From NCBI RefSeq assembly GCF_003628555.1, contig NZ_CP021731.1, forward strand, positions 2,604,001 through 2,668,000: a stretch of DNA of 64,000 nt. The letters are read 5' to 3'. The position numbers were made by a program, and so were the translations under genes. The DNA is from Azoarcus sp. DN11. Its GTDB lineage: Bacteria > Pseudomonadota > Gammaproteobacteria > Burkholderiales > Rhodocyclaceae. The first letter of the stretch is position 1, and every line of letters starts with the position of its first letter. Under the pieces are notes generated by a model. It ran no database searches and was not told the origin of the DNA. It was given only the letters and a program-made list of their open reading frames with translations. Positions 1 to 64,000 of this stretch are shown piece after piece.

Positions 1-231
1 GCGTGCCGCCAGCTCGGCGACGCCGCCGATGTGATCGCTGTGATGGTGGGTGAGCAGGACCGCCACGAGGCGCAGGCCCTGTTCGCGCAGGGCCGTTTCG
101 ACGACCGAGGCGTCGCCGGGATCGACCACGGCCGCCGCCGGGCCATGCCTGAGCAACCAGATATAGTTATCGCGGAAAGCCGGAAGAGGGATAATGTCGC
201 TGCTGCGGAATTTTGAGTGCTGATCGTTCAT
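1..231 (-). CDS. gloB: Hydroxyacylglutathione hydrolase (glyoxalase II), N-terminal part
   Basis: The gene runs off the left edge, so only the first 77 codons are present. The minus-strand translation starts [19 protein letters not shown], followed by the RDNYIWLL segment typical of GloB N-termini, and later the metal-binding [10 protein letters not shown] motif (HxHxDH) of metallo-beta-lactamase-fold hydrolases. GloB hydrolyses S-D-lactoylglutathione to D-lactate and glutathione in the cytoplasm. It is divergent from the methyltransferase gene and the two start codons overlap: the minus ATG occupies 231-229 and the plus ATG 230-232. In other proteobacteria gloB is also commonly next to a methyltransferase and rnhA, which supports the call. 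The metal site is complete as far as it can be seen. Confidence 0.85.
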
Positions 232-967
232 GTCCATCCTCAGTCTGTCGGACTGGCTTGAAACCCCGCAGGGAAGCTACCTGCTGCGGTGGGAGCAGGC
301 GAAGTTCGATCTCATGGTAGCCGACATTTTCGGCTACAACGCAGTGCAGATAGGCCTGCCGGAACATAATTTCCTGCGCGCCAACCGCATTCCGTACCGG
401 TTTCATTGCGCGCGCTCGGGCGACATTGCGGTCGTCGCGAACGGTGATGCGCTGCCGTTCGCGGCCGCGAGCATCGATCTTGTGCTGCTGCCGCACGTGC
501 TCGAATTTTCGCCCCACCCGCACCAGGTGCTGCGCGAAGTCGAACGGGTGCTGGTACCGGAAGGAAGCGTCATCATCGCCGGGTTCAATCCCTTCAGCCT
601 GTGGGGTTTGCGGCGGTTGGTGGCGCGGCGTTCAGGCACCTACCCATGGCGCGGGCAATACCTGTCGGTGCGGCGTACGAAGGACTGGCTGGCGCTGCTG
701 GGTTTCGAAACGCAGGCGGGGAGCTTCGGCTGCTATGCGCCGGCGTTCACGCGCACCAAGTGGCTGGAGCGCTGCGGCTTCATGGACAAGGCGGGCGACC
801 GCTGGTGGCCGATCTGCGGCGGCACCTACATCATCCAGGGCATCAAGCGGGTGCAGGGGATGCGATTGATAACGCCGAACTGGCGCGATGCGCGCGCCGC
901 GGCAAAGCGCCTTTCACCGGTGGCCCAGCGCGGGCGGCAGGTGACGGGCGTACAGAAAGTGGAATAA
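230..967 (+). CDS. SAM-dependent class I methyltransferase, GloB-RnhA neighbour type
   Basis: This 245-residue protein has a Methyltransf_11-like core. An acidic/loop segment ([12 protein letters not shown], about residues 65-76) is followed by [11 protein letters not shown] and a helix with [13 protein letters not shown], which is the motif post-I to III arrangement of small-molecule methyltransferases. The classical GxGxG motif I is weak, as usual for this family. The substrate is not known from sequence. The stop codon TAA is directly followed by the rnhA ATG with no gap, so the two are co-translated. The start at 230 overlaps the divergent gloB start codon, leaving no room for a conventional leader, so transcripts in both directions must begin inside the opposite gene. 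Confidence 0.8.
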
Positions 968-1429
968 ATGGAAGAAGTCGAAATATTCACCGACGGGGCC
1001 TGCAGCGGCAACCCGGGCCCCGGCGGCTGGGGCGCGATCCTGCGCAGCGGCCTGCACGAGAAGGAAATCTGGGGCGGCGAGCCCCAGACCACCAACAACC
1101 GCATGGAACTGCTCGCAGTGATCCGCGCGCTGGAGACGCTCAAGCGTCCCGTGGCGGCGCGCGTGCACACCGACAGCCAGTACGTGCAAAAGGGTATCTC
1201 GGAATGGATCCACGGCTGGAAGAAGCGCGGCTGGAAGACCGCCTCGCGCGAGCCGGTGAAGAACGAGGATCTGTGGCGGGCGCTTGATGAGGCGGCGAGC
1301 CGGCACAAGGTCGCGTGGATCTGGGTGCGCGGTCACGCGGGCCATGCCGAAAACGAGCGCGCGGACGAGCTTGCGCGACGGGGCGTCGCGGCCGTGCGCG
1401 CGCAGGGCAGGGCCGTTGCCGAGATCTGA
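968..1429 (+). CDS. rnhA: Ribonuclease HI
   Basis: This 153-residue protein has full family length. It cleaves the RNA strand of RNA-DNA hybrids, for example at R-loops and primers. Visible motifs are the N-terminal [17 protein letters not shown] (first catalytic Asp), [10 protein letters not shown] (catalytic Glu), VHTDSQYV (second Asp) and the C-terminal [16 protein letters not shown] with the last Asp. All four carboxylates are therefore present. The ATG follows the upstream stop codon directly, and dnaQ follows 45 bp downstream; an rnhA-dnaQ pair is common in proteobacteria, although in E. coli the two are divergent. Confidence 0.96.
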
Positions 1430-1474
1430 TCAACCGGCCCGCGAGGGCGCGAACAAATTACCAGGGATGAACCC

Positions 1475-2203
1475 TTGAGACAGATTGTCCTGGATACCGA
1501 AACGACCGGCCTCGACTGGCGCAATGGCGACCGCGTGATCGAGATCGGCTGCGTCGAACTGTTGAATCGCAACCTGACGGGGCGGCACTACCACGTCTAC
1601 ATCAACCCCGAACGGGGGATCGATGCCGAGGCGATCGCGGTGCACGGCATCACCGAGGAGTTCCTCGCGGACAAGCCGAAATTCCGCGATATCGCCGACG
1701 ACTTCATGGATTTCGTGCGCGACGCGGAGCTCGTGATCCACAATGCGAGCTTCGACGTGGGCTTCCTCGACCACGAGCTGTCGCTGCTGCGGCATCCGAA
1801 GCTGGATGCACTGTGCGCGGGCGTGATCGACACGCTGCGGATGGCCAAGGAGCAGAATCCGGGCAAGAAGGCGTCGCTCGACGCGTTGTGCGATCGCTAT
1901 GAGATCGACAACGCCGCACGCACGCTGCACGGGGCGCTGCTCGACGCGGAGCTCCTCGCCGAGGTCTACCTGGCGATGACCCGCGGGCAGGAAAGCCTGA
2001 TGATGATGCTCGACGACGAACCTGCGGCGGGCAGCGGGGAAGACGGCGGATCGCCGGTCGAGCGGCCGCCGCTGCGGGTGCTGCGTGCGTCCGCCGAGGA
2101 ATTGGGCGAGCACGATCGCATCCTGCAGGACATCGCGAAGGCGAACAAGGGCGCCTGCCTGTGGATTCCGCCGGTGCCGGCCGAGGAAGCGCCCGTGGCC
2201 TGA
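1475..2203 (+). CDS. dnaQ: DNA polymerase III epsilon subunit (3'-5' proofreading exonuclease)
   Basis: The 242-residue protein starts with MRQIVLDTETTGLDW, which contains the ExoI motif (DxE). HNASFDVGFLDHEL is ExoII and the AARTLHGALLDAELLAEVY segment carries the ExoIII HxAxxD motif, so the DEDDh active site is complete. DnaQ proofreads the replicative polymerase as part of the core with alpha and theta. The start codon is TTG at 1475: upstream in-frame codons offer no alternative. An ATG at 1467 opens a four-codon reading frame (ATG AAC CCT TGA) whose stop overlaps the TTG, so initiation may be coupled to this mini-frame, with AGGGA as ribosome site. The C-terminal tail holds the alpha-binding region. 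Confidence 0.94.
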   Translation: MRQIVLDTETTGLDWRNGDRVIEIGCVELLNRNLTGRHYHVYINPERGIDAEAIAVHGITEEFLADKPKFRDIADDFMDFVRDAELVIHNASFDVGFLDHELSLLRHPKLDALCAGVIDTLRMAKEQNPGKKASLDALCDRYEIDNAARTLHGALLDAELLAEVYLAMTRGQESLMMMLDDEPAAGSGEDGGSPVERPPLRVLRASAEELGEHDRILQDIAKANKGACLWIPPVPAEEAPVA

Positions 2204-2266
2204 TCCGGCGGAAGCGGGCTGCAGGGCGGATCAGGCTTTACGCCATCCGCCGTGCGGAATGCGCGC

Positions 2267-3022
2267 TCAGAGGATCAGCCGTCCGCCCGGCAGACTTCCG
2301 GCCTTCTCGAGCCGCGTGACAGTGGGACCGAGGTCGAGGCCGGTCTTGTCCTTCAACGCCCGTGCGCGCTCGCGCAACTCCGTTACGGGAAGGTCGACCT
2401 GTTCGCCTTCGGCCCCGAAGGCGACGACGTTGCCGCTGTCGCAGGACGGAAAGGCGATTGCGCGGTCGTCGAAGGCCGTGATGATGCGCTCGACGCTGGT
2501 GCGGAAGCCGCGCGAACGGCCGAAGAGATTCACCGAGAGCAGGCCCTGTTCGGACAGCCTGGTGCGGGCCGCCGCGTAGAACGGCGCGGTGTCGAGTGCG
2601 CCGGCGCGGGCGTTGCGATCGAAGCCGTCGACCAGGATCAGGTCGAACTTGCGCTCAGTTTCCATCACGTAGCGCACGCCGTCACCGACGTGGATCGCGA
2701 GCCGTTCGTCCTCGTCCGGCAGCTTGAAGAACTGGCGCGCGGCAGCGACGACACGCGGTTCGATCTCGACGACCTGGACGCGGGTCTGCGGGCAATGGTG
2801 GTGCAGGAAACGCGTCAGCGATGCCGCGCCGAGGCCGATCACGAGGGCCGTGCGCGGCCACTCTTCGGCGTCGCGCAGCAGCAGGCCGGCCATCATTTCA
2901 CGCGTGTAGGCGAGTTCCAGCGCGTTGGGACGCCGGATGCGCATGGCGCCCTGGACCCACTCCGATCCGAAGTGGAGGTAGCGGACCCCGCCGTCCTCGC
3001 TGATGTCGATCGGGGTGCTCAT
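2267..3022 (-). CDS. Spermidine/spermine synthase-like methyltransferase-fold protein
   Basis: The 251-residue protein has the Rossmann core of the spermidine synthase family: [15 protein letters not shown] (nucleotide loop), [15 protein letters not shown] (acidic end of beta2), HVGDGVRYV and DLILVDGF. It lacks the long N-terminal beta domain of true SpeE and is shorter, so aminopropyl transfer to putrescine is not certain. Many short relatives in betaproteobacteria are annotated only as spermine synthase family. The start codon overlaps the last codon of mutS (4-bp overlap, same strand), so it is probably co-transcribed as the downstream gene of mutS. Confidence 0.72.
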
Positions 3023-5618
3023 GCCGTCATCCGTTTCAGCGCATAGAGGTGTTCGAGCGCCTCGCGCGGGCTGAGGCTGTCGGGGTCGAGTTCGGCGAGC
3101 GCGGTCAGGGCCGGGTGCGACAGCGGTTCGCCCTCCGGTTCGGGCAACGCGGCGAAGAGGTCGGCCTGCGGGCCGGCGCCGACTTCGCGGTTTTCCAGCG
3201 CCCGCAGGCGGCGCTTGGCGTCGCGGACCACCGAGCCGGGGATGCCGGCGAGGGCCGCGACCTCGATCCCGTAGCTCTGGCTCGCGGGCCCTTCCTCGAC
3301 GGCATGCAGGAAGACGATGCGGTGCGCGTGCTCAACCGCGTCGAGATGCACGTTCGCGCACTCGGGGTAGTCGGCGTTGAGGCGCGTGAGCTCGAAGTAA
3401 TGGGTCGAGAAGAGCGTCAGGCAGCGGTTCTTTTCGAGCAGATGGCGCGCGATCGCGAAGGCCAGCGCGAGACCGTCGAAAGTCGAGGTGCCGCGGCCGA
3501 TCTCGTCCATCAGCACGAGGCTCTGGTCCGTGGCGCCGTGCAGGATCGCGGAGGCTTCGGTCATCTCGACCATGAAAGTCGAACGGCCCGACGCGAGGTC
3601 GTCGGAGGCGCCGATGCGCGTGAAGATCGCGTCGAGCGGACCGATGCGCGCCGCCTGCGCGGGCACGAAGGCGCCGACGTGGGCGAGCAGGGCGATCAGC
3701 GCGACCTGCCGCATGAAGGTCGATTTGCCGCCCATGTTGGGGCCGGTGATCATCAGCATGCGCCGGGTCGGCGCGAGGCTGCAGTCGTTGGCGATGAAGT
3801 TCTCGACCTGGCGCTCGACCACCGGGTGACGGCCGCCGATGATGTCCATGCCCGGCTGGTCCGAGAACTGCGGGCGGACGTAGCTGTAGCGCACGGCGGC
3901 CTCGCCGAAGGCGCCGAGGCCGTCGAGGCAGGCCAGCGCGCGCGCGATGTGCTGCAGCGTCGGGATGTGGGCGGCGAGGTCTTCGAGCAGGGCCTCGTAG
4001 AGCATCTTCTCGCGCGCGAGGGCGCGCTCCTGCGCCGACAGCGCCTTGTCCTCGAAGGCCTTCAGCTCGGGGGTGATGTAGCGTTCGGCGTTCTTCAGCG
4101 TCTGCCGGCGGCGGTAATCGTCGGGAACCTTGGCGGCGTTCGCGTGGCTGACTTCGATGTAGAAGCCATGCACCTTGTTGAACTCCACCTTCAGGTTCGC
4201 GATGCCACTGCGTTCGCGCTCGCGCACCTCGAGCGCCATCAGGAACTCGCCGCAGTTGGTCTGGATGCCGCGCAGGTCGTCGAGCTCGGCGTCGAAGCCG
4301 GTGGCGATCACGCCGCCGTCGCGCACCGCCGCGGCAGGCTCCGGCGCGACCGCGCGCACGAGGAGATCGAGGGCGGCTTCCGGCACGCCGAGCGCGGCCA
4401 CGAGCTGGGCGAGCAGGGCGAGCAGGGCGGACTTCGAAGCGCGTCGTGCAGTTCGGGCAGGCGCGCGAGGCTGTCGCGCAGGGCGGCAAGATCTCGCGGG
4501 CGGGCGCTGCGCAGCGCAATGCGCGCGGTGATGCGATCGACGTCCGCAACGCCGCGGAGCGCCTGGCGGGCGTTCGCGAGCATGCGTGCGTCGCCGGTGT
4601 CGTTGCCGATCAGCTCGCTAACGGCGCCGTGGCGCGCGGCTGCATGGTGACGGTCGCGCAGCGGGTGGTGCAGGGCGTGGCGCAGCCAGCGCGAGCCCAT
4701 GCTGGTGACGCAGGTGTCGAGGAGCGAGAGCAGGGTGGGCGATGCTTCGCCACGCAGCGTCTCGGTAAGTTCGAGATTGCGGCGCGTCGCGGCGTCGAGC
4801 CTGAGGTATTCCGATTCGCGCTCGACCTTGAGACCCGTCACGTGTTCGAGGCTCTGGCGCTGCGTGCTGCGCGCGTAGTCGAAGAGCGCCGCGGCTGCGC
4901 CCAGGGCGACCGCCATGCCCTCGACGCCGAAGCCCGTCAGGTCGCGCGTGCCGAAATGACCGGTCAACAGGCGTTCGCCCGTTTCGCCATCGAACTGCCA
5001 GTCAGCGAGGCGGCGCAGCACCGGCGAGAGCGTTTCGACGAGTGGCAGGGCGAGGCCGTCAGGCACCAGTACCTCGGCCGGGCGCAGGCGCTCGAACTGC
5101 GTCTGCAATTGCTCGGCGGGGCATTCCATGACGCGCAGGTCGCCGTTCGCGAGGTTAAGCCACGCGAGCCCGAGCACGCCGCGATGCAGGTTCGCCGCGA
5201 GGAGCAGCGAATCGGAACGGTCGTCGAGCAGCGCGGCGTCGGTCAGCGTGCCGGGCGTGACGATGCGGCTGACGGCGCGCTCCATCGGCCCCTTGGTCGT
5301 ACCCGGGTCGCCAACCTGTTCCGCGATCACGACCGATTCACCGAGCTTCACGAGTCGCGCGAGGTATTGTTCGACCGCATGGAAGGGCACGCCGGCCATC
5401 TTGATGGGCTGCCCGGCAGACTGCCCGCGCGTCGTCAGCGTGATGTCCAGCAGCCGCGCCGCCTTCTCCGCGTCGTCGAAGAACAGCTCGTAGAAATCGC
5501 CCATCCGGTAGAAGAGCAGCGTGTCCGGATGCTGCTGCTTGATCCGGAGGTATTGCTGCATCATCGGGGTGTGCTCTTTGGCAACCAGACCGTATCCCGA
5601 GTTATCTGATATTTGCAT
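3019..5618 (-). pseudogene. mutS: DNA mismatch repair protein MutS, split by a frameshift
   Basis: MutS recognises mispairs and starts repair. The reading frame from 5618 gives the N-terminal mismatch-binding domain ([19 protein letters not shown], then [11 protein letters not shown] with the mismatch-stacking Phe-x-Glu) and runs correctly to LPELHDAL near 4437. It then goes out of frame, ending at 4308. The second frame, usable from about 4430 down to 3019, resumes as [20 protein letters not shown] and continues through the clamp, the Walker A segment [14 protein letters not shown], the Walker B region [12 protein letters not shown] and the C-terminal helix-turn-helix. Together they give about 860 residues, the normal length. 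One base appears to be missing at about 4420-4440, next to a GCCCTGCTC tandem duplication. This is either a genuine inactivating mutation or a sequencing error; every motif outside the junction is intact, which favours a recent event or an error. Confidence 0.9.
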
Positions 5619-5664
5619 TCAAGTTGTGAGTGAAAGCCGGCCAGCGTAGGCAACGAAGGCGCTA

Positions 5665-5680
5665 TTGTCTTCGAAGACAA
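5665..5680. promoter_or_regulatory. Perfect 16-bp palindrome upstream of mutS
   Basis: TTGTCTTCGAAGACAA is perfectly self-complementary. It lies 47 bp upstream of the mutS start codon in the 367-bp gap between the divergent mutS and the oxidase operon. A perfect 16-bp palindrome in this position suggests a dimeric regulator site or a small hairpin, but it does not match the LexA, Fur or FNR consensus. The rest of the gap shows no coding potential that I recognise. Confidence 0.4.
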
Positions 5681-5902
5681 CCTCGGACGCGACCGCGACA
5701 TCATTTGCAATGCGCGAACGGCGTCCGAATTACGTTGGGCCAAGCCTTTTTGAAGTGCCGCCTGCGGCTGACAGGACTTTTAAGTGACTCCGGGTTACAA
5801 CGGGATGAGACGGCATGGAGTGCCCTGAGGGCAGCACGCCGCGTCAGCGATCGGCCGGATGAGCGAGCGGCTTGTCCATAAGATGAATCAAAAATATTGC
5901 TT

Positions 5903-5930
5903 TTGACGGGGCGGGTCAATAACATATCTT
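5903..5930 (+). promoter_or_regulatory. Candidate sigma-70 promoter of the oxidase operon
   Basis: TTGACG at 5903-5908 and TATCTT at 5925-5930 are separated by 16 bp and lie 56 bp upstream of the ccoN start. A TTGAC...GTCAA inverted repeat with a 7-bp spacer overlaps the -35 region; it is too widely spaced for a standard FNR site (4-bp spacer). Assignment rests on consensus match and position only. Confidence 0.4.
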
Positions 5931-5985
5931 TGCACAAAGATAATTTTCAAAAAGATTGTTGACCCCACAGAGGTGACTGTTCGTC

Positions 5986-7611
5986 ATGGACATCCCGTTG
6001 CTGTTGCTTTCGTCGTTCATCATTGCCGTGACAGGCTTGTTGTTCTTCATCTGGTCCCTGCGCAAGGGGCTTCTCGACCCCCATGCCGCCGCGGCCAAGG
6101 TCATCTTTTCATCTGGTGAGATCGGTCGGATCGAGGAACCGGCCGCGACAGCGGCGAAGCAACGGGACCTTCAGCGGGCGATGACGGCGTCGCACTCCGA
6201 ACCCGACGCCACTGAGCTGCAGGCGCGCCTGGCGGCGGATGCCTCGTCGGCTCGACCGGCCTTCGTACTGCTCGGTTTCGCGGTCTTCTGGCTACTGGTT
6301 GCTTCGATTGCGGGCCTCACGAGCTCCATCAAGCTCCATGAGCCGGACTGGCTGACGCAATATGCCTGGCTCAGCTTCGGCCGTATCCGCACGATCCACC
6401 TGAACGCGGTCGCCTACGGATGGGCGCCGATGGCAGCGCTCGGCATCGCCTTGTGGATGTTGCCGCGGTTGCTGAAGACCACGCTGGAGGGTGCGCGCTT
6501 CGCGGTATGGGGGGCCATCCTGTGGAACATCGGACTCGCGGTCGGCATCGGCTGCATCGCGGTCGGGATCAACGATGGCATGGAGTGGCTGGAAATTCCG
6601 GGGCAGGTCGGCGTGCTGTTCGCGGTGGGCGGCGCCATGATCGGCCTGCCGCTGGTCTTCACGCTGCGCCGACGCAAGGTCGAGCACCTTTACGTATCCG
6701 TCTGGTACATGGGCGCGGCGCTCTTCTGGTTCCCCGTCCTCTACATCGTCGCAAAGCTGCCCAACCTGCACTTCGGCGTCGAACAGGCGACGATGAACTG
6801 GTGGTTCGGCCACAACGTGCTGGGGCTCTTTTACACGCCGCTGTCCCTCGCCGCCGTCTACTACTTTCTGCCCAAGGTCATCGGCCGGCCGATCCAATCG
6901 TACAACCTGTCGCTGATCGGTTTCTGGTGTCTCGCGTTCTTCTACGGACAGGTCGGCGGCCACCATCTCGTCGGCGGTCCGGTGCCGGAATGGCTGGTCA
7001 CGCTGTCGATCGTGCAGAGCATCATGATGATCGTGCCCGTCGTCGCGTTCTCGCTGAACCAGCACCTGACGATGCGCGGGCACTTCGCCGCCCTGAAGCA
7101 CTCGCCGACGCTGCGCTTCGTCGTGCTGGGCGGGATGATGTATACGCTGAGCTCGATCCAGGGCTCGTTCGAAGCGCTGCGCAGCGTCAACACGATCACC
7201 CACTTCACGCACTTCACCGTCGCACACGCTCACCTCGGGCTGTACGGCTTCGTCACGCTGGTGATGTTCGGTGCGATCTACTTCGCGATGCCGCGCATCG
7301 TCTCGCGCGAATGGCCGTATCCGAAGCTCATCGCCGTGCACTTCTGGCTGGTTGCGATCGGTTTCGCGATCTACTTCGTGTCGCTGACGACGGCCGGGCT
7401 GCTGCAAGGCTTCGCGATGCTCGATGCCAGCAAGCCTTTCATGGAATCGGTGCGCGTCACGCTGCCCTGGCTGGAGGGGCGCTCGATCGGCGGCGCGTTG
7501 ATGACGCTCGGCCATTTCGCGTTCGCCGCCCACTTCGTGCTGATGGCGCTGGCCCGCGGGCCTCAGCGTAGCGGCGCCGCCATTCTCCGTCCCCTTGCCC
7601 GGACTGCCTGA
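5986..7611 (+). CDS. cbb3-type oxidase catalytic subunit with CcoS-like N-terminal extension
   Basis: This 541-residue membrane protein is the haem-copper catalytic subunit of a divergent cbb3-type oxygen reductase. Residues about 1-50 resemble CcoS (one hydrophobic helix, then WSLRKGLLDPH and a charged tail); CcoS is normally a separate copper-assembly protein. A polar linker follows to about residue 95. The CcoN part has the low-spin haem ligand in RTIHLNAVAYGW, the CuB ligands in WWFGHN and GGHHL, a Tyr six residues before the His pair (the cross-linked Tyr of cbb3), and haem ligands in TVAHAHLGLYGF. These features mark an oxygen reductase, not a nitric oxide reductase. It heads a five-gene operon. 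No separate ccoQ or di-haem ccoP is present. Confidence 0.85.
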   Translation: MDIPLLLLSSFIIAVTGLLFFIWSLRKGLLDPHAAAAKVIFSSGEIGRIEEPAATAAKQRDLQRAMTASHSEPDATELQARLAADASSARPAFVLLGFAVFWLLVASIAGLTSSIKLHEPDWLTQYAWLSFGRIRTIHLNAVAYGWAPMAALGIALWMLPRLLKTTLEGARFAVWGAILWNIGLAVGIGCIAVGINDGMEWLEIPGQVGVLFAVGGAMIGLPLVFTLRRRKVEHLYVSVWYMGAALFWFPVLYIVAKLPNLHFGVEQATMNWWFGHNVLGLFYTPLSLAAVYYFLPKVIGRPIQSYNLSLIGFWCLAFFYGQVGGHHLVGGPVPEWLVTLSIVQSIMMIVPVVAFSLNQHLTMRGHFAALKHSPTLRFVVLGGMMYTLSSIQGSFEALRSVNTITHFTHFTVAHAHLGLYGFVTLVMFGAIYFAMPRIVSREWPYPKLIAVHFWLVAIGFAIYFVSLTTAGLLQGFAMLDASKPFMESVRVTLPWLEGRSIGGALMTLGHFAFAAHFVLMALARGPQRSGAAILRPLARTA

Positions 7612-7614
7612 ACC

Positions 7615-8220
7615 ATGGAAAACCACGTCAAACTGATCTCGGGCGCGATGGTGACGCTCGCCATTGCTACCGTCTCACTCGTCGTGCTGCCCTATCTGCA
7701 GCTTCGTCATGAACCACCCACGGCTGGCCTCAAGCCCTATACCGAAGTGCAGCTGCGCGGACGGCAGGAGTACATCCGCCAGGGCTGCGTCTACTGTCAT
7801 TCGCAGCAGCCGCGCGACCCCTCGCAGGCGCCGGACGACAAGCGTGGCTGGGGCCGGCCTTCGGTCGCGGGCGACTACTACTACGACCGCCCGCATCTGC
7901 TCGGCACGATGCGCACCGGGCCTGATCTGCTCAATATCGGCGCGCGCCAGCCGAGCGCCGACTGGCAGCTCGGCCACCTTTACCAGCCGCGTGCCTACAC
8001 GCCGGGCAGCATCATGCCGGCCTATCCCTTCCTGTTCGAGCTCAAGAAAGAGGCGGGCCCGGGCGACAAGGTCGTCGCGCTGCCGCCACAGTTCGCACCC
8101 GGCGGAGGGGTCGTCGTCGCCACGCAGGAGGCGCAGGACCTTGTGGCCTATCTCCTGTCGCTCGATCGGACCTTCCCCGCGCTGGCGCCGCTCGCCGACG
8201 CGAGCCCGGCCTCCAAATGA
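7615..8220 (+). CDS. CcoO-like mono-haem membrane cytochrome c (cbb3 subunit II)
   Basis: The 201-residue protein has one N-terminal transmembrane helix (about residues 8-26) and a periplasmic domain with a single haem site, QGCVYCHSQQPRD, a hallmark of CcoO. GTMRTGPDLLNIGAR and the PGSIMPAYPFL segment (haem-ligand Met) are also typical CcoO sequences. It passes electrons to the catalytic subunit. It begins 3 bp after the upstream stop codon and its own stop overlaps the next start (ATGA), so translation is coupled along the operon. Confidence 0.88.
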   Translation: MENHVKLISGAMVTLAIATVSLVVLPYLQLRHEPPTAGLKPYTEVQLRGRQEYIRQGCVYCHSQQPRDPSQAPDDKRGWGRPSVAGDYYYDRPHLLGTMRTGPDLLNIGARQPSADWQLGHLYQPRAYTPGSIMPAYPFLFELKKEAGPGDKVVALPPQFAPGGGVVVATQEAQDLVAYLLSLDRTFPALAPLADASPASK

Positions 8221-8828
8221 CTCGCAGCCACTTTCCCGACATGTCAGCCAAGACTCGTAACGATCACGCCCAGCGGCGCGAAAACGTCGATCCGCATGAA
8301 TCCCTCAATCCCGTCCCCCGCCTGATGCTGGGCCTGATCGGCCTGCTGCTCGTGTGGGCCGTCTACTACATCTATACGGCGCATCCCGCTACGCGTCCCG
8401 CCCTCGGAGACCGCCGCAACGTGGAGATCCTCGCGGCCGTGCCGAGCAAGGCCTTCGATGGCGCGCAGATCTTCGGCGCCAATTGCGCGGCCTGCCATCA
8501 GGCCGCAGGCACCGGCATTCCCCAGGTCTTTCCGCCGCTGGCGGGTTCCGCCTGGGTCAATGGCGGCGAACAAGTCGTGATCCAGATTCTGCTGCACGGG
8601 ATCAACGGCAGCATCGAAGTCGCCGGCAACACGTACAACGGCGTGATGCCGGCGTTCGGCGACAAACTCGGCGATGCGGAGATCGCCGCCGTCGCGAGCC
8701 ACATCCGCAGCCAGTGGGGCAATCAGGCTGCGCCGGTGACGGCGGAATCGGTCGCGGATCAGCGCAAGCGCACGGCAGACCGCAGCGCCCCGTGGAACGG
8801 CGGCGCGGAACTCGCGACGCTGAAATAG
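8217..8828 (+). CDS. Membrane-anchored mono-haem cytochrome c (CcoP-like role)
   Basis: The 203-residue protein has a polar N-terminus, a transmembrane helix (LMLGLIGLLLVWAVYYIYTA, about residues 37-56), then a class I cytochrome domain with NCAACHQAAG and the axial-ligand region NGVMPAFGDKL. It occupies the place of CcoP but carries one haem where canonical CcoP has two, and its membrane topology is simple. It is the likely electron entry point of this oxidase. The start at 8217 forms an ATGA overlap with the preceding gene; a second in-frame ATG at 8241 is possible. Confidence 0.8.
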   Translation: MTRSHFPDMSAKTRNDHAQRRENVDPHESLNPVPRLMLGLIGLLLVWAVYYIYTAHPATRPALGDRRNVEILAAVPSKAFDGAQIFGANCAACHQAAGTGIPQVFPPLAGSAWVNGGEQVVIQILLHGINGSIEVAGNTYNGVMPAFGDKLGDAEIAAVASHIRSQWGNQAAPVTAESVADQRKRTADRSAPWNGGAELATLK

Positions 8829-8846
8829 GCCGCGTCGCCACAAGCC

Positions 8847-9470
8847 ATGCGTACTGCCATTACCTGCGCGCTGATCCTGCTGTTGGGCCTCGCGGCATTC
8901 TCGGAGGTCAGCGCCGGCTTCCGGGTCGTCACGAGCGAGGCCGCGCGCCGCCTCGACGTGCGCGAGCACGCGCCGGAAATGCCCGACGCAGCGCTTGTCG
9001 GCGCCGGCGCGTCCGCCTACTCGCTACGTGGGGATCTGGCGCGGGACGGCCGCATCGCACTCGTCGACTTCATCTACACCCGCTGCGAATCGGTGTGCAG
9101 CGTACTGGGCACGGAATTCCAGCAACTGCAGCAGGAGATCCGGAAGCAGGGGCTACAGGACCGCGTTCGCCTCATCAGCATCAGCTTCGACCCGGCAGAC
9201 GACGCCGACGCATTGGCGCGCTACGCAGACCGCATGCACGCCGAGGGCTCCGTCTGGCGCTTCGCCAGTGTCGTCGACCCGCAGGCGTTGCGGCCGCTGC
9301 TCGACGCCTTCGGCATCGTCGTCGTGCCCGATGGAATGGGGGGCTTCGTGCATAACGCCGCGATCCACACGCTCGCCCCGGACGGCCGGCTGATCCGCAT
9401 CGACGACCTCGGTGAGGCCCGCATCGCGCTGCGCTCCGCGCTCACTCACTCGGAGCTTGTGTCACGATGA
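8847..9470 (+). CDS. SCO1/SenC-family copper chaperone
   Basis: The 207-residue protein has a hydrophobic N-terminal signal/anchor and a thioredoxin-like fold. The copper motif CxxxC is seen in YTRCESVCSVLG, and the later His ligand is probably in GGFVHNAAIHTL. SCO proteins deliver copper to, or reduce cysteines in, haem-copper oxidases; in cbb3 systems SenC/PcuC help build CuB. Its place in this oxidase operon fits CuB assembly for the CcoN-like subunit, where the fused CcoS segment may also act. Its stop overlaps the start of the next gene (ATGA). Confidence 0.85.
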   Translation: MRTAITCALILLLGLAAFSEVSAGFRVVTSEAARRLDVREHAPEMPDAALVGAGASAYSLRGDLARDGRIALVDFIYTRCESVCSVLGTEFQQLQQEIRKQGLQDRVRLISISFDPADDADALARYADRMHAEGSVWRFASVVDPQALRPLLDAFGIVVVPDGMGGFVHNAAIHTLAPDGRLIRIDDLGEARIALRSALTHSELVSR

Positions 9471-10078
9471 GCCGCCGCCGATTTGCTTTCCTTGGCGTGG
9501 CACTCCTGGCGGCTGGCACTGTGCCATCGCTACGCACCTGGCTCGAGGCCGACATGGCGCGCCACATGCTCATGCAGTTTCCGCTGCTGATCCTTACCGG
9601 CGCCGCATTCGCGTCAGCGTTGCCGGCGCGCTTGCGCGGCGCTGTCGCTGCCGTCAACGCGCACGGCCTCGCGGGCCTGCTGTTCTGCCTGTTGGTCTCG
9701 GCGTTCTGGATGGTTCCGCGCGCTCTCGATCAGGCTTTGCTGTCGCCCCCGGTGGAAATCGCGAAGATCGCGGCGCTGCTCGTGGCCGGAGGCGCGCTGC
9801 GATTGTCATGGCGCCCGGCCGGCATCGTCGTCCAGACCTTCTTCATCGGAAACTGGGCCTGGATGACCGCGGTCGTCGGGCTTCTCTACCAGGACATGAG
9901 CACGCGCCTGTGCAACGGCTATCTGCTGGATCAACAGGTCATCGCCGGACAGGGACTCGTCGCCCTGGCGATCGTCCTGCCGACGGCATTCATCGCGCTT
10001 CTCGCAAAGCGGGGAGTGCTCGCAGGCGACGCGTCAGAAGCGACTCAGGGCTACCCAACGGGAAGCACTGCGCAGTAG
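9467..10078 (+). CDS. CtaG-like multi-pass membrane protein of the oxidase operon
   Basis: The 203-residue protein contains about five or six hydrophobic segments. An early ARHMLMQFPLLIL segment resembles the HMxxH/Q-type motif of caa3 assembly factor CtaG, followed by conserved Trp/Pro in SAFWMVPRALD, and GNWAWM and NGYLLDQQ loops. By position (last gene, 4-bp overlap with the SCO gene) it is probably an assembly or copper-handling partner of this oxidase. Similarity to CtaG is judged by eye and moderate, so the function is an inference. Confidence 0.55.
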   Translation: MSRRRFAFLGVALLAAGTVPSLRTWLEADMARHMLMQFPLLILTGAAFASALPARLRGAVAAVNAHGLAGLLFCLLVSAFWMVPRALDQALLSPPVEIAKIAALLVAGGALRLSWRPAGIVVQTFFIGNWAWMTAVVGLLYQDMSTRLCNGYLLDQQVIAGQGLVALAIVLPTAFIALLAKRGVLAGDASEATQGYPTGSTAQ

Positions 10079-10401
10079 CGGAATTCAGTCACCAGCCGTG
10101 TTGATCGCTTCGCCCACCGCTCGCGCGAACTCTTCGGCAAATTACGGCACGATCAGTCCGGATTGGCGACCGCGATAGCAGCGTCACGATCCAGGGCCGG
10201 CGGATAGATCCATTCCCGCTCGAGCGACCAGGCGTCCTCTCGCATCAGAGTGATCTGCGAGGCCCAACAACCTTCAGTGTAGCGAGCCCCACGCCTGCAT
10301 TGGTTTACATAATGCCAATTATGGCGGTTTTACATCGAGCAAGATGCTCCCCGCGAAACTTCCATGATCGCTGCTGACGCAGTTCGGTTGCAGCGCATCG
10401 A
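10079..10401. other. Intergenic stretch without a recognisable gene
   Basis: These 323 bp separate the oxidase operon from the convergent EAL gene. A minus-strand frame ending near 10154 reads ...WASQITLMREDAW... and ends PDstop but has no start and no family I recognise; it may be the tail of a decayed gene. An AT-rich palindrome CATAATGCCAATTATG lies near 10308-10323. No terminator is evident. Confidence 0.4.
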
Positions 10402-11361
10402 TCACATCGACGCCCACCGTCCGCGGCACGCGGCGCCACCGGCCTTCAGCAGATGTGTGATTTCGTCTGCGGGCTCGGGTTTCCCGGTCAGGAATCCCTG
10501 AACGTAGTGACAGCCGTGGTCACGCAGAAAGGCTAGCTCGCCCTCTTGCTCGACCCCCTCGGCGACAACCCTCAGGCCGAGTCCGCGCGTGATCGAGAGC
10601 AGGCCGGTGATGATCGTCTCATTCGCCGGGTCGCTTGCAAGATCCTGCACGAAGTCACGGGCAATCTTCAGTGTATCGACGCTCATCCGTTTCAAGTGCA
10701 TCAGCGAGGAAAAGCCCGTTCCGAAGTCGTCGAGTGCGATCGAGACACCCAGGCTGCGGAGGGTCTCGAGCGTACGGATCACGAGCTGATCGTCGTGCGA
10801 AAGATGGCTTTCGGTCAATTCCAGTTCCAGCAAACCTGCGGGCATGCGCGATTCCTGCAGGATGGCGACGACCTTGAATGGGAAGTCTCCCGCACGCAGT
10901 TGCACCGGGGAAACATTCACCGCGACCCGCAGGGGCATGATCCCTGCCGCACACCATCGCCTGTGCTGCGCGCAGGCTTCACGCAGCACCCATTCGCCGA
11001 GGCGGCCGATTTCGCCCATCCGCTCCGCGATCGGGATGAAGATCTCGGGGGGGACGCACCCAAATGCCGGGGAGAACCACCTCAGCAGGGCCTCCACTGC
11101 GACGATACGCCCGCTGTCGAGACAGACTTGCGGTTGATAATGCACGGCGAACTCTCGTCGGTCGAGCGCGCGGTACAGTGCAGCTTCAAGCCTGTCGTCC
11201 CTCTCTTCGCCAGCCCCACGAGCACGCAAGTCGGCGGACGGGGCGCTCCAAACACCCCGCGCGGGCACCTTCATCGCGTTTCCGCCAAAGTGGCGCAGAC
11301 CAAACGCACCGCCGAACACTCCCGCCACGTGGCCGGAAATCAGGTCAACCAGACGTGCCAT
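10402..11361 (-). CDS. EAL-domain cyclic-di-GMP phosphodiesterase
   Basis: The 319-residue protein has an about 55-residue N-terminal region without a recognised domain and one EAL domain. Catalytic signatures are present: VEALLRW (EAL motif), NVSPVQL (Asn), LELTESHL (Glu), ALDDFGTGFSSL (metal-binding Asp pair), DTLKIARDFV (Lys), VVAEGVEQEGEL (Glu) and CHYVQGFLTGKP. It should hydrolyse c-di-GMP to pGpG. No GGDEF or sensor domain is fused. It lies immediately downstream of idrA on the same strand, so it may be transcribed with it, though a strong hairpin at 11475-11499 lies between them. Confidence 0.88.
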   Translation of the reverse strand: MARLVDLISGHVAGVFGGAFGLRHFGGNAMKVPARGVWSAPSADLRARGAGEERDDRLEAALYRALDRREFAVHYQPQVCLDSGRIVAVEALLRWFSPAFGCVPPEIFIPIAERMGEIGRLGEWVLREACAQHRRWCAAGIMPLRVAVNVSPVQLRAGDFPFKVVAILQESRMPAGLLELELTESHLSHDDQLVIRTLETLRSLGVSIALDDFGTGFSSLMHLKRMSVDTLKIARDFVQDLASDPANETIITGLLSITRGLGLRVVAEGVEQEGELAFLRDHGCHYVQGFLTGKPEPADEITHLLKAGGAACRGRWASM

Positions 11362-11474
11362 GCTTTACTCCCCTCCCCTGGACCGCCCGCCTCCCGCACT
11401 CGAGGATGCGCCGGACAGCCTGCCTCACCCCGTCCGCCAACGCCGGCAACTCATGGGCGCCCGCGACGGTTCGA

Positions 11475-11499
11475 GTGCGGCGCCCGCAGGGCGCCGCAC
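11475..11499. terminator. Strong hairpin after idrA
   Basis: An 11-bp perfect GC stem (GTGCGGCGCCC / GGGCGCCGCAC) with a 3-nt loop begins 8 bp after the idrA stop codon. There is no T-run on the idrA-sense strand, so it may act as a Rho-assisted terminator, a 3'-end stabiliser, or a partial stop between idrA and the EAL gene. Confidence 0.6.
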
Positions 11500-11506
11500 A
11501 GGTTTG

Positions 11507-14185
11507 TCACACGATGTTGCGCGGCTTGAGGCTCATGCGCGCGAACTCATGCTTGTAGGGCGATTCCCCAACCTTGCTCACAACGCCGCGGCCGAGCTTG
11601 TAGCGGTAATTGTTCGTCATCGGGTCGGGCACCGCCGAGACGACGGCGTTGGCGGGCGACTTCGGGAAGTTGAAGTTCGCCTTGGTGACGCCCGGGCGCA
11701 TCTCGTCGGAGACGATCGCGACGGTGCGGAAGCGGCCAACCGTGGTCATGATGTGGCCGTCGCGCATCAGGTCGTTGAAGTTCAGGTCCGCGTCGAGCAC
11801 GCCCTGCGGTTGGCCGGTCTGCACATACACCGTGTCGTTGACGACCTCGACGTAGTCGCCCGACTCGATGCCACGTTTGGCTGCGTCGTCGGGATGGATG
11901 AACAGGAAGGCCTCCGGCCAGCGCTGCGACAGATAGGGCTTGCGCAGGTCGTCGAAGCCCGACTGCCAGGTCTCGTTGACGCGCCCGTTCGTCACCCACA
12001 GCTCGCCCTTCTCCGCACGCGGCTTCACCGCCTCGTAGAACTGGATCCAGCCGGCGTACTTCCACGGCGACTTGAGCAGGATCGCCTTGCCGCTCTGGGT
12101 GTTGAAGGCGGTAAGCACCTTGGTTTGCACGGTCACGCCTTCGAGTTCGCCCCAGTCGTTGGTCGGGTCGTGCAGGCGTTGGGTACCGACGAGCTTACCG
12201 TCGCGCTTGCGGATCGGAGTCTGGATGCCGGTCGTGCCGTAGGTGCGCAGCAACTCCTGCGCCTTGACACCCTTCGTCTTCGCCTCGTCGGTCAGCACGT
12301 GGTAGCTCAGCACGCCGTTTCGCGAGTAACGCGAACCTTCCTCGAAGACGTCGTTGGAATCCTTCCAGTTGTAACCGCCGTCCTTGTCCAATCCCATCTT
12401 CTGAGCGAATTTCTGGATGATCCACCAGTCGGGCTTGGCCTCGCCCGGCGCATCGTAGAACTTGCTGTACAGACGCAGGCGGCGCTCGGAGTTGCAGCGC
12501 GTGAAGTTGTCCTCGCCCCAGGTCGCCGCGGGCAGCACGATGTCGGCGAGCTCGGTGCCGATCGGCATGACCGGGTAGATATCGGAATTGACCATCACCA
12601 TTCCGCCGCCGTCGACGCGGCGCTTGAGCGTCTCGAAGATCGAGCGGCGGTCGAGATGCGTGATCTGGTGCGGACTATCGACGGTCAGCTCGCGCATGCG
12701 CTTCTCGAGCGCGTTCGAGCCCATCATCGCGGCAATCCAGGTCGTGCCGATGACCCAGGCGAAGCGCAGGTTGCCTTCCATCAGCCACAAGTCGAGGTTG
12801 AAGCTCTTCTTGCGCCGGCCGGGATATTTTTCCGGCGAGAGCCAGCTGGAGCCGCCGCCCGCCACCAGGCCACCGCGCTGGTGGCCACCGCCGCGCGAGA
12901 TCATGCGCCCGGGCCGGTTACCGGCGCCGCAGATAAGACCGAGCGACGCGAAGGACGTCGTGTTCATGTAGTTGTTGGACCAGTAGTTGCCCTTCTCGCA
13001 CATGAAAGAGGTCTTCGGCAACGAGCCGTCGGCCTTGCGCTTGGCGATCCACTCGGCGGCCTTGACGATGTCGGCCGGGTCGAGGCCGGTGATCTTCGCC
13101 GCGACGTCGAGTTTCGACTCTTCCTGGCTGAGGATGAATTTCTTGTAGTCGGGCCAGTCGCTCTGCCACGTTCCCCAGGTGGTGCGCCATTGCCAGCCGG
13201 TGTTGCGCGTGCCACGGCCGTAGCCGGAGTCGACCTCCCACGAGTTTGCGATCCACTTGTCGATGAATTCCTGGTCCTGCCAGTTGTTCTCGATGATGAT
13301 GCGTGCGAGCGCCATGTGCAGCACGGTGTCGGTGCCCGGGATCACGGGCAGCCACAGCCCGCGCCCCTCGCGCAGCGACCAGGCGACGCCGGTGGTCTTG
13401 TGCGGGGTGACGAAGATGAATTTCTTGTCGCCGGGCATCATCCACGTGGTGAACAGTGTGGTCTTCGTCTCGTAAGGATCGACGCCGGACAGGAAGGCCA
13501 CTTCGCAGTCCGCCCAGTCCTGGTAACTCGACGCGAACGAGTCGATGCCGGCGTCGTCGAGACCGGTCGCGTCGTTGGTGTTCGACGCCTTGTCGTGCCA
13601 TGCGAAGGCCGGCGTGCCGATCGAGGTCATCGCCAGCTTGGTGATCGCGTACGTGTTCTCGAAATACTGGTAGGAATAGGTCTTCATTCCCCATGCATGT
13701 TCGCCGTACTTTGTGAGGATGTACTGCGAAATGTCCGCCATGACCTCCGTGGCGAGATCCCAGGTGACCGGCGTGAGCCGGCCATTGACGCGGATCATCG
13801 GGTGCTGCAAGCGCTCGCGCGTGAGGTTGTCCGGGTTGTAGCACTTCTCGGCCAGCGTACCGCCGCGGATGGAGTGGTTGCCGCCGACATTGACCACGGT
13901 CGCGTCCTTGTCTGGCACGACTACCACGTGGTGGGGCTTGCCCTTGAAACTGACGACGTTGTGCTGCGAAGGGCTTACCCAGGCGGACATCATCATTTGA
14001 TGCGGGAAGTCGGCTCGCAGTGCGTTCTGCGCAGCCTTCGCGCCGCCTTCCCTGCCCACCGGCCAGCGATACACCTTGTAGCCGCAGGCAACGGTGCAGT
14101 AATCGCAGGCGGTCGTGAAGACGTCGGCGTCCTTCGGCGGCAGAGGTACAAAGTCCTTTGCCGTGTTCTTGTCGTGAATGCTCAT
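11507..14185 (-). CDS. idrA: Iodate reductase molybdopterin subunit IdrA (arsenite-oxidase-like)
   Basis: This 892-residue DMSO-reductase-superfamily protein is of the arsenite oxidase (Aio) type. Near the N-terminus CDYCTVAC (C27, C30, C34) gives CxxCxxxC, and S105 in NHSIRGG lies exactly where the fourth cluster ligand is Ser in AioA, implying a [3Fe-4S] cluster. The pocket segment RGGGHQ (R431, H435) matches the AioA Arg/His pair, but the AioA Glu of HNRPAYNSE appears here as Asp205 (manual alignment). There is no signal peptide; like AioA it should be exported folded with its Tat-bearing Rieske partner. The neighbours are idrB and two di-haem peroxidases, the combination described for dissimilatory iodate reduction (idrABP1P2). 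Arsenite oxidase loci normally do not have such a peroxidase pair. The product should reduce iodate in the periplasm. Confidence 0.85.
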   Translation of the reverse strand: MSIHDKNTAKDFVPLPPKDADVFTTACDYCTVACGYKVYRWPVGREGGAKAAQNALRADFPHQMMMSAWVSPSQHNVVSFKGKPHHVVVVPDKDATVVNVGGNHSIRGGTLAEKCYNPDNLTRERLQHPMIRVNGRLTPVTWDLATEVMADISQYILTKYGEHAWGMKTYSYQYFENTYAITKLAMTSIGTPAFAWHDKASNTNDATGLDDAGIDSFASSYQDWADCEVAFLSGVDPYETKTTLFTTWMMPGDKKFIFVTPHKTTGVAWSLREGRGLWLPVIPGTDTVLHMALARIIIENNWQDQEFIDKWIANSWEVDSGYGRGTRNTGWQWRTTWGTWQSDWPDYKKFILSQEESKLDVAAKITGLDPADIVKAAEWIAKRKADGSLPKTSFMCEKGNYWSNNYMNTTSFASLGLICGAGNRPGRMISRGGGHQRGGLVAGGGSSWLSPEKYPGRRKKSFNLDLWLMEGNLRFAWVIGTTWIAAMMGSNALEKRMRELTVDSPHQITHLDRRSIFETLKRRVDGGGMVMVNSDIYPVMPIGTELADIVLPAATWGEDNFTRCNSERRLRLYSKFYDAPGEAKPDWWIIQKFAQKMGLDKDGGYNWKDSNDVFEEGSRYSRNGVLSYHVLTDEAKTKGVKAQELLRTYGTTGIQTPIRKRDGKLVGTQRLHDPTNDWGELEGVTVQTKVLTAFNTQSGKAILLKSPWKYAGWIQFYEAVKPRAEKGELWVTNGRVNETWQSGFDDLRKPYLSQRWPEAFLFIHPDDAAKRGIESGDYVEVVNDTVYVQTGQPQGVLDADLNFNDLMRDGHIMTTVGRFRTVAIVSDEMRPGVTKANFNFPKSPANAVVSAVPDPMTNNYRYKLGRGVVSKVGESPYKHEFARMSLKPRNIV

Positions 14186-14196
14186 GCTGGTTCTCC

Positions 14197-14787
14197 TCAG
14201 GCGCGGTGCTCGGCGGTCATCGCGCTGTAGCCGTAGACCAATCCCATCACGCCGACGGCGTAGATGTCGTCACCCTGCACTTCCAGCGTGATCTGCGGCA
14301 GGCTCTCGGTCGCGTGGCCCGCAACCACCATGCCGTGGCGTGTAAGGTCGAAGCTGGTGAGGTGCAGCGGGCACGGCCCGAGCACCTGATGCCCGGGCTT
14401 GTAGGTGCCGTCGAGCGGGCCGCCCATGTGCGTGCATTGCTGGTTGAAGGCAACGATGTCGCTGTCGGGGCCGATGCCGCCGCCGGCCGGCGCGCCCAAC
14501 TTGACGAGGATGTTGCGCACGTCGGCATAGGGATAGTTGAAGGTCAGCGGCTCGCCGACCTTCAGGGCCGACAGGCTGCCGATCTTCTGCCGCGCGTAGC
14601 TTGCTTTCAGCAACTGCGCGGCTTCGGCGAAGCCGGGGATGCCGCCGAGGCTGACCAGCGCGAGCGCCGCGCCGCCGGTCAGGAGGAAGCTGCGGCGGCT
14701 CATGCATGTGCGCCCGCCTTCGTGATCGTGATCGTGTCCGGCGGGCTGCCGGATCTGGATCGCCCTCTGGCTCGATGTCTGGCTCAT
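14197..14787 (-). CDS. idrB: Iodate reductase Rieske subunit IdrB
   Basis: The 196-residue protein passes electrons to IdrA. The Rieske [2Fe-2S] motifs are CTHMGG and CPLHLTSFD (two Cys, two His). The residues after HMG and after CP are Gly and Leu, so the disulfide of many Rieske proteins is missing, a feature known to vary among arsenite-oxidase relatives. A twin-arginine signal is visible: SRRSFLLTGG, then a hydrophobic stretch. I choose the start at 14787 because AAGGAG precedes it; this adds an about 28-residue N-terminal leader containing HDHDHEGG before the Tat motif. A start at 14703 would give a conventional Tat peptide. The gap to idrA is 11 bp. Confidence 0.85.
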   Translation of the reverse strand: MSQTSSQRAIQIRQPAGHDHDHEGGRTCMSRRSFLLTGGAALALVSLGGIPGFAEAAQLLKASYARQKIGSLSALKVGEPLTFNYPYADVRNILVKLGAPAGGGIGPDSDIVAFNQQCTHMGGPLDGTYKPGHQVLGPCPLHLTSFDLTRHGMVVAGHATESLPQITLEVQGDDIYAVGVMGLVYGYSAMTAEHRA

Positions 14788-14798
14788 GTTCAGGCTCC

Positions 14799-15938
14799 TT
14801 ACTTCGTCGGCGCGGGCAGCGGCTGGTAGGCGCCCGGCAGCTTGGGTTCGTCGTGGATCAGCGGTTCGCTCATCGACAGGGCATCGAGGAAAGCGAGCAG
14901 GTCGGCCTTCTCCTGTGCCGTCAGGCCCAGTGGCTTGAGCAGTTCGCTCTTGTTGGCCGCGTTTCCGCCGCCCGCATCGTAGAAATCCACCACCTGTTCC
15001 AGCGTCTTGAATACGCCGTTGTGCATGTAGGGCGCGGTGTATTTCAATTCGCGCAGCGATGGTGTGCGGAACTTGCCGATGTCCTTGGGATTCTTGGTCT
15101 GGAAGTACAGCCCGTAGTCCATGTCGGCACTGCGGTACTTCTGCTCCGCGACGCCCTTCTGGTAGTGTTCCCAGCGATGCGTGACCTGATACAGCACGTC
15201 GGTCTTGAAACCTTCGAAGTCGGGCAGACCAAGGTTGTAGAACTTCTGGTCGGAGGCAAGCGGCCCGTTGTGGCACTGGATGCATCCGGCCTTGCCGTTG
15301 AAGAGCGTCATGCCACGCTTCTGCGCGTCGTTCAGGGCTTTCCTGTCGCCATTTGCGTAGCGGTCGAAGGGCACTTTCGACGCGTCGGAGACGACGGTGC
15401 GCTGGTAGGACGAGATCGCGCGGTAGGCGTCATTCATGCGCGGCCACTCGGCGCCAAACACCTTCTTGAAGGCTTCGACGTACTCGGGCAGGAAGCGCAT
15501 GCGCATTTCCATCACCGAGGGGTCGCCGTTGCCGGCGACGCTGCCTTCGGCTGCCGATGAGGCCTCGGACTCGAGACTGGTCGAAGTCCCGTCCCAGAAC
15601 AGCTTGTTGTAGTACGCGGCGTTGAGGATGGTCTGCGAGTTGCGCCAGTGCTGCGTGCCCGGGTAGCCGCGCGAGATCGCGTTGTTGTCGCCCCAGCCGA
15701 GCGCAGGCAGGTGGCAGGATACGCAGGGCATCGAGCCATCGCCCGACAGACGGCTGTCCCAGAAGAGCTGCTTGCCGAGCGCGATCTTCTCCGGGGACTG
15801 CGGGTTGTCCTTTGGGGACGGCACGGGCGGTAGTGGCGCGAGCGGCGGGAAGGTCTGGCCGGTGGCGGCCGTTGCGGTGAGCACCACCGCGAAGGAGGCG
15901 GCGATCGCCGAGAGCTTGAGCGTTGTGCGGTTTTTCAT
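14799..15938 (-). CDS. idrP2: Di-haem cytochrome c peroxidase-like protein of the idr operon (second)
   Basis: The 379-residue exported protein has a signal peptide (MKNRTTLKLSAIAASFAVV, cleavage after about residue 27), followed by a Pro-rich segment. Two haem c sites, PCVSCHLPALGW and GCIQCHNGPLAS, and the Met-containing YMHNGVF motif place it in the CcpA/MauG family. It should reduce hydrogen peroxide in the periplasm using c-type cytochrome electrons. In the iodate reductase model such peroxidases remove peroxide or reactive intermediates formed by IdrAB. The start at 15938 is supported by GAGGGA upstream; the gap to idrB is 11 bp. The P1/P2 numbering follows gene order here and may not match published numbering. 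Confidence 0.82.
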   Translation of the reverse strand: MKNRTTLKLSAIAASFAVVLTATAATGQTFPPLAPLPPVPSPKDNPQSPEKIALGKQLFWDSRLSGDGSMPCVSCHLPALGWGDNNAISRGYPGTQHWRNSQTILNAAYYNKLFWDGTSTSLESEASSAAEGSVAGNGDPSVMEMRMRFLPEYVEAFKKVFGAEWPRMNDAYRAISSYQRTVVSDASKVPFDRYANGDRKALNDAQKRGMTLFNGKAGCIQCHNGPLASDQKFYNLGLPDFEGFKTDVLYQVTHRWEHYQKGVAEQKYRSADMDYGLYFQTKNPKDIGKFRTPSLRELKYTAPYMHNGVFKTLEQVVDFYDAGGGNAANKSELLKPLGLTAQEKADLLAFLDALSMSEPLIHDEPKLPGAYQPLPAPTK

Positions 15939-15948
15939 CGTGCGTCCC

Positions 15949-17055
15949 TCAGTTCTTGCCGAAAGTACGGACCTGCATGTCGGGCTGGCCCGGGTTCGCC
16001 ACGACGACCGGATCACCCGACAACGTCAGCAGGAAAATCACGAGCGCCTTCTGTTCGCCGGCCGAGAGGTTCAGCGGCTTCAGCCCCGAGCCTTCGCCAC
16101 CGCCCCGGTTGTAGAACGCGACCACTTCATCGAGCGTCGCGAAGACGCCGTTGTGCATATACGGCGCGGTGTATTTGAGGTCGCGCAGCTGTGCGGTCTG
16201 GAACTTGCCGATGTCCGCGGGATTCTTCGTGATCGCGTAGGCGCCGACGTCGGTGCGCGCGCTCATGTAGTTCGGCAGGCCGTTCGTCGCGTAGTGGCGC
16301 AGCATCGTGATCGTGCGCAGCGGGTTCGCGAGCACGTCCGGATGCTCGGGCACGCCGGTCTTGTACAGCTTGCCGTCCGAGCCGATCGGGCCGTTGTGGC
16401 AGGCCACACAGCCGGCCTTGCCCTTGAACAGCGCATAGCCTTCCTTCGCCTCGGCGCTGATCGCGTCGGCGTCGCCCCTGGCGAATTTGTCGAAGGGCGC
16501 GTTGGTGGTCTCCAGGCTGCGGATGAACTCGCCGATGACGTTGAATACGCGCATGCCGTTGATGTCGTCGTTGCGCCACTTCTTCCACAGCGCGTCGTAC
16601 TCCGGCACCTGCTTCAGGCGCTCCTGCATCAGGCGCCCGTCCATGTTCATCGTGTGCGTCTCGGTGATCATGTCGCGCACGAGGGTGCCGGCGTCGGTGC
16701 CGTCGAGGCGCCCGTCCCACATGAAGCGCTGGCGATACTTCGCGTTGAGCACGGTGGGCGCGTTGCGGAAGTACTCCATCGACGGATAGCCCGTCGACAG
16801 GGCCTGGCCGTCGCCCCAGCCCTTGGCCGGGTCGTGACAGGACGCGCACGACCGGCCCCAATCGCCGGACAGGCGGCGGTCGAAGAAGAAGTATTTGCCG
16901 AGCTCGATCATTGCGGCATTGCCCGGCTTCACTTCGGGCATCGGCGCGAGGTCGGGAGCGGCGCCCTGGGCGCCGGACGGGAGCAGCCAAGCCGCCGCAG
17001 CCATGCTGCAGGCAGCGAGGAGGCGCCCCGTGCGCGTGTTGTTCGTCGTTTTCAT
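15949..17055 (-). CDS. idrP1: Di-haem cytochrome c peroxidase-like protein of the idr operon (first)
   Basis: The 368-residue exported protein starts MKTTNNTRTGRLLAACSMA with a cleavable signal ending about AQGA. Haem sites are SCASCHDPAKGW and GCVACHNGPIGS, and YMHNGVF follows in the C-terminal domain. It resembles the next gene over its whole length, as expected for a duplicated CcpA/MauG pair. It is the promoter-proximal gene: AAGGGGAAATC precedes the ATG and a sigma-54 promoter lies 46 bp upstream. The four genes idrP1-idrP2-idrB-idrA are separated by only 10-11 bp each, so they form one operon. Confidence 0.82.
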   Translation of the reverse strand: MKTTNNTRTGRLLAACSMAAAAWLLPSGAQGAAPDLAPMPEVKPGNAAMIELGKYFFFDRRLSGDWGRSCASCHDPAKGWGDGQALSTGYPSMEYFRNAPTVLNAKYRQRFMWDGRLDGTDAGTLVRDMITETHTMNMDGRLMQERLKQVPEYDALWKKWRNDDINGMRVFNVIGEFIRSLETTNAPFDKFARGDADAISAEAKEGYALFKGKAGCVACHNGPIGSDGKLYKTGVPEHPDVLANPLRTITMLRHYATNGLPNYMSARTDVGAYAITKNPADIGKFQTAQLRDLKYTAPYMHNGVFATLDEVVAFYNRGGGEGSGLKPLNLSAGEQKALVIFLLTLSGDPVVVANPGQPDMQVRTFGKN

Positions 17056-17100
17056 GATTTCCCCTTGCACGAAGAAAGACCCGACTATCGCAAGGGGTAC

Positions 17101-17116
17101 TGCAAACCCTGTGCCA
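17101..17116 (-). promoter_or_regulatory. Sigma-54 (-24/-12) promoter of the idr operon
   Basis: Read on the minus strand the element is TGGCACAGGGTTTGCA: TGGCAC, a 5-bp spacer, then TTGCA. Both halves match the RpoN consensus (TGGCAC-N5-TTGCW) completely. Transcription would start near 17090, leaving a leader of about 35 nt before the idrP1 ATG at 17055. The gene directly upstream encodes a sigma-54-dependent activator, which makes a functional pairing likely. Confidence 0.88.
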
Positions 17117-17135
17117 TTTTCATGACACATGAAAA
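17117..17135. promoter_or_regulatory. Inverted repeat abutting the sigma-54 promoter
   Basis: TTTTCATG-ACA-CATGAAAA is a perfect 8-bp inverted repeat directly upstream of the -24 box. It is too close to be a classical enhancer site for an NtrC-type activator, and could instead bind a repressor or a bending protein. Confidence 0.5.
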
Positions 17136-17190
17136 CATTCAATAAATCATGGATTTGCTGACGAAATAGGGAAAACGGGCGGTGGTTGGA

Positions 17191-17210
17191 AATTGACCAG
17201 CCGATCAATT
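17191..17210. promoter_or_regulatory. Candidate upstream activator site for the idr promoter
   Basis: AATTGACCAGCCGATCAATT contains the 6-bp inverted repeat AATTGA/TCAATT and overlaps the stop codon of the regulator gene. It is about 100-120 bp upstream of the predicted transcription start, the usual distance for binding of NtrC-family dimers. Confidence 0.4.
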
Positions 17211-18614
17211 TTTGACCGGTTGAAAACCATCCCCGCCACCTTCGCCCGCGCCCGGTTGCAGCTCGTATTCGCGCAGCTTGGTGCGCAGCGTCAACCGGGT
17301 GATGCCGAGGATCTCCGCGGCCCGTGTTTTGTTGCCCGCGACGTGGTCCAGTACGCGCAGGATGTGCTGGCGCTCCACCTCCGCCAGCGACATCGGGGTC
17401 GCAGCTTCATCCGCGGCTACTGCACTTTCGCCGCTCGCAGGCGCGGCGGCGTGCCCGAAGGGCAGCTGCTCGACCGTGATGACGCCATCCGACGCGAGGA
17501 TTGCCGCGCGCTCCATCACGTTGCGCAGCTCGCGGATGTTGCCGGGCCAGCGGTACGCGAGCAGGCGCGACACCACTTCGGGTTCGATCGCCGGGCTCGT
17601 CATGCCCAGATGCAGCGCGGCCAGTTCCAGGAAGTGGCGTGCCAGCGGCAGGATGTCGGCGGCGCGTTCGCGCAGCGGCGGCACGGCGATGCTGCCGACG
17701 TTGAGGCGGTAGAAGAGATCCTCGCGGAAGCTGCCGTCGCGAACCATCACGGGCAGGTTGCGGTGCGTTGCAGCGACGAAGCGCACATCGACGCGGATCT
17801 CCTTGCTGCCGCCCAGGCGGCGGAAGGCCTGGGTCTCCAGCACGCGCAGCAGCTTGGGTTGCAGGGCGGGCGACAGGTCGCCGACCTCGTCGAGGAACAG
17901 CGTGCCGCCGTCGGCCAGTTCGAGCAGGCCCTTCTTGGCCTGGCGCGCGTCGGTGAAGGCGCCCTTCTCGTGGCCGAACATCTCCGATTCGAGCAGCCCT
18001 TCGGGCAGCGCCGAGCAGTTCAGCGTCACCCACGGCCCCGCGGCGCGGGCCGACAGGCTGTGGATGGACTGTGCGATGTGTTCCTTGCCGGTGCCCGACT
18101 CGCCGAGGATCAGCGCCGGCACGCGCCCCGCGGCGGCAATCTTGCGTGTCGTCTCGAGCAACTCGCGGAACGCGGCGCTGTCGCCGATCAGCCCCGGCAC
18201 GACGTCCCCGCCCGCCTGCGCGCGGCGCCATTCGACCTCGCGCCGCAGCTGGCGCGTCTCGAAAGCCCGCCGGATCAGGCTGTCGAGGTCATCGAGGTCG
18301 AAGGGCTTGTTGATGTAGTCGTAAGCCCCCGCCTTCAGTGCCGCGACAGCTGTGCGCACCTCAGGGTAGGCCGTCATCGTCACGACCAGCGCGTCCTCCT
18401 CGAACTCGTGCAGGCGCGCGATCACCTCCAGTCCGGGGATGTCGGGCAGGCGCAGGTCGAGCAGGATCAGCCCGAAGCGCGTCTCGCGCGCGAGCGCCAA
18501 CCCGTCGAGGCCGCAGGCGGCGGCCTGCACTTCGTAACCCTTGCGCGACAGCAGGCCCAGCAGGGTCAGGCGCAGGGTCTCGTCGTCTTCAATGATGAGG
18601 ATGGTGTTGCTCAT
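17205..18614 (-). CDS. NtrC-family sigma-54-dependent response regulator
   Basis: The 469-residue protein has three domains in order. The receiver (1-120) shows IIEDDETLR, the phospho-acceptor in [12 protein letters not shown], and the conserved Lys in YINKPFDL. The AAA+ domain (about 140-370) has Walker [10 protein letters not shown], the sigma-54 contact loop, Walker [11 protein letters not shown] and arginine-containing [11 protein letters not shown]. The Fis-type helix-turn-helix (about 425-465) includes [20 protein letters not shown]. The contact loop reads GAFTDA where the consensus is GAFTGA. The start ATG at 18614 lies inside the kinase gene (26-bp overlap), so kinase and regulator are co-translated. 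It is followed directly by a sigma-54 promoter driving idr, its most probable target. Confidence 0.92.
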
Positions 18615-20916
18615 GCCCGCTCGCGGAATGTATTGGCCACAGCAGCGTGAAGCAGCTTCCATGCCGTCCGTCGCTGTTCACCCCGATCTCGGCTCCATGC
18701 TCCTCCACGATCTTGTGCACGATGGACAGCCCGAGCCCCGAGCCGCCCTCGCGCGTCGTGAAGAAGGGTTCGAAGATGCGCCGCTGCAAGGTCTCCGGAA
18801 TGCCCGGCCCGCTGTCGCGCACGTCGATGCGGACCCGCTCGCCTTCTGCCCCGGCTGCGATGACGACGGTACCGCCGTCGGGCTGCGCGCGCAGCGCGTT
18901 GATCACGAGGTTCAGCAGCACCTGCTTGAGCTGCGCCGGGTCGGCGCGCAGCGGCGGCAGTGTGTCGGGAATGTGCGTCGTGATCTCGACCTTCTGGTTG
19001 CGTGCCTCCTTGCGCGTCCAGAACAGGATGTCGGTCAGCGTCTCCCCCAACGGCGTCGCGCGCAGGTCGGGCGCCGTGGGAGCCGCGAAACCGTGGAAGG
19101 TGCGCAGGAAATCCGAGAGCCGGTCCGTTTCCCCTTCGAGACGGCGCAGCGCCTCGAACACGCCGGGAGGCAGGTCATCCTCGTACTGCAGGGCCTGGGC
19201 GACGGCCTTCATGCCCGCCAGCGGGTTGCCGATCTCATGCGCGAGTCCCATCGCGAGCTCGCCCATGGTGGCCATCTTGTCCATCTGGAACAGTTGCCGA
19301 TCGAGCTCGCGGCGCTCGTCCTGCAGGCGCCGCTCGTCGCTGATGTCGCGGGCGACGACCAGGAACGAGCGTCCGCCGCTGACATCGCGCGTCGAGGTGA
19401 TCGACAGCGCGAGCACCCTCCCCCGGGTCTTGAGATCGCGGCGCACGGGCATGTCGTCGGCGATATCGGCGGCGATACTCGGCCATTCGCTCCAGAATTC
19501 GGCCAGGCGACTACCGGCGACCTCCGCATCCGAGCCCAGCAGCTCCCGCGCTGCGCCGTTCGCCAGCGTGATCTCGCCGTTTTCCGCAACGACCAGGATG
19601 CCGTCGCCGGTATGTTGAATGATCGCGGCAAGCCAGGCACGCTCGTGAGCGAGTTCCCGCGTCCGGGCGCCAACCTCGTCTTCGAGCCGGTCACGATGCG
19701 CTGCGAGCTTCCCGTAAAGCTCGGCGAGGCGGTCGGTCATCGCATTGAACTTGGTCCCGAGGTCCGCGATCTCGTCGTCGCCGGAAATGCTCACGCGTCG
19801 CGTGAAATCGCCGGCGGCGATCGCCTCCGTCTCCTGCGCCAGCGCGTCCACAGGGCCCAGAAGACGGCGGGACAACGCGTAGCCGCCGATCGCCGTGACA
19901 ATCATCGCGACAACGAGGACGGCATACAGGACGTACAGGTTGACGACAGAGAAGAACAGCGCCTGTTGCGCCATGTCCACCGCGATCACCCAGCGCCCCC
20001 CGGTCGTATCCGGAAAGGCCTGGCCGAATTCGATCGGTGCGTACGCGACGATCCGCTCTCCGGTCATCAGCGTGCCTTCGCGCCCGCTCTGCACTGCGGG
20101 AAGATGCGACGCGCCGAACACGTCCTGGAGGGCATCGACCGACTGCATCGCGAAGCCCGACGCGGTCTCGCGCGAGCGCGACAGGAAGTGCCCCGCGCGA
20201 TCGAACAGATATGCCGTACCGTCGCGTGCAACCGCCATCTGCTCGATCTGTGCGAGCAGGATGTCGGCGTCGAGATTCACCACCAGGATGCCATCCGTGG
20301 CTGCACCCCGTTCGCCGAGCGCAATCGCGACCCGCACGACCGGATGCTCGGGTGTTTCGATCTGGCCGAACTCGACGTTCAGGTCGAGCGGCGAGACATA
20401 CAGGCTGCCGGGTTCGATCTGCATCGCGTCGCGGAAATAATAGCGGTCGGACTTGTCCTGCAGTTCCTCCCCCGATACCACGATCACGTCGTGGCCGCGC
20501 CGGTCGACACGCACGCGCTCGTGGCCGTCCCGGCTGAGGAAACGGATCTGGTAGATATGCGGATAGGCCGACGCAAGCGCGCTGTAATCGTGTTCCAGGC
20601 GCCGCGTGGCGGCTTGTGCGCGAGCACCGTCTTCCTGCCGGATCGCGCTGCGCAGTTCCGCGAGTGCCGGCGCACCGGCAAGGTAGCGCAGCTCCGCGGA
20701 GAGCTGGTTGAAGAAGAGCGACACGCCCTTCGCACGAACCGACACTTCCTGTCTCAGATGGCGCAGGGTTTCTTCACGCAATTGGTCGACCGAAAGCGTC
20801 ACCCCGATGATGCCGGCAATGCCGGTGGGGATGACCGCGGCGGCCAGGAATGCGAAGTAGATGCGCCGCGCAAGGCCGCCGCCGCCGAGCGCGCGCTTTA
20901 GTATGCGATCCAGCAA
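18589..20916 (-). CDS. Membrane-bound sensor histidine kinase
   Basis: The protein is about 775 residues. Order: N-terminal transmembrane helix (IYFAFLAAAVIPTGIAGIIG), a periplasmic double-Cache/dCACHE-like sensor of about 300 residues, a second transmembrane helix (VVNLYVLYAVLVVAMIVTAI), HAMP, PAS (IIQHTGDGILVV), HisKA with the phosphorylated His in LAHEIGNPLAG, and HATPase with DSGPGIP and GGSGLGLSI. The likely start is TTG at 20916, preceded by GGAGG; longer frames to 21099 lack this site and a credible N-terminus. The periplasmic sensor should detect a small extracellular ligand and phosphorylate the downstream NtrC-type regulator. Iodate, iodide or a redox-derived signal is a guess from context. 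Confidence 0.88.
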   Translation of the reverse strand: MLDRILKRALGGGGLARRIYFAFLAAAVIPTGIAGIIGVTLSVDQLREETLRHLRQEVSVRAKGVSLFFNQLSAELRYLAGAPALAELRSAIRQEDGARAQAATRRLEHDYSALASAYPHIYQIRFLSRDGHERVRVDRRGHDVIVVSGEELQDKSDRYYFRDAMQIEPGSLYVSPLDLNVEFGQIETPEHPVVRVAIALGERGAATDGILVVNLDADILLAQIEQMAVARDGTAYLFDRAGHFLSRSRETASGFAMQSVDALQDVFGASHLPAVQSGREGTLMTGERIVAYAPIEFGQAFPDTTGGRWVIAVDMAQQALFFSVVNLYVLYAVLVVAMIVTAIGGYALSRRLLGPVDALAQETEAIAAGDFTRRVSISGDDEIADLGTKFNAMTDRLAELYGKLAAHRDRLEDEVGARTRELAHERAWLAAIIQHTGDGILVVAENGEITLANGAARELLGSDAEVAGSRLAEFWSEWPSIAADIADDMPVRRDLKTRGRVLALSITSTRDVSGGRSFLVVARDISDERRLQDERRELDRQLFQMDKMATMGELAMGLAHEIGNPLAGMKAVAQALQYEDDLPPGVFEALRRLEGETDRLSDFLRTFHGFAAPTAPDLRATPLGETLTDILFWTRKEARNQKVEITTHIPDTLPPLRADPAQLKQVLLNLVINALRAQPDGGTVVIAAGAEGERVRIDVRDSGPGIPETLQRRIFEPFFTTREGGSGLGLSIVHKIVEEHGAEIGVNSDGRHGSCFTLLWPIHSASGHEQHHPHH

Positions 20917-21130
20917 GAGACCTCCGTGGGTCGGCGCCACACTGCGGCGCGGTGCTCCGGACGGGAGCCACGCGCTTTCGCGCCTCGAAGCTTTCCGGGC
21001 ACGGATCTTCGCATGAAATGCAGTTGCCGTAACACGCAGCCATGCTCTCCGGCATCCGCGGGAAAATGCGCGCCCCGCGCGGAACCATTGGTGCAACAAT
21101 TCGGGATTCTTCCCGCTCGGGAGTCTCCCA

Positions 21131-22312
21131 ATGAATCATCTGCGTACCCGTGCCGTCCATGCCGGTCAGAAACCGGACCCCGCGAGCGGCGCGATCGCCA
21201 CCCCCATCAACCAGACATCCGCCTTCGCGTACGGCACGCTCGGCAACGGTGCCGCGATCTTTGCCGGCGAGGCGGACGGCTATCGCTACAGCCGTTTCGC
21301 CAATCCGACGGTCAAGGCGCTCGAAGACAAGATCGCCGACCTGGAAGGCGCCGCGGCGGCGGTCGCGTTCAGTAGCGGCACGGCCGCGGTGTCATCGACC
21401 GTGCTTTCCCTGCTCGCTCCCGGCGACGAAATCGTGTTCCTCGGGCCGCTCTACGGGGGAACGGAAAGCCTGTTCAACGCGTTCGGCGGGCGTTTCGGCA
21501 TTCGTGTCGTGGACGCCACGGAGCGCGGGCTCGAAGCGAGCCTGTCGCCCGCGACGCGCCTGATCTGGGTCGAGACGCTGACCAACCCCACGCTGCGCCT
21601 GCACGACCTCGCGGCCGTCGCGGCGCTCGCGCGGGCGCGCGGCATCACGACGGTCGCAGACAACACGTTCTGCTCGCCATGCCTGACGCGTCCGCTCGAA
21701 CACGGCATCGATCTCGTGATGCATTCGATGACCAAATACCTCGGCGGACATGGTGACAGCACCGGCGGCGTCCTTGCCGGCGCGGAACGGCTGATCGCCC
21801 CGGTGCGGGCGACCGGTCTCGGGCACGTCGGCGGCAATCTCGCACCGAACGAGGCCTTCCTGATCCTGCGCGGCGTCAAGACCCTGCCCCTGCGCATGGC
21901 GGCGCACTGCGAAGGCGCCGCGGAGGTCGCCGCCTTCCTGTCGGCGCATCCCGCGGTTGCCGCGACACACTACCCCGGGCTGGCGACACACCCGCAGCAC
22001 GCGCTCGCGCGCCGGCAGATGGAGGGCGGCTACGGCGGTATCGTTTCGTTCGAGCTTGCACGAGGCACTCGTCGCGCGGCGGCAGCCCTGCTGGACAACC
22101 TGAAGCTGTTCACGCAGGCGGTGTCGCTAGGCGACGTCGACAGCCTCGCGTGCCATCCCGCGAGCACGACGCACAGCTTCGTCTCGCCCGAGGCACGGGC
22201 GCGGAGCGGGATCGACGAAGGATTGATCCGCCTCAGCGTGGGGATCGAGCACCCGCAGGACCTGATCGCCGACCTGGGCGAGGCGCTGGCCGCGAGCGTT
22301 GCCGCGGCCTGA
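21131..22312 (+). CDS. PLP-dependent trans-sulfuration enzyme (cystathionine gamma-synthase / methionine gamma-lyase family)
   Basis: The 393-residue protein belongs to the Cys/Met metabolism PLP family. It shows YSRFANPTVKALE (PLP-phosphate region, Tyr/Arg), VAFSSGTAAVSS, VADNTFCSP (the PLP-binding Asp) and the lysine in HSMTKYLGGHGD. The cysteine in NTFCSP is at the place where methionine gamma-lyases often carry Cys, and the C-terminal SLGDVDSLACHPASTTH is common to the family. Substrate choice between cystathionine synthesis, O-acylhomoserine sulfhydrylation and lyase activity cannot be decided by eye. It is divergent from the sensor kinase and convergent with an EamA transporter. Confidence 0.82.
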   Translation: MNHLRTRAVHAGQKPDPASGAIATPINQTSAFAYGTLGNGAAIFAGEADGYRYSRFANPTVKALEDKIADLEGAAAAVAFSSGTAAVSSTVLSLLAPGDEIVFLGPLYGGTESLFNAFGGRFGIRVVDATERGLEASLSPATRLIWVETLTNPTLRLHDLAAVAALARARGITTVADNTFCSPCLTRPLEHGIDLVMHSMTKYLGGHGDSTGGVLAGAERLIAPVRATGLGHVGGNLAPNEAFLILRGVKTLPLRMAAHCEGAAEVAAFLSAHPAVAATHYPGLATHPQHALARRQMEGGYGGIVSFELARGTRRAAAALLDNLKLFTQAVSLGDVDSLACHPASTTHSFVSPEARARSGIDEGLIRLSVGIEHPQDLIADLGEALAASVAAA

Positions 22313-22323
22313 GCGGCGGCGGC

Positions 22324-23166
22324 CTACTGCCGCTTCCTGCCCATGATCACCGCAGCGATGCCGGTCAGGACCGCCACGGAGGCCAGGATCAGACGCGCGG
22401 TGATGGCTTCGTCGAGAAACAGCGCAGCACCCAGGGTCGCGATGACCGGCACGCTCAGTTGCACTGTCGCGGCGCTGCTCGCGCGCAGACCCGGCAGGGC
22501 GCTGTACCACACGGCGTAGCCCAGCCCGGAAGCCAGGGCGCCCGACGCCACTGCGTACAGGACGCCCGCGACATCGGCGTCGAGACGCGGCAGCATCAGA
22601 AGGCTCAGCATCGCTGCGAAAGGCAGCGCGCGGATGAAATTGCCGCCGGTACTCGCGGCGGGATTACTGCCGCCCCGCCCGCGCAGGGAATAGATGCCCC
22701 AGGCGACACCGGCCACGATCATCAGCAGGGAGCCTTCCAGTGGCGGCGCCGACAACCCCGGCCGCAGCAGGATGACCAGGCCCGCAAACGCAAGCACCAG
22801 CCCGCCCGACTGCACGACGCCCAGGCGTTCGCCCCGCCACAGACCGTAGCCGATCATGGTGGCCTGGACCGCGCCGAACAGCAGCAAGGCCCCGGCTCCG
22901 GCCGGCAACGTGAGGTAGGCGAAGGAAAAGCCGGCCGCGTAGGCGAACAGTACGGTCGCGGAAAGCCAGTTGCCGTGACGGGAGGATGCGCCACCGCGCA
23001 ATCGCACGATCAGCCACAGGATGAGCGCCCCGGAAGCCAGACGGATGCTGGTGAAGCCCGCAGCGTCGATGTGCGCTTCCCGCAGCGCCAGGCGGCACAG
23101 CAGCGAATTGGCCGCAAAGGCGATCATCGCCAGCGTCGTCAGCAGTACCACCTTGGTCTTGGTCAT
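22324..23166 (-). CDS. EamA/DMT-family membrane transporter
   Basis: The 280-residue protein has about ten hydrophobic helices in two repeated halves, the EamA (DUF6) pattern. The N-terminal half begins KTKVVLLTTLAMIAFAANSLLCRLAL, and the second repeat includes YAVASGALASGLGYAVWYSALP and ends near the inner-membrane positive tail GRKRQ. Family members export amino acids or other metabolites. No substrate can be named; proximity to a sulfur amino-acid enzyme is weak evidence for thiol or amino-acid efflux. It is convergent with the preceding gene with an 11-bp gap. Confidence 0.82.
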   Translation of the reverse strand: MTKTKVVLLTTLAMIAFAANSLLCRLALREAHIDAAGFTSIRLASGALILWLIVRLRGGASSRHGNWLSATVLFAYAAGFSFAYLTLPAGAGALLLFGAVQATMIGYGLWRGERLGVVQSGGLVLAFAGLVILLRPGLSAPPLEGSLLMIVAGVAWGIYSLRGRGGSNPAASTGGNFIRALPFAAMLSLLMLPRLDADVAGVLYAVASGALASGLGYAVWYSALPGLRASSAATVQLSVPVIATLGAALFLDEAITARLILASVAVLTGIAAVIMGRKRQ

Positions 23167-23811
23167 GCAGGTCGTTCCGTTTATGCCGGCGAGGTCGGCG
23201 GTTCAAGGGGGAAGATTCCGTTAACCGTTGTCGCAGGGTGCGCACTGCATCGCACGCAGAATGCCCTACCCCCTATTCGCTTCGCAACTTCAGTGAAGAG
23301 CGGACGAGGAGTTGCGGCACGTGCTTGCTCACGGACTCAGCACCACGCCCCAGAACGATACCGAATTACCCATATTCGGGGATTCCCCCACCATAAACGG
23401 GTGCACTCCACCATCAATGGGGCAGAACCCCCAAACACCCCTGAAACGGCCGGCACGCCAGGGCAGCGAGGCGGATGACCCAAACTATGCAATGTCGGCA
23501 ACTGCGCCCAGCGCTCCGGCCTCTGCACGTGCCGGTTTCAGTGCGATCAAAATGACATTGGCAATATTGACCGGTTTGTGATGATGCCCGCCGCCTGATG
23601 CATCCATGCCAGAAGAAAGCGTCTCAGCGGACGGGCCGGACGGTGTAACCAGGTGTTGCGCGCGGCACGGGAATTGCCCTGCGCCCTCGTCGGCGTTGCC
23701 GCTCATCAAAAACGGTGCGGCCACGCAGTGCCTCGCTCCAGCGCTACCGTTCCACGAGAGCGGCGCCGAGCGGTTCGAGCAGTACCTGCAAGCCCGACAT
23801 GAGGGAATACC
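23167..23811. other. 645-bp non-coding spacer upstream of the large peroxidase
   Basis: No credible gene is seen on either strand. The spacer separates the EamA gene from the divergently placed large di-haem peroxidase and contains a cluster of 20-bp-spaced repeats (separate entry). A short GAGGGAATACC precedes the peroxidase ATG and serves as its ribosome site. No RNA gene is recognised. Confidence 0.5.
23368..23427. repeat. Three degenerate 20-bp direct repeats
   Basis: Three consecutive 20-bp units start at 23368, 23388 and 23408 and share a core like CCATnnnCGGGg: ACCCATATTCGGGG..., CCACCATAAACGGGTGCACT, and CCACCATCAATGGGGCAGAA. The last two agree strongly. A 20-bp period (two helical turns) is what repeated regulator sites on one DNA face show. 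They sit about 400 bp upstream of the large peroxidase gene. Confidence 0.45.
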
Positions 23812-26271
23812 ATGAAAAAGCAAAAAAGCTCGTTACCCGTCTACCCGGTCTGCGCGACGCTGTTGTCCGTCACGTGCCTGCTGGCCGCCGGCCTCGGCCA
23901 GCCCGCCATCGCCCAGACCGCGATAGCCCCCGACCCCGCCCAACTCCGGGTCCTGGCGCTCAAGACGACCAATTCGCTGAAGACCGTCGGGGTCCCCAAT
24001 CCCGGAAATCTCAAGGATTTTGTCGTCAACCGCGGCACGCTCATCAAGCTGGGCAAGGCCCTGTTCTGGGACCAGCAGGTGGGCAGCGACGGCCAGGCCT
24101 GCGGCAGTTGCCATTTCCACGCGGGAGCGGACAACCGCTCGCTGCATCAATTGAACCCCGGTTTCCGCAACCAGACCCCGGGAGCCGACCCCAACGCGTT
24201 CAGGGATGCGACCTTTTTCGGCCCCAACCTGACCACCTTCGGCCCCAATTACCAGTTGAAGCCCGATGACTTTCCGTTTCACAAGCTGGTCAACGTGAAT
24301 GACCGCGAATCGGGCGTGCTTTCCGATACGAACGACGTCGTGTCGTCCCAAGGCGTATTCAACGCGACCTTCGGTGCCATCGGTGCCTCTAATGCGGCGA
24401 TTTTTTCGCGGGACAGCGGGACGACCAATCTCGTGGGGCCCGGTGCGGTATTCCAGATCGGCGGCAGGCTGGTACGCAACGTCGAGCCGCGGAACACCCC
24501 GACAAACATCAACGCGGTCCTCAACGATCGCAATTTCTGGGATTCGCGTGCGCGGAACGAATTCAACGGTGTGAACCCGATTGGCGCCCTCGATCGGACC
24601 GCGATGGTGGTGCAGGTCAGTCCTGGCGGCCCGCCATCGCTGGTCGCGGTACGCATCGCCAATTCCTCCGCCGCCTCGCAGGCGGATGGTCCGCCGCTGA
24701 GCAACCTGGAAATGTCCTTTGCCGGCCGGCGATTCCCCGAACTGGGCCGGAAGATGCTCAACCCTGACCTCGTCGCGCTGGGTAGCCAGTTCGTCGCGAA
24801 GGATGACAGCATCCTGGGCGCCGACAGCAACCAGAACACGATTCCGGGAAGCCGGGGCATCAAGCCGAAATACGCGGTGCTGATCCAGAAGGCGTTCAGC
24901 CCCCAGTGGTGGAATGCGCCGGGCTGGTTCGTTGATCTCGGCACCGGCACGCCCGTCCTGAGGCAAGGCACGCCCTCGCGGCCGAATCAGTTCTCCGTCA
25001 TGGAGTACAACTTCAGCCTCTTTTTCGGGATGGCGGTGAACGACTATGAAAGGCTGCTGATCTCGGATGGTTCGCCGTTCGACCAGTTCATGGAAGGGGT
25101 CGGCACGATCACGCCGGCCCCATTGCCGCTCTCGGACGCGCAGTTGCGTGGCCTGCAGACCTTCCTCACCAAGGGCGGATGCATCAACTGCCACAGCGGC
25201 CCGGAACTCACCAACGCTTCCCTCAGCAATGTGCTCAAGTTCGAGATCCTCGAACGCATGATCATGGGCAATGGCGGAGTCGCGGTGTACGACAACGGCC
25301 ACTACAACGTCGGCGTGCGTCCGACGCTCGAGGACGTCGGCATCGGCGCCACCATCGGACCGGACAACCTGCCGCTGTCGAACACGGTCTTCTTCCAGAA
25401 CTGCGTCCGCAAGGTAATGGGCGACGTCCCGGGAATTTCCGTTGCCGCGGCGAATCAGCAGTGCGGGGTACCGCAGATCGTGGCCCGGCCGGCAGAAGCG
25501 GCGGTGCTGCTGACCAGGGCGGTACAGTTGACGGAGGACGCTGCAATCCGCGCGGGAGCCGAGGCACGGATAGCGAGCGCCGAGGCCCTGCTGACGCAGG
25601 CCGTTCCCGACCTCGTAGGGGCCTCCTGCAAATTGGCGCGCAACCCGATACTATGCCCTACGGACCAGCCGGGTGCCGCAGACCTGCTTGCCACGGTCAA
25701 CTTGCCGCCACAGGCACTGACGGACCTGCTGGCTGCAGCGGCGAGCCTGCTGCCGGATCCGGTCTCGCCGGGCACCTCGGCACGACTCTTCGCCCCGCCG
25801 CTTGGTCCCGATGAACGCGTGGCAGTGATGGGCGCGCACAAGGTGCCTTCCCTGCGCAACGTCGAGCTTACCGCGCCGTATTTCCACAACGGCGGGCAGG
25901 CAACGCTGCATCAGGTGGTGGAGTTCTACAACCGGGGCGGCGACTTTTCCGCCGTGAATCAGGATGATCTCGATCCCAACATCCATCCGCTGGGGCTGAC
26001 CGACGAGGAGAAGGACGACCTCGTGGCGTTCCTGACGTCGCTCACCGACGACCGCGTGCGGTATGAGCGGGCCCCCTTCGATCGGCCGAGCATCAGCATC
26101 CCCAACGGGGCCCCGGCCGATGTGGCGGCGGCGATCTGCCTGTTTACGCAGGATGCGTGCGCAGTTGAAGCCCGGGTCGAGATTCCGGCAGTTGGCGCGA
26201 CGGGCCATGTGCAAGCGCTGGGCACGCCGCACACGCCTTATGCGAACTTCCTTGACCCGCTGACACCGTAA
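23812..26271 (+). CDS. Very large di-haem cytochrome c peroxidase/MauG-family protein
   Basis: The 819-residue exported protein begins with a signal peptide (MKKQKSS..., cleavage near AIAQ). Two c-type haem sites are present: ACGSCHFHAGADNR (about residue 102) and GCINCHSGPELT (about residue 460). C-terminal features are SLRNVELTAPYFHNGGQAT and FYNRGGDF, standard for CcpA/MauG, except that the Met of YMHNG is Phe. Typical family members have about 350-450 residues; here long insertions lie between the haems and between the second haem and the C-terminal motif. A normal peroxidase role is therefore uncertain; oxidation of a larger substrate is possible. The gene stands alone and is followed by a terminator. 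Confidence 0.78.
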   Translation: MKKQKSSLPVYPVCATLLSVTCLLAAGLGQPAIAQTAIAPDPAQLRVLALKTTNSLKTVGVPNPGNLKDFVVNRGTLIKLGKALFWDQQVGSDGQACGSCHFHAGADNRSLHQLNPGFRNQTPGADPNAFRDATFFGPNLTTFGPNYQLKPDDFPFHKLVNVNDRESGVLSDTNDVVSSQGVFNATFGAIGASNAAIFSRDSGTTNLVGPGAVFQIGGRLVRNVEPRNTPTNINAVLNDRNFWDSRARNEFNGVNPIGALDRTAMVVQVSPGGPPSLVAVRIANSSAASQADGPPLSNLEMSFAGRRFPELGRKMLNPDLVALGSQFVAKDDSILGADSNQNTIPGSRGIKPKYAVLIQKAFSPQWWNAPGWFVDLGTGTPVLRQGTPSRPNQFSVMEYNFSLFFGMAVNDYERLLISDGSPFDQFMEGVGTITPAPLPLSDAQLRGLQTFLTKGGCINCHSGPELTNASLSNVLKFEILERMIMGNGGVAVYDNGHYNVGVRPTLEDVGIGATIGPDNLPLSNTVFFQNCVRKVMGDVPGISVAAANQQCGVPQIVARPAEAAVLLTRAVQLTEDAAIRAGAEARIASAEALLTQAVPDLVGASCKLARNPILCPTDQPGAADLLATVNLPPQALTDLLAAAASLLPDPVSPGTSARLFAPPLGPDERVAVMGAHKVPSLRNVELTAPYFHNGGQATLHQVVEFYNRGGDFSAVNQDDLDPNIHPLGLTDEEKDDLVAFLTSLTDDRVRYERAPFDRPSISIPNGAPADVAAAICLFTQDACAVEARVEIPAVGATGHVQALGTPHTPYANFLDPLTP

Positions 26272-26298
26272 CGCATCCGCCTCTGCGGTGACAGCGGA

Positions 26299-26330
26299 GC
26301 GGCGGCCCTGCGGGGCCGCCGCGGCTTTTT
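26299..26330 (+). terminator. Rho-independent terminator of the large peroxidase gene
   Basis: A 10-bp stem GCGGCGGCCC / GGGCCGCCGC with loop TGCG is followed by GGCTTTTT. It begins 28 bp after the stop codon. Confidence 0.9.
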
Positions 26331-26337
26331 GCCCGTG

Positions 26338-26480
26338 TCAGAAACTCTTCGACACGGCAAACACGTAGCGCTGCTTGAAGATCTCGCGCCACATCCCCTC
26401 CCCGTTCGTCGCGGCCAGCACTTCATAACCCTCGCACACATCCAGGCGCGCGCTGGTGACCGGATCGTCATCAACAACGA
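26338..26480 (-). pseudogene. Fragment of a response-regulator receiver domain
   Basis: The minus-strand frame reads ARLLVVDDDPVTSARL, then EGYEVLAATNGEGMWREI, which is the first half of a receiver domain (Asp pair, alpha1, beta2). It then changes to KQRYVFAVSKSF and stops, without the phospho-acceptor Asp or the conserved Lys. The last residues, ending in aromatic Phe, look more like the final strand of an outer-membrane protein. The likely origin is a deletion joining two gene remnants. Upstream (26481-26704) nothing recognisable is coded. Confidence 0.5.
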
Positions 26481-26704
26481 GAAGTCTGGCGGGTCGGTTT
26501 TCGATCAAGGCGGACTGGCGGGAACGGTCGGGGACAGGCCGGCAATAATATCGGGATTCACCTTCGCGCCGTCCGGGGATGCAGGCAGCCACAGGCAGAC
26601 CTCGGCCTGCCTCAGACCGAGGAATCGAAGATTTGCGAACTCCTGTGGTCCGCTGTCGATCCAAGAAGGTGGAGTTTCATCCTCCGACAGCAGGGGACGC
26701 TCGA

Positions 26705-27121
26705 ATGACGATGTTGAGGCTTTCCTCCCCCTTGCGCGATTCGATCCTCTCGGCGGCGCAGGCGGGTTACCCGAACGAGGTGTGCGGACTGCTTCTGGGG
26801 CAGCAGGACGGCGACGTGGTGACCGTGTGCACCGTGCATCCTGTGCGCAACGTGCATCCGGACCGCACCGCCGATCGTTTCCTGATCGAGCCGCAGGACT
26901 ACCTCGACGCGGAATATGCCGCAGCCGCCGGCGGCGTGCAGGTGGTGGGCGTGTGGCATTCCCACCCCGACCACCCGGCGAGACCCTCGGCAACCGACCG
27001 CGAATTCGCCTGGGGCGGCTGGTCGTATCCGATCGTGTCCGTGAAGGCCGGCGTCGCCACCGAGTTGCGTTCGTGGCGGCTCGACGGCGAAGCGTTCGGC
27101 GAAGAGGAGGTGCTGTCATGA
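26705..27121 (+). CDS. JAMM/MPN+ metallopeptidase (Mec-like)
   Basis: The 138-residue protein is a zinc peptidase of the JAB1/MPN+ family. The active site is complete: Glu in NEVCGLLLG, and HSHPDHPARPSATD, which fits HxH-x7-SxxD. Small bacterial members such as Mycobacterium Mec+ remove cysteine or peptides from the C-terminal diglycine of the sulfur carrier CysO. The next gene begins with such a carrier domain and overlaps this one by ATGA, and a CysM-like synthase follows. The ATG at 26705 has AGGGGA upstream; longer frames extend into the non-coding spacer. Confidence 0.85.
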   Translation: MTMLRLSSPLRDSILSAAQAGYPNEVCGLLLGQQDGDVVTVCTVHPVRNVHPDRTADRFLIEPQDYLDAEYAAAAGGVQVVGVWHSHPDHPARPSATDREFAWGGWSYPIVSVKAGVATELRSWRLDGEAFGEEEVLS

Positions 27122-28569
27122 GCCGGGTCATCGTTCGCATTCCGACCCCGCTGCGCCCATATACCGGCGGGGCCGACGAAGTCGAGATCGAGGCCGCGAC
27201 CGTCGGCGAAGCGCTCCGCTCGCTGGGTGGCCGCCACGAGGGCCTGCTGGCACGGGTGTGCGCGGCGGATGGCAGCCTGCGTCCGTTCGTGAACGTCTAT
27301 CTCGGCGCCGAAAACGTGCGCGACCTGGGCGGGCTTGACGCCCCCCTGCCGCGCGACGGCGCGGTGCTCGCAATCGTCCCGGCGGTGGCGGGCGGTGCCG
27401 GCAGCGCGCGCGAGCGCCGGCTTGCGGAACTGAAGGCCAGCGTACCCGAGGTCAGCCCGGGCGAAGCCCTCGCGCGGCAGGCGCAGGGCGCCGCACTGAT
27501 CGACGTGCGCGAGGCGGAAGAGATTGCTCAGGGCAGCCCGCGTGGCGCACTCCGGCTTGGTCGCGGTTTTCTCGAACTGCGCATCGAAGAGGCCATCCCC
27601 GACACCGACCGGACGATCCTCGTCATGTGCGGGGGCGGAACACGCTCGCTGTTTGCCGCCGAAGGGCTGCAGCGGCTCGGCTACCGCAACGTCGCCTCGG
27701 TCACGGGCGGCTTCTCGCGCTGGAAGGCCGAGGGCCTGCCGTTCGAGACGCCGCGCGGCCTCGATCCGCATGCGCGCGAACGCTACGCACGCCACCTGAC
27801 GATGCCCGAGGTCGGCGAAGCCGGCCAGCGGCGCCTGCTCGACAGCCGCGTGCTGCTGATCGGCGCCGGTGGGCTCGGCTCTCCGGCGGGGCTGTATCTG
27901 GCCGCAGCCGGCGTCGGCACGCTGGGCATCGTCGACCACGACGTCGTGGATCGCTCCAATCTGCAGCGCCAGGTCCTGCACAACGACGAGCGCATCGGCC
28001 AACCCAAGGTCGAATCGGCGCGCCGCACGCTGCAGGGCCTCAACCCGTCGGTGAATATCGAGACCTTTGCGGAGCGCCTGAGCTCGGCGAACGTCGAACG
28101 CATCCTCACGGGCTACGACGTGGTGGTCGACGGTTCCGACAATTTCCCGACCCGCTATCTCGTCAACGATGCCTGCGTGCATCTGCAGATCCCGTGCGTG
28201 CATGGCTCGGTGTACCGCTTCGAGGGCCAGGTATCGGTGTTCTGGCCGCAGTGCCCACAGCGCCGTGGCCCATGCTACCGCTGCCTCTATCCCGAGCCGC
28301 CGCCCGCCGAATTCGCGCCCTCATGCGCAGATGCCGGGGTGCTTGGCGTGCTGCCCGGCGTGGTCGGACTGCTCGAAGCGGTGGAAACGGTCAAGCTGCT
28401 GCTGGGCCTGGGCGACCCGCTGGTCGGCCGCCTGCTGCATTACGACGCCCTGCACGCGCGCTTCGACGAGTACCGCCTGGCGGCGAACCCCGACTGCGCC
28501 GTGTGCGCGGAAGGACGTCCGTTCCCCGGCTATGTCGATTACGAAGCATTCTGCGCGACGGCGGCCTGA
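27118..28569 (+). CDS. Fusion of ThiS/MoaD-type sulfur carrier, rhodanese and ThiF/MoeB E1-like enzyme
   Basis: The 483-residue protein has three parts. Residues 1-98 form a ubiquitin-fold carrier ending in IVPAVAGG, close to the CysO ending, but the diglycine is internal and followed by AGSARERR. Residues about 105-205 are a rhodanese with the active-site loop MCGGGTRS. Residues about 215-480 are an E1-like adenylating domain with GAGGLGSPAGLYLAAAG, RSNLQRQVL, the zinc Cys pairs CYRC and CAVC, and CADAGVLGVLPG. Free carriers are adenylated at the terminal glycine and thiocarboxylated; here the carrier must act in cis or be cut free, plausibly by the JAMM peptidase encoded just upstream. With the CysM-like gene it suggests carrier-dependent cysteine synthesis. 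Confidence 0.85.
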   Translation: MSRVIVRIPTPLRPYTGGADEVEIEAATVGEALRSLGGRHEGLLARVCAADGSLRPFVNVYLGAENVRDLGGLDAPLPRDGAVLAIVPAVAGGAGSARERRLAELKASVPEVSPGEALARQAQGAALIDVREAEEIAQGSPRGALRLGRGFLELRIEEAIPDTDRTILVMCGGGTRSLFAAEGLQRLGYRNVASVTGGFSRWKAEGLPFETPRGLDPHARERYARHLTMPEVGEAGQRRLLDSRVLLIGAGGLGSPAGLYLAAAGVGTLGIVDHDVVDRSNLQRQVLHNDERIGQPKVESARRTLQGLNPSVNIETFAERLSSANVERILTGYDVVVDGSDNFPTRYLVNDACVHLQIPCVHGSVYRFEGQVSVFWPQCPQRRGPCYRCLYPEPPPAEFAPSCADAGVLGVLPGVVGLLEAVETVKLLLGLGDPLVGRLLHYDALHARFDEYRLAANPDCAVCAEGRPFPGYVDYEAFCATAA

Positions 28570-28595
28570 AAGGCGCCCCGCGACGGAAGACGGTC

Positions 28596-29522
28596 ATGGC
28601 AGCGATCCCCGTACGTGAATCCCCCCTGCTCGCCCGCGTCGGCCACGTCCCGCTGGTCGAGGTCGGCAGCGCCTGCGAACTGGCGGGATGCCGCGTGTTC
28701 GCGACGCTGGAAGGCACGAATCCGGGCGGCTCGATCAAGGACCGGCCGGTCGTGCGCATGCTGATGAAAGCCTTGCAGACCGGTCGCCTCGACGGCGAAC
28801 GGCGGCTGCTCGATTCGTCGTCGGGCAACGCCGGGATCTCCTATGCACTGTACGGGGCCGCCCTGGGCGTGCCGGTAACGCTGGTCGTGCCGGGCAATGC
28901 CAGCCGCGAACGGCTCGACCGCATCCGCGCGAGCGGCGCCGAACTGATCCTCACTGATCCCCTCGAAGGCTACGACTTCGCCGTCGCCGAGGCACGCCGC
29001 CTCGCGCGCGAACAGCCCGAACGTTACTGGTACTGCGACCAGTACTCGAACCCGGAGAACTGGCGCGCGCATTACGACACCACCGGCGTGGAGCTGCTGC
29101 GCGGCATCATCGCAACGACCGGCCGGCCGCCGGATGCCTTCGTCGCGGGCATCGGCACCGGCGGCACGCTGACCGGGGTCGGGCGCCGACTGAAGGAGGC
29201 CCACCCGGCAACGCGGGTGGTCGCGGCCATCCCGGACGAATTTCCCGGCATCGAGGGCCTCAAGCCCCTCGGCCATCCGGGCGACATGGTGCCGGCGATC
29301 CTCGACGAAAGCCTGATCGACCGCCGCCTGCCGGTGCGCATGGAGGATGCGATACCGATGTGCCGCAAGCTCGCGAAGGCCGGCCTGTTCGTCGGCCCGT
29401 CGGCCGGGGCCTTGGTGCACGCCGCGTGCCGCGTGGCGGCCGAGGACGACGTGCGGTGCATCGCGACGGTGCTGCCGGATACCGGCGAACGCTACGTGTC
29501 TACCGGTCTGTGGGCATCATGA
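28596..29522 (+). CDS. cysM: CysM-type cysteine synthase (PLP beta-family)
   Basis: The 308-residue protein is a fold-type II PLP enzyme. It shows the PLP lysine in GTNPGGSIKDRP, the substrate loop SSSGNAGISYAL, the phosphate-binding GIGTGGTLTGVG and the C-terminal GPSAGALVHA. Members make cysteine from O-acetyl- or O-phosphoserine. The first substrate loop reads SSSGNAG where CysK has TSGNTG. Position after a JAMM peptidase and a carrier-E1 fusion recalls the mycobacterial mec-cysO-cysM unit, in which CysM uses O-phosphoserine and thiocarboxylated CysO; use of carrier sulfur here is an inference. Confidence 0.82.
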   Translation: MAAIPVRESPLLARVGHVPLVEVGSACELAGCRVFATLEGTNPGGSIKDRPVVRMLMKALQTGRLDGERRLLDSSSGNAGISYALYGAALGVPVTLVVPGNASRERLDRIRASGAELILTDPLEGYDFAVAEARRLAREQPERYWYCDQYSNPENWRAHYDTTGVELLRGIIATTGRPPDAFVAGIGTGGTLTGVGRRLKEAHPATRVVAAIPDEFPGIEGLKPLGHPGDMVPAILDESLIDRRLPVRMEDAIPMCRKLAKAGLFVGPSAGALVHAACRVAAEDDVRCIATVLPDTGERYVSTGLWAS

Positions 29523-29566
29523 GACAACGGGAGTGACAGGGAGCCAGGAACTCACGGAGGTTTGAA

Positions 29567-30226
29567 ATGGCATTGCGGCTAGGCGACGACGCACCGGACT
29601 TCACGGCCGAAACGACCCAGGGAAGGATCCGGTTCCACGAATGGATCGGGGATGGTTGGGCGATCCTGTTCTCACATCCGAAAGACTTCACGCCCGTCTG
29701 CACCACCGAACTCGGCTACATGGCCGGGCTCAAGAAGGAGTTCGACAAACGCAACACCAAGATCATCGGCCTGAGCGTGGACAGCGTCGGCGACCACGAA
29801 CGCTGGTCGAAGGACATCGAGGAAACGCAGGGCCACAAGATCAATTACCCGCTGATCGGCGACCCGGACCTGAAGGTGGCCAAGCTGTACGACATGATCC
29901 ACCCCAACGCCAGCGGTAGCGCGAAGGAACGCACGGCGCAGGACAACCTGACAGTGCGTTCGGTCTTCGTGATCGGCCCCGACAAGAAGGTCAAGCTGAT
30001 GCTCACCTACCCGATGAGCACCGGCCGGAACTTCGACGAGGTCCTGCGCGTGCTCGACTCGATCCAGTTGACGGCAAAACACAAGGTGGCGACGCCGGTG
30101 AACTGGAAGTCGGGCGAGGATGTGATCATCGTCCCCGCGGTCTCCGACGAAGAGGCGAAAACGCGCTACCCGGGCGGCTGGAAGGCAGCAAAACCCTACC
30201 TGCGCATCGTGCCGCAGCCCAAGTAG
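29567..30226 (+). CDS. 1-Cys peroxiredoxin (Prx6 family)
   Basis: The 219-residue protein reduces peroxides in the cytoplasm. The peroxidatic cysteine is in FTPVCTTELGYMA, and Prx6-type length with the long C-terminal extension (VIIVPAVSDEEAKTRYPGGW) is visible. No second conserved resolving cysteine is seen. GGAGG precedes the ATG. It follows the sulfur cluster by 44 bp on the same strand and could be co-transcribed with it. Confidence 0.92.
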   Translation: MALRLGDDAPDFTAETTQGRIRFHEWIGDGWAILFSHPKDFTPVCTTELGYMAGLKKEFDKRNTKIIGLSVDSVGDHERWSKDIEETQGHKINYPLIGDPDLKVAKLYDMIHPNASGSAKERTAQDNLTVRSVFVIGPDKKVKLMLTYPMSTGRNFDEVLRVLDSIQLTAKHKVATPVNWKSGEDVIIVPAVSDEEAKTRYPGGWKAAKPYLRIVPQPK

Positions 30227-30338
30227 CCGTGCACGGACCGCTTGCGCAGGCGAATTGCCGGGTGTAAACCTCTTGCGACGGGAGGGGATGCTGCTATACC
30301 AAGAACGATCCCCTTCCGACGCGAGAGAGGAGCAGAAC

Positions 30339-30779
30339 ATGTCCAAACAGACCCTGGCACAGAACTCCCGACGAGCGCCCCAGAAGGAGCGCCCATCCCA
30401 AGCGCAAGAGACTACCCCGTCGCCGATGACCGAGCTGGCCGCCGCCATGATGGGCGTGCCGTGGCTGAACCTGTGGTCGGACGCCTGGACGGCGTGGCTG
30501 CAACAGTGCGAAGCGAACATGTCGGCGCTGCAGGCCGGAAATGCCGAATCCCCGGACCGTCGCCAGAACGGCACGTCGTGGCTGCCGCAGTTCGAGTCGA
30601 AGGTTATCCCCTTCCGCCGCAGCGACGACAAGCCGGGCGTCGAAGCTACCAAGCTGTCGATGCGTTTCCGCGTCCCGGCTTTTCCGTGGATGGTGGGAAG
30701 CAACATCATCGCGATCGACACGGTGATGCCTCGCCCCGTCGAGCCGTCCGACGAGAGGTTCCGCACGCCGGAGAAGTGA
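30339..30779 (+). CDS. Hypothetical protein, polar with amphipathic central helix
   Basis: The 146-residue protein has no family I recognise. It has a polar, Lys/Gln/Pro-rich N-terminus (about 30 residues), a short hydrophobic/aromatic segment with VPWLNLWSDAWTAWLQQ, and a C-terminal part with VIPFRRSDD and RVPAFPWMVGSNI. The Trp-rich helix gives it a faint phasin-like look, but this is not enough for a call. The start at 30339 follows GAGAGAGGAG. It stands alone between the peroxiredoxin and lemA. Confidence 0.5.
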   Translation: MSKQTLAQNSRRAPQKERPSQAQETTPSPMTELAAAMMGVPWLNLWSDAWTAWLQQCEANMSALQAGNAESPDRRQNGTSWLPQFESKVIPFRRSDDKPGVEATKLSMRFRVPAFPWMVGSNIIAIDTVMPRPVEPSDERFRTPEK

Positions 30780-30929
30780 CGAGACACCGCAGGGCCGGGC
30801 ACGAAACAGGTCCGAGCCGCGGCACCGTCCGCCGCCGGCCATCTGCGCACGGATCCTTGCCGCATAGGGTATCATCATGGCATCCGCGAGCCCGCCCTCC
30901 CGGCGGGTTCCGCTCGTTCGAGGGATGCG

Positions 30930-31553
30930 ATGATGGTCTGGTCATTTGTTCGCCGCTTTCCGGTAATCCTCGTGCTGCTTGCCGCCATCGGCCTCGGCGG
31001 TTGCGGCTACAACGACTTCCAGCGGCTCGATGAACAGAGCAAGGCCGCGTGGGCGGAGGTGCTGAACCAGTACCAGCGCCGCGCCGACCTCATTCCCAAC
31101 CTCGTCGCCACCGTCAAGGGCGAGGCGAGCTTCGAGCAGGAAACGCTGACGAAGGTGATCGAGGCGCGCGCCAAGGCAACCGCGATCCAGGTCACGCCGG
31201 CGATGCTCAACGATCCCCAGGCGATGGAGCGTTTCCAGCAGGCACAGAGCCAGCTGGGCGGGGCCCTGTCGCGCCTGCTTGCCGTCGCCGAGAACTACCC
31301 CAGCCTGAAAGCCAACCAGGCGTTCCAGGATCTGCGCGTGCAACTCGAAGGAACCGAGAACCGCATCGCTGTCGCGCGCAACAGCTACATCAAGTCCGTG
31401 CAGGCGTACAACATCCTCGCACGCAGCTTCCCCACCAACCTGACCGCGATGGCGTTCAGCTACGCGCCCAAGGCGGGCTTCACGGTCGCGAGCGAGCAGG
31501 AGATCTCGCGGCCGCCGTCCGTCGATTTCGGCGGCGGCGCAGGGAAATACTGA
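30930..31553 (+). CDS. LemA family protein
   Basis: The 207-residue protein has an N-terminal signal/anchor ending in GGCGYNDFQ, which looks like a lipobox cysteine, followed by a long helical region typical of LemA: LNQYQRRADLIPNLVATVKG, then YPSLKANQAFQDLRVQLEGTENRIAVAR. The molecular role of LemA is not settled. It forms an operon with two TPM-domain proteins downstream, a conserved arrangement. An alternative ATG lies one codon downstream (30933). Confidence 0.88.
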   Translation: MMVWSFVRRFPVILVLLAAIGLGGCGYNDFQRLDEQSKAAWAEVLNQYQRRADLIPNLVATVKGEASFEQETLTKVIEARAKATAIQVTPAMLNDPQAMERFQQAQSQLGGALSRLLAVAENYPSLKANQAFQDLRVQLEGTENRIAVARNSYIKSVQAYNILARSFPTNLTAMAFSYAPKAGFTVASEQEISRPPSVDFGGGAGKY

Positions 31554-31582
31554 GACTATCCCCGCCGGCCTGCAACCGACCG

Positions 31583-32488
31583 ATGCCCGCGCGCGAATTT
31601 CTCCTGCGGCTGGCGTTGTGCATCGGCGCGCTGCTGGTGTGGCCGGGGATCGCCGGCGCACAGGAGCTGCTCCCGGTACCCCCGCTCACGGCACGCGTCA
31701 TTGACCAGACGGGCACGCTTTCGTCCGGCGAGCGGCAGGCGCTCGAACAGAAACTGGCGGCATTCGAAAAAGAGCGCGGCAGCCAACTGGTCGTGCTGAT
31801 CGTCCCGACCACGGCACCGGAGGACATCGCAGCCTTCGCCAATCGTGTCGCCGCCGACTGGAAGATCGGCCGGCGCGACGTCGGCGACGGGTTGCTGCTG
31901 GTCGTCGCCAAGAACGACCGGCGCGTGCGCATCGAGGTCGCCCGTGCGCTGGAAGGGGCCGTGCCCGATCTCGCCGCCTTCCACATCATCGACCGCGCCA
32001 TCACGCCCGCCTTCCGCGAGGGCCGCTTTGCGGCCGGCATCGATGCCGGCGTGGAGGCGCTGATGGCGCGCGTGCGCGGCGAAAACCTGCCCCTTCCCGA
32101 ACCCGAAACCCGCGACTCGGGCGGCTTCGGGTCCCTGCAGGACATCGCGGCGTTCATCATGTTCGGTGTGCCCATCGTCGGCGGCATCCTCGTCGCGATC
32201 CTGGGGCGCAAGCTCGGTGCGCTGGCAACCGGGGGCGTCTTCGGCCTTCTTGCGAAATTGCTGCTCGGCAGCCTCGTGCTCGGCGTCATTGCCGGCGTGC
32301 TCGCCTTCATCTTCGTCCTGGCGCTCGGCACCGGCACCGGTGGCGGACGGGGTGGGCGGGGCGGGCCCGGCGGGCCGATCATCTGGGGCGGCGGCGGCCG
32401 GGGCCGGTTCGGTGGAGATGGAGGCGGCGGATTCGGTTCCGGCGGGGGCGGGAGTTTCGGCGGCGGAGGCGCGTCAGGGCGATGGTAG
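31583..32488 (+). CDS. TPM-domain membrane protein (YgcG type) with Gly-rich tail
   Basis: The 301-residue protein has a signal peptide (to about AGAQ), a TPM domain (about 35-155) with VIDQTGTLSSGERQALEQ and GKEN-like VAKNDRRVRIEVARALEG, then two or three hydrophobic segments and a Gly-rich C-terminus of about 55 residues, repeats of GGGG and SGGGGSFGGGG. This architecture matches YgcG-family proteins encoded next to lemA. The TPM domain faces the periplasm. It starts 29 bp after lemA. Confidence 0.85.
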   Translation: MPAREFLLRLALCIGALLVWPGIAGAQELLPVPPLTARVIDQTGTLSSGERQALEQKLAAFEKERGSQLVVLIVPTTAPEDIAAFANRVAADWKIGRRDVGDGLLLVVAKNDRRVRIEVARALEGAVPDLAAFHIIDRAITPAFREGRFAAGIDAGVEALMARVRGENLPLPEPETRDSGGFGSLQDIAAFIMFGVPIVGGILVAILGRKLGALATGGVFGLLAKLLLGSLVLGVIAGVLAFIFVLALGTGTGGGRGGRGGPGGPIIWGGGGRGRFGGDGGGGFGSGGGGSFGGGGASGRW

Positions 32489-32519
32489 GGAAAACGCACG
32501 CCATGTCGGAGGGCAAGCG

Positions 32520-33053
32520 ATGAGCGCCCTCGCCCGCCTCGTCCGCCACCTGTGGCTGGACACTGCCGACGCACGACGGGCGGTCGGTGCCGAGGCGATA
32601 CGGCGCCTGGAGGCGCGCGTGCGCGAGAGCGAGCGGCAGCATACGGGCGAGATCTGCCTGTGCGTCGAGGCGAGCCTCCCCATGAGTTACCTGTGGCGCC
32701 ATCTCAAGGGAGCGCCGATCGACGTCGTCGTGCGCGAACGCGCCGTGACCCTGTTCGGGAAGCTGCGCGTCTGGGACACGGAGCTCAACAACGGCGTCCT
32801 GATCTACCTGCAACTGGCGGAACGCCGGGTTGAAGTCGTCGCCGACCGCGCCGTGGCACGGACCGTGAGTGACGCGGCATGGGAGCGCATGATCGCCGAC
32901 GTCACGCCCGCATTCCGGGCGAACCGCTACGAGGAAGGACTGGAGCGGACGATCGACGCCGTGAGCGCGGTGCTCAGGTCCGGTTTCCCCGCGACGGATG
33001 CCAACGGCACGGCACGGCCGAACCAGTTGCCGAACCGGCCCGTCGTGCGCTGA
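32520..33053 (+). CDS. Second TPM-domain protein, soluble type
   Basis: The 177-residue protein has a TPM-type domain: RVRESERQHTGEICLCVEAS, then LRVWDTELNNGVLIYLQLAERRVEVVADRAVA, and a C-terminal helix ending the domain at about residue 155. It has no clear signal peptide or Gly-rich tail. It is the third gene of the lemA operon, with GGAGGG upstream of the ATG. Function is unknown beyond association with LemA. Confidence 0.8.
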   Translation: MSALARLVRHLWLDTADARRAVGAEAIRRLEARVRESERQHTGEICLCVEASLPMSYLWRHLKGAPIDVVVRERAVTLFGKLRVWDTELNNGVLIYLQLAERRVEVVADRAVARTVSDAAWERMIADVTPAFRANRYEEGLERTIDAVSAVLRSGFPATDANGTARPNQLPNRPVVR

Positions 33054-33072
33054 GCGGCGCCTGGCGATACCC

Positions 33073-33429
33073 TCAACCGCGCAGGCCCCGCCACGCGAGC
33101 AGCAGCCAGCCGGCAATCATCAGCGTGCCGCCGATCGGCGTGATCATCCCCAGCACGCGCCATCCACTCAGCGCCATCACATACAGGCTGCCGGAAAAGA
33201 TCAGCGTACCGAGCGCGAGCAGCACGGCTGCGGGCCCCGCGTTCGGGAGCCGCCAGGCGCCGAGCGCGAGCAGCCCCGTGGCGTGCCACATCTGGTACTG
33301 CACGGCAGTGGTCCACCAGCCGAGTTCGGCAGGACCGAGCACATTGCGCAGGGCGTGCGCGCCAAAAGCCCCGAGGGCAACGCCCAACCCGGCGAGCAGG
33401 CTGCCCGCGATCAGGATGAATCGGTTCAT
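33073..33429 (-). CDS. DUF423 small membrane protein
   Basis: The 118-residue protein has four hydrophobic helices. The N-terminus MNRFILIAGSLLAGLGVALGAFGAHALR is the diagnostic DUF423 sequence, followed by WWTTAVQYQMWHATGLL. Function is unknown for the family. It is convergent with the lemA operon. The 215 bp upstream to the MFS gene (33430-33644) hold no recognised feature. Confidence 0.9.
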   Translation of the reverse strand: MNRFILIAGSLLAGLGVALGAFGAHALRNVLGPAELGWWTTAVQYQMWHATGLLALGAWRLPNAGPAAVLLALGTLIFSGSLYVMALSGWRVLGMITPIGGTLMIAGWLLLAWRGLRG

Positions 33430-33644
33430 GAATTTTCGCCCGCTGCGACGCAACGAATGCCGTGAAGCATTGGATTCCCGCACGGCACGTGCCGTGCAGA
33501 GGAGTGATCGTCGGGAAAACTGCCGGACGATAGGAACGGTTAGTGTCCCCTGCCGCTCCCGTCCACGCAATCCCCGGGCGTGCAATCTCATGAAACGCCG
33601 GATTGTCGCCCGCCCCGACTACGGGGCGGGCCTGACGGGCAGCC

Positions 33645-35003
33645 TTACTCGGCCACGACGCCGATTTCACCGGCAAAGGCGAGCGGCTCCTCTTCCTCGG
33701 GCGCGTGCGGGGCGCTGCGGGCCACCAGCGATACGGCGAGTGCCGCAATGGCGCCGGGAATGGCGAAGAACAGGAAGTTGAAGTGCAGCGGCATCGCCAT
33801 CGCGAGCAGCGTGCCGCCGACGATGGGGCCGAGGATCGCGCCGCTGCGGCCGACGCCGGAGGCCCAGCCGATGCCGGTCGAGCGGATCGCCATCGGATAG
33901 AACTGCGCCGCATAGGCGTACAGCAGGATCTGCGAACCGATCGTGGTCGCCCCCGCCAGCGCGACGAGGACGTACAGGACCTCGGTCGGACTCTTGTAGC
34001 CGAGCAGGCTGATCGAGGCTGCGCCGATCACGAAGAAGATCGTCAGCACGGTCTTCAGGTGCAGGCGATCCGCCACGACCCCACCGCCGACGGCGCCAAA
34101 GATGGCACCGAGATTCAGCACCAGCAGGAAGGAGAGGCTCGAGCCGAGCCCGTAGCCCGCCTGCGTCATCAGCTTCGGCAGCCACGACGCGAGCGCGTAG
34201 ACCATCAGCAGGCACATGAAGAACGCGACCCAGAACATCAGCGTGCTCAGTGCGCGGCCGTGCTTGAACAGTGCCACGAGCGGGACGTGGCCGGTCTTGC
34301 CCGTCGGGAAGTCGTAGCGGTCACCGGGTTGCGGCACGAAGCTTCCTTCGACGCGCGCGAGCAGGATGGCGGCCTCGCGGTCGCGCTTGGCGTGCAGGAG
34401 GAAGCCGATCGATTCGGGCAGCAGGTAGATGATCGCGGGCAGCAGCAACAGCGGCAGGGCGGCGAGGAAGAACACCGAGGACCAGCCGAAGGCCGGGATC
34501 AGGTAGATGCCCAGTCCTGCCGACAGCATCCCGCCCACCGAATAGCCGCTGAACATGATCGCGACGAGCGTCGTGCGCAGCTTCTTCGGTGCGTACTCGG
34601 TCATCAGGGCGACGACGTTGGGCATCACGCCGCCGATCCCCAGTCCCGCGATGAAGCGGCAGACCGCGAACTCGGTGACATCGCGCGCGAAACCGTTGAT
34701 GAAGGTGAACAGGCTGAACAGGGTCACGCACACCGCGATCACCTTCTTGCGCCCGAAGCGGTCGGACATCGGACCGAAGATCAGGGCGCCGAACATCATG
34801 CCGAACAGCGCGTAGCTGCCGAGAGTGCCGGCCTGGATCGGCGTGAGGTTCCATTCCTTCATCAGCACCGGCAGCACGACGCCGTAGATCACGAGGTCGT
34901 AGCCGTCGAAGATGATGATCAGGGCGCACCAGAACAGGACCTGCCAGTGGAAACGATTGAAATTCGCCTCGTCGATCAGTTTGTGTACATCGATGTTTCT
35001 CAT
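33645..35003 (-). CDS. MFS aromatic acid:H+ symporter, likely benzoate uptake
   Basis: The 452-residue protein has twelve predicted transmembrane helices. AAHS-family marks are FDGYDLVIYGVVLP in helix 1 (the DGxD motif) and GPMSDRFGRKKVI between helices 2 and 3. It resembles BenK/PcaK-type transporters. As the last gene of the benzoate region, next to an ABC transporter, benzoate is the probable substrate. A GC-rich hairpin separates it from the ABC genes, so its expression may differ. Confidence 0.85.
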   Translation of the reverse strand: MRNIDVHKLIDEANFNRFHWQVLFWCALIIIFDGYDLVIYGVVLPVLMKEWNLTPIQAGTLGSYALFGMMFGALIFGPMSDRFGRKKVIAVCVTLFSLFTFINGFARDVTEFAVCRFIAGLGIGGVMPNVVALMTEYAPKKLRTTLVAIMFSGYSVGGMLSAGLGIYLIPAFGWSSVFFLAALPLLLLPAIIYLLPESIGFLLHAKRDREAAILLARVEGSFVPQPGDRYDFPTGKTGHVPLVALFKHGRALSTLMFWVAFFMCLLMVYALASWLPKLMTQAGYGLGSSLSFLLVLNLGAIFGAVGGGVVADRLHLKTVLTIFFVIGAASISLLGYKSPTEVLYVLVALAGATTIGSQILLYAYAAQFYPMAIRSTGIGWASGVGRSGAILGPIVGGTLLAMAMPLHFNFLFFAIPGAIAALAVSLVARSAPHAPEEEEPLAFAGEIGVVAE

Positions 35004-35032
35004 GCTGCCGTGTCTCCGTGAATCGTTGTAAT

Positions 35033-35062
35033 ACCGCGCGGCCCCCCGAGGAGCCGCGCGGT
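35033..35062. terminator. Hairpin between the ABC transporter genes and the MFS gene
   Basis: A 10-bp perfect stem ACCGCGCGGC / GCCGCGCGGT lies just upstream of the MFS start codon and 38 bp after the LivF-like stop. No T-run follows, so it may terminate only in part or stabilise upstream mRNA. Confidence 0.5.
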
Positions 35063-35100
35063 TGGGTGATGCTTCAGTGGCGGTTTATGGTGGTGGGCGG

Positions 35101-35817
35101 TCAGCTCACGCCCAGGTGCTTATGCAGCACGTCGGGGTTCGCGCGTAGTTCGGCGCTGCTCGCCTCGTGGGCGACCTGGCCTTTCACGAGAATGACGTTC
35201 CGGTCGGAAATCGACGTCACTGCCGCATGGTTCTTGTCGATGACGATGGTGGCGATGCCGGTGGCGCGGATCTGGCGGATGATGTACCAGATCTCCTTGG
35301 CGATCAGCGGCGCCAGGCCTTCGGTCGCCTCGTCCAGGATCAGCAGGTCGGGGTTCGTCATCAGCGCGCGGCCGATCGTGAGCATCTGCTGCTCGCCGCC
35401 GGAGAGCTGGTGGCCGCCGTTGGTGAGGCGTTCGCCCAGGCGCGGGAAGGTGTCCAGCACGCGCTGGTAGGTCCAGTCGCGGCGCCCGTCGACGCCCGGC
35501 TTCGCGGCCATGAGCAGGTTCTCGCGCACCGACAGGTTCGGGAAGATCCCCCTGCCCTCGGGCACGTAGGCGATGCCCTTGCGCGCGATCAGGTAGGGCC
35601 GCGCGCCGGTCATCGACTTGCCGCGCACCGCGACGCGGCCGTGGCGCGGGCGCACGTGGCCGAGCATGCTGCGGATCAGCGTCGTCTTGCCCATGCCGTT
35701 GCGCCCCATCAGGCCGACCGTTTCGCCGCGGCTGATGCGGAAATCGATGCCGTGCAGGATGTGGCTCGTGCCGTAGAAGGAATGCAGCCCTTCGGCTTCC
35801 AGAAGGATGTCACTCAT
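35101..35817 (-). CDS. LivF-like ABC transporter ATPase
   Basis: The 238-residue protein has Walker A GRNGMGKTTLIR, the Q-loop region, signature LSGGEQQML and Walker B LLILDEATEGLAP, followed by the His switch region in VIDKNHAAV. The length and sequence are of the branched-chain amino-acid family (LivF). In this context the transporter probably imports benzoate or related aromatic acids. It overlaps the LivG-like gene by 8 bp. Confidence 0.9.
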   Translation of the reverse strand: MSDILLEAEGLHSFYGTSHILHGIDFRISRGETVGLMGRNGMGKTTLIRSMLGHVRPRHGRVAVRGKSMTGARPYLIARKGIAYVPEGRGIFPNLSVRENLLMAAKPGVDGRRDWTYQRVLDTFPRLGERLTNGGHQLSGGEQQMLTIGRALMTNPDLLILDEATEGLAPLIAKEIWYIIRQIRATGIATIVIDKNHAAVTSISDRNVILVKGQVAHEASSAELRANPDVLHKHLGVS

Positions 35818-36571
35818 CGTCGGGTTCTCCTGCGCCGAGGTAGGCTCCCTGCACCGCCACGCTTTCGCGGATCTGCTCCGGCGAGCCGCTCTCGAGCACC
35901 TGCCCGGTCACCATCACGGTGATCACGTCCGCGACGGCAAAGACGGCGTCCATGTCGTGCTCGACGAGCAGGATCGCGTGGTCCGGCGTGAGCTTCTTCA
36001 GCAGCGCAACCATCGCCTGCGATTCCTCCGGTCCCATGCCGGCGAGCGGCTCGTCGAGGAGCAGCACCGAGGGGGCGGTCGCGAGCACCATCGCGATTTC
36101 CAGCTGGCGTTGCTCGCCGTGGCTGAGCGTGCCGGCGACGACGTCGCGCCGCGCAGCGAGCCCCGCCTGCCCGATCGCCTTGTCCGCGGCCTCGCACAGG
36201 TCGGCATAGCCGGTGGCGTGCGAGAAGATGTGCAGCGCCCGCGGTGTGCGCGACTGCGCGGCGAGGCGGCAGTTCTCGAACACCGTGAAGCCGGGGAAGA
36301 TGTTGGTGCGCTGGTAGCTGCGGCCGATGCCGTTGCGCGAGCGTCTGTCCGGACTCCAGCCCGAGATGTCCTGCCCGCGAAGGAGGATCTGCCCGCCCGA
36401 CGGCGGCAGGTCGCCCGAAAGCAGGTTGATCAGCGTCGACTTGCCCGCACCGTTGGGCCCCAGCACCGCGTGGAGCACGCCCTTGTGCATGTCGAGCGAG
36501 ACGTCCTTGTTCGCGTACAGGCCGCCGAAGCGCCGCGACAGCCCGCGCGCGGAGAGCACGAGTTCAGCCAT
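35810..36571 (-). CDS. LivG-like ABC transporter ATPase
   Basis: The 253-residue protein has Walker A GPNGAGKSTLINL, signature LSHGEQRQLEI and Walker B VLLLDEPLAGMGP with the H-loop in LVEHDMDAV. I use the ATG at 36571, which has GGAGGAG at good distance; a GTG at 36580 abuts that site. It overlaps the permease gene by 8 bp. It pairs with the LivF-like ATPase of the same transporter. Confidence 0.9.
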   Translation of the reverse strand: MAELVLSARGLSRRFGGLYANKDVSLDMHKGVLHAVLGPNGAGKSTLINLLSGDLPPSGGQILLRGQDISGWSPDRRSRNGIGRSYQRTNIFPGFTVFENCRLAAQSRTPRALHIFSHATGYADLCEAADKAIGQAGLAARRDVVAGTLSHGEQRQLEIAMVLATAPSVLLLDEPLAGMGPEESQAMVALLKKLTPDHAILLVEHDMDAVFAVADVITVMVTGQVLESGSPEQIRESVAVQGAYLGAGEPDDE

Positions 36572-37541
36572 TACGGGCACCTCCTCCGATCAGCAGCCCC
36601 TTCAGGCGTCTGGGCAGGCTGGAAAGCCCGCCCGGCAGGACCATCACCACGGTGACGATCACCGCCCCCATCAGCAGCTGCCAGTGCTTCGTCAGCGCGC
36701 CGAAGACTTCCTGCAGCACGACGAACGCGAAGGCGCCGATCGCCGCGCCGTTGAGCGTGCCCATGCCGCCCAGGATCACCATCAGCAGCACGTTGCCGGA
36801 CTGGTGCCAGGAGAGGATTTCCGGGGTGACGAAGCCGAACTGGCAGGCCGAGAGGAAGCCGGCCAGTCCCGCGAGGCCGCCTGCGGTGACGAAGCCCGCG
36901 AGCTTGTAGAGAAAGACCGGGAAGCCCAGCGACAGCATGCGGTGCTCGTTGCTCTTGATGCCTGCCAGCGCGTGCCCGAGCGGCGAGCGCAGCAGCACGC
37001 GCAGGAACACGTAGGCGACGACCAGGAAGGCGAGCACGACGTAGTAGAACTGCATCGGCTCGTTGAGGTCGAGCAGCACTTTCTCGCCGATGCGCAGTTC
37101 CGGCTTCACGTTCAGGAAGGCGCCGTCGGAACCGCCGCCGAGCGGCGTGTCGTGGAAGACGAAGTAGATCATCTGCGCGAACGCGAGCGTCACCATGATG
37201 AAGTAGATGCCCTTCGTGCGCAGCACGAACAGCCCCACGACGAAGGCGACCGCGGCGCCGGTGAGGATCGCCCCCGGCAGCACGAGCCACAGGTTCCCCG
37301 GATCGTACTTCGGCGACAGCAGCACGACGCTGTAGGCGGCAACGCCGAAGAACGCGGCGTGACCGAAGCTCACCAGGCCGGTGAAGCCGACCAGCAGGTC
37401 GAGGCTCATCGCAAAGATCGTCATGATCATGATCTTCGCGATCAACTCGTTGTAGTAGGTCGAGCCGAAGATCGGGAACAGGGCCAGCACCAGCAGCACC
37501 AGCGGGAGGTAGTTGCGCTTCTTCTTGGCGGCCAGCGGCAT
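36564..37541 (-). CDS. LivM-like ABC transporter permease
   Basis: The 325-residue protein has about nine transmembrane helices. The LivM signature LVGFTGLVSFGHAAFFGVAAY is followed by VTLAFAQMIYFV and the cytoplasmic coupling region GIKSNEHRMLSLG. It should form the membrane channel with the LivH-like permease. The positively charged N-terminus (MPLAAKKKRNY) faces the cytoplasm. One base separates it from the next upstream gene. Confidence 0.9.
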   Translation of the reverse strand: MPLAAKKKRNYLPLVLLVLALFPIFGSTYYNELIAKIMIMTIFAMSLDLLVGFTGLVSFGHAAFFGVAAYSVVLLSPKYDPGNLWLVLPGAILTGAAVAFVVGLFVLRTKGIYFIMVTLAFAQMIYFVFHDTPLGGGSDGAFLNVKPELRIGEKVLLDLNEPMQFYYVVLAFLVVAYVFLRVLLRSPLGHALAGIKSNEHRMLSLGFPVFLYKLAGFVTAGGLAGLAGFLSACQFGFVTPEILSWHQSGNVLLMVILGGMGTLNGAAIGAFAFVVLQEVFGALTKHWQLLMGAVIVTVVMVLPGGLSSLPRRLKGLLIGGGARNG

Positions 37542-37542
37542 G

Positions 37543-38409
37543 TCAGATCCTCCGGAAGATGCCTTCGGGCCGCCACAGCAGCACCGCGGCCATCAGCACA
37601 TACACGGCCAGCCCCGCGTAGTCGGGCGCGATCACCTTGCCGAAGGTGTCGGTCAGGCCGATCAGCAGCGCCGCGACGAGCGCGCCCCACACCGATCCGA
37701 CGCCGCCGATCACGACGACGACGAAGCAGATGATCAGCACCTGGTTGCCCATGCCCGGATACACCGACGATACCGGCGCCGCGAGTATCCCCGCGAAGGC
37801 CGCGAGCGTGACACCGAGGCCGAACACGATGCGGTAGATCAGGTCGATGTTGATGCCCAGCGCCTGCACCATCTCGCGGTTGGAGCTGCCCGCGCGGATC
37901 ATCATCCCGAGCCGCGTGTAGCGGATCAGCCAGTACATGAGCGCGGCGAGCAGGATGCACACGCCGGACATGAACAGCCGATACACCGGGTAGCTGAGGG
38001 TTTCGCTCAACTGGATCGATGCCGACAGGAGCTCGGGGATCGGCACGCCGTGCACGTCGTCACCGACGATCAGGCTGCGCAGTTCCTCGAAGATGAGGAT
38101 CAGGCCGTAGGTCAGCAGCACCTGGTCTAGGTGGTCGCGCTTGTAGAGCCTGCTGAAGAGCCCCCATTCGAGCAGGAAGCCGATCAGCGCGCTGAGCGCG
38201 ATGCCAACGATGACGGCCACGAGCAGGTTGCCCGACAGTGCGGTCAGCGAGAACGCCATGTAGGCGCCCATCATGTAGAAGCTGCCGTGGGCAAGGTTGA
38301 TGATGCCCATGATGCCGAAGATGAGCGTCAGTCCGCTGGCCACCAGGAACAGCAGCAGGCCGTACTGAAGCGCATTCAGCAACTGGATCAGGAAGGTCGA
38401 GAAATCCAT
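37543..38409 (-). CDS. LivH-like ABC transporter permease
   Basis: The 288-residue protein has about eight transmembrane helices. It starts MDFSTFLIQLLNALQYGLLL, then GLTLIFGIMGIINLAHGSFYMMGAY, the classic LivH region, and shows the coupling helix RAGSSNREMVQALG. The ATG at 38409 is chosen because the extension upstream is Arg/Pro-rich and has no membrane character. Confidence 0.9.
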   Translation of the reverse strand: MDFSTFLIQLLNALQYGLLLFLVASGLTLIFGIMGIINLAHGSFYMMGAYMAFSLTALSGNLLVAVIVGIALSALIGFLLEWGLFSRLYKRDHLDQVLLTYGLILIFEELRSLIVGDDVHGVPIPELLSASIQLSETLSYPVYRLFMSGVCILLAALMYWLIRYTRLGMMIRAGSSNREMVQALGINIDLIYRIVFGLGVTLAAFAGILAAPVSSVYPGMGNQVLIICFVVVVIGGVGSVWGALVAALLIGLTDTFGKVIAPDYAGLAVYVLMAAVLLWRPEGIFRRI

Positions 38410-38513
38410 CGCCGTGTCCCTCCGGGCGCAGCTCGCGCCCGCGTGAAGGTGAGCCGGATCGGGCGCGCGCCGCCACGAGGGCGAACGCCACCTGAAGAAG
38501 CAGTGGTGCCGCG

Positions 38514-38575
38514 CCGGCGGGGCGTGTACTGCGCGGGGGCGTCCCTCTACGTCGCGCCCGCGCACGCCCCGCCGG
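38514..38575. repeat. Large inverted repeat between the binding-protein and permease genes
   Basis: A 13-bp perfect stem CCGGCGGGGCGTG / CACGCCCCGCCGG encloses a 36-nt loop that can fold further (CGCGGG/CCCGCG). It lies directly after the substrate-binding protein gene in the 180-bp gap before the permease. In other ABC operons such structures raise binding-protein mRNA over permease mRNA. Confidence 0.6.
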
Positions 38576-38589
38576 GGCTGGCAACCGGG

Positions 38590-39777
38590 TTACATCCGGC
38601 AGCCGCGCGCCGGATCGGCCAGCGCCTTCGCGGCGACCGAGATAACCTTGTTCTGCTTGGCCTCCACCTTGCGGAGATAGATGTCCTGCACGGGGTTGTG
38701 CGCCTTCGACAGCGTGAAGCGCCCGCGCGGACTGTCGATCGTCGCCTTCTCCATTGCCGCGACCAGCCCCTCGCGCTTCGTGACGTCACCGCCGACCCCA
38801 GCAAGTCCCGCCGCGAACAGCTGCGCCGCGTCATAGCCCTGCACGGCATACACGTCCGGCTGCATCCTGAACGCCATCGCGTAGGCGGTGCGGAAGGCCT
38901 TGTCCTTGGCGATGTCGAGCCCGTCCGCGTAGTGCAGCGTGGTCAGGATGCCTTCGGCGGAATCGCCCTGCGCTTCCAGCGTGCCGTCGGTGAGGAAGCC
39001 CGAGCCGTAAAGCGGGATGGTCTTCTTGAGACCGGCGGCGTCGTAGTCCTTCACGAACTTCACCGCGCCACCGCCCGCGAAGAACACGAACACGGCGTCG
39101 GGCTTGAGCGCGGCGATCTCGGTGAGGTAAGGCTGGAACTCGACGTTCGGGAACGGCAGGTACATTTCCTTCACGACCTTGCCGCCCGCTTTCTCGAACG
39201 CCTCCTTGAAGCCCGCGACCGACTGCTCGCCGAAGGAATATTTCCAGCTCAGCGTGACGACGTTCTTGTGCTTCTTCTCGGCCATCACCTGCCCCATCGC
39301 GTAGGCAGGCTGCCACGCCGAGAACGAGGTGCGGAAGATGTTGGGCGAGCACAGCGGGCCCGTGATCTCGTCCGCGCCGGCGTTCGGGACGATCAGCAGC
39401 GATTTCGTCTCGCGCGCGACGCGCGTCATCGCGAGCGCCACGCCCGAATGCACGGTGCCGATCAGGACGTCGACGTTGTCGCGCTTGATCAGCTTGTTGG
39501 CATTTTCGGGCGCCTTCGCCGCGTCCGACTCGTCATCGACGGTGAAGTACTCGATTTGGCGTCCACCGAGCTTGCCGCCGCTCTGCTCCACGGCAAGCTT
39601 GAATCCGTTGGTGATCGCGTTGCCCAGCGACGCGTAAGTCCCGGTGTACGGCAGCATCAGGCCGACGCGGATCTTGTTGGCGCTCTGAGCAAAAAGCGGT
39701 GCTCCGGGCAGGGCAAGCCCACCCGCAATACCGGCTGTGGACAGCAGGAAACGACGGCGATTGAATCCTTGCTCCAT
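38590..39777 (-). CDS. Periplasmic substrate-binding protein of the aromatic-acid ABC transporter
   Basis: The 395-residue protein has a Tat-like signal (MEQGFNRRRFLLSTAGIAGG, RRR motif) and a Peripla_BP_6/LivK-like domain: IRVGLMLPYTGTYASLGNAI and later NVDVLIGTVHSGVALAM. It is the first gene of the ABC set. Relatives in aromatic-degrading bacteria bind benzoate and similar acids. Position right after the benzoate-CoA ligase gene supports an aromatic acid ligand; the exact ligand is inferred. Confidence 0.86.
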   Translation of the reverse strand: MEQGFNRRRFLLSTAGIAGGLALPGAPLFAQSANKIRVGLMLPYTGTYASLGNAITNGFKLAVEQSGGKLGGRQIEYFTVDDESDAAKAPENANKLIKRDNVDVLIGTVHSGVALAMTRVARETKSLLIVPNAGADEITGPLCSPNIFRTSFSAWQPAYAMGQVMAEKKHKNVVTLSWKYSFGEQSVAGFKEAFEKAGGKVVKEMYLPFPNVEFQPYLTEIAALKPDAVFVFFAGGGAVKFVKDYDAAGLKKTIPLYGSGFLTDGTLEAQGDSAEGILTTLHYADGLDIAKDKAFRTAYAMAFRMQPDVYAVQGYDAAQLFAAGLAGVGGDVTKREGLVAAMEKATIDSPRGRFTLSKAHNPVQDIYLRKVEAKQNKVISVAAKALADPARGCRM

Positions 39778-39838
39778 TTCACACTCCTCCTTTGGTTAGG
39801 CCGCTTGAGCGGCTCTACTTATGAGTGCGCTGCGGGAT

Positions 39839-41440
39839 CTACGCCCCTGACAGCGTGCGCAGCTTGAATCGCTGGATCTTCCCTGTCGCCGTTTTCGGCA
39901 ACTCCTCCACGAATTCGAGCCAGCGCGGATACTTGTATGGCGCAAGCTTGGTCTTCACGTGAAGCTTCAGCTCATCCGCAAGATCCGCCGCAGGCATGCG
40001 GCCCGGTTTCAGCACGACGAAAGCCAGCGGCTTGATCAGGCCATCATCATCGGCCTTTCCGACTACTGCCGCTTCTAGCACTGCAGCATGAGTGATCAAC
40101 GCCGATTCGACTTCGATCGGCGAAACGTAGATGCCGCCGACCTTGAGCATGTCGTCGTTGCGGCCGGCGTACACGAAGTTGCCGTCCGCATCCTGGCTGT
40201 ACTTGTCGCCGCTGCGCATCCAATGGCCGATGAAGGTTTCGCGGCTTTTCGCGCGGTTGTTCCAGTACAGCGCAGCAGTGGTGGGCCCGCGCACCTGCAG
40301 CTCGCCGGCATCGCCCGGTTCAACCTCCTGCCCGTCATCGCCGATCAGGCGCAGTTCGTATCCGGGCACCGGCTTGCCGCTGGTGCCGTAGCGCACGTCG
40401 CCTGCGCGGTTCGACAGGAAGATGTGCAGCATTTCGGTCGACCCGAGTCCGTCGAGGATCTCGACGCCGAAATGCTCGGTCCAGCGCTTGCCTACTTCAG
40501 CCGGCAGGGCCTCGCCGGCCGAGGAGCAGCGGCGGATCGACAACTCTTCCCGCCCGGGGAGCGCCGGGCTGGCGAGCATCGACGCGAACAAGGTCGGCAC
40601 TCCGCAGTAGATGGTGGGCTGATGCTGGCGCAGCACGCGAAAGACGGCGTCCGGCGTCGGCCGTTCGGCCATCAGCACGGCGGTGGCCCCGGCCGCGAAC
40701 GGGAAGGTGAGGCCATTACCGAGGCCGTAGGCAAAGAACAGCTTCGCCGCCGAGAAGATCACGTCATCCTCGCGCACGCCCAGGATCGGCTTCGAATACA
40801 GCTCCGCGGTGTGAATGAGGCTGGAGTGCAGGTGCACCGTACCCTTGGGCGCACCGGTCGAGCCGGACGAATAGAGCCAGAAACAGGGGTCGTCGCAACA
40901 GGTGGGCGCCGCTTCGTAGGGCGGACGGGGTGCGGCGATGAGTTCGTTGAAATCGAGATGACCGCCGCGTGTCCCCGCATCGCCTCCGGACACCATGACG
41001 TGCTTGATGAAGGGGCTGGCTTCGATCGCACTGGCGAAAGCCGGCAGTACACCGGACGACACCACCAGTCCGCGGGCCCGGCTGTCGCGCAACATGTACG
41101 TATAGTCGGAAGCCGTCAGCAGCGTGTTGACCGGAATGGGCACCACGCCCGCCTTGATGCAGCCGAGGAACGCGGTCGGGAAATCGACCGTGTCGAGCAG
41201 GCACAACAGTACCCGCTCTTCCATGCGAATGCCCATTTCCCCGAGGGCATGGGCGAAGCGGTCGATGCGCTCGGCGAGCTCCGCATACGTGTAGCTGCCC
41301 GCCTGGTCGATGACCGCGGTCTTGCCGCCCCGCCCTGCACGCAGATTGCGCTCGATCAGGTCGTGCGCGGCGTTGTATTCGCGCGGGATCGTGATTCGCG
41401 GCGGGCTGACGCTCTGATCCGCGACGCTTAGCTCTGCCAT
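39839..41440 (-). CDS. bzdA: Benzoate-CoA ligase
   Basis: The 533-residue enzyme activates benzoate to benzoyl-CoA with ATP (AMP-forming), the first step of the pathway. Adenylate-forming motifs are YSSGSTGAPKGTVH (P-loop), FFAYGLGNGLTFPF, DGLGSTEMLHIFL, GHWMRSGDKY and the C-terminal lysine in PKTATGKIQRF. Length and the LGSTEMLH segment match benzoate-CoA ligases. The start at 41440 has GGAGGAGAAA; an upstream ATG at 41479 lacks it. It is the last catabolic gene of the bzd order N-O-P-Q-M-S-T-U-V-W-X-Y-Z-A. Confidence 0.93.
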   Translation of the reverse strand: MAELSVADQSVSPPRITIPREYNAAHDLIERNLRAGRGGKTAVIDQAGSYTYAELAERIDRFAHALGEMGIRMEERVLLCLLDTVDFPTAFLGCIKAGVVPIPVNTLLTASDYTYMLRDSRARGLVVSSGVLPAFASAIEASPFIKHVMVSGGDAGTRGGHLDFNELIAAPRPPYEAAPTCCDDPCFWLYSSGSTGAPKGTVHLHSSLIHTAELYSKPILGVREDDVIFSAAKLFFAYGLGNGLTFPFAAGATAVLMAERPTPDAVFRVLRQHQPTIYCGVPTLFASMLASPALPGREELSIRRCSSAGEALPAEVGKRWTEHFGVEILDGLGSTEMLHIFLSNRAGDVRYGTSGKPVPGYELRLIGDDGQEVEPGDAGELQVRGPTTAALYWNNRAKSRETFIGHWMRSGDKYSQDADGNFVYAGRNDDMLKVGGIYVSPIEVESALITHAAVLEAAVVGKADDDGLIKPLAFVVLKPGRMPAADLADELKLHVKTKLAPYKYPRWLEFVEELPKTATGKIQRFKLRTLSGA

Positions 41441-41498
41441 TTTCTCCTCCTCTCCTTGTCGTTCGTGTCGGTCTGGCATCTCCTTGCGGCGGCGGAAT

Positions 41499-42245
41499 CT
41501 AGTGAATCGTCATTCCACCGTCTGCTGCCAGTATCTGTCCTGTCACGTAGCTCGCCGCGTCCGAGGCGAAGAACACGAACACCGGCGTGATCTCCTCCGG
41601 CTCCGCCCAGCGTCCGAGCGGAATGCGGTCGAGGTACTTTTCCTTAAAGCGTTCGTCCGTGCGGATCGTCTCGGTCATCGGCGTGGCCGCCCCCGGTGCG
41701 ATCGCATTCGCGGTGATGTTGTAGCGCGCGAGCTCCTTCGCGGTGCTCTTGGTCATGCCGAGCACGCCGGCCTTGGCCGCGCTGTAGTTGATCTGCCCGA
41801 TCGTGCCGAGCACGCCGGCGGTGGACGTCACGTAGATGATGCGCCCGTACTGGCGCTCGATCATGCCGCCGACCACGGCCTGCAGGCAGTTGAATGCCCC
41901 CGTGAGATGCACGGCGAGCACCTGATTCCACTGGTCCGGGGTCATCTTGTTGAGCATCGCCGTGCGCGTGATGCCGGCGTTATTGACGAGGATGTCGATG
42001 CGGCCCCACTGCGCGTTGACCTTGCTGGCCATCGCCTCGACCTGTTCGCGATCCGCGACATTGCATGCCACGCCGATCGCCTGTCCGCCGGCCTCGACGA
42101 TCTGTCCGGCCACGCGGTCCGCCGTTGCCTGATCGAGGTCGATCACGGCAACCTTCGCCCCCTCTTTTGCATAGGCCTTCGCAACGGCCGCCCCGATGCC
42201 CTGCCCCGCTCCGGTCACGACTGCGACCCTGTCTTTCAACTGCAT
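41499..42245 (-). CDS. bzdZ: Short-chain dehydrogenase/reductase of the benzoate cluster
   Basis: The 248-residue SDR has TGAGQGIGAAVA (cofactor loop), NNAGITRTAM, catalytic Ser (YVTSTAGV) and YSAAKAGV (Tyr-x-x-x-Lys), and ends with ADGGM. Asp in VIDLDQ after beta2 suggests NAD(H). In the bzd gene order it is BzdZ, proposed to be a dehydrogenase in later steps, but its substrate is not established. It lies between the ligase and hydrolase genes, with a hairpin upstream. Confidence 0.88.
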   Translation of the reverse strand: MQLKDRVAVVTGAGQGIGAAVAKAYAKEGAKVAVIDLDQATADRVAGQIVEAGGQAIGVACNVADREQVEAMASKVNAQWGRIDILVNNAGITRTAMLNKMTPDQWNQVLAVHLTGAFNCLQAVVGGMIERQYGRIIYVTSTAGVLGTIGQINYSAAKAGVLGMTKSTAKELARYNITANAIAPGAATPMTETIRTDERFKEKYLDRIPLGRWAEPEEITPVFVFFASDAASYVTGQILAADGGMTIH

Positions 42246-42319
42246 GCGAGTCCCCTATCACTGCATGGCGGTCGTCGATCCGCCGGTGAACTGCAATGCT
42301 CCCCCCGGTAGCGAAAAGG

Positions 42320-42362
42320 CCGGGGTGGGAAGAGACGGCCGATGCCGCATCCACCACCCCGG
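42320..42362. repeat. Inverted repeat between bzdY and bzdZ
   Basis: CCGGGGTGG and CCACCCCGG form a 9-bp stem with a 25-nt loop in the 156-bp gap between the two genes. There is no T-run on the minus strand, so mRNA processing or partial termination is more likely than a full stop. Confidence 0.5.
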
Positions 42363-42401
42363 GAAGGGAGAGACCTTATGAAACGTTTAGCCGCCCAGGC
42401 A

Positions 42402-43535
42402 TCAGGCCTTGGGCTTCGCCAGGACCTGCTCGGCGAAGTTGTCGTCGAACATGGCGCCTTCGGCGACGAGTTGGCGGAACTTGATGAAGTCGATGACGTC
42501 CTTGCCGGTCGCCTTCTTGTTGTTGAAGGCGGTGAAGCCGAGGTACGCCTCGTGGTTCATGTTGGCCGCGAGCCAGTGCCGGTTCGCGAGCTTCATCTGA
42601 TCCCAGAAGAACTTCTTCTTGCCGCGGATGCCGTCGATCGACTTGATCAGGCACTGCGGGAAGAGGTTCGTGAACTTCCACACGAGCGCATTGACTTCCG
42701 CGTCGAGGCGCGAGAAATCGGTCGTGCATTGGCCGATCAGCTCCTTCGCCGCCTGGACCTTGTCGGCCGCGACCGGCTCGCCGTACACCAGCTCGCCGTC
42801 ATCGACGTAGGCATCGGTGCGGACGAGCGGGTTGCGGACCCATTCGCCGCCCTTGCTCTTCAGCACCGGCACGACCTTGGTGATGAGGTTCTTCGACTTC
42901 ATCTTGTACGCGCTCCACGGCTCGCACGAGATGCAGTTGTACATCGCGTCTTCCATGTTGAGCATCCACGGCAGGAAGTCCGTGGAGCCGCCATCCGGCG
43001 CGCTGCCGTGCTTCGGGCCGGCCTGGCCGAACACCGCCATGTCGGACGTGATGGTGATGTCCGTGGCCATGCCGATTTCCTGGCCGCCGCCGACGCGCAT
43101 GCCGTTCACACGGCAGATCACCGGCTTCTTGCAGTTCAGGATGCCGTCGACCATGGCGTTGAACAGGTCCATGTACTCGCCGTACTCGTTCGGGCGGCGG
43201 GCATAGTAGGAAGCGTATTCCTCGGTGTTGCCGCCGGTGCAGAACGCCTTGTCGCCCACCGCGGTGAACACCACCGCGGTGACCGTGCGGTCCCCGGAGG
43301 CGCGCTGGAACCCGGCGATGACGCCCTTGACCATCTCGGTCGTGTAGGAGTTGTACTGCTTCGGGTTATTGAGAATGATCCACGCGGAGTACAGGCCCGG
43401 AACCTGATTACCCTGCGGGTCCGTCACCGGACGCTTTTCGAAGATGACCGAGGGCGCCTCGGTGCCGAAATGCTCGTGACCGAGCAGGGCGTGATCCTTG
43501 GTTTCGTTGTCGCGGGGCAGCCAATCGAGTGCCAT
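42402..43535 (-). CDS. bzdY: 6-oxocyclohex-1-ene-1-carbonyl-CoA hydrolase (ring-opening)
   Basis: The 377-residue crotonase-superfamily enzyme adds water twice to 6-oxocyclohex-1-ene-1-carbonyl-CoA and opens the ring to 3-hydroxypimelyl-CoA. Oxyanion-hole segments are DKAFCTGGNTEEYASYY and RVNGMRVGGGQEIGMATD, and the long Oah-specific C-terminal part has FPQCLIKSIDGIRGKKKFF. The Glu/Asp-rich sequence HGSAPDGGSTDFLPW is also Oah-like. Family length is about 375-380. The start at 43535 follows GGAGACATCTC. Confidence 0.94.
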   Translation of the reverse strand: MALDWLPRDNETKDHALLGHEHFGTEAPSVIFEKRPVTDPQGNQVPGLYSAWIILNNPKQYNSYTTEMVKGVIAGFQRASGDRTVTAVVFTAVGDKAFCTGGNTEEYASYYARRPNEYGEYMDLFNAMVDGILNCKKPVICRVNGMRVGGGQEIGMATDITITSDMAVFGQAGPKHGSAPDGGSTDFLPWMLNMEDAMYNCISCEPWSAYKMKSKNLITKVVPVLKSKGGEWVRNPLVRTDAYVDDGELVYGEPVAADKVQAAKELIGQCTTDFSRLDAEVNALVWKFTNLFPQCLIKSIDGIRGKKKFFWDQMKLANRHWLAANMNHEAYLGFTAFNNKKATGKDVIDFIKFRQLVAEGAMFDDNFAEQVLAKPKA

Positions 43536-43570
43536 GAGATGTCTCCTGTTTTGTCCAGTGGTGTGCGTGA

Positions 43571-44638
43571 TCAGAAATCGGGCGTCAGGATGACGCGCCG
43601 CTTGAGCTTGCCGTGGTGCGCCTCGTCGAACACCTGCTCGATCTGGCTCATCGGACGCGTCTCGACGAAAGGCCCGAGCTTGATGCGGCCGTCCAGGCAC
43701 ATGTCGCGCACGGCGGCGTAGCGGTCCGGCGGGCAGCCCCAGGTGCCGATGATCTCGGCATCGAAGGCCATCAGCTTCGACAGCATGTAGTTCGTCTCCG
43801 CCGTGCCATAGCCGACGATCACGAGCTTGCCGGTGAAGGACAGCAGCGACAACGCGAGCTCCTGGCCGGGCTTGCTGCCGGTGACCTCGAAGATCTTCCA
43901 GCCGTAGTTCGACGGCAGGCCGCGCTCCTTGCAGAAGCCCTTGAACAGCTCCTTGACGTCCTTCGCGCTCTTGTCCTTCGGGTTGATGATGAAGTCGGCC
44001 CCGAAGTCCTTCATCATCGTCAGTTTTTCTTCGTTGATGTCGATGCCGATCACGGCCTTCGCGCCCATGCCCTTCGCGGTCTGCACCATGAAGCTGCCGA
44101 CGCCGCCCGCGGCGCCGATAACGATCACCAGGTCGTCCTTCTTCAGGTCGGCGCGCACCGCGGCCTGGTAAGGGGTGGTCACCGCATCGGCCACGACTGC
44201 GAGATGCTCGAGCGGCGTGCTGCCGCGGTTCTCGACCACGCACAGGTACTTCGACTGCGCGACGATGTGGCTCGAGTAGCCGCCGTAGATGCCCATCGAA
44301 TTGCCCGGCATCTTCTGCGACAGGCAACGGTTGCCGCGGCCCGTCTTGCACAGCTCGCACTCGCCACACGGGATCACAGCCGGCACGATCACTTCCTTGC
44401 CGATCATCGACGGCTCGCCACCGATCACCGTGCCCGAGATCTCGTGGCCCAGCGACAGCGGGGGCTTCTGCACCGTCGGCACACCCATGTAGTAGTACGA
44501 CAGGTCGGTGTGGCAGACGCCGCAGCCGGCGATCTTCACCACGACGTCGCCCGGGCCCAGCGCGGGCATCGGCACACGGGTCTTCTGCAGCTTGCCCGGC
44601 TCGGTCATCTGCCAGGTATCGATGAATTCAGGAATCAC
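43571..44638 (-). CDS. bzdX: 6-hydroxycyclohex-1-ene-1-carbonyl-CoA dehydrogenase
   Basis: The 355-residue zinc-dependent MDR enzyme oxidises 6-hydroxycyclohex-1-ene-1-carbonyl-CoA to the 6-oxo compound with NAD+. It shows the catalytic zinc motif CGVCHTDLSYYY and LGHEISGTV, the structural zinc cysteines in CGECELCKTGRGNRC, and the cofactor fold IGAAGGVGSFMVQTA with acidic IGIDINEEK. Only 35 bp separate it from bzdY. A long inverted repeat lies upstream. Confidence 0.94.
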   Translation of the reverse strand: MIPEFIDTWQMTEPGKLQKTRVPMPALGPGDVVVKIAGCGVCHTDLSYYYMGVPTVQKPPLSLGHEISGTVIGGEPSMIGKEVIVPAVIPCGECELCKTGRGNRCLSQKMPGNSMGIYGGYSSHIVAQSKYLCVVENRGSTPLEHLAVVADAVTTPYQAAVRADLKKDDLVIVIGAAGGVGSFMVQTAKGMGAKAVIGIDINEEKLTMMKDFGADFIINPKDKSAKDVKELFKGFCKERGLPSNYGWKIFEVTGSKPGQELALSLLSFTGKLVIVGYGTAETNYMLSKLMAFDAEIIGTWGCPPDRYAAVRDMCLDGRIKLGPFVETRPMSQIEQVFDEAHHGKLKRRVILTPDF

Positions 44639-44716
44639 GCTTCGTCTCCCACTGTTCTATTAATTCGCTCAACAACAAGGTCATTTTCTGCACGATTCAC
44701 GAGAAGCCACGCAGCA

Positions 44717-44791
44717 GCTCCCGTCGAGGCGTGTTTCGTGCCGAAGCGTCCGCTTGTGCCAACGAGGCGCGGAACACGCCTCGACGGGAGC
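44717..44791. repeat. 19-bp inverted repeat with nested hairpins between bzdW and bzdX
   Basis: The arms 44717-44735 and 44773-44791 are perfectly complementary (GCTCCCGTCGAGGCGTGTT and its complement). The 37-nt loop has an inner AAGCG-TC-CGCTT hairpin, and GCTTGTGCC (44752-44760) can instead pair with GGCACAAGC at 44800-44808, giving an alternative fold. No T-run is present. Confidence 0.7.
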
Positions 44792-44813
44792 GGGCCGCCG
44801 GCACAAGCGCCGG

Positions 44814-45593
44814 TCAGCTGTTCTTCCACACCGGCTTCCGCTTCTCGAGGAAGGCAGCCAGCCCTTCCTTCGCGTCGTCGGTGTTCATCAATTCCTTCAG
44901 GTAGATGTTCTCGGCGGTATCGAGCGCCGCACCGAACGGCTTGTCCGCCACCGCACGGATCGTCTTGCGGGTGCTCGCCAGTGCTGCACGGCTAAGTGTC
45001 AGGAACGGAGCGACGAAAGCCTGCACGTCGGCGGCGAACGTCTCCTTCGCAAACACCCGGTTCACCAGCCCGATCGCCTTCGCCTCGTCGGCGCCGATGT
45101 TCTCACCCCCGAGAAGCAGTTCCAGCGCACGCGCCGGCGGCACCAGGCGCGGCAGCAGCACCGCGGCGATCGGCGGGAACACCGCCAGCTTGATCTCGGG
45201 CTGACCGAACTTCGCGTTGGAGGCCGCGACGAGCATGTCGCATGCGATCCCCACTTCCATGCCGCCACCCAGAGCCACGCCATTCACCGCGGCCAGCGTC
45301 GGGATCGGCAGCTGCTGCAGGCGGCGGAAGATGCCGTGGAACACCTCGATCATGCGATCGACCTTGTCCGGCGTGTGGTCCGCCACCTCCACGCCGGCCG
45401 AGAAAGCCTTCTCCCCCGCGCCGGTGATCATCAGCAGCTTCACGCTGTTGTCCGCAAGGCAGCGGTCCAGCGCGACGTTCATCTCCTCCATCGTCGGGAT
45501 GTCGAGGACGTTGAACGGCGGGCGGTTGATCGTCAGCGTCGCCAGGCCGTCGGCCACGCCGTAAGTGATGAACTGGAATTGCGCACTACTCAT
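44814..45593 (-). CDS. bzdW: Cyclohexa-1,5-diene-1-carbonyl-CoA hydratase
   Basis: The 259-residue crotonase-family enzyme hydrates the product of benzoyl-CoA reductase to 6-hydroxycyclohex-1-ene-1-carbonyl-CoA. It shows oxyanion-hole segments AFSAGVEVADHTPD and NGVALGGGMEVGIACD, and KFGQPEIKLAVFPP in the active-site region; the typical crotonase Glu of the second site is replaced in the VFPP region as in dienoyl-CoA hydratases. The start at 45593 is followed by MSSAQFQFITYG; the longer frame upstream is polar and lacks similarity. Confidence 0.92.
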   Translation of the reverse strand: MSSAQFQFITYGVADGLATLTINRPPFNVLDIPTMEEMNVALDRCLADNSVKLLMITGAGEKAFSAGVEVADHTPDKVDRMIEVFHGIFRRLQQLPIPTLAAVNGVALGGGMEVGIACDMLVAASNAKFGQPEIKLAVFPPIAAVLLPRLVPPARALELLLGGENIGADEAKAIGLVNRVFAKETFAADVQAFVAPFLTLSRAALASTRKTIRAVADKPFGAALDTAENIYLKELMNTDDAKEGLAAFLEKRKPVWKNS

Positions 45594-45637
45594 CTCGTGT
45601 CTCTCCTCGTTCTCGTTCGTTTTGCGCGTTTCGTACT

Positions 45638-45820
45638 TCAGTTCTCGTTCTTCATCTGCAGCCGGTACGAGCAGACCGCGTCGCAGTCCGCGCAGCACAC
45701 CTCACCGTCGCAGCGGATGTGCCACAGATCCGCGCCGCAATTCGTGCACCGGCACTTGGCTTCCGGCTTGACGGCCGGGCGGATTTCTTCCGCCGACCAG
45801 AAATCGATGACCTGTCCCAT
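45638..45820 (-). CDS. Small Cys-rich (zinc-ribbon-like) protein in the bzd operon
   Basis: The 60-residue protein carries seven or eight cysteines arranged as CRCTNCG and CDGEVCCADCDAVC, consistent with a zinc ribbon or a small metal-binding knuckle. It has no membrane segment. It sits in the 240-bp gap between bzdV and bzdW on the same strand, with GGAGGC before its ATG, 12 bp after the bzdV stop. It has no letter in the usual bzd nomenclature and I know of no function. Confidence 0.65.
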   Translation of the reverse strand: MGQVIDFWSAEEIRPAVKPEAKCRCTNCGADLWHIRCDGEVCCADCDAVCSYRLQMKNEN

Positions 45821-45832
45821 GGCGGCCTCCGA

Positions 45833-48382
45833 TCAGAACAAATCGTCGAGCTCGTCCGACCCGCCGCCCGGCATCTTTCCGTACTGCTGCAGGTAGGCCT
45901 GGATCATCTGGCTTTCGCGTGAGGTAAAGAGCGCGGCTTCCTCGAACACGAAGTTCGTCGCGTCGCCCCCGCGTTCAAGCTGCTCCATCAACCCGGCGCG
46001 CAGGTTCTCCACACCCTTGATCATCAGCACGTTCTTGTCGCCGTCAAGCAACTGGAACACGCCAGATTCGGTTGGCACGGACGCGATCGTCGCCTCGTCG
46101 AATTTCAGCGACGACTCCGGCGGCAGCACCGCCTCGGCGATCTTCGGCGCGAGGTTGCACTTGAAGCAGCGGGCCGCCTCCGCCCGCGCCGTCGCGTCGT
46201 CGAAGCCCAGCTCGACCTCGTCCCAGCCGGTACGCTGCTCGGGCGCCAGCATGATCGGGTGGAACTTGCGGATCTTGTTGAAGCCTTTCTTGCGGCCGAT
46301 GTACGGGCTGGTCTCCCAGCCGTCGCGCAGCAGCACTTCGGAGATGTCGCCATCGCCGCCCAGCACGATGTCCATCGCGGAAGCCGCCACCCGGCCCTGC
46401 GCGACCGACTCGATCAGCGTCGAAGGTCCGAGCACGCAGTCGCCGCCGGCATACACCTTCGGCCGGCTCGTCAGCATCGAATCCTCGCGCACCGTGATGC
46501 GGCCCTTGCGGTCGGTCTCGACGCCGAAGCCTTCGAAACGCTTCGGGAACTGGCCGATCGCGGCGATCACCAGATCCACGCCTTCGACGACTTCCTCGCC
46601 GGTCTCGACCGGCTTGCGGCGGCCGGAGGCATCGGCCTCGCCCAGCGCCATCTTGGCGTAGGTGATCTGCAGGCGGAAGCCGTTGGTGCCCGGCTCGATC
46701 TTCTTCGGCGCGAGCAGGTAGCGGATATTCACGCCCTCCTCCACGCAGCCCTCGAATTCCTCCAGGCGCGCCGGCATCTCTTCGCGGGTGCGGCGATACA
46801 CCATGTCGACCTCGGCACCGAAGCGGCGCGAGGAACGCGCGTTGTCGGTCGCGACGTTGCCGCCGCCGATCACCGCGACCTTCTTGCCGGTCTGGATGCC
46901 CTCGGGGGTATTCACGAGGCCCATCGTCACGGCCTTCAGGTAGGTCGGACTGTCGACCACGCCCGGCAGGTCGTCGCCGGGGATGCCCAGCTTGTCGCCG
47001 CCCTGCGCGCCGATGCCGACGAACACTGCACCATACCCATCGTTGAAGAGGGTATCGACGCTGTCGACCTTGGCGCCGAAGCGGAACTCGACGCCCAGGG
47101 CCGAGACTTCCGCGACCTCGTTGTCGATGACTTCTGCCGGCACGCGGTAGGACGGGATGCCGTAGCGCGCCATGCCGCCGGCGGCCGGCTGCGCGTCGAA
47201 GATGGTTACGCCGTGGCCCTGCTTCGCGAGGTAGTACGCCACCGTCAGACCGGCCGGGCCGGCGCCGATCACGGCGGCCTTCTTGCCGGTCGCCGGCAGC
47301 TTCTTCGCGTGTTCGCGCCAGATCCCCGTGTCGTTGTCGGCGGCGATGCGCTTGAGGTTGCGGATCGACAGCGGATCGTCGAGATCCTTGCGGCGACAGG
47401 CCGATTCGCACATCGCGAAACAGGCACGGCCGAGGATGCCCGGGAACGGCAGCTTTTCGCGCACCACGGCGATCGCCTCGCCATACTTGCCTTCGGCGGC
47501 GAGCTGCACGTAGCGCGGCACGTCGATGCCGGCGGGACAGGCATTCCGGCACGGCACCATCGACTCCTCGCGCTTCGCGGGGTCGAGCGTGCGGTCCATC
47601 AGCGCGCCGGTCGGGCACACGGTCACACAGGCCTGGCAGAAGGTACAGCCGGATTCGATCAGCGTCGGCGCGATCGTGCCGACATAGGTGCGCGTGCCTT
47701 GCGGCGTCTCGACTTCCTTCACTTCGAGACAGCCCACGCCGCGCACGTCGTTACAGGCGACGAGGCAGCGGCGGCAGTCGATACAGAGGTTGTAGTCGCG
47801 GTCGAAGAACGGCTCGTCCTTGATGATCGGCAACTGCACCGGCTTGTACGGCGGCGTGGTGTTCGGAATGCCGATATAGTCGGAGACCTTGCGCAGCTCA
47901 CAGGACGAGAAGATCGTGCAGCAGCGCGTTTCCTGCGGATTGCCGTAGGAGCACTGCGAGCGCGAACAGCCGTCGCGCTGCGGACAGGTGAGACAGACGT
48001 GCGGGTGCGGGCCGAGGATCTTCGCGAGATTCTTCTGGCGCACCTCCTGGATCGCTGCGGACTTCGTCGTCACGGTCATGCCGGCCGTGACGGTGGTCGA
48101 ACAGGCCTTCGAGAGGCCGTCCGTGCCATCGATCTCGACCATGCACAGATTACAGCCGCCGTCCCCCGCGCCGCGCTGACCGGCAGGCGGCAGATCGGGG
48201 TGCGCGCACAGCGCCGGAATGTAGAGACCTGCGGCGGTTGCGGCATTCAGCACCGACGCGCCCGCGGGCGCCTCGATCTCCACGCCGTCGATCGTCAGCT
48301 TCACCGGCGCGCCGAACTCGGTCATTCCGACCGGCTTGCTCGCTTTCCACCACCTGATTTCCGATGTCTGCACGGCTTCCAT
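45833..48382 (-). CDS. bzdV: NAD(P)H:ferredoxin oxidoreductase of the benzoate pathway
   Basis: The 849-residue flavoprotein should re-reduce ferredoxin BzdM. The N-terminal third (1-290) has an NADH-dehydrogenase-like [2Fe-2S] region (CAHPDLPP, GGCNLCMVEI) and Cys-rich iron-sulfur stretches (HVCLTCPQRDGCSRSQC, CIDCRRCLVAC, CTFCQACVTVCPTGA). The rest resembles GltD/glutamate synthase small subunit: CRNACPAGIDVPRY, the FAD loop AVIGAGPAGLTVAYYL, the NAD(P) loop AVIGGGNVATD and the C-terminal YAGGDCVLGPSTLIESVAQGR. The protein ends in DELDDLF, a tail shared with two other operon products. It is separated from bzdU by 52 bp. Confidence 0.92.
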   Translation of the reverse strand: MEAVQTSEIRWWKASKPVGMTEFGAPVKLTIDGVEIEAPAGASVLNAATAAGLYIPALCAHPDLPPAGQRGAGDGGCNLCMVEIDGTDGLSKACSTTVTAGMTVTTKSAAIQEVRQKNLAKILGPHPHVCLTCPQRDGCSRSQCSYGNPQETRCCTIFSSCELRKVSDYIGIPNTTPPYKPVQLPIIKDEPFFDRDYNLCIDCRRCLVACNDVRGVGCLEVKEVETPQGTRTYVGTIAPTLIESGCTFCQACVTVCPTGALMDRTLDPAKREESMVPCRNACPAGIDVPRYVQLAAEGKYGEAIAVVREKLPFPGILGRACFAMCESACRRKDLDDPLSIRNLKRIAADNDTGIWREHAKKLPATGKKAAVIGAGPAGLTVAYYLAKQGHGVTIFDAQPAAGGMARYGIPSYRVPAEVIDNEVAEVSALGVEFRFGAKVDSVDTLFNDGYGAVFVGIGAQGGDKLGIPGDDLPGVVDSPTYLKAVTMGLVNTPEGIQTGKKVAVIGGGNVATDNARSSRRFGAEVDMVYRRTREEMPARLEEFEGCVEEGVNIRYLLAPKKIEPGTNGFRLQITYAKMALGEADASGRRKPVETGEEVVEGVDLVIAAIGQFPKRFEGFGVETDRKGRITVREDSMLTSRPKVYAGGDCVLGPSTLIESVAQGRVAASAMDIVLGGDGDISEVLLRDGWETSPYIGRKKGFNKIRKFHPIMLAPEQRTGWDEVELGFDDATARAEAARCFKCNLAPKIAEAVLPPESSLKFDEATIASVPTESGVFQLLDGDKNVLMIKGVENLRAGLMEQLERGGDATNFVFEEAALFTSRESQMIQAYLQQYGKMPGGGSDELDDLF

Positions 48383-48434
48383 GTCTCTCTCGTCCTCTAT
48401 TCTGCTCCGGGCTTAGCGTGTGCCCGGTCGGTTC

Positions 48435-49076
48435 TTATGCTGCCTGTGCGAGCTGCTGGTAACCCGGGTAATAACTCCCCTGGCACGCTCCTGCCCGCAC
48501 CGCGGCAATGAAACTCGCCATGTCGGTGACGGTCTGCGAGAACTTCGTCGCGCACCGGCCGACCGCAATCGTCTTGTGGCAATCGCTGCCGCCCAGCGCA
48601 GGCAGGGCCATGTGGCGAGCGGCACTGATTGCCAGATCGTTGTCGCTGTCGAGGTTGCCGCCGTTATGCGTTTCCACGGCGGCAATCCCGGTGAGGTCGA
48701 GCAGGCCGTGCAGCAGGCTGGCCACGCCGACCTCGCGGAACGGATGGGCCGGCACGCAGATTCCGCCGATGCTGTTGATGTGCTCGATGACGTCGTTCAT
48801 CGGGAGGTAATTGTCGCGCCCCCAGATGTTCCAGCCGTCATCCTGCATACCGTACGCCAGCATGTGCCCGCGATCGGTTGCGATCTCCACGCCGCGCAGC
48901 ACCAGGAAACCCTCGTCGCGCGCGACCTGCTCGACCGGCCGCGACGCTTCGTACGAGTAATGCTCGGTGATGCAGACTCCGTCGAGTCCCAGCGCCTTCG
49001 CACGGCGGATCAGATCCACCGGCTCCAGCCAGTTGTCGTAGGAGTACTTGGTATGGCAATGGCAATCGATCCACAT
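48435..49076 (-). CDS. bzdU: PHP-domain metal-dependent phosphoesterase-like protein
   Basis: The 213-residue protein has the PHP signature: IDCHCHTKYSYD, ITEHYS, the central HPF and GSDCHKT with metal-binding His and Asp residues. PHP members are often phosphoesterases, but here the substrate is unknown. By position it corresponds to BzdU. The pathway does not obviously need a phosphatase, so its role is open. It is 30 bp downstream of the GNAT gene. Confidence 0.85.
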   Translation of the reverse strand: MWIDCHCHTKYSYDNWLEPVDLIRRAKALGLDGVCITEHYSYEASRPVEQVARDEGFLVLRGVEIATDRGHMLAYGMQDDGWNIWGRDNYLPMNDVIEHINSIGGICVPAHPFREVGVASLLHGLLDLTGIAAVETHNGGNLDSDNDLAISAARHMALPALGGSDCHKTIAVGRCATKFSQTVTDMASFIAAVRAGACQGSYYPGYQQLAQAA

Positions 49077-49106
49077 CGGACGGACTCCGCGCGCCGGCCT
49101 GGCCGC

Positions 49107-49559
49107 TCAGGAAACGGTGTACTCGAGGTTGATGCGCTTGGACGGCGAGAAGCGCTGGCGGGAGAAGAATTTCTCCAGCGCGAAGTCGTCCCAGTTCACC
49201 AGCGTGTAGACCTTCTTCACGCCCGCGGCCTTCATGTTCATCATGAACTGGTCGAGCAGCTCGCTCGCCACGCCGCGGTTCTGGAAGCGCGGATCGACGC
49301 CGATCGTGTCGATCGTCGCGGTCGACTCGGGAATGCCGAACTCGCCGAAATACACGTCGCCCATCACGAAACCGGCGATCTTGCCGTCGATCTCGCACAC
49401 GAGCGACGAATTGATGTTGTGGGTCGGGTTCAGGATCCCTTCAAGCTTGCGCTCGTAGTAATCGCGGCGATTCTGCTTCGAACCTGCTGCGTCGATCTCG
49501 ACGATCGCATTCAGGTCTTCCTTCTTCAGCACCCGCATCACACGCTTCTGATCAGACAT
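49107..49559 (-). CDS. bzdT: GNAT-family acetyltransferase
   Basis: The 150-residue protein has the GNAT fold: KEDLNAIVEIDAAG, a central beta strand IAGFVMGDVYFGE, the acetyl-CoA loop DPRFQNRGVASELLDQFMM (RxxGxA), and YTLVNWDDFALEKFFSRQRF. By position it is BzdT. It could acetylate a pathway enzyme, since benzoate-CoA ligases and other acyl-CoA synthetases are controlled by lysine acetylation in related bacteria; this is an inference. Confidence 0.85.
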   Translation of the reverse strand: MSDQKRVMRVLKKEDLNAIVEIDAAGSKQNRRDYYERKLEGILNPTHNINSSLVCEIDGKIAGFVMGDVYFGEFGIPESTATIDTIGVDPRFQNRGVASELLDQFMMNMKAAGVKKVYTLVNWDDFALEKFFSRQRFSPSKRINLEYTVS

Positions 49560-49610
49560 TTACCTATCTCCTTTGGTTGGCAGTTCCGCGTCCGTTCGCG
49601 TCGCCGCCTC

Positions 49611-49937
49611 TCAGAACAGTTCGTCTTCCTGCTGGGGCTTCGTCGAGCGGCGCGTGTACACCGTACCGATGATCTTCCCCATTTCCTGGTCGGTGTCGAG
49701 GCAGGTCGTGCAGCCGTCACCTTCGGTCTGATAGCTCTCGACGTGCACCTCGAAGCCCATGCCCCGGTACGCTTCGGCGATTTCCGACAGCCGCGGCTCG
49801 CCGATCGTCGTCAGGCGCTTCCAGCCTTCCCGCAACAGGCGATCCTCGACGTCCTCTTCGCGCGCGGCGCCGGCCAGCTTGATCGGGATCGTCTTCTTCG
49901 TGCTCATCTTGGAACCCTCCGTCATCGCCGGGAACAT
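49611..49937 (-). CDS. bzdS: Conserved bzd-operon protein of unknown function
   Basis: The 108-residue protein (98 if the second ATG at 49907 is used; both starts have GGAGG-type sites) has no domain I know. It shows a helical middle (DVEDRLLREGWKRLTTIGEPRLSEIAEAY), then GFEVHVESYQTEGDGCTTC with a CxxC pair, and ends in QQEDELF. By gene order it is BzdS. The CxxC and proximity to ferredoxin suggest metal or redox handling, without proof. Confidence 0.78.
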   Translation of the reverse strand: MFPAMTEGSKMSTKKTIPIKLAGAAREEDVEDRLLREGWKRLTTIGEPRLSEIAEAYRGMGFEVHVESYQTEGDGCTTCLDTDQEMGKIIGTVYTRRSTKPQQEDELF

Positions 49938-49947
49938 GGTCTACTCC

Positions 49948-50232
49948 TTACCAGGAATGCTTGATCGCGCCCGGCGTACAGGCGGAGGTACAGGGCAGGC
50001 TGGTGTAGCCGCCCGCCGGCTTGCACGCGGCACAGTCATAGGCGAGCGCCCGCGTTTTCTCCTTCTTCACCCACGCCACTTCGTCGTCGTAGTCATCGGT
50101 GATGATTTCGAACATCTGCTGCGGACAGGCCTTCAGACAAGCCCGCTCGGCCGCACAGTCGATGCACTTGTCCGTGTCGATGCTGATGTAGTACTCGCCG
50201 GAACCGTCCTTGTAACCGTAGTTCGCGATCAT
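49948..50232 (-). CDS. bzdM: 2[4Fe-4S] ferredoxin, electron donor to benzoyl-CoA reductase
   Basis: The 94-residue protein carries cysteines for two [4Fe-4S] clusters: CIDCAAERACLKACPQQ (with an unusual insertion between second and third Cys) and CAACKPAGG with CTSACTPGA. It should supply the low-potential electrons for ring reduction and be reduced by BzdV. It sits just downstream of the four reductase subunits. Confidence 0.92.
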   Translation of the reverse strand: MIANYGYKDGSGEYYISIDTDKCIDCAAERACLKACPQQMFEIITDDYDDEVAWVKKEKTRALAYDCAACKPAGGYTSLPCTSACTPGAIKHSW

Positions 50233-50294
50233 TTCCCTCTCCTGGATTCATTGCGCCGCGGCGCCCTTGCGGAGCACCGCGGCCCCGGCACCAA

Positions 50295-51200
50295 TTACTT
50301 GGCGGCCTGCTTCTGCATCAGCGTGTAGCCGAACAGCGCGGCACCCAGCGCGCCGGCGATCTGGCTGTCGATCTTAGTCTCGAGCTGCTTGATGCCCAGC
50401 AGCTTCTCGATCCGCTTCACGACGCCCGGGTTCTTCGCGATGCCGCCGGTGATGAAGAAGCCTTCTTCCACGCCGATCCGCTCCAGCAGGCTCACGACGC
50501 GCTCGGCCATCGCCTGGCAGTACGCGGCGATCACCTTGTTCTTCGTGTAGCCGGCCTTCAGGAGCGCCAGCGCCTCGGACTTCGCGAACACCACGCAGAT
50601 CGACGACACGGCTTCCGGCTCGACGTCGACGTCGAACGAACGCGGGCCCAGCTCGGCGATGGGGATCTGCATCAGGTCGGAGATGACTTCCATGCCGCGC
50701 CCGGTACCGGCCGCGCACTTGTCGTTCATCAGGAAGTTCGTGACCTTGCCCTTGTCGTCGCAGTGGATGGCCTTGCAGTCCTGGCCGCCCATGTCGAGGA
50801 TGGTGCGCACCTTGTTGCCGCCCATGTAGTTCGCGCCGCGGGCGTGGCACGCGATCTCGGTGATCGCCTTGTGGGCGAAGGGCACGTTCACCCGGCCGTA
50901 GCCAGTGCCGACGACATAGTTGATGTCCTCGAGCTTCATGCCGATCTTGTCCATGATGCCCTGCAGCGCATTCTTGGCCGAGTCCGGCGAGTTGTTGCCG
51001 GTGCGCATGCTGTTGTAGCCAAACAGCTCGCCGTCACACACCAGCACCGCCTGCGAGGACACCGAACCGACGTCGATGCCGCAGGTGATGATCTTGGCGT
51101 CCTTCCAGTTCTTCGTCTCGTCGAACCAGGTGTTTTCCTGCCAGCGCCAGAATTCCTTTTTCTCGGGGGCGGCGGTGGCGGCAGCAACTTCTGCATTCAT
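50295..51200 (-). CDS. bzdQ: Benzoyl-CoA reductase ATP-binding subunit BzdQ
   Basis: The 301-residue protein is an ASKHA-fold (actin-like ATPase) activase subunit. It couples ATP hydrolysis to electron transfer into the catalytic subunits. ATP-binding loops are TCGIDVGSVSSQAVLV and ITGGIAKNPGVV. The cysteines for the bridging [4Fe-4S] cluster at the dimer interface are in NDKCAAGTGRG and SICVVFAKSE; DMGGQDCKAI is also present. The start at 51200 is chosen by homologous N-terminus and GGAGCG. Confidence 0.95.
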   Translation of the reverse strand: MNAEVAAATAAPEKKEFWRWQENTWFDETKNWKDAKIITCGIDVGSVSSQAVLVCDGELFGYNSMRTGNNSPDSAKNALQGIMDKIGMKLEDINYVVGTGYGRVNVPFAHKAITEIACHARGANYMGGNKVRTILDMGGQDCKAIHCDDKGKVTNFLMNDKCAAGTGRGMEVISDLMQIPIAELGPRSFDVDVEPEAVSSICVVFAKSEALALLKAGYTKNKVIAAYCQAMAERVVSLLERIGVEEGFFITGGIAKNPGVVKRIEKLLGIKQLETKIDSQIAGALGAALFGYTLMQKQAAK

Positions 51201-51238
51201 TTGATCGCTCCTTAATCCGTATCTGTTCGCGTGTCGGT

Positions 51239-52048
51239 TCAGTGCACTCGTTCGGCTGCAATCAGCGCGCAACCCAGGGCGCTGACGAACTCGGGCAGTT
51301 CAGGCAGAAGAACCTCTTCGACGTCCATCGCATTCTTCAGCGACTGGACGAAGCCGGGGTTGTGGCCCATGCCGCCGATCAGCACGACGTTGCCTTCGAT
51401 GCCGACGCGACGCACCATCGCGCACACGCGACTCGCCACCGCGTCCAACACGGCCTTCGCAATGTCTTCCTTCGGCGTCGAGGAGTGGATCAGCGACACC
51501 ACCTCCGACTCCGCGAACACCGTGCATTGCGCGTTCATCGGGATGCTCTTGTCGGACTTCAGGCTCGCCTCGCCGAACTCCTTGAGCGACAGCTGCAGCG
51601 CGCGGCTCATCGCCTCGGCGAAGGAACCGGCGCCCGCGGCGCACTTCTCGTTACCGGCGAAGTCGACCGCCTTGCCGTCCGAGTCGGTCTTGATGCCGCG
51701 ACCTTCCTCGGCGCCGACGTCCACCACCGTGCGAGCCTGCGGGTACATGAACACCGCACCGCGTGCGCCGGCGGTCATCTCGGTGACGCCTTCGGTCGCG
51801 AAGGCCACCTGACCGCGGCCGGCGCCCGTCGCGAAGACCGACTTCACCTGATCACGGCTCACTCCGGCTTCGGCGAGCGCAGTGTCGAAGGCTTTCTCGG
51901 CAGCCTGATCGGCGTCGAGGTCACCCGGCATCATCAGGTGAGCCTTCTTGACCGCGAAGCTTGGCTCCTTGGCACCTTCAACCTTGATTTGTTCCAGCAG
52001 CACCACCTTGACGCTGCGGGAGCCCATATCGATTCCAGCGGTAATCAT
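51239..52048 (-). CDS. bzdP: Benzoyl-CoA reductase ATP-binding subunit BzdP
   Basis: The 269-residue protein is the partner activase subunit of BzdQ. Its ATP loops are AGIDMGSRSVKVVL and LIGGMGHNPGFV, and cluster cysteines lie in NEKCAAGAGSF and AQCTVFAESEVV. The DMGGQD motif of BzdQ is here DVGAEEGRG. The start at 52048 is preceded by GAGGAGACGAG. The four reductase genes bzdNOPQ are contiguous, with gaps of 26-38 bp. Confidence 0.95.
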   Translation of the reverse strand: MITAGIDMGSRSVKVVLLEQIKVEGAKEPSFAVKKAHLMMPGDLDADQAAEKAFDTALAEAGVSRDQVKSVFATGAGRGQVAFATEGVTEMTAGARGAVFMYPQARTVVDVGAEEGRGIKTDSDGKAVDFAGNEKCAAGAGSFAEAMSRALQLSLKEFGEASLKSDKSIPMNAQCTVFAESEVVSLIHSSTPKEDIAKAVLDAVASRVCAMVRRVGIEGNVVLIGGMGHNPGFVQSLKNAMDVEEVLLPELPEFVSALGCALIAAERVH

Positions 52049-52076
52049 TCTCGTCTCCTCTTGGCTCTGTTTCGGA

Positions 52077-53402
<1,326 letters not shown>

Positions 53403-53407
53403 TCAGT

Positions 53408-54547
53408 TCAGAACAGCTCTTCTTCGCTCAGCGTCTCGAGGAATGCCTCGATACGGATGCGGAAGGGCCCGATCGGATTGGTGATGTCGAATTCCAGGAA
53501 CAGCGTCGGAATCCCGTTATCCTCGAGATGACGCTTCAGATCCGGGTAATCGCCCTCGTGCGGATCGCAGAACTTCTGCTGCAGGAAGATCGCGCCTTGA
53601 ACGCCGTAGTCCTTTGCCAGACCGAGAACGTGATCGAAGCGGGTGTGCGTCGGGTAATCCTTCGTCGGACAGGCCGGACGATCACAATAGCGCTCGGCAA
53701 TCGCCTTGATGACATCACCTTCGGGCTTCGAGGCATTCCAGAAGTAGCGGCTGCCCGAGCACTGGTCATCGACGACGATGGTTGCACCAACCGACTCCAC
53801 CATACCCATGAACGCGACGTCGTCGTTCTCGGAACCGATGGTCATGAAGCGGGCACCGGTCTTGCGCTCGACCTTGCGGGTCGGCAGCGCAGCGAGCACC
53901 TTCTTCAGCATCTCGTTGTGCTCGCGCTTGTCGATGAACTGCGCGGTCAGCGATGCATACAGGGCTTCGACGCCGGTCACCTTCGGGTCGGCTTCCTTGC
54001 GGAGCTCATACAGTTCGCGCAGCAGGCGGCGGTTCTCGTCGCACACGGCCAGCGCATCCTTGAGCATCGCGTCGGTGATTTCCTTGCCGGTCAGCGTCTG
54101 CAGGAACACGCGGAAGGACTGCACTTCCTCGTAGTGAGCCTTGCGCGAATGCTGCGACTGGACTTCGTTGGGCATCGGCACGTAGTAGTCCCACTTCACC
54201 GTGGGGACGTGCAGGCGCCAGGAACCGAAGGTCTGGCGATACTGGATGCACGACTGGGTCAGCGTCACGCCTTCGGCGTAGTCGAAGCGGCCCAGCAGGC
54301 CCTGCGCGAGCGAATCGCGGCAGAACGGACAGAACATGCCGAAGATGTGCGGCTCGGTCACGTTCTGCGGCTCGTGAGCGCCGAGGACGCGCACCGGCAG
54401 CATGCCGGCGGCGATCAGCAGCTCTTCGGGCGTATAGGTGCACATCGTTGCCACCACCTGGCCACCTGTCCGCGCCTTCCAGTCGCGTGCATAATCGTGG
54501 CGCTTCTCGTACCAGGTCTTGAACTGGTCGAACAAACCATCGCTCAT
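53408..54547 (-). CDS. bzdN: Benzoyl-CoA reductase catalytic subunit BzdN
   Basis: The 379-residue HgdB-family protein is the promoter-proximal subunit of the class I benzoyl-CoA reductase. Typical segments are VVATMCTYTPEELLIAAG, IFGMFCPFCRDSLAQGLLG and a C-terminal QQKFCDPHEGDYP, which provide cysteines for iron-sulfur ligation. It ends in SEEELF, a tail shared with BzdS and BzdV. The first ATG at 54547 is preceded by GAGGAGATAG. It is the first gene transcribed from the P_N promoter. Confidence 0.95.
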   Translation of the reverse strand: MSDGLFDQFKTWYEKRHDYARDWKARTGGQVVATMCTYTPEELLIAAGMLPVRVLGAHEPQNVTEPHIFGMFCPFCRDSLAQGLLGRFDYAEGVTLTQSCIQYRQTFGSWRLHVPTVKWDYYVPMPNEVQSQHSRKAHYEEVQSFRVFLQTLTGKEITDAMLKDALAVCDENRRLLRELYELRKEADPKVTGVEALYASLTAQFIDKREHNEMLKKVLAALPTRKVERKTGARFMTIGSENDDVAFMGMVESVGATIVVDDQCSGSRYFWNASKPEGDVIKAIAERYCDRPACPTKDYPTHTRFDHVLGLAKDYGVQGAIFLQQKFCDPHEGDYPDLKRHLEDNGIPTLFLEFDITNPIGPFRIRIEAFLETLSEEELF

Positions 54548-54600
54548 CGAACTATCTCCTCTGATGTGTTCGCGGATCCGTTCCCCGACTCCGCGCTTGC

Positions 54601-54774
54601 TGCATTATTGTTCCGGCCCTGCATGATGTCGCATGTTACGCACTGGAGTGCATGCGATGTTGACCTAAATCAAACGACTGGCAGGTTGATATGCACGGGA
54701 CTGCATTTTCAGTGGGCCAAATTGCAGTTAATTGCATTGCAGTGCACAATTAACATGCAATTTGCTGCATTGCA
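54601..54774. promoter_or_regulatory. BzdR operator region: twelve TGCA boxes
   Basis: TGCA occurs at 54601, 54620, 54649, 54692, 54702, 54723, 54733, 54738, 54743, 54756, 54766 and 54771. BzdR of Azoarcus sp. CIB represses the P_N promoter by binding TGCA-containing repeats, and benzoyl-CoA relieves repression. The array covers the core promoter and about 135 bp upstream of it. The remaining 250 bp up to the bzdR stop codon show no feature. Confidence 0.75.
54633..54673 (-). promoter_or_regulatory. P_N promoter with FNR/AcpR-type box
   Basis: TTGACCTAAATCAA (54660-54673) matches the FNR-family site TTGAT-N4-ATCAA with one mismatch. A -10-like TAACAT lies at 54638-54633 (minus strand), so transcription would start near 54626, centring the box at about -41.5, the class II activation position. 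This fits anaerobic activation of the bzd operon as known from Azoarcus sp. CIB (AcpR). Confidence 0.78.
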
Positions 54775-55023
54775 GCAGCAGCGCACGGCGCAGGCAGGCA
54801 CGACAGATGGCGTTGCGGACCGCGCCGGAAGCGGCGCCGTGAAAGCCGGTGGGACTTCAGGGCATGCGGCAGCCGGCGACAAACCCGCCTCGCCGGCGGG
54901 ATGTTGCAGCGCAAACCCGGCTGGCGGAGGGGTCAGGGGAGGTGTCGGCGAGCGGGGCGTGTCAGCGCGCGCCCTGTTTCATTCGGCACGCGCACGGGTC
55001 CGAATGGCGCGCAGGCCGCCGGA

Positions 55024-55920
55024 TCAGCGGCTCAGGACTTCGAGGATGTCGAGGAAGGATTCTTCGGCCGTGCGGCCCGAAGTGTCGATGATCGCATCGG
55101 CCTTGCTGTACATCGCCGTGCGGCCGGCCAGGATGCGCTTGAGATCGTCCATCGCCTCCTGGTTCCCGTTCATCGGGCGGTAATCGCCCTGCGCCATCAC
55201 CCGCGCCATATGCTCTTCAGGCGACGCGCGCAGCCAGATCGTGAAGCACGACGACAGCAACAGGTCGAAGTTGGCCGGCTCGGAGACGATACTGCCGCCG
55301 GCGATGAGGACGAAGGACTCGTTGTTCGCGACCACGGATTCCAGCCCGCGCCGCTCGTAGCGCCGATAAGCCGACTGGCCGTAGAGCGAGAAGATTTCCG
55401 ACAGGTCCGCCCCCGCTTCCTGCTCGATCACTTTCGCCAGTTCGAGGAAAGGTACGTCGAGATGGTCGGCGAGCATCGTGCCGAGCGTCGACTTCCCCGC
55501 CCCGCGTAGCCCGATGAACGCAATGCGCTGCCGTCTTGCTGTGCGCCCGTTCGACTCCAGTTCGCTCTGCAGCAAGCGGCGCGCCCATTCGTGCGTCTTG
55601 GGCGGGAAGCGACCCAGGTACTGGATCAGAAGTGTCAGCTCCGGCGACTGCTCGGGTTCCTCGCGCACAAGATCGACGATCGGAAAACCGAGGCCCTGTG
55701 CGATCTGCCGCAGCAGGATGATCGAGATGTTGCCGTGCCCCGTTTCCAGCTGGGCAAGGTAGCGCTCCGACACGCCCGACTGCTGCGCCAGCATTTTGCG
55801 CGTCATTCCCCGCTGCGCGCGCAAGTCGCGAATGCGGTCGCCGAGCATCAGCAGGTAGTTGTTTTCCTCTACCGACAGATCCGGACGCTTGAGGCGCGAC
55901 GAATTTTCATCGTTGGACAT
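55024..55920 (-). CDS. bzdR: Benzoate-pathway repressor BzdR (XRE domain fused to shikimate-kinase-like domain)
   Basis: The 298-residue protein has an N-terminal helix-turn-helix of the XRE type (about 28-85: RIRDLRAQRGMTRKMLAQQSGVSERYLAQLE) and a C-terminal domain like shikimate kinase with P-loop IAFIGLRGAGKSTLG. BzdR of Azoarcus sp. CIB has this architecture and length; it represses P_N and its own promoter, and its C-terminal domain senses benzoyl-CoA. The ATG at 55920 is used; an N-terminal extension upstream has no similarity. It lies upstream of bzdN on the same strand, 476 bp away. Confidence 0.96.
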   Translation of the reverse strand: MSNDENSSRLKRPDLSVEENNYLLMLGDRIRDLRAQRGMTRKMLAQQSGVSERYLAQLETGHGNISIILLRQIAQGLGFPIVDLVREEPEQSPELTLLIQYLGRFPPKTHEWARRLLQSELESNGRTARRQRIAFIGLRGAGKSTLGTMLADHLDVPFLELAKVIEQEAGADLSEIFSLYGQSAYRRYERRGLESVVANNESFVLIAGGSIVSEPANFDLLLSSCFTIWLRASPEEHMARVMAQGDYRPMNGNQEAMDDLKRILAGRTAMYSKADAIIDTSGRTAEESFLDILEVLSR

Positions 55921-55959
55921 TTGGGGCCATCCTTGTAAACGGCAATAAAGTGCCGATGA

Positions 55960-55997
55960 ATTATAGTGCGCAAGGTCGGGCCGGATTGCAACATGCA
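55960..55997 (-). promoter_or_regulatory. P_R promoter of bzdR with TGCA operator
   Basis: A perfect -10 TATAAT lies at 55965-55960 (minus strand), 40 bp upstream of the start codon. Two TGCA boxes (55987-55990 and 55994-55997) cover the weak -35 region, in line with autoregulation of BzdR. Confidence 0.65.
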
Positions 55998-56110
55998 AAC
56001 GTCGCGTCGGGCATTCGTACAAACCGCAGAAATTCGCGGTCAAGCGTCTGGGAAACGGATCTCGCATCGCGGATGATGCATATGGCATCATCCGGATTTT
56101 TTGCCGGCGC

Positions 56111-56587
56111 ATGAATTACATGAAACGAACACGAGCCGTTCTCCCCATTCTTTTCTCGGCTGCCCTCGCATTCGGACAACCCGCGCACTCCGGCCAGGTA
56201 TTCAAGTGCGCTTCCGACGGCGGGCGCGCCACCTATCAGGCCCTCCCCTGCCCGACTGAAGGCGATCGCATCGAACTGCGCGCACACGACCCCGAACCGG
56301 GAGAGCGCGCGGCGGCGCACAAGCGGGCTCGCAAGGAGCGGCGCTTCGTCGAGGCCATCGAGGCGGAACGGGAAGCCGCAAGGCGTAGCGCGCAAGCGCA
56401 ACAGGATCTGCGCGACACGGAACGGCAGTCCCATGAAACGCGTTGTGCGAGCTACGTCGAGCGTGCAGAGCGCGCGGAAGCCGATGCGCGGATGCATGTG
56501 AAACGCAACCGCTACAAGCGCGACCACGAATTGCGCGCGCGCACCTTGCGGGATCGGCACTTCACGGAATGCTTTGCGGCCGGTTGA
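56111..56587 (+). CDS. DUF4124-like exported protein
   Basis: The 158-residue protein has a signal peptide (cleaved about residue 25, AHSG) and a DUF4124-type start of the mature part, GQVFKCASDGGRATYQALPCP, with the paired cysteines. The rest is highly charged and helical (Arg/Glu-rich, about residues 60-150), probably a coiled coil. Function is unknown. An alternative ATG lies at 56120. It is divergent from bzdR and convergent with gltX. Confidence 0.72.
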   Translation: MNYMKRTRAVLPILFSAALAFGQPAHSGQVFKCASDGGRATYQALPCPTEGDRIELRAHDPEPGERAAAHKRARKERRFVEAIEAEREAARRSAQAQQDLRDTERQSHETRCASYVERAERAEADARMHVKRNRYKRDHELRARTLRDRHFTECFAAG

Positions 56588-56608
56588 AACGGCCGCCGCA
56601 AACGAACG

Positions 56609-58006
56609 TCAGACGTAGCGGGCCATCCGGGCCAGTACGCGGTCGCGCCCGAGCACTTCGAGTACGGCGTCGATCGCCGGCGTCTGCGCGACGCCCAGCG
56701 TTGCCACACGCAGCGGAATGGCAACCTGGGGCATCTTCAAGCCATGTTCGGCCATCGTATCCTTGATGGCCTGGTTGAGCGTGGCCTTCTCCCACGGCGC
56801 GGATTCGAAGCGCGCCTTCAGGCTCGCAAGCGCGATGCGTGCTACCTCGCTCAGGTGCTGCGCGATGAGTTCGGGCGCCGGATGGACCTCGACGCAGTAC
56901 AACTCGACCGAGTCTGCCAGTTCGCTGAGATTGGCGACACGTTCCTTGTACAGCGCGACGACCGACTCCAGTTCAGGTCCCGTTTCGGGATCGACACCGC
57001 GGCGGGCAAGCCGGCGCGAGACTTCGCCGGCAAGGCGGGCGTTGTCGGCCTGCTTGATGTAGTGCGCGTTCAGCCAGTTGAGCTTTTCGGTGTTGAACTG
57101 CGCGGCCGAGGGGGTGATGTGATCAAGGTCGAACCACTCAACGAATTGCTCGCGCGAAAAAATCTCGTCGTCGCCGTGACTCCAGCCGAGGCGGCCGAGG
57201 TAGTTCACGACCGCTTCAGGCAGATAGCCGTCGTCGTCGTACTGCATGACGCTGACGGCGCCATGCCGCTTCGACAGTTTGGTGCCGTCGTCGCCGAGGA
57301 TCATCGACAGGTGGGCGTACAGCGGCACCTGCGCGCCGAGTGCCTGCAGGATGTTGATCTGGCGCGGCGTGTTGTTGACATGGTCGTCGCCGCGGATCAC
57401 GTGCGTGATCCCCATGTCGAGGTCGTCGACAACGACGCAGAAGTTGTAGGTCGGCGTGCCGTCGGCACGGGCGATCACGAGGTCGTCGAGTTCGGCATTC
57501 GCAATCTCGATGCGCCCCTTGACGAGGTCGTCCCAGGCGACCACGCCTTCCGCCGGGTTGCGAAAGCGCACCACCGGCTGCACGCCCTCCGGCGGCGTCG
57601 GCAGGACCTTGCCCGGCTCGGGCCGCCAGCGGCCGTCGTAGCGCGGCTTCTCCCCCCGGGCGCGTTGCTCCTCGCGAATGCGGTCGAGTTCCTCGGGCGA
57701 TGTGTAGCAGTAGTACGCCGTGCCGGCCGCCAGCATCTGCTGGATGACTTCCTTGTACCGGTCCATGCGTTGCATCTGATAGATCGGTCCCTCGTCGGCG
57801 TCGAGCCCCAGCCAGACCATGCCGTCGAGAATCGCCTGCACCGCCTCGGGCGTCGAGCGCGCGACATCGGTGTCCTCGATGCGCAGGATGAACGTGCCGC
57901 CGTGCCGGCGCGCAAACGCCCACGAGAACAGCGCGGTACGCGCGCCGCCGATGTGGAGGTAGCCGGTGGGGCTGGGGGCGAAACGGGTGCGAACGTTGGA
58001 AGCCAT
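56609..58006 (-). CDS. gltX: Glutamate--tRNA ligase
   Basis: The 465-residue class I aminoacyl-tRNA synthetase charges tRNA-Glu. The HIGH-type motif is in [16 protein letters not shown] and the KMSKS-type motif in [19 protein letters not shown]-like [31 protein letters not shown] lies between and is given here only by its ends (TPTYNF...DHVNNTP). Family length is normal. The start at 58006 follows [11 protein letters not shown]; the frame upstream is non-homologous. It lies downstream of the tRNA-Val genes. Confidence 0.95.
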
Positions 58007-58099
58007 CGGTGGGAACTCGGGACCGGATCTAAAGACGCGGATTCTACGCCATCGGCCCGCATCCACGGCACGGGAGGCAAGGCAGCGGAATCCGCACGC

Positions 58100-58138
58100 A
58101 AAAAAACAAAAGCCCTGAAACCGAAGCTCCAGGGCCTT
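58100..58138 (-). terminator. Rho-independent terminator of the tRNA-Val pair
   Basis: On the minus strand AAGGCCCTG pairs with CAGGGCTTT (9 bp with one G-U) around a 12-nt loop, followed by TTTTGTTTTTTT. It begins 6 bp after the 3' end of the second tRNA. Confidence 0.85.
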
Positions 58139-58144
58139 GCATTG

Positions 58145-58219
58145 TGGTGGGCGGTACTGGGATCGAACCAGTGACCCCTGCCGTGTGAAGGCAGTGCTCT
58201 ACCGCTGAGCTAACCGCCC
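58145..58219 (-). tRNA. tRNA-Val (CAC), second of tandem pair
   Basis: The 75-nt sequence on the minus strand starts GGGCGGTTAGCTCAGCGG and ends with encoded CCA. The anticodon stem-loop CTGCC-TTCACAC-GGCAG has CAC as anticodon, reading GUG. GGTTCGATCC is the T arm, and the acceptor stem is GGGCGGT/ACCGCCC. It is identical to the copy at 58247-58321. Confidence 0.97.
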
Positions 58220-58246
58220 GGTATTCCGTGCGTCTTCGTCATCGAC

Positions 58247-58321
58247 TGGTGGGCGGTACTGGGATCGAACCAGTGACCCCTGCCGTGTGAAGGCAGTGCT
58301 CTACCGCTGAGCTAACCGCCC
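58247..58321 (-). tRNA. tRNA-Val (CAC), first of tandem pair
   Basis: Identical 75-nt tRNA to the neighbour, separated from it by 27 bp, CCA encoded. The pair was probably formed by duplication and is co-transcribed toward gltX, ending at the terminator near 58100. Confidence 0.97.
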
Positions 58322-58534
58322 AGTGTGGCGAAGAGGCGCGATTGTAGTGGGACGGGAATTCTTTCGTCAAGCGCGGGAGCCTATTCGCACCTGCGACTGC
58401 GCGTCATATGCCGCATCGCTGGCGCCACTGACCGGTGAGCGCCCGCAGCCTCGCCGCCTTGTCATCAATCGTGCCAAAATATTCCTTGACGTCCCTCGAC
58501 GGACGTTGCCGAAAGAATAATCAGGAGACAATCA

Positions 58535-59038
58535 ATGGGAGTGATTTTCGCGAAGACGGCGAAGGGACAGGAGGAGTTCGTCAGCCGTAGCGGGGGGCTG
58601 TCGCCGCGCGTGCGCAGGGTGCTGATTCTGGTCGATGGCCGGCGCACCGTCAGCGAGCTGCGCGAGCTGGTCGCCGCGGACGATCTGACACATACGCTGG
58701 GATCGCTCGAGGAACTCGGGATGATCGAAGTGTGCCAGTCGCCTTCCGCGGCCAGCCAGGAGCCTATGGATCGCCTGCCCTCGATCACGGCGTTTCGCGA
58801 ACTGCCCGAGGCACGCAACGCGAAGGAGCTCGATATGGCGCGGAACTTCATGATCAATACGCTGAAGAACTTCTGCAGCCTGTACGGCCCGATCTCGCTG
58901 ATGAGTCACATCAACTCGGCGGATTCGCACGAGAATCTGCGCGACCTCTACCCCGAGTGGTATCGGCTCATCGTGGAAAGCCGCTCGGGTCGGCGCCGGG
59001 CGGAGGATCTGCGCAACGACCTGCTGAAGGTACTCTGA
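58535..59038 (+). CDS. Small wHTH-like protein of unknown function, next to HDOD gene
   Basis: The 167-residue protein begins MGVIFAKTAKGQEEFVSRSG, followed by RVRRVLILVDGRRTVSELRELV and DLTHTLGSLEELGMIEV, which have the pattern of a winged helix-turn-helix (about residues 24-70). The second half is helical: ARNFMINTLKNFCSLYGPISLM. No family name is known to me. It is convergent with the HDOD gene, and a role in signalling is only suggested by the neighbours. CAGGAGA precedes the ATG. Confidence 0.6.
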   Translation: MGVIFAKTAKGQEEFVSRSGGLSPRVRRVLILVDGRRTVSELRELVAADDLTHTLGSLEELGMIEVCQSPSAASQEPMDRLPSITAFRELPEARNAKELDMARNFMINTLKNFCSLYGPISLMSHINSADSHENLRDLYPEWYRLIVESRSGRRRAEDLRNDLLKVL

Positions 59039-59047
59039 GGAAAAGCC

Positions 59048-59983
59048 TCAATCGACCCACGACGATGGCAGGGCTGCGATGACGGGTCTGGGCAGGCGCA
59101 CCAGGTCCGTCCAGACCGGCAGTTCCGCCAGCGCATCCGTGGCCAGTCTGCGCGTCTCTTCCGGCGTCAGGTCGAGAATGGCGGCGCGCAGATAGACCGT
59201 GCCCACGGTCTCGGCATCAGGCTGCGCGGCCAGGCAGGTCTCGGAAAGCCGGGTCGCCAGCTGAAGGCCGCAAGCGAGGCGGTAGGAGCGCGAATCGGGA
59301 TCGAAGCCACCGCCTTCGGGATCGCGTTGCCAATACACGACATCGGCGAGCGCCGTCGGAATACCCCAATCCGCGAGGAGGACGGCCGATAGTTCGTGGC
59401 GGTCGAAACCGAAGGTCGCGATCTCGGCGGTTTCGACCGGATCGGCGCTGCGCGCGGCCTGCTCCAGGGTGAGGTCGTAGGTCGCGGGCGCAGCCGTGGC
59501 GAAGGCGAGCGTGCCGATCTCGCTCAGCAGCCCCAGCGTGAAGGCTTCGGAAGCGGGCAGGTCGCCGCGGTGGGCGGCCAGCGCCTCCATCACCGCCGCA
59601 TTGAGGAGCGACGCGGTCCAGAAAGCGTTGTAGTTGAAGCGCTTCGAGGTCACTTTCGGCCGGTTCGCGACCAGCGACAACGCGACGGCGTGGGCGCGCA
59701 CGATGTTCATGCCCAGGCGGATCACGGCCTGCTGGAGATCGAGCGAGCGCTCGGTGCGGCCGAAGCGGGCGGCGGACGCCGCGCGCAACACGAAGCCGGA
59801 CAGGGCGGGGTCCGAGCGGATCACGCGCACGACGGCGTCGATGCGGACTTCGGGGTCGCGGGCGAGCTCGATCAGCTTCAGCGCGGCGCCGCGCGGGCTC
59901 GGGAGTTCATCCGCAGCGAGCAGGAAGTCGCGGATGTTCCCGGTCACCTGTCCGCGATCACGCTGGTTGCTGGCTGAATTCAT
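59048..59983 (-). CDS. HDOD-domain protein
   Basis: The 311-residue protein is an HDOD protein, a non-catalytic relative of HD phosphohydrolases used in signalling. Typical segments are RVIRSDPALSGFVLRAASAARFG, QQAVIRLGMNIVRAHAVALSLV and FTLGLLSEIGTLAF. The HD-GYP residues are not present. A later FGFDRHELSAVLLADWGIPTALADVVYWQ segment closes the domain. Partners and target are unknown. Confidence 0.84.
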   Translation of the reverse strand: MNSASNQRDRGQVTGNIRDFLLAADELPSPRGAALKLIELARDPEVRIDAVVRVIRSDPALSGFVLRAASAARFGRTERSLDLQQAVIRLGMNIVRAHAVALSLVANRPKVTSKRFNYNAFWTASLLNAAVMEALAAHRGDLPASEAFTLGLLSEIGTLAFATAAPATYDLTLEQAARSADPVETAEIATFGFDRHELSAVLLADWGIPTALADVVYWQRDPEGGGFDPDSRSYRLACGLQLATRLSETCLAAQPDAETVGTVYLRAAILDLTPEETRRLATDALAELPVWTDLVRLPRPVIAALPSSWVD

Positions 59984-60128
59984 TCACGTTCCCTCTAGTG
60001 ATGCGCAGGCGGCTGGCGTTGTTGCCATATCGATGGCGCCGGAGCGCGCCTGCATGGTTCTCTCTTGCTGTCTTGCAGTTCCGGTTCGCGGCAGTGCGCG
60101 CCGCCGGCTGGCCCTGTCCGCGCCACGT

Positions 60129-62288
60129 TCAGCCTCGCAACTCGTCGAGTACGTCGTCCACGACGCGGTCGAGCAGCGGTTCCTGGTCGGCGGTCGACGC
60201 CTCTCCGCTGGCGAAGCGCCGCGTGAGTTCTGCGCGCGTCAGGGCTAGCGCGCGCTGCCCCTGGCGATTGGCGAACAGGTACATGGTGCGCGCGGGGCTT
60301 ATCCAGGTGAGGCGCACGCGACGCACTTCGCCTGATTCGTCCCTGAGTTCGACCCAGCTGCCGCGGGTGAGAAGGTCGAGTTCGAGCATTTCCGGGGTGG
60401 GATCGTCGCCGATGGGCTGAAGCCCCGGCAAGGGCCCGGCCCGGCGTGCCGGCGCATTCGGTGGCGGCGGGGGCGCAGGCGGTGGCGCAGCGACGAGCGG
60501 GGCCTTCAGCGCGGCGGCATGACACTGCACGAGTTCGGAGAAGAACGCCTTCTGGCGCACCTCGTCGATCGCCGCTGCCGTCATTCCCGCTTTCAGGTTG
60601 CGCAGCATCACCGGAAGCTGCTTCACCATGCGCTGGCGCTCTTCCATGCTCCGCTTGGGCAGGACGCTCCACACCAGATCGGCGATTGCGGTGATGGCGT
60701 TGGTCCAGCGTTCGCTATTGGTCGGCGGCGTGCTCGTGGCGCCGCTCTCGAGCGCTGCATGTGCAAGCACCCGCGTCCAGATGTCGCGGATGAAGTCCCG
60801 CACGGCGGCAGGAAGCTCCTCGTTCGCGAGATGATCGGCCATCGCGTCCTCCCCGATCTTGCGGGCGAGGTCGATGCGTTCGCGCTCCTTGAGGCGCTCG
60901 GTCAGGGTCGCGGCACGTTCGTCGGCATAGCGCTCCTGCTCGGTCAGGTAGTTCTCGAACTCCTGCAGGCAGGACGCGAACACGCTCGCATCTTCGGCGA
61001 ACTGGTTCTGGATGCGGACGACGGCGCCTTCGGCGGCGCGGTACAGCGAGCTGTCCTCAGCCAACGGTCCGTCCCAGGTCACGCTCGCCTGCGCGAGCGA
61101 ATTGATCAGGCGGCGCGCCGGATGGGTGCGGTTGGAGAAGAAGCCGTGATCCATCATGGCAAGCTTCAGCACCGGGATCTGCAGGCGCCCGATCAGCCCC
61201 TTCATCGCGTCAGGGACGCGCGAGTCGTCGAAGATGTAATCGAACAGGGTGGCGACGACATCGATGACGATGCCGTCGATGGAGTTTGCCTGTTTGCTGA
61301 GCCCGGCCTCGATCAGTGCGCTGATGATGTTGCCGGTCGCGTCCACGTCGGCCGGTAGGGCAAAGCTCTGGCCACCGAATTGCAGGTCGCCCTGCCCCTG
61401 CTGCAGGCCGTTCAGCAACTGCATGAGGTCCGGCGTTCCGGTGCGCTGCCTCCAGTCGCTTTTTTCGACCGCAGCTGCCTTGGCCGTGAAGATCTGCTTC
61501 ACGAGGTCCGATGGATCGGGTTCTCCGGGAAGCGCGCCCTTGCGCGCGGCCATCCGCTGCGAGGCCTTGCCGCGGCGCGCCCGGGGGCGAACGTTGGGCA
61601 TGACGCGCCGCGCCACCAGCAGCGCGTTGACATCGTGATAGACGGTCGACATCTCTCCGGCCAGCCGGCCGACCAGGAGTTCGAGCGCGGTCGCGCGCAG
61701 CCCGCCCGACGCGTCCTGCTCCCAGCAGATGTTCTTGAGCGCCTCGCAGATCGCCGCCGGCCCGATCGGATTCGCGGCGCCATCGATGTCGTTTTCGCCG
61801 AGCATGAAGGCGACCCGGGTCTGGAGGTCCTGGTTTTCCGCTTCGCACGCCCGTTCGAGGCGCGTGGCGAGGTTCTTCACGGCGATCGTGGTGTCGATTT
61901 CGGTCTCGTCGACCAGTTTGAGCTCTGGAAAGAAACCCATCTCGCTCCCGTCCTCGTAGAAGGTGCTCGCGACACTGGAGGTCTTGGCCCGCTCCTGGAA
62001 CTGGTCCTCGAAGCCGGTGCTGAAAGTGCGGTCGATTTCTGCTCCGATGGTGTGCAGCAGTGCCTGCAACTCGATCAGCTTCTGGGCTTCCTCGGCGTTC
62101 TTCGCGGCCAATCGACGTGCCTGCAGTTCGTCGCGAAGCTCGCCGACCGACCGCGCGAGCGCCTCGCGCACGCGCTGACCGACGAAGTCGCGGCATTCGA
62201 GCAGGACACCCTGATGCGGACGGAATGCGTCGGGGACTCCGGTCTGGCGCGATAAATGTTCGTTGGTCACGACATGCTCCGCTTTCAT
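60129..62288 (-). CDS. DUF1631 family protein
   Basis: The 719-residue protein is a DUF1631 member, a proteobacterial family of unknown role. Characteristic are QGVLLECRDFVGQRVREALA near the start, YLTEQERYADERAATLTERLKER about three quarters along, and a C-terminal beta-rich domain with RGSWVELRDESGEVRRVRLTW, a PilZ-like barrel segment. The middle is helical. The start at 62288 is chosen because homology begins there; the ribosome site is weak, and an upstream extension up to 62591 is Arg-rich and not credible. It ends with a short acidic tail. Confidence 0.8.
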   Translation of the reverse strand: MKAEHVVTNEHLSRQTGVPDAFRPHQGVLLECRDFVGQRVREALARSVGELRDELQARRLAAKNAEEAQKLIELQALLHTIGAEIDRTFSTGFEDQFQERAKTSSVASTFYEDGSEMGFFPELKLVDETEIDTTIAVKNLATRLERACEAENQDLQTRVAFMLGENDIDGAANPIGPAAICEALKNICWEQDASGGLRATALELLVGRLAGEMSTVYHDVNALLVARRVMPNVRPRARRGKASQRMAARKGALPGEPDPSDLVKQIFTAKAAAVEKSDWRQRTGTPDLMQLLNGLQQGQGDLQFGGQSFALPADVDATGNIISALIEAGLSKQANSIDGIVIDVVATLFDYIFDDSRVPDAMKGLIGRLQIPVLKLAMMDHGFFSNRTHPARRLINSLAQASVTWDGPLAEDSSLYRAAEGAVVRIQNQFAEDASVFASCLQEFENYLTEQERYADERAATLTERLKERERIDLARKIGEDAMADHLANEELPAAVRDFIRDIWTRVLAHAALESGATSTPPTNSERWTNAITAIADLVWSVLPKRSMEERQRMVKQLPVMLRNLKAGMTAAAIDEVRQKAFFSELVQCHAAALKAPLVAAPPPAPPPPPNAPARRAGPLPGLQPIGDDPTPEMLELDLLTRGSWVELRDESGEVRRVRLTWISPARTMYLFANRQGQRALALTRAELTRRFASGEASTADQEPLLDRVVDDVLDELRG

Positions 62289-62456
62289 GGCGGTACGGGA
62301 CAAGGGCGATGATTGTCGCCGGCTTACCAAGGCTTTATTCAGTTTGACACATTTTGCATCCCGCCACCGATGGAACGACGCTGCGACGCGCCATGCGGGC
62401 CGTCGGCCACCCGTGCGCCGCGAAATCTGCGGACATCGCCGCCGGGGAGTGCTCCG

Positions 62457-62462
62457 TATAAT
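62457..62462 (+). promoter_or_regulatory. Candidate -10 box of the thioesterase gene
   Basis: TATAAT lies 40 bp upstream of the ATG at 62502, in the 213-bp divergent gap; a weak -35 (near 62434) is the only other evidence. Confidence 0.4.
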
Positions 62463-62501
62463 GATTACGGACCGGAGCGCAAACTCTTTAGCGATATTCA
62501 C

Positions 62502-62930
62502 ATGCCACGAATCAAGATCGACCTGCCCGCGCGTTTCACGTTCGCGACCGAAATCCCGGTGCTCGCACATCACGTCAACTGGGCCGGCCATGTCGACAAC
62601 GCGCAGCTGGCGGTATTGCTCTCCGAAGCGCGCATCGCCTATTTCGCCAGCCTGGGCTACACGCAGGAGAACGTCGAGGGGGTCGGAACGATTGTCGCCG
62701 ACATGGCCATCCAGTACGTTTCCGAAGCCTTCGAGGGAGAGACGCTGGTCTTCGACATGGCGGCGGACGATTTCAACAAGTACGGCGCCGATCTCGTCTC
62801 CCGCGTGCGCGATCGCGACAGCGGGCGGGAGGTTGCCCGGGCCAAGATCGGGTTCGTGTTCTTCGACTACGCGGCGCGCAGGATCGCGCCGGTGCCGGGG
62901 CGTTTCGCGGAGCGGGCCACGGCCGCCTGA
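62502..62930 (+). CDS. Hot-dog acyl-CoA thioesterase (4-hydroxybenzoyl-CoA thioesterase family)
   Basis: The 142-residue protein has the single hot-dog fold: PVLAHHVNWAGHVDNAQLAVLLSEARIAYFASLGY, given in parts, with the catalytic acid near the HVDN segment; the second half has ADMAIQYVSEAFEGETLVFD. It may hydrolyse acyl-CoA thioesters, possibly an aromatic-CoA by-product, but the genomic context does not define the substrate. An ATG at 62502 without a strong ribosome site is used. Confidence 0.75.
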   Translation: MPRIKIDLPARFTFATEIPVLAHHVNWAGHVDNAQLAVLLSEARIAYFASLGYTQENVEGVGTIVADMAIQYVSEAFEGETLVFDMAADDFNKYGADLVSRVRDRDSGREVARAKIGFVFFDYAARRIAPVPGRFAERATAA

Positions 62931-62945
62931 TTCGCGATGCCCCGC

Positions 62946-64000
62946 TCAGCCGGGGTCGAGCCGCAGGATCCGGCCGTCGGTTTCGTCGAGGAGGTAGAGC
63001 TTGCCATCGGGCCCCTGGCGTACGTCGCGAATCCGCTTGCCCAGCTCGGTAAGCAGGCGCTCCTCCCGGACGACCTTCTCCCCGTCCAGCTCGAGCCGGG
63101 CAAGCAACTGGCCGCGCAGCGCACCGACGAACAGGCTGCCCTTCCATTTCGGAAACGCGTCGCCAGTGTAGAACGCCATCCCGGACGGCGCGATGGAGGG
63201 GATCCAGACGCGGACGGGCGGCACCACGTCGGCCCGTTCCGTCCCCTCGCCGATGCTGAATCCGGTGACGTACTCTTTCCCGTAGGTGATGACCGGCCAA
63301 CCGTAGTTGCCGCCGGCGCGGACCACATTCACCTCGTCTCCGCCCTGCGGTCCATGCTCGTGTGCCCACAATTTTCCGGTGACAGGGTGCAGCGCGGCAC
63401 CCTGGACGTTGCGGTGGCCGTAGGACCAGATTTCCGGTTGGACACCGGCCTTGCCGACGAAGGGATTGTCCGGCGGGATGCCGCCATCGGGGCGGATCCG
63501 GACGATCTTGCCGAGGTGGCTCCCGAGATCCTGCGCGCTGTCCCGGTAGGAAAAGCGGTCGCCGAGGGTGACGAAGAGGTTCCCTTCGCGGTCGAACACC
63601 AGGCGCGATCCCCAGTGGTTGCGGCCATCGGGGTCTTCACGCTGGGCGAAGACGATCTCGACGTTCTGCAGGCTGCGGGCAGTGTCGTCCAGCCGTGCGC
63701 GAGCGACCGCCGTGCGCGCGCCCTTGGACGTCGGCTGTGCGAACGAGAGCCAGATGAGCCGGTCGCGGGTGAAGTTCGGGCCGATGACGACGTCGAGCAA
63801 GCCGCCCTGCCCCACGGCATGGACCCGGGGAACGTTGAGGATCGGCGCGGAAAGCTTTCCATCGGGCGAAACGAGGCGCAGACGTCCCGGGCGTTCGGTG
63901 ACCAGCATGTTTCCGTCGGGCAGGAAGGCGAGCGACCAGGGCGTTTCCAGCCCGCTCGCGACTTCGGTGACACGGACCGGCCCCGCTTCGCTGCGCACGA
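62946..64000 (-). CDS. PQQ-dependent sugar dehydrogenase-like protein (YliI/Asd type), partial
   Basis: The gene runs off the right edge, so the N-terminus and any signal peptide are missing. The 350 residues seen form the six-bladed propeller of soluble glucose dehydrogenases: ETPWSLAFLPDGNMLVTERPGRLRLV, given by its ends (ETPWSLAF...RPGRLRLV), GNLFVTLGDRFSYRDSAQD, SYGHRNVQGAALHPVTGKLW, HEHGPQGGDEVN and GKEYVTGFSIGEGTE. These sequence motifs line the PQQ/Ca site. The protein probably oxidises an aldose in the periplasm. Confidence 0.85.
   Translation of the reverse strand, partial: VRSEAGPVRVTEVASGLETPWSLAFLPDGNMLVTERPGRLRLVSPDGKLSAPILNVPRVHAVGQGGLLDVVIGPNFTRDRLIWLSFAQPTSKGARTAVARARLDDTARSLQNVEIVFAQREDPDGRNHWGSRLVFDREGNLFVTLGDRFSYRDSAQDLGSHLGKIVRIRPDGGIPPDNPFVGKAGVQPEIWSYGHRNVQGAALHPVTGKLWAHEHGPQGGDEVNVVRAGGNYGWPVITYGKEYVTGFSIGEGTERADVVPPVRVWIPSIAPSGMAFYTGDAFPKWKGSLFVGALRGQLLARLELDGEKVVREERLLTELGKRIRDVRQGPDGKLYLLDETDGRILRLDPG

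Follow-up and report, generated by a model that had tools for sequence, protein, structure and literature searches.

In the 64,000-nt stretch of the Azoarcus sp. DN11 chromosome analysed here (the window), four closely spaced genes encode a molybdopterin enzyme with an arsenite-oxidase type iron-sulfur site, a Rieske protein and two di-haem proteins. Does this locus serve the reduction of iodate or the oxidation of arsenite, what might its two di-haem proteins do, and how could it be controlled? We are almost certain that these genes are the idrP2-idrP1-idrB-idrA operon of strain DN11, which encodes its dissimilatory iodate reductase. The operon has already been described and studied; our main result agrees with that published work and so amounts chiefly to a correct rediscovery.

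Identity of the operon

All four genes lie on the minus strand, in the order idrP2 (15949..17055; 368 aa), idrP1 (14799..15938; 379 aa), idrB (14197..14787; 196 aa) and idrA (11507..14185; 892 aa), with intergenic gaps of 10, 11 and 11 nt. The catalytic molybdopterin subunit IdrA matches the Pfam families Rieske_3, Molybdopterin and Molydop_binding, and its [3Fe-4S] site reads CX2CX3CX70S (C27, C30, C34 and S105). IdrB, the Rieske [2Fe-2S] subunit, matches Pfam Rieske, and its translation, read by eye, carries the Tat-type motif SRRSFL and CTH-X18-CPLH. IdrP1 and IdrP2 each match CCP_MauG and contain two CXXCH motifs (C72/C75/H76 and C219/C222/H223 in IdrP1; C70/C73/H74 and C216/C219/H220 in IdrP2). 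The P2-P1-B-A order is found in 72 of the 80 related loci retained. Where the contig extends 3.7 kb or more upstream of idrA, as in 67 loci, 66 have it, locus L043 being the sole exception; in the other seven incomplete loci idrA starts less than 2 kb from a contig end.

The first-pass annotation had proposed a four-gene iodate reductase set with gaps of 10-11 bp, an arsenite-oxidase type [3Fe-4S] site (C27, C30, C34 and Ser105) and a Tat-exported Rieske partner, and coordinates, motifs, Pfam matches and the order in relatives agree with it. Its order idrP1-idrP2-idrB-idrA had the right set with the two peroxidase names swapped. The first gene is idrP2, as indicated by the gene order given in print, idrP2,P1,B,A (PMC10989891), and by the DN11 accessions, AYH44092 for IdrA followed by 44093 (IdrB), 44094 (IdrP1) and 44095 (IdrP2) (PMC10149662), which presumably run along the chromosome.

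Kinship with arsenite oxidase is close enough that a reading as AioAB with two accessory peroxidases had to be weighed. The best-matching solved structures are AroA/AioA, and both NCBI arsenite-oxidase models score above their curated cut-offs (TIGR02693 on IdrA, 436 bits vs 359; TIGR02694 on IdrB, 119 vs 96). We took these scores as kinship because nine high-scoring AioA proteins reach 1072-1310 on the model and five IdrA proteins 404-437; the cut-off of 359 therefore fails to separate IdrA from AioA, and cross-scoring of this kind can lead arsenic-cycle surveys astray. AioAB, whose reaction is of the reverse kind to that of an iodate reductase, resembles IdrAB in its large subunit with a [3Fe-4S] cluster and molybdenum site and in its Rieske small subunit.

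The two families nevertheless form separate clades. In a tree from which a partial IdrA (L062, 715 aa) was left out, all 80 IdrA rows, including that of the window, fall on one side of a branch with support 100/100, and the nine AioA references form their own clade, again at 100/100. The window protein thus sits among IdrA, as the first-pass annotation had anticipated, rather than inside AioA; its nearest relative in the tree is L041 (81%), and the other members of the clade are taken to be iodate reductases on the basis of their gene set and published papers. We compared 107 columns, each invariant in the nine AioA references and uniform to 95% or more across the 80 IdrA rows: 84 are shared, whereas 23 are switched (16 substitutions and 7 gaps). 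The AioA motif GGHQEG becomes GGHQRG in IdrA. A Glu eight residues after a conserved His, which we take to be the arsenite-site residue of AioA, is present in 9/9 AioA rows; the same column holds Asp or Ser in the seven IdrA rows printed (Asp205 in the window).

Published physiology points the same way. Strain DN11 grows on acetate and iodate (Sasamura et al. 2023, PMC10149662), and the available text of that report places IdrA, IdrP1 and IdrP2 in the band with iodate reductase activity, IdrB being unnamed among the proteins of the band, and documents by qPCR the induction of idr in iodate-grown cells. It also describes the same idrABP1P2 cluster, the motifs CX2CX3CX70S, CXHX18CX2H and SRRSFL, and the atoC/atoS and moeB neighbours; within it we found no idr knock-out in DN11, and an idrA knock-out has been made in Denitromonas IR-12. 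In Denitromonas sp. IR-12 and Aromatoleum toluclasticum TC-10 the iodate reduction island, as presented in the text available from PMC8692401 and PMC8801600, has the same four genes, with two peroxidase-like genes before idrAB; its flanking genes differ, and genes for cytochrome c551 and the molybdenum cofactor vary. Printed accounts, as far as available, depict AioA neighbourhoods without the peroxidase genes. In view of the separate clades and switched columns we rejected the arsenite oxidase reading; DN11's respiration of iodate also speaks against it, and it is extremely improbable. The original claim of iodate reduction, not arsenite oxidation, is borne out by tree, gene set, columns and the published growth, proteomic and expression data.

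The di-haem proteins IdrP1 and IdrP2

The published model treats IdrP1 and IdrP2 as ordinary cytochrome c peroxidases (CCPs) whose sole task is to remove H2O2. The first-pass annotation likewise placed two di-haem peroxidases directly upstream; their position and their membership of the di-haem CCP/MauG superfamily hold, and both have the two CXXCH motifs and the CCP/MauG fold. The residues at the haem-ligand positions make the name doubtful. These were counted in the window and in 70 loci whose gene order is clear; ten loci were dropped, L056 was dropped from the IdrP1 set owing to a stop, and L044 is cut at the C-terminal ligand region.

Fourteen residues after the His of the PYxH motif, two CCP references have Met, which we take to be the ligand of the C-terminal haem in di-haem CCPs. 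At this position Tyr occupies 68/70 IdrP1 rows (Phe in two) and 68/71 IdrP2 rows (His in two, Lys in one). A MAFFT alignment of IdrP2 sets the CCP Met against a different, gapped column; as the pairing of Met and Tyr is alignment-dependent, the residue was counted at the fixed distance from PYxH, which again gave Tyr. The column of the CCP distal His, presumably that of the N-terminal haem, is Tyr in 69/70 IdrP1 and 71/71 IdrP2 rows. Tyr thus takes the place of both the Met ligand and the distal His of CCPs in nearly all rows of the two families. Glu is not conserved in IdrP2 at the column where CCPs have it, the 71 rows showing Asp in 44, Thr in 25 and Ser in 2. In the window the two tyrosines are Tyr92 and Tyr320 in IdrP1, which keeps Glu123, and Tyr90 and Tyr315 in IdrP2. 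Because Tyr occupies both the C-terminal ligand and the distal-His positions, 'cytochrome c peroxidase' appears a doubtful name for either protein, and the published model, though a strong contender, seems to us to fall a little short of an even chance.

Another reading likens the pair to the di-haem enzymes MauG and MbnH, with HIO or a similar reduced iodine oxyacid as the species that they reduce or scavenge, so that the last two electrons would be delivered enzymatically. The two-domain di-haem fold is common to IdrP1/P2, MauG (PDB 3l4m), 6e1c, which we take to be an MbnH-type enzyme, and the CCPs (PDB 1iqc, 2vhd). Tyr at the C-terminal ligand position is shared with MauG and 6e1c, while the CCPs compared have Met: Tyr320 of IdrP1 aligns with MauG chain position 294 (Tyr294), and Tyr315 of IdrP2 was matched to it by alignment ends and distance. 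The strict linkage of the pair to idrBA, in the 66 of 67 loci with room for it, and the joint presence of IdrA, P1 and P2 in the active band also fit such a role. Against this, abiotic disproportionation of HIO could suffice according to the available literature, and in comparisons of models the overall fold is nearer to CCPs than to MauG (34.0 vs 30.5 for IdrP1; 33.3 vs 29.4 for IdrP2), and for IdrP1 the CCPs tie with 6e1c (34.0 and 33.2). The curated MauG/MbnH models TIGR03791 and TIGR04039 gave at best 202 and 221 bits vs cut-offs of 444 and 363, and the distal-His column is Ser in 6e1c vs Tyr in IdrP1/P2. We regard a MauG/MbnH-like function as possible but rather unlikely.

No mention of the residues at these positions was found in the available text of the literature searched. 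They bear on iodine chemistry, namely on what completes the conversion of HIO to iodide and on whether H2O2 is a substrate of IdrP1/P2.

A predicted sigma-54 promoter and the adjacent two-component pair

Upstream of idrP2 lies a predicted sigma-54 -24/-12 promoter, TGGCACAGGGTTTGC (17102..17116, minus strand), the only site in the window scoring at least 26/27; transcription is predicted to begin near 17090 on that strand. The dyad GGTCAA-N3-TTGATC (17203..17217), a predicted binding site of the NtrC-type regulator, lies farther upstream, 86 bp from the -24 element, and a second dyad, imperfect by one mismatch (17184..17198), may form part of the same upstream activating sequence. The first dyad overlaps the end of a gene for an NtrC/AtoC-type response regulator (17205..18662, minus strand), to which domain models assign a receiver, a sigma-54 AAA+ and a Fis-type HTH domain; beyond it is a gene for a sensor histidine kinase (18589..21099, minus strand) with a Cache-like bacterial sensor domain, HAMP, PAS, HisKA and HATPase. 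They are the atoC and atoS of the DN11 paper (PMC10149662), in whose available text we found no promoter sequence, dyad sequence or haem-ligand analysis.

A near-perfect sigma-54 site with upstream GGTYAA-N3-TTRACC-like dyads precedes idrP2 in 8/8 beta-proteobacterial loci examined in which a histidine kinase/NtrC-type pair abuts the operon. All eight combine a site scoring 26/27 with a dyad; for comparison, a scan of 3.0 million positions in the 80 loci gave 24 sites of this score. The first five of the eight are not independent tests of the dyad because the pattern was written from them; the congeners G601, G602 and G605, inspected later, each have a 26/27 site and a one-mismatch dyad. The promoter scan scored 65 rows (the window and 64 of the 80 loci), short-flank loci being left out and 16 loci unscored, as they were cut or had an unassignable start; the promoters of L018 and L021 were missed by the automatic start calls and read by hand. 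Fifty-six of the scored loci lack a same-strand regulator upstream; in all of them the best site no farther than 400 nt from the assigned start stays below 26, and in three it scores 25 (L042, L049 and L095). A score-26 site in L029 falls just inside the predicted gene.

The pair might instead serve other genes, idr being induced by another factor: at the sensitivity of the search used, a same-strand match to this regulator occurs within 1.6 kb upstream in only 9/72 full loci, some contigs being cut there. However, the pair adjoins idr in the three other idr-bearing genomes of the genus, promoter and dyad are kept in all eight loci above, and in the whole genome the dyad pattern occurs at only five places and an exact -24/-12 site at 25, the idr locus accounting for one of each. 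Such independent service is improbable. We favour control of idr by the adjacent pair, in which the regulator would act at the idrP2 promoter and the kinase/regulator pair probably senses iodate and turns on idr through sigma-54.

A two-component iodate sensor has been proposed for the IR-12/TC-10 island (PMC8692401, PMC8801600), and the sigma-54 site and dyads, of which the available text of the literature searched yielded no mention, thus offer a possible cis-acting site for that control. Having a named promoter and dyads opens iodate-responsive control to direct testing. The fuller proposal, that IdrP1/P2 are a Tyr-ligated MauG/MbnH-like pair, not CCPs, which brings iodate reduction to its end within an IdrABP1P2 complex, with a reactive intermediate of iodine as substrate, and that in one lineage a dedicated iodate-sensing kinase/NtrC pair runs the set from a sigma-54 promoter equipped with GGTYAA-N3-TTRACC sites, is put forward tentatively, as an unlikely whole.

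Genomic setting and respiratory role

The first-pass annotation had set the iodate system next to anaerobic benzoate catabolism. The system itself stands, but the likely benzoate genes, an AMP-ligase (39839-41479) and an oxidoreductase (45833-48382), both assigned by Pfam only, are more than 20 kb away, any link to idr being conjectural, and the published growth of DN11 was on acetate and iodate. We also considered, and rejected, a connection of idr with the cbb3-type oxidase genes at 5986-10078: that cluster is present in congeners without idr (G603, G598, G599 and G100), and in G601 it lies on a different contig from idr, among the matches listed. The suggestion of a mobile accessory unit is only partly upheld. 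Among the matches listed, idr occurs in 3/16 other genomes of the genus, a patchy presence, and a 5.8-kb island has been predicted in print; in congeners, the stretches adjoining mutS, the methionine-gamma-lyase-like gene or the cbb3 cluster showed no clean empty site, and the flanks of the window are non-adjacent in the congener regions examined.

IdrAB would be a periplasmic molybdenum enzyme whose electrons probably come from cytochrome c, with the Rieske protein IdrB as relay. Reduction of iodate, at the molybdenum site in IdrA, would form the final step of anaerobic respiration. The presumed product of IdrAB is hypoiodous acid; this would then be disproportionated or reduced further to iodide, and the co-produced IdrP1 and IdrP2 may handle the reactive by-product. 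The four genes would thus allow a groundwater bacterium to use iodate in place of oxygen for respiration.

Assignment of the operon to iodate reduction

The window, bases 2,604,001-2,668,000 of a genome in one contig, encodes on its minus strand idrP2 (15949-17055), idrP1 (14799-15938), idrB (14197-14787) and idrA (11507-14185), with intergenic gaps of 10, 11 and 11 nt. Domain assignments of the four products agree with the expected identities and IdrA carries C27, C30, C34 and S105, as the first-pass annotation had described for this four-gene operon; its order idrP1-idrP2-idrB-idrA, in which the two peroxidase names were swapped, does not stand, because both the order of the DN11 accessions and the order in print (idrP2,P1,B,A; PMC10989891, available part) make idrP2 the first gene. 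This P2-P1-B-A order was found in 72 of 80 related idr loci and in 66/67 of those with room upstream, the sole exception being L043, where no idr partners were found. This planctomycete IdrA relative (53%; L043:10001-12700) has no idrB or idrP match in about 10 kb on each side.

The tree comparing IdrA with the arsenite oxidase AioA bears out the annotated iodate reductase. It was built with IQ-TREE from 93 rows (80 IdrA, window included, 9 AioA references and 4 outgroup), the IdrA rows coming from the 80 loci kept of at least 562 encoding a relative, with the partial row L062 left out. The IdrA rows, that of the window among them, form one side of a branch (100/100), apart from the AioA rows (likewise 100/100), and the nearest row in the tree to the window IdrA is that of L041 (81%). 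A set of 107 columns is invariant in the nine AioA rows and uniform in IdrA to 95% or more; the two groups agree in 84 of these and differ in 23, through 16 substitutions and 7 gaps. Arg replaces the Glu of AioA GGHQEG in 80/80 IdrA rows, and at the position of the AioA Glu eight residues after a conserved His the seven IdrA rows printed have Asp or Ser. An arsenite oxidase label could be drawn from the NCBI equivalog TIGR02693, which matches IdrA above its cut-off (436 vs. 359), but in a sample of 398 genomes its scores were 1072-1310 for nine AioA vs. 404-437 for five IdrA. At 11507-14787, IdrA and IdrB exceed the curated arsenite oxidase cut-offs of TIGR02693 and TIGR02694, and are therefore open to the labels arsenate reductase (azurin) and arsenite oxidase; the TIGR02693 match on IdrA is a naming trap.

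Residues and fold of IdrP1 and IdrP2

The distal His, Met/Tyr and Glu positions have functional roles in di-haem enzymes. IdrP rows were taken from the window and from the 70 loci whose gene order was clear, and were aligned to the di-haem cytochrome c peroxidases (CCPs) 1iqc and 3hq6 and to the MbnH-type structure 6e1c. The CCP distal-His column is Tyr in 69/70 IdrP1 and 71/71 IdrP2. The residue 14 after the PYxH His, counted at this fixed distance because automatic alignment of the Met column shifted between alignments, is Met in both CCP references, whereas it is Tyr in 68/70 IdrP1 (2 Phe) and 68/71 IdrP2 (2 His, 1 Lys), a Tyr shared with 6e1c. A Glu is present in 70/70 IdrP1, one residue off the CCP Glu; in IdrP2 the CCP Glu column holds Asp (44), Thr (25) or Ser (2) among 71 rows, in a register that is uncertain near the Glu because IdrP2 carries an insert. 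MauG chain position 294 aligns with IdrP1 Tyr320.

The predicted folds of IdrP1 and IdrP2 (mean pLDDT 83 and 88) best match CCPs, MauG being somewhat lower, and both proteins score below the cut-offs of the curated MauG and MbnH models. Given these residue columns, fold matches and models, IdrP1 and IdrP2 are proteins of the CCP/MauG superfamily with an unusual ligand set, for which the peroxidase label is not proven. No paper linking IdrP1 with MauG was found in the open-licence literature. Between the kinase and moeB-like genes, at 23812-26271 (plus strand), lies the gene of a third protein with a CCP_MauG domain, which at 819 aa is much larger; apart from it, PF03150 matches in the DN11 genome only IdrP1, IdrP2 and, over a short stretch, a 283-aa frame outside this region.

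Predicted sigma-54 promoter and dyads

When both strands of the 64-kb window were scored for TGGCACGN4TTGC on a simple 27-point scale, a single site reached at least 26: TGGCACAGGGTTTGC (17116-17102, minus strand), between the regulator gene and idrP2. Exact TGGCACN5TTGC occurs at 25 sites in the DN11 genome (chromosome 4,956,835 bp; PMC6424213) and its reversed control at 5; as background, sites of at least 26 across the 80 loci number 24 in 3.0 million scanned positions, those ahead of idrP2 counted in. In the eight beta-proteobacterial loci examined with a kinase/regulator pair abutting idr (window, L018, L021, L024, L041 and the congeners G601, G602 and G605), a score-26 site precedes idrP2 in 8/8. 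Each of these eight also carries a dyad that fits GRTYRA-N3-TYRAYC with at most one mismatch and lies 74-136 bp upstream of the -24 element. This pattern was derived from the first five loci, and the three congeners alone were examined after it had been set. Its exact form occurs at five places in the DN11 genome, one ahead of idrP2 (reversed control 1); the 80 loci together hold five copies, of which three lie in regulator-idrP2 gaps.

In five further loci (L037, L051, L052, L072 and L086) a regulator of lower similarity lies 0.7-1.3 kb upstream, and each of these stretches holds a sigma-54-like site of 24-27. Most idr loci are without such a pair, so that the predicted sigma-54/regulator-pair control would belong to one lineage. 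The available parts of the open-licence literature on iodate with sigma-54, idrA or two-component control yielded no description of an idr promoter.

Of the 80 idr loci, 29 encode a protein of about 250 aa whose C-terminal part is CarboxypepD_reg-like; in 17 of them its gene lies upstream of the idrP2 match at a distance of no more than 500 nt. These 17 are L086 (6017-6787) and 16 other loci in which it directly precedes idrP2, for example L037:6196-6960, L052:6162-6956 and L072:1506-2255. A His...Cys-X-His...Met pattern resembling a cupredoxin site was matched in 17/29 of the proteins and not in the other 12. The protein is absent from the 64-kb window; it may serve as another donor of electrons to Idr in the loci that encode it.

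Distribution and relation to published work

Among the matches listed, idr occurs in 3/16 other genomes of the genus; in the family sample it occurs in 9/199, the window's own genome counted. The block 11492-21027 is kept in G605 at 88% DNA identity, and G601 and G602 have the same order, with values of 84-85% for idr and 68-69% for the regulator pair. The suggestion of a mobile unit is partly supported by this patchy presence and by the published island prediction; no clean empty site was found in the congener regions examined. An unusual cbb3-type oxidase cluster adjoining mutS (5986-10078, plus strand), which has a CcoO of only 201 aa, a cytochrome c encoded separately and SCO, is found apart from idr in congeners.

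The DN11 idr cluster in the available text of PMC10149662 shares with the window the upstream sigma-54 regulator and histidine kinase, the same motifs and, beyond these genes, the moeB-like gene (26329-28569; ThiF/Rhodanese/ThiS). The same text reports growth of DN11 with acetate and iodate, IdrA, IdrP1 and IdrP2 in the active band, and idrA expression in iodate-grown cells 104-fold over nitrate and 59-fold over O2. Other partly available sources give a 5.8-kb island in DN11 predicted by IslandViewer (PMC8692401), a two-component system proposed to sense iodate (PMC8801600) and an idrA knock-out in Denitromonas IR-12. The window operon is a correct rediscovery of one already described and tested by experiment, and two testable details are worth passing on: the predicted promoter with its dyads, and the residues at the ligand positions of IdrP1 and IdrP2.
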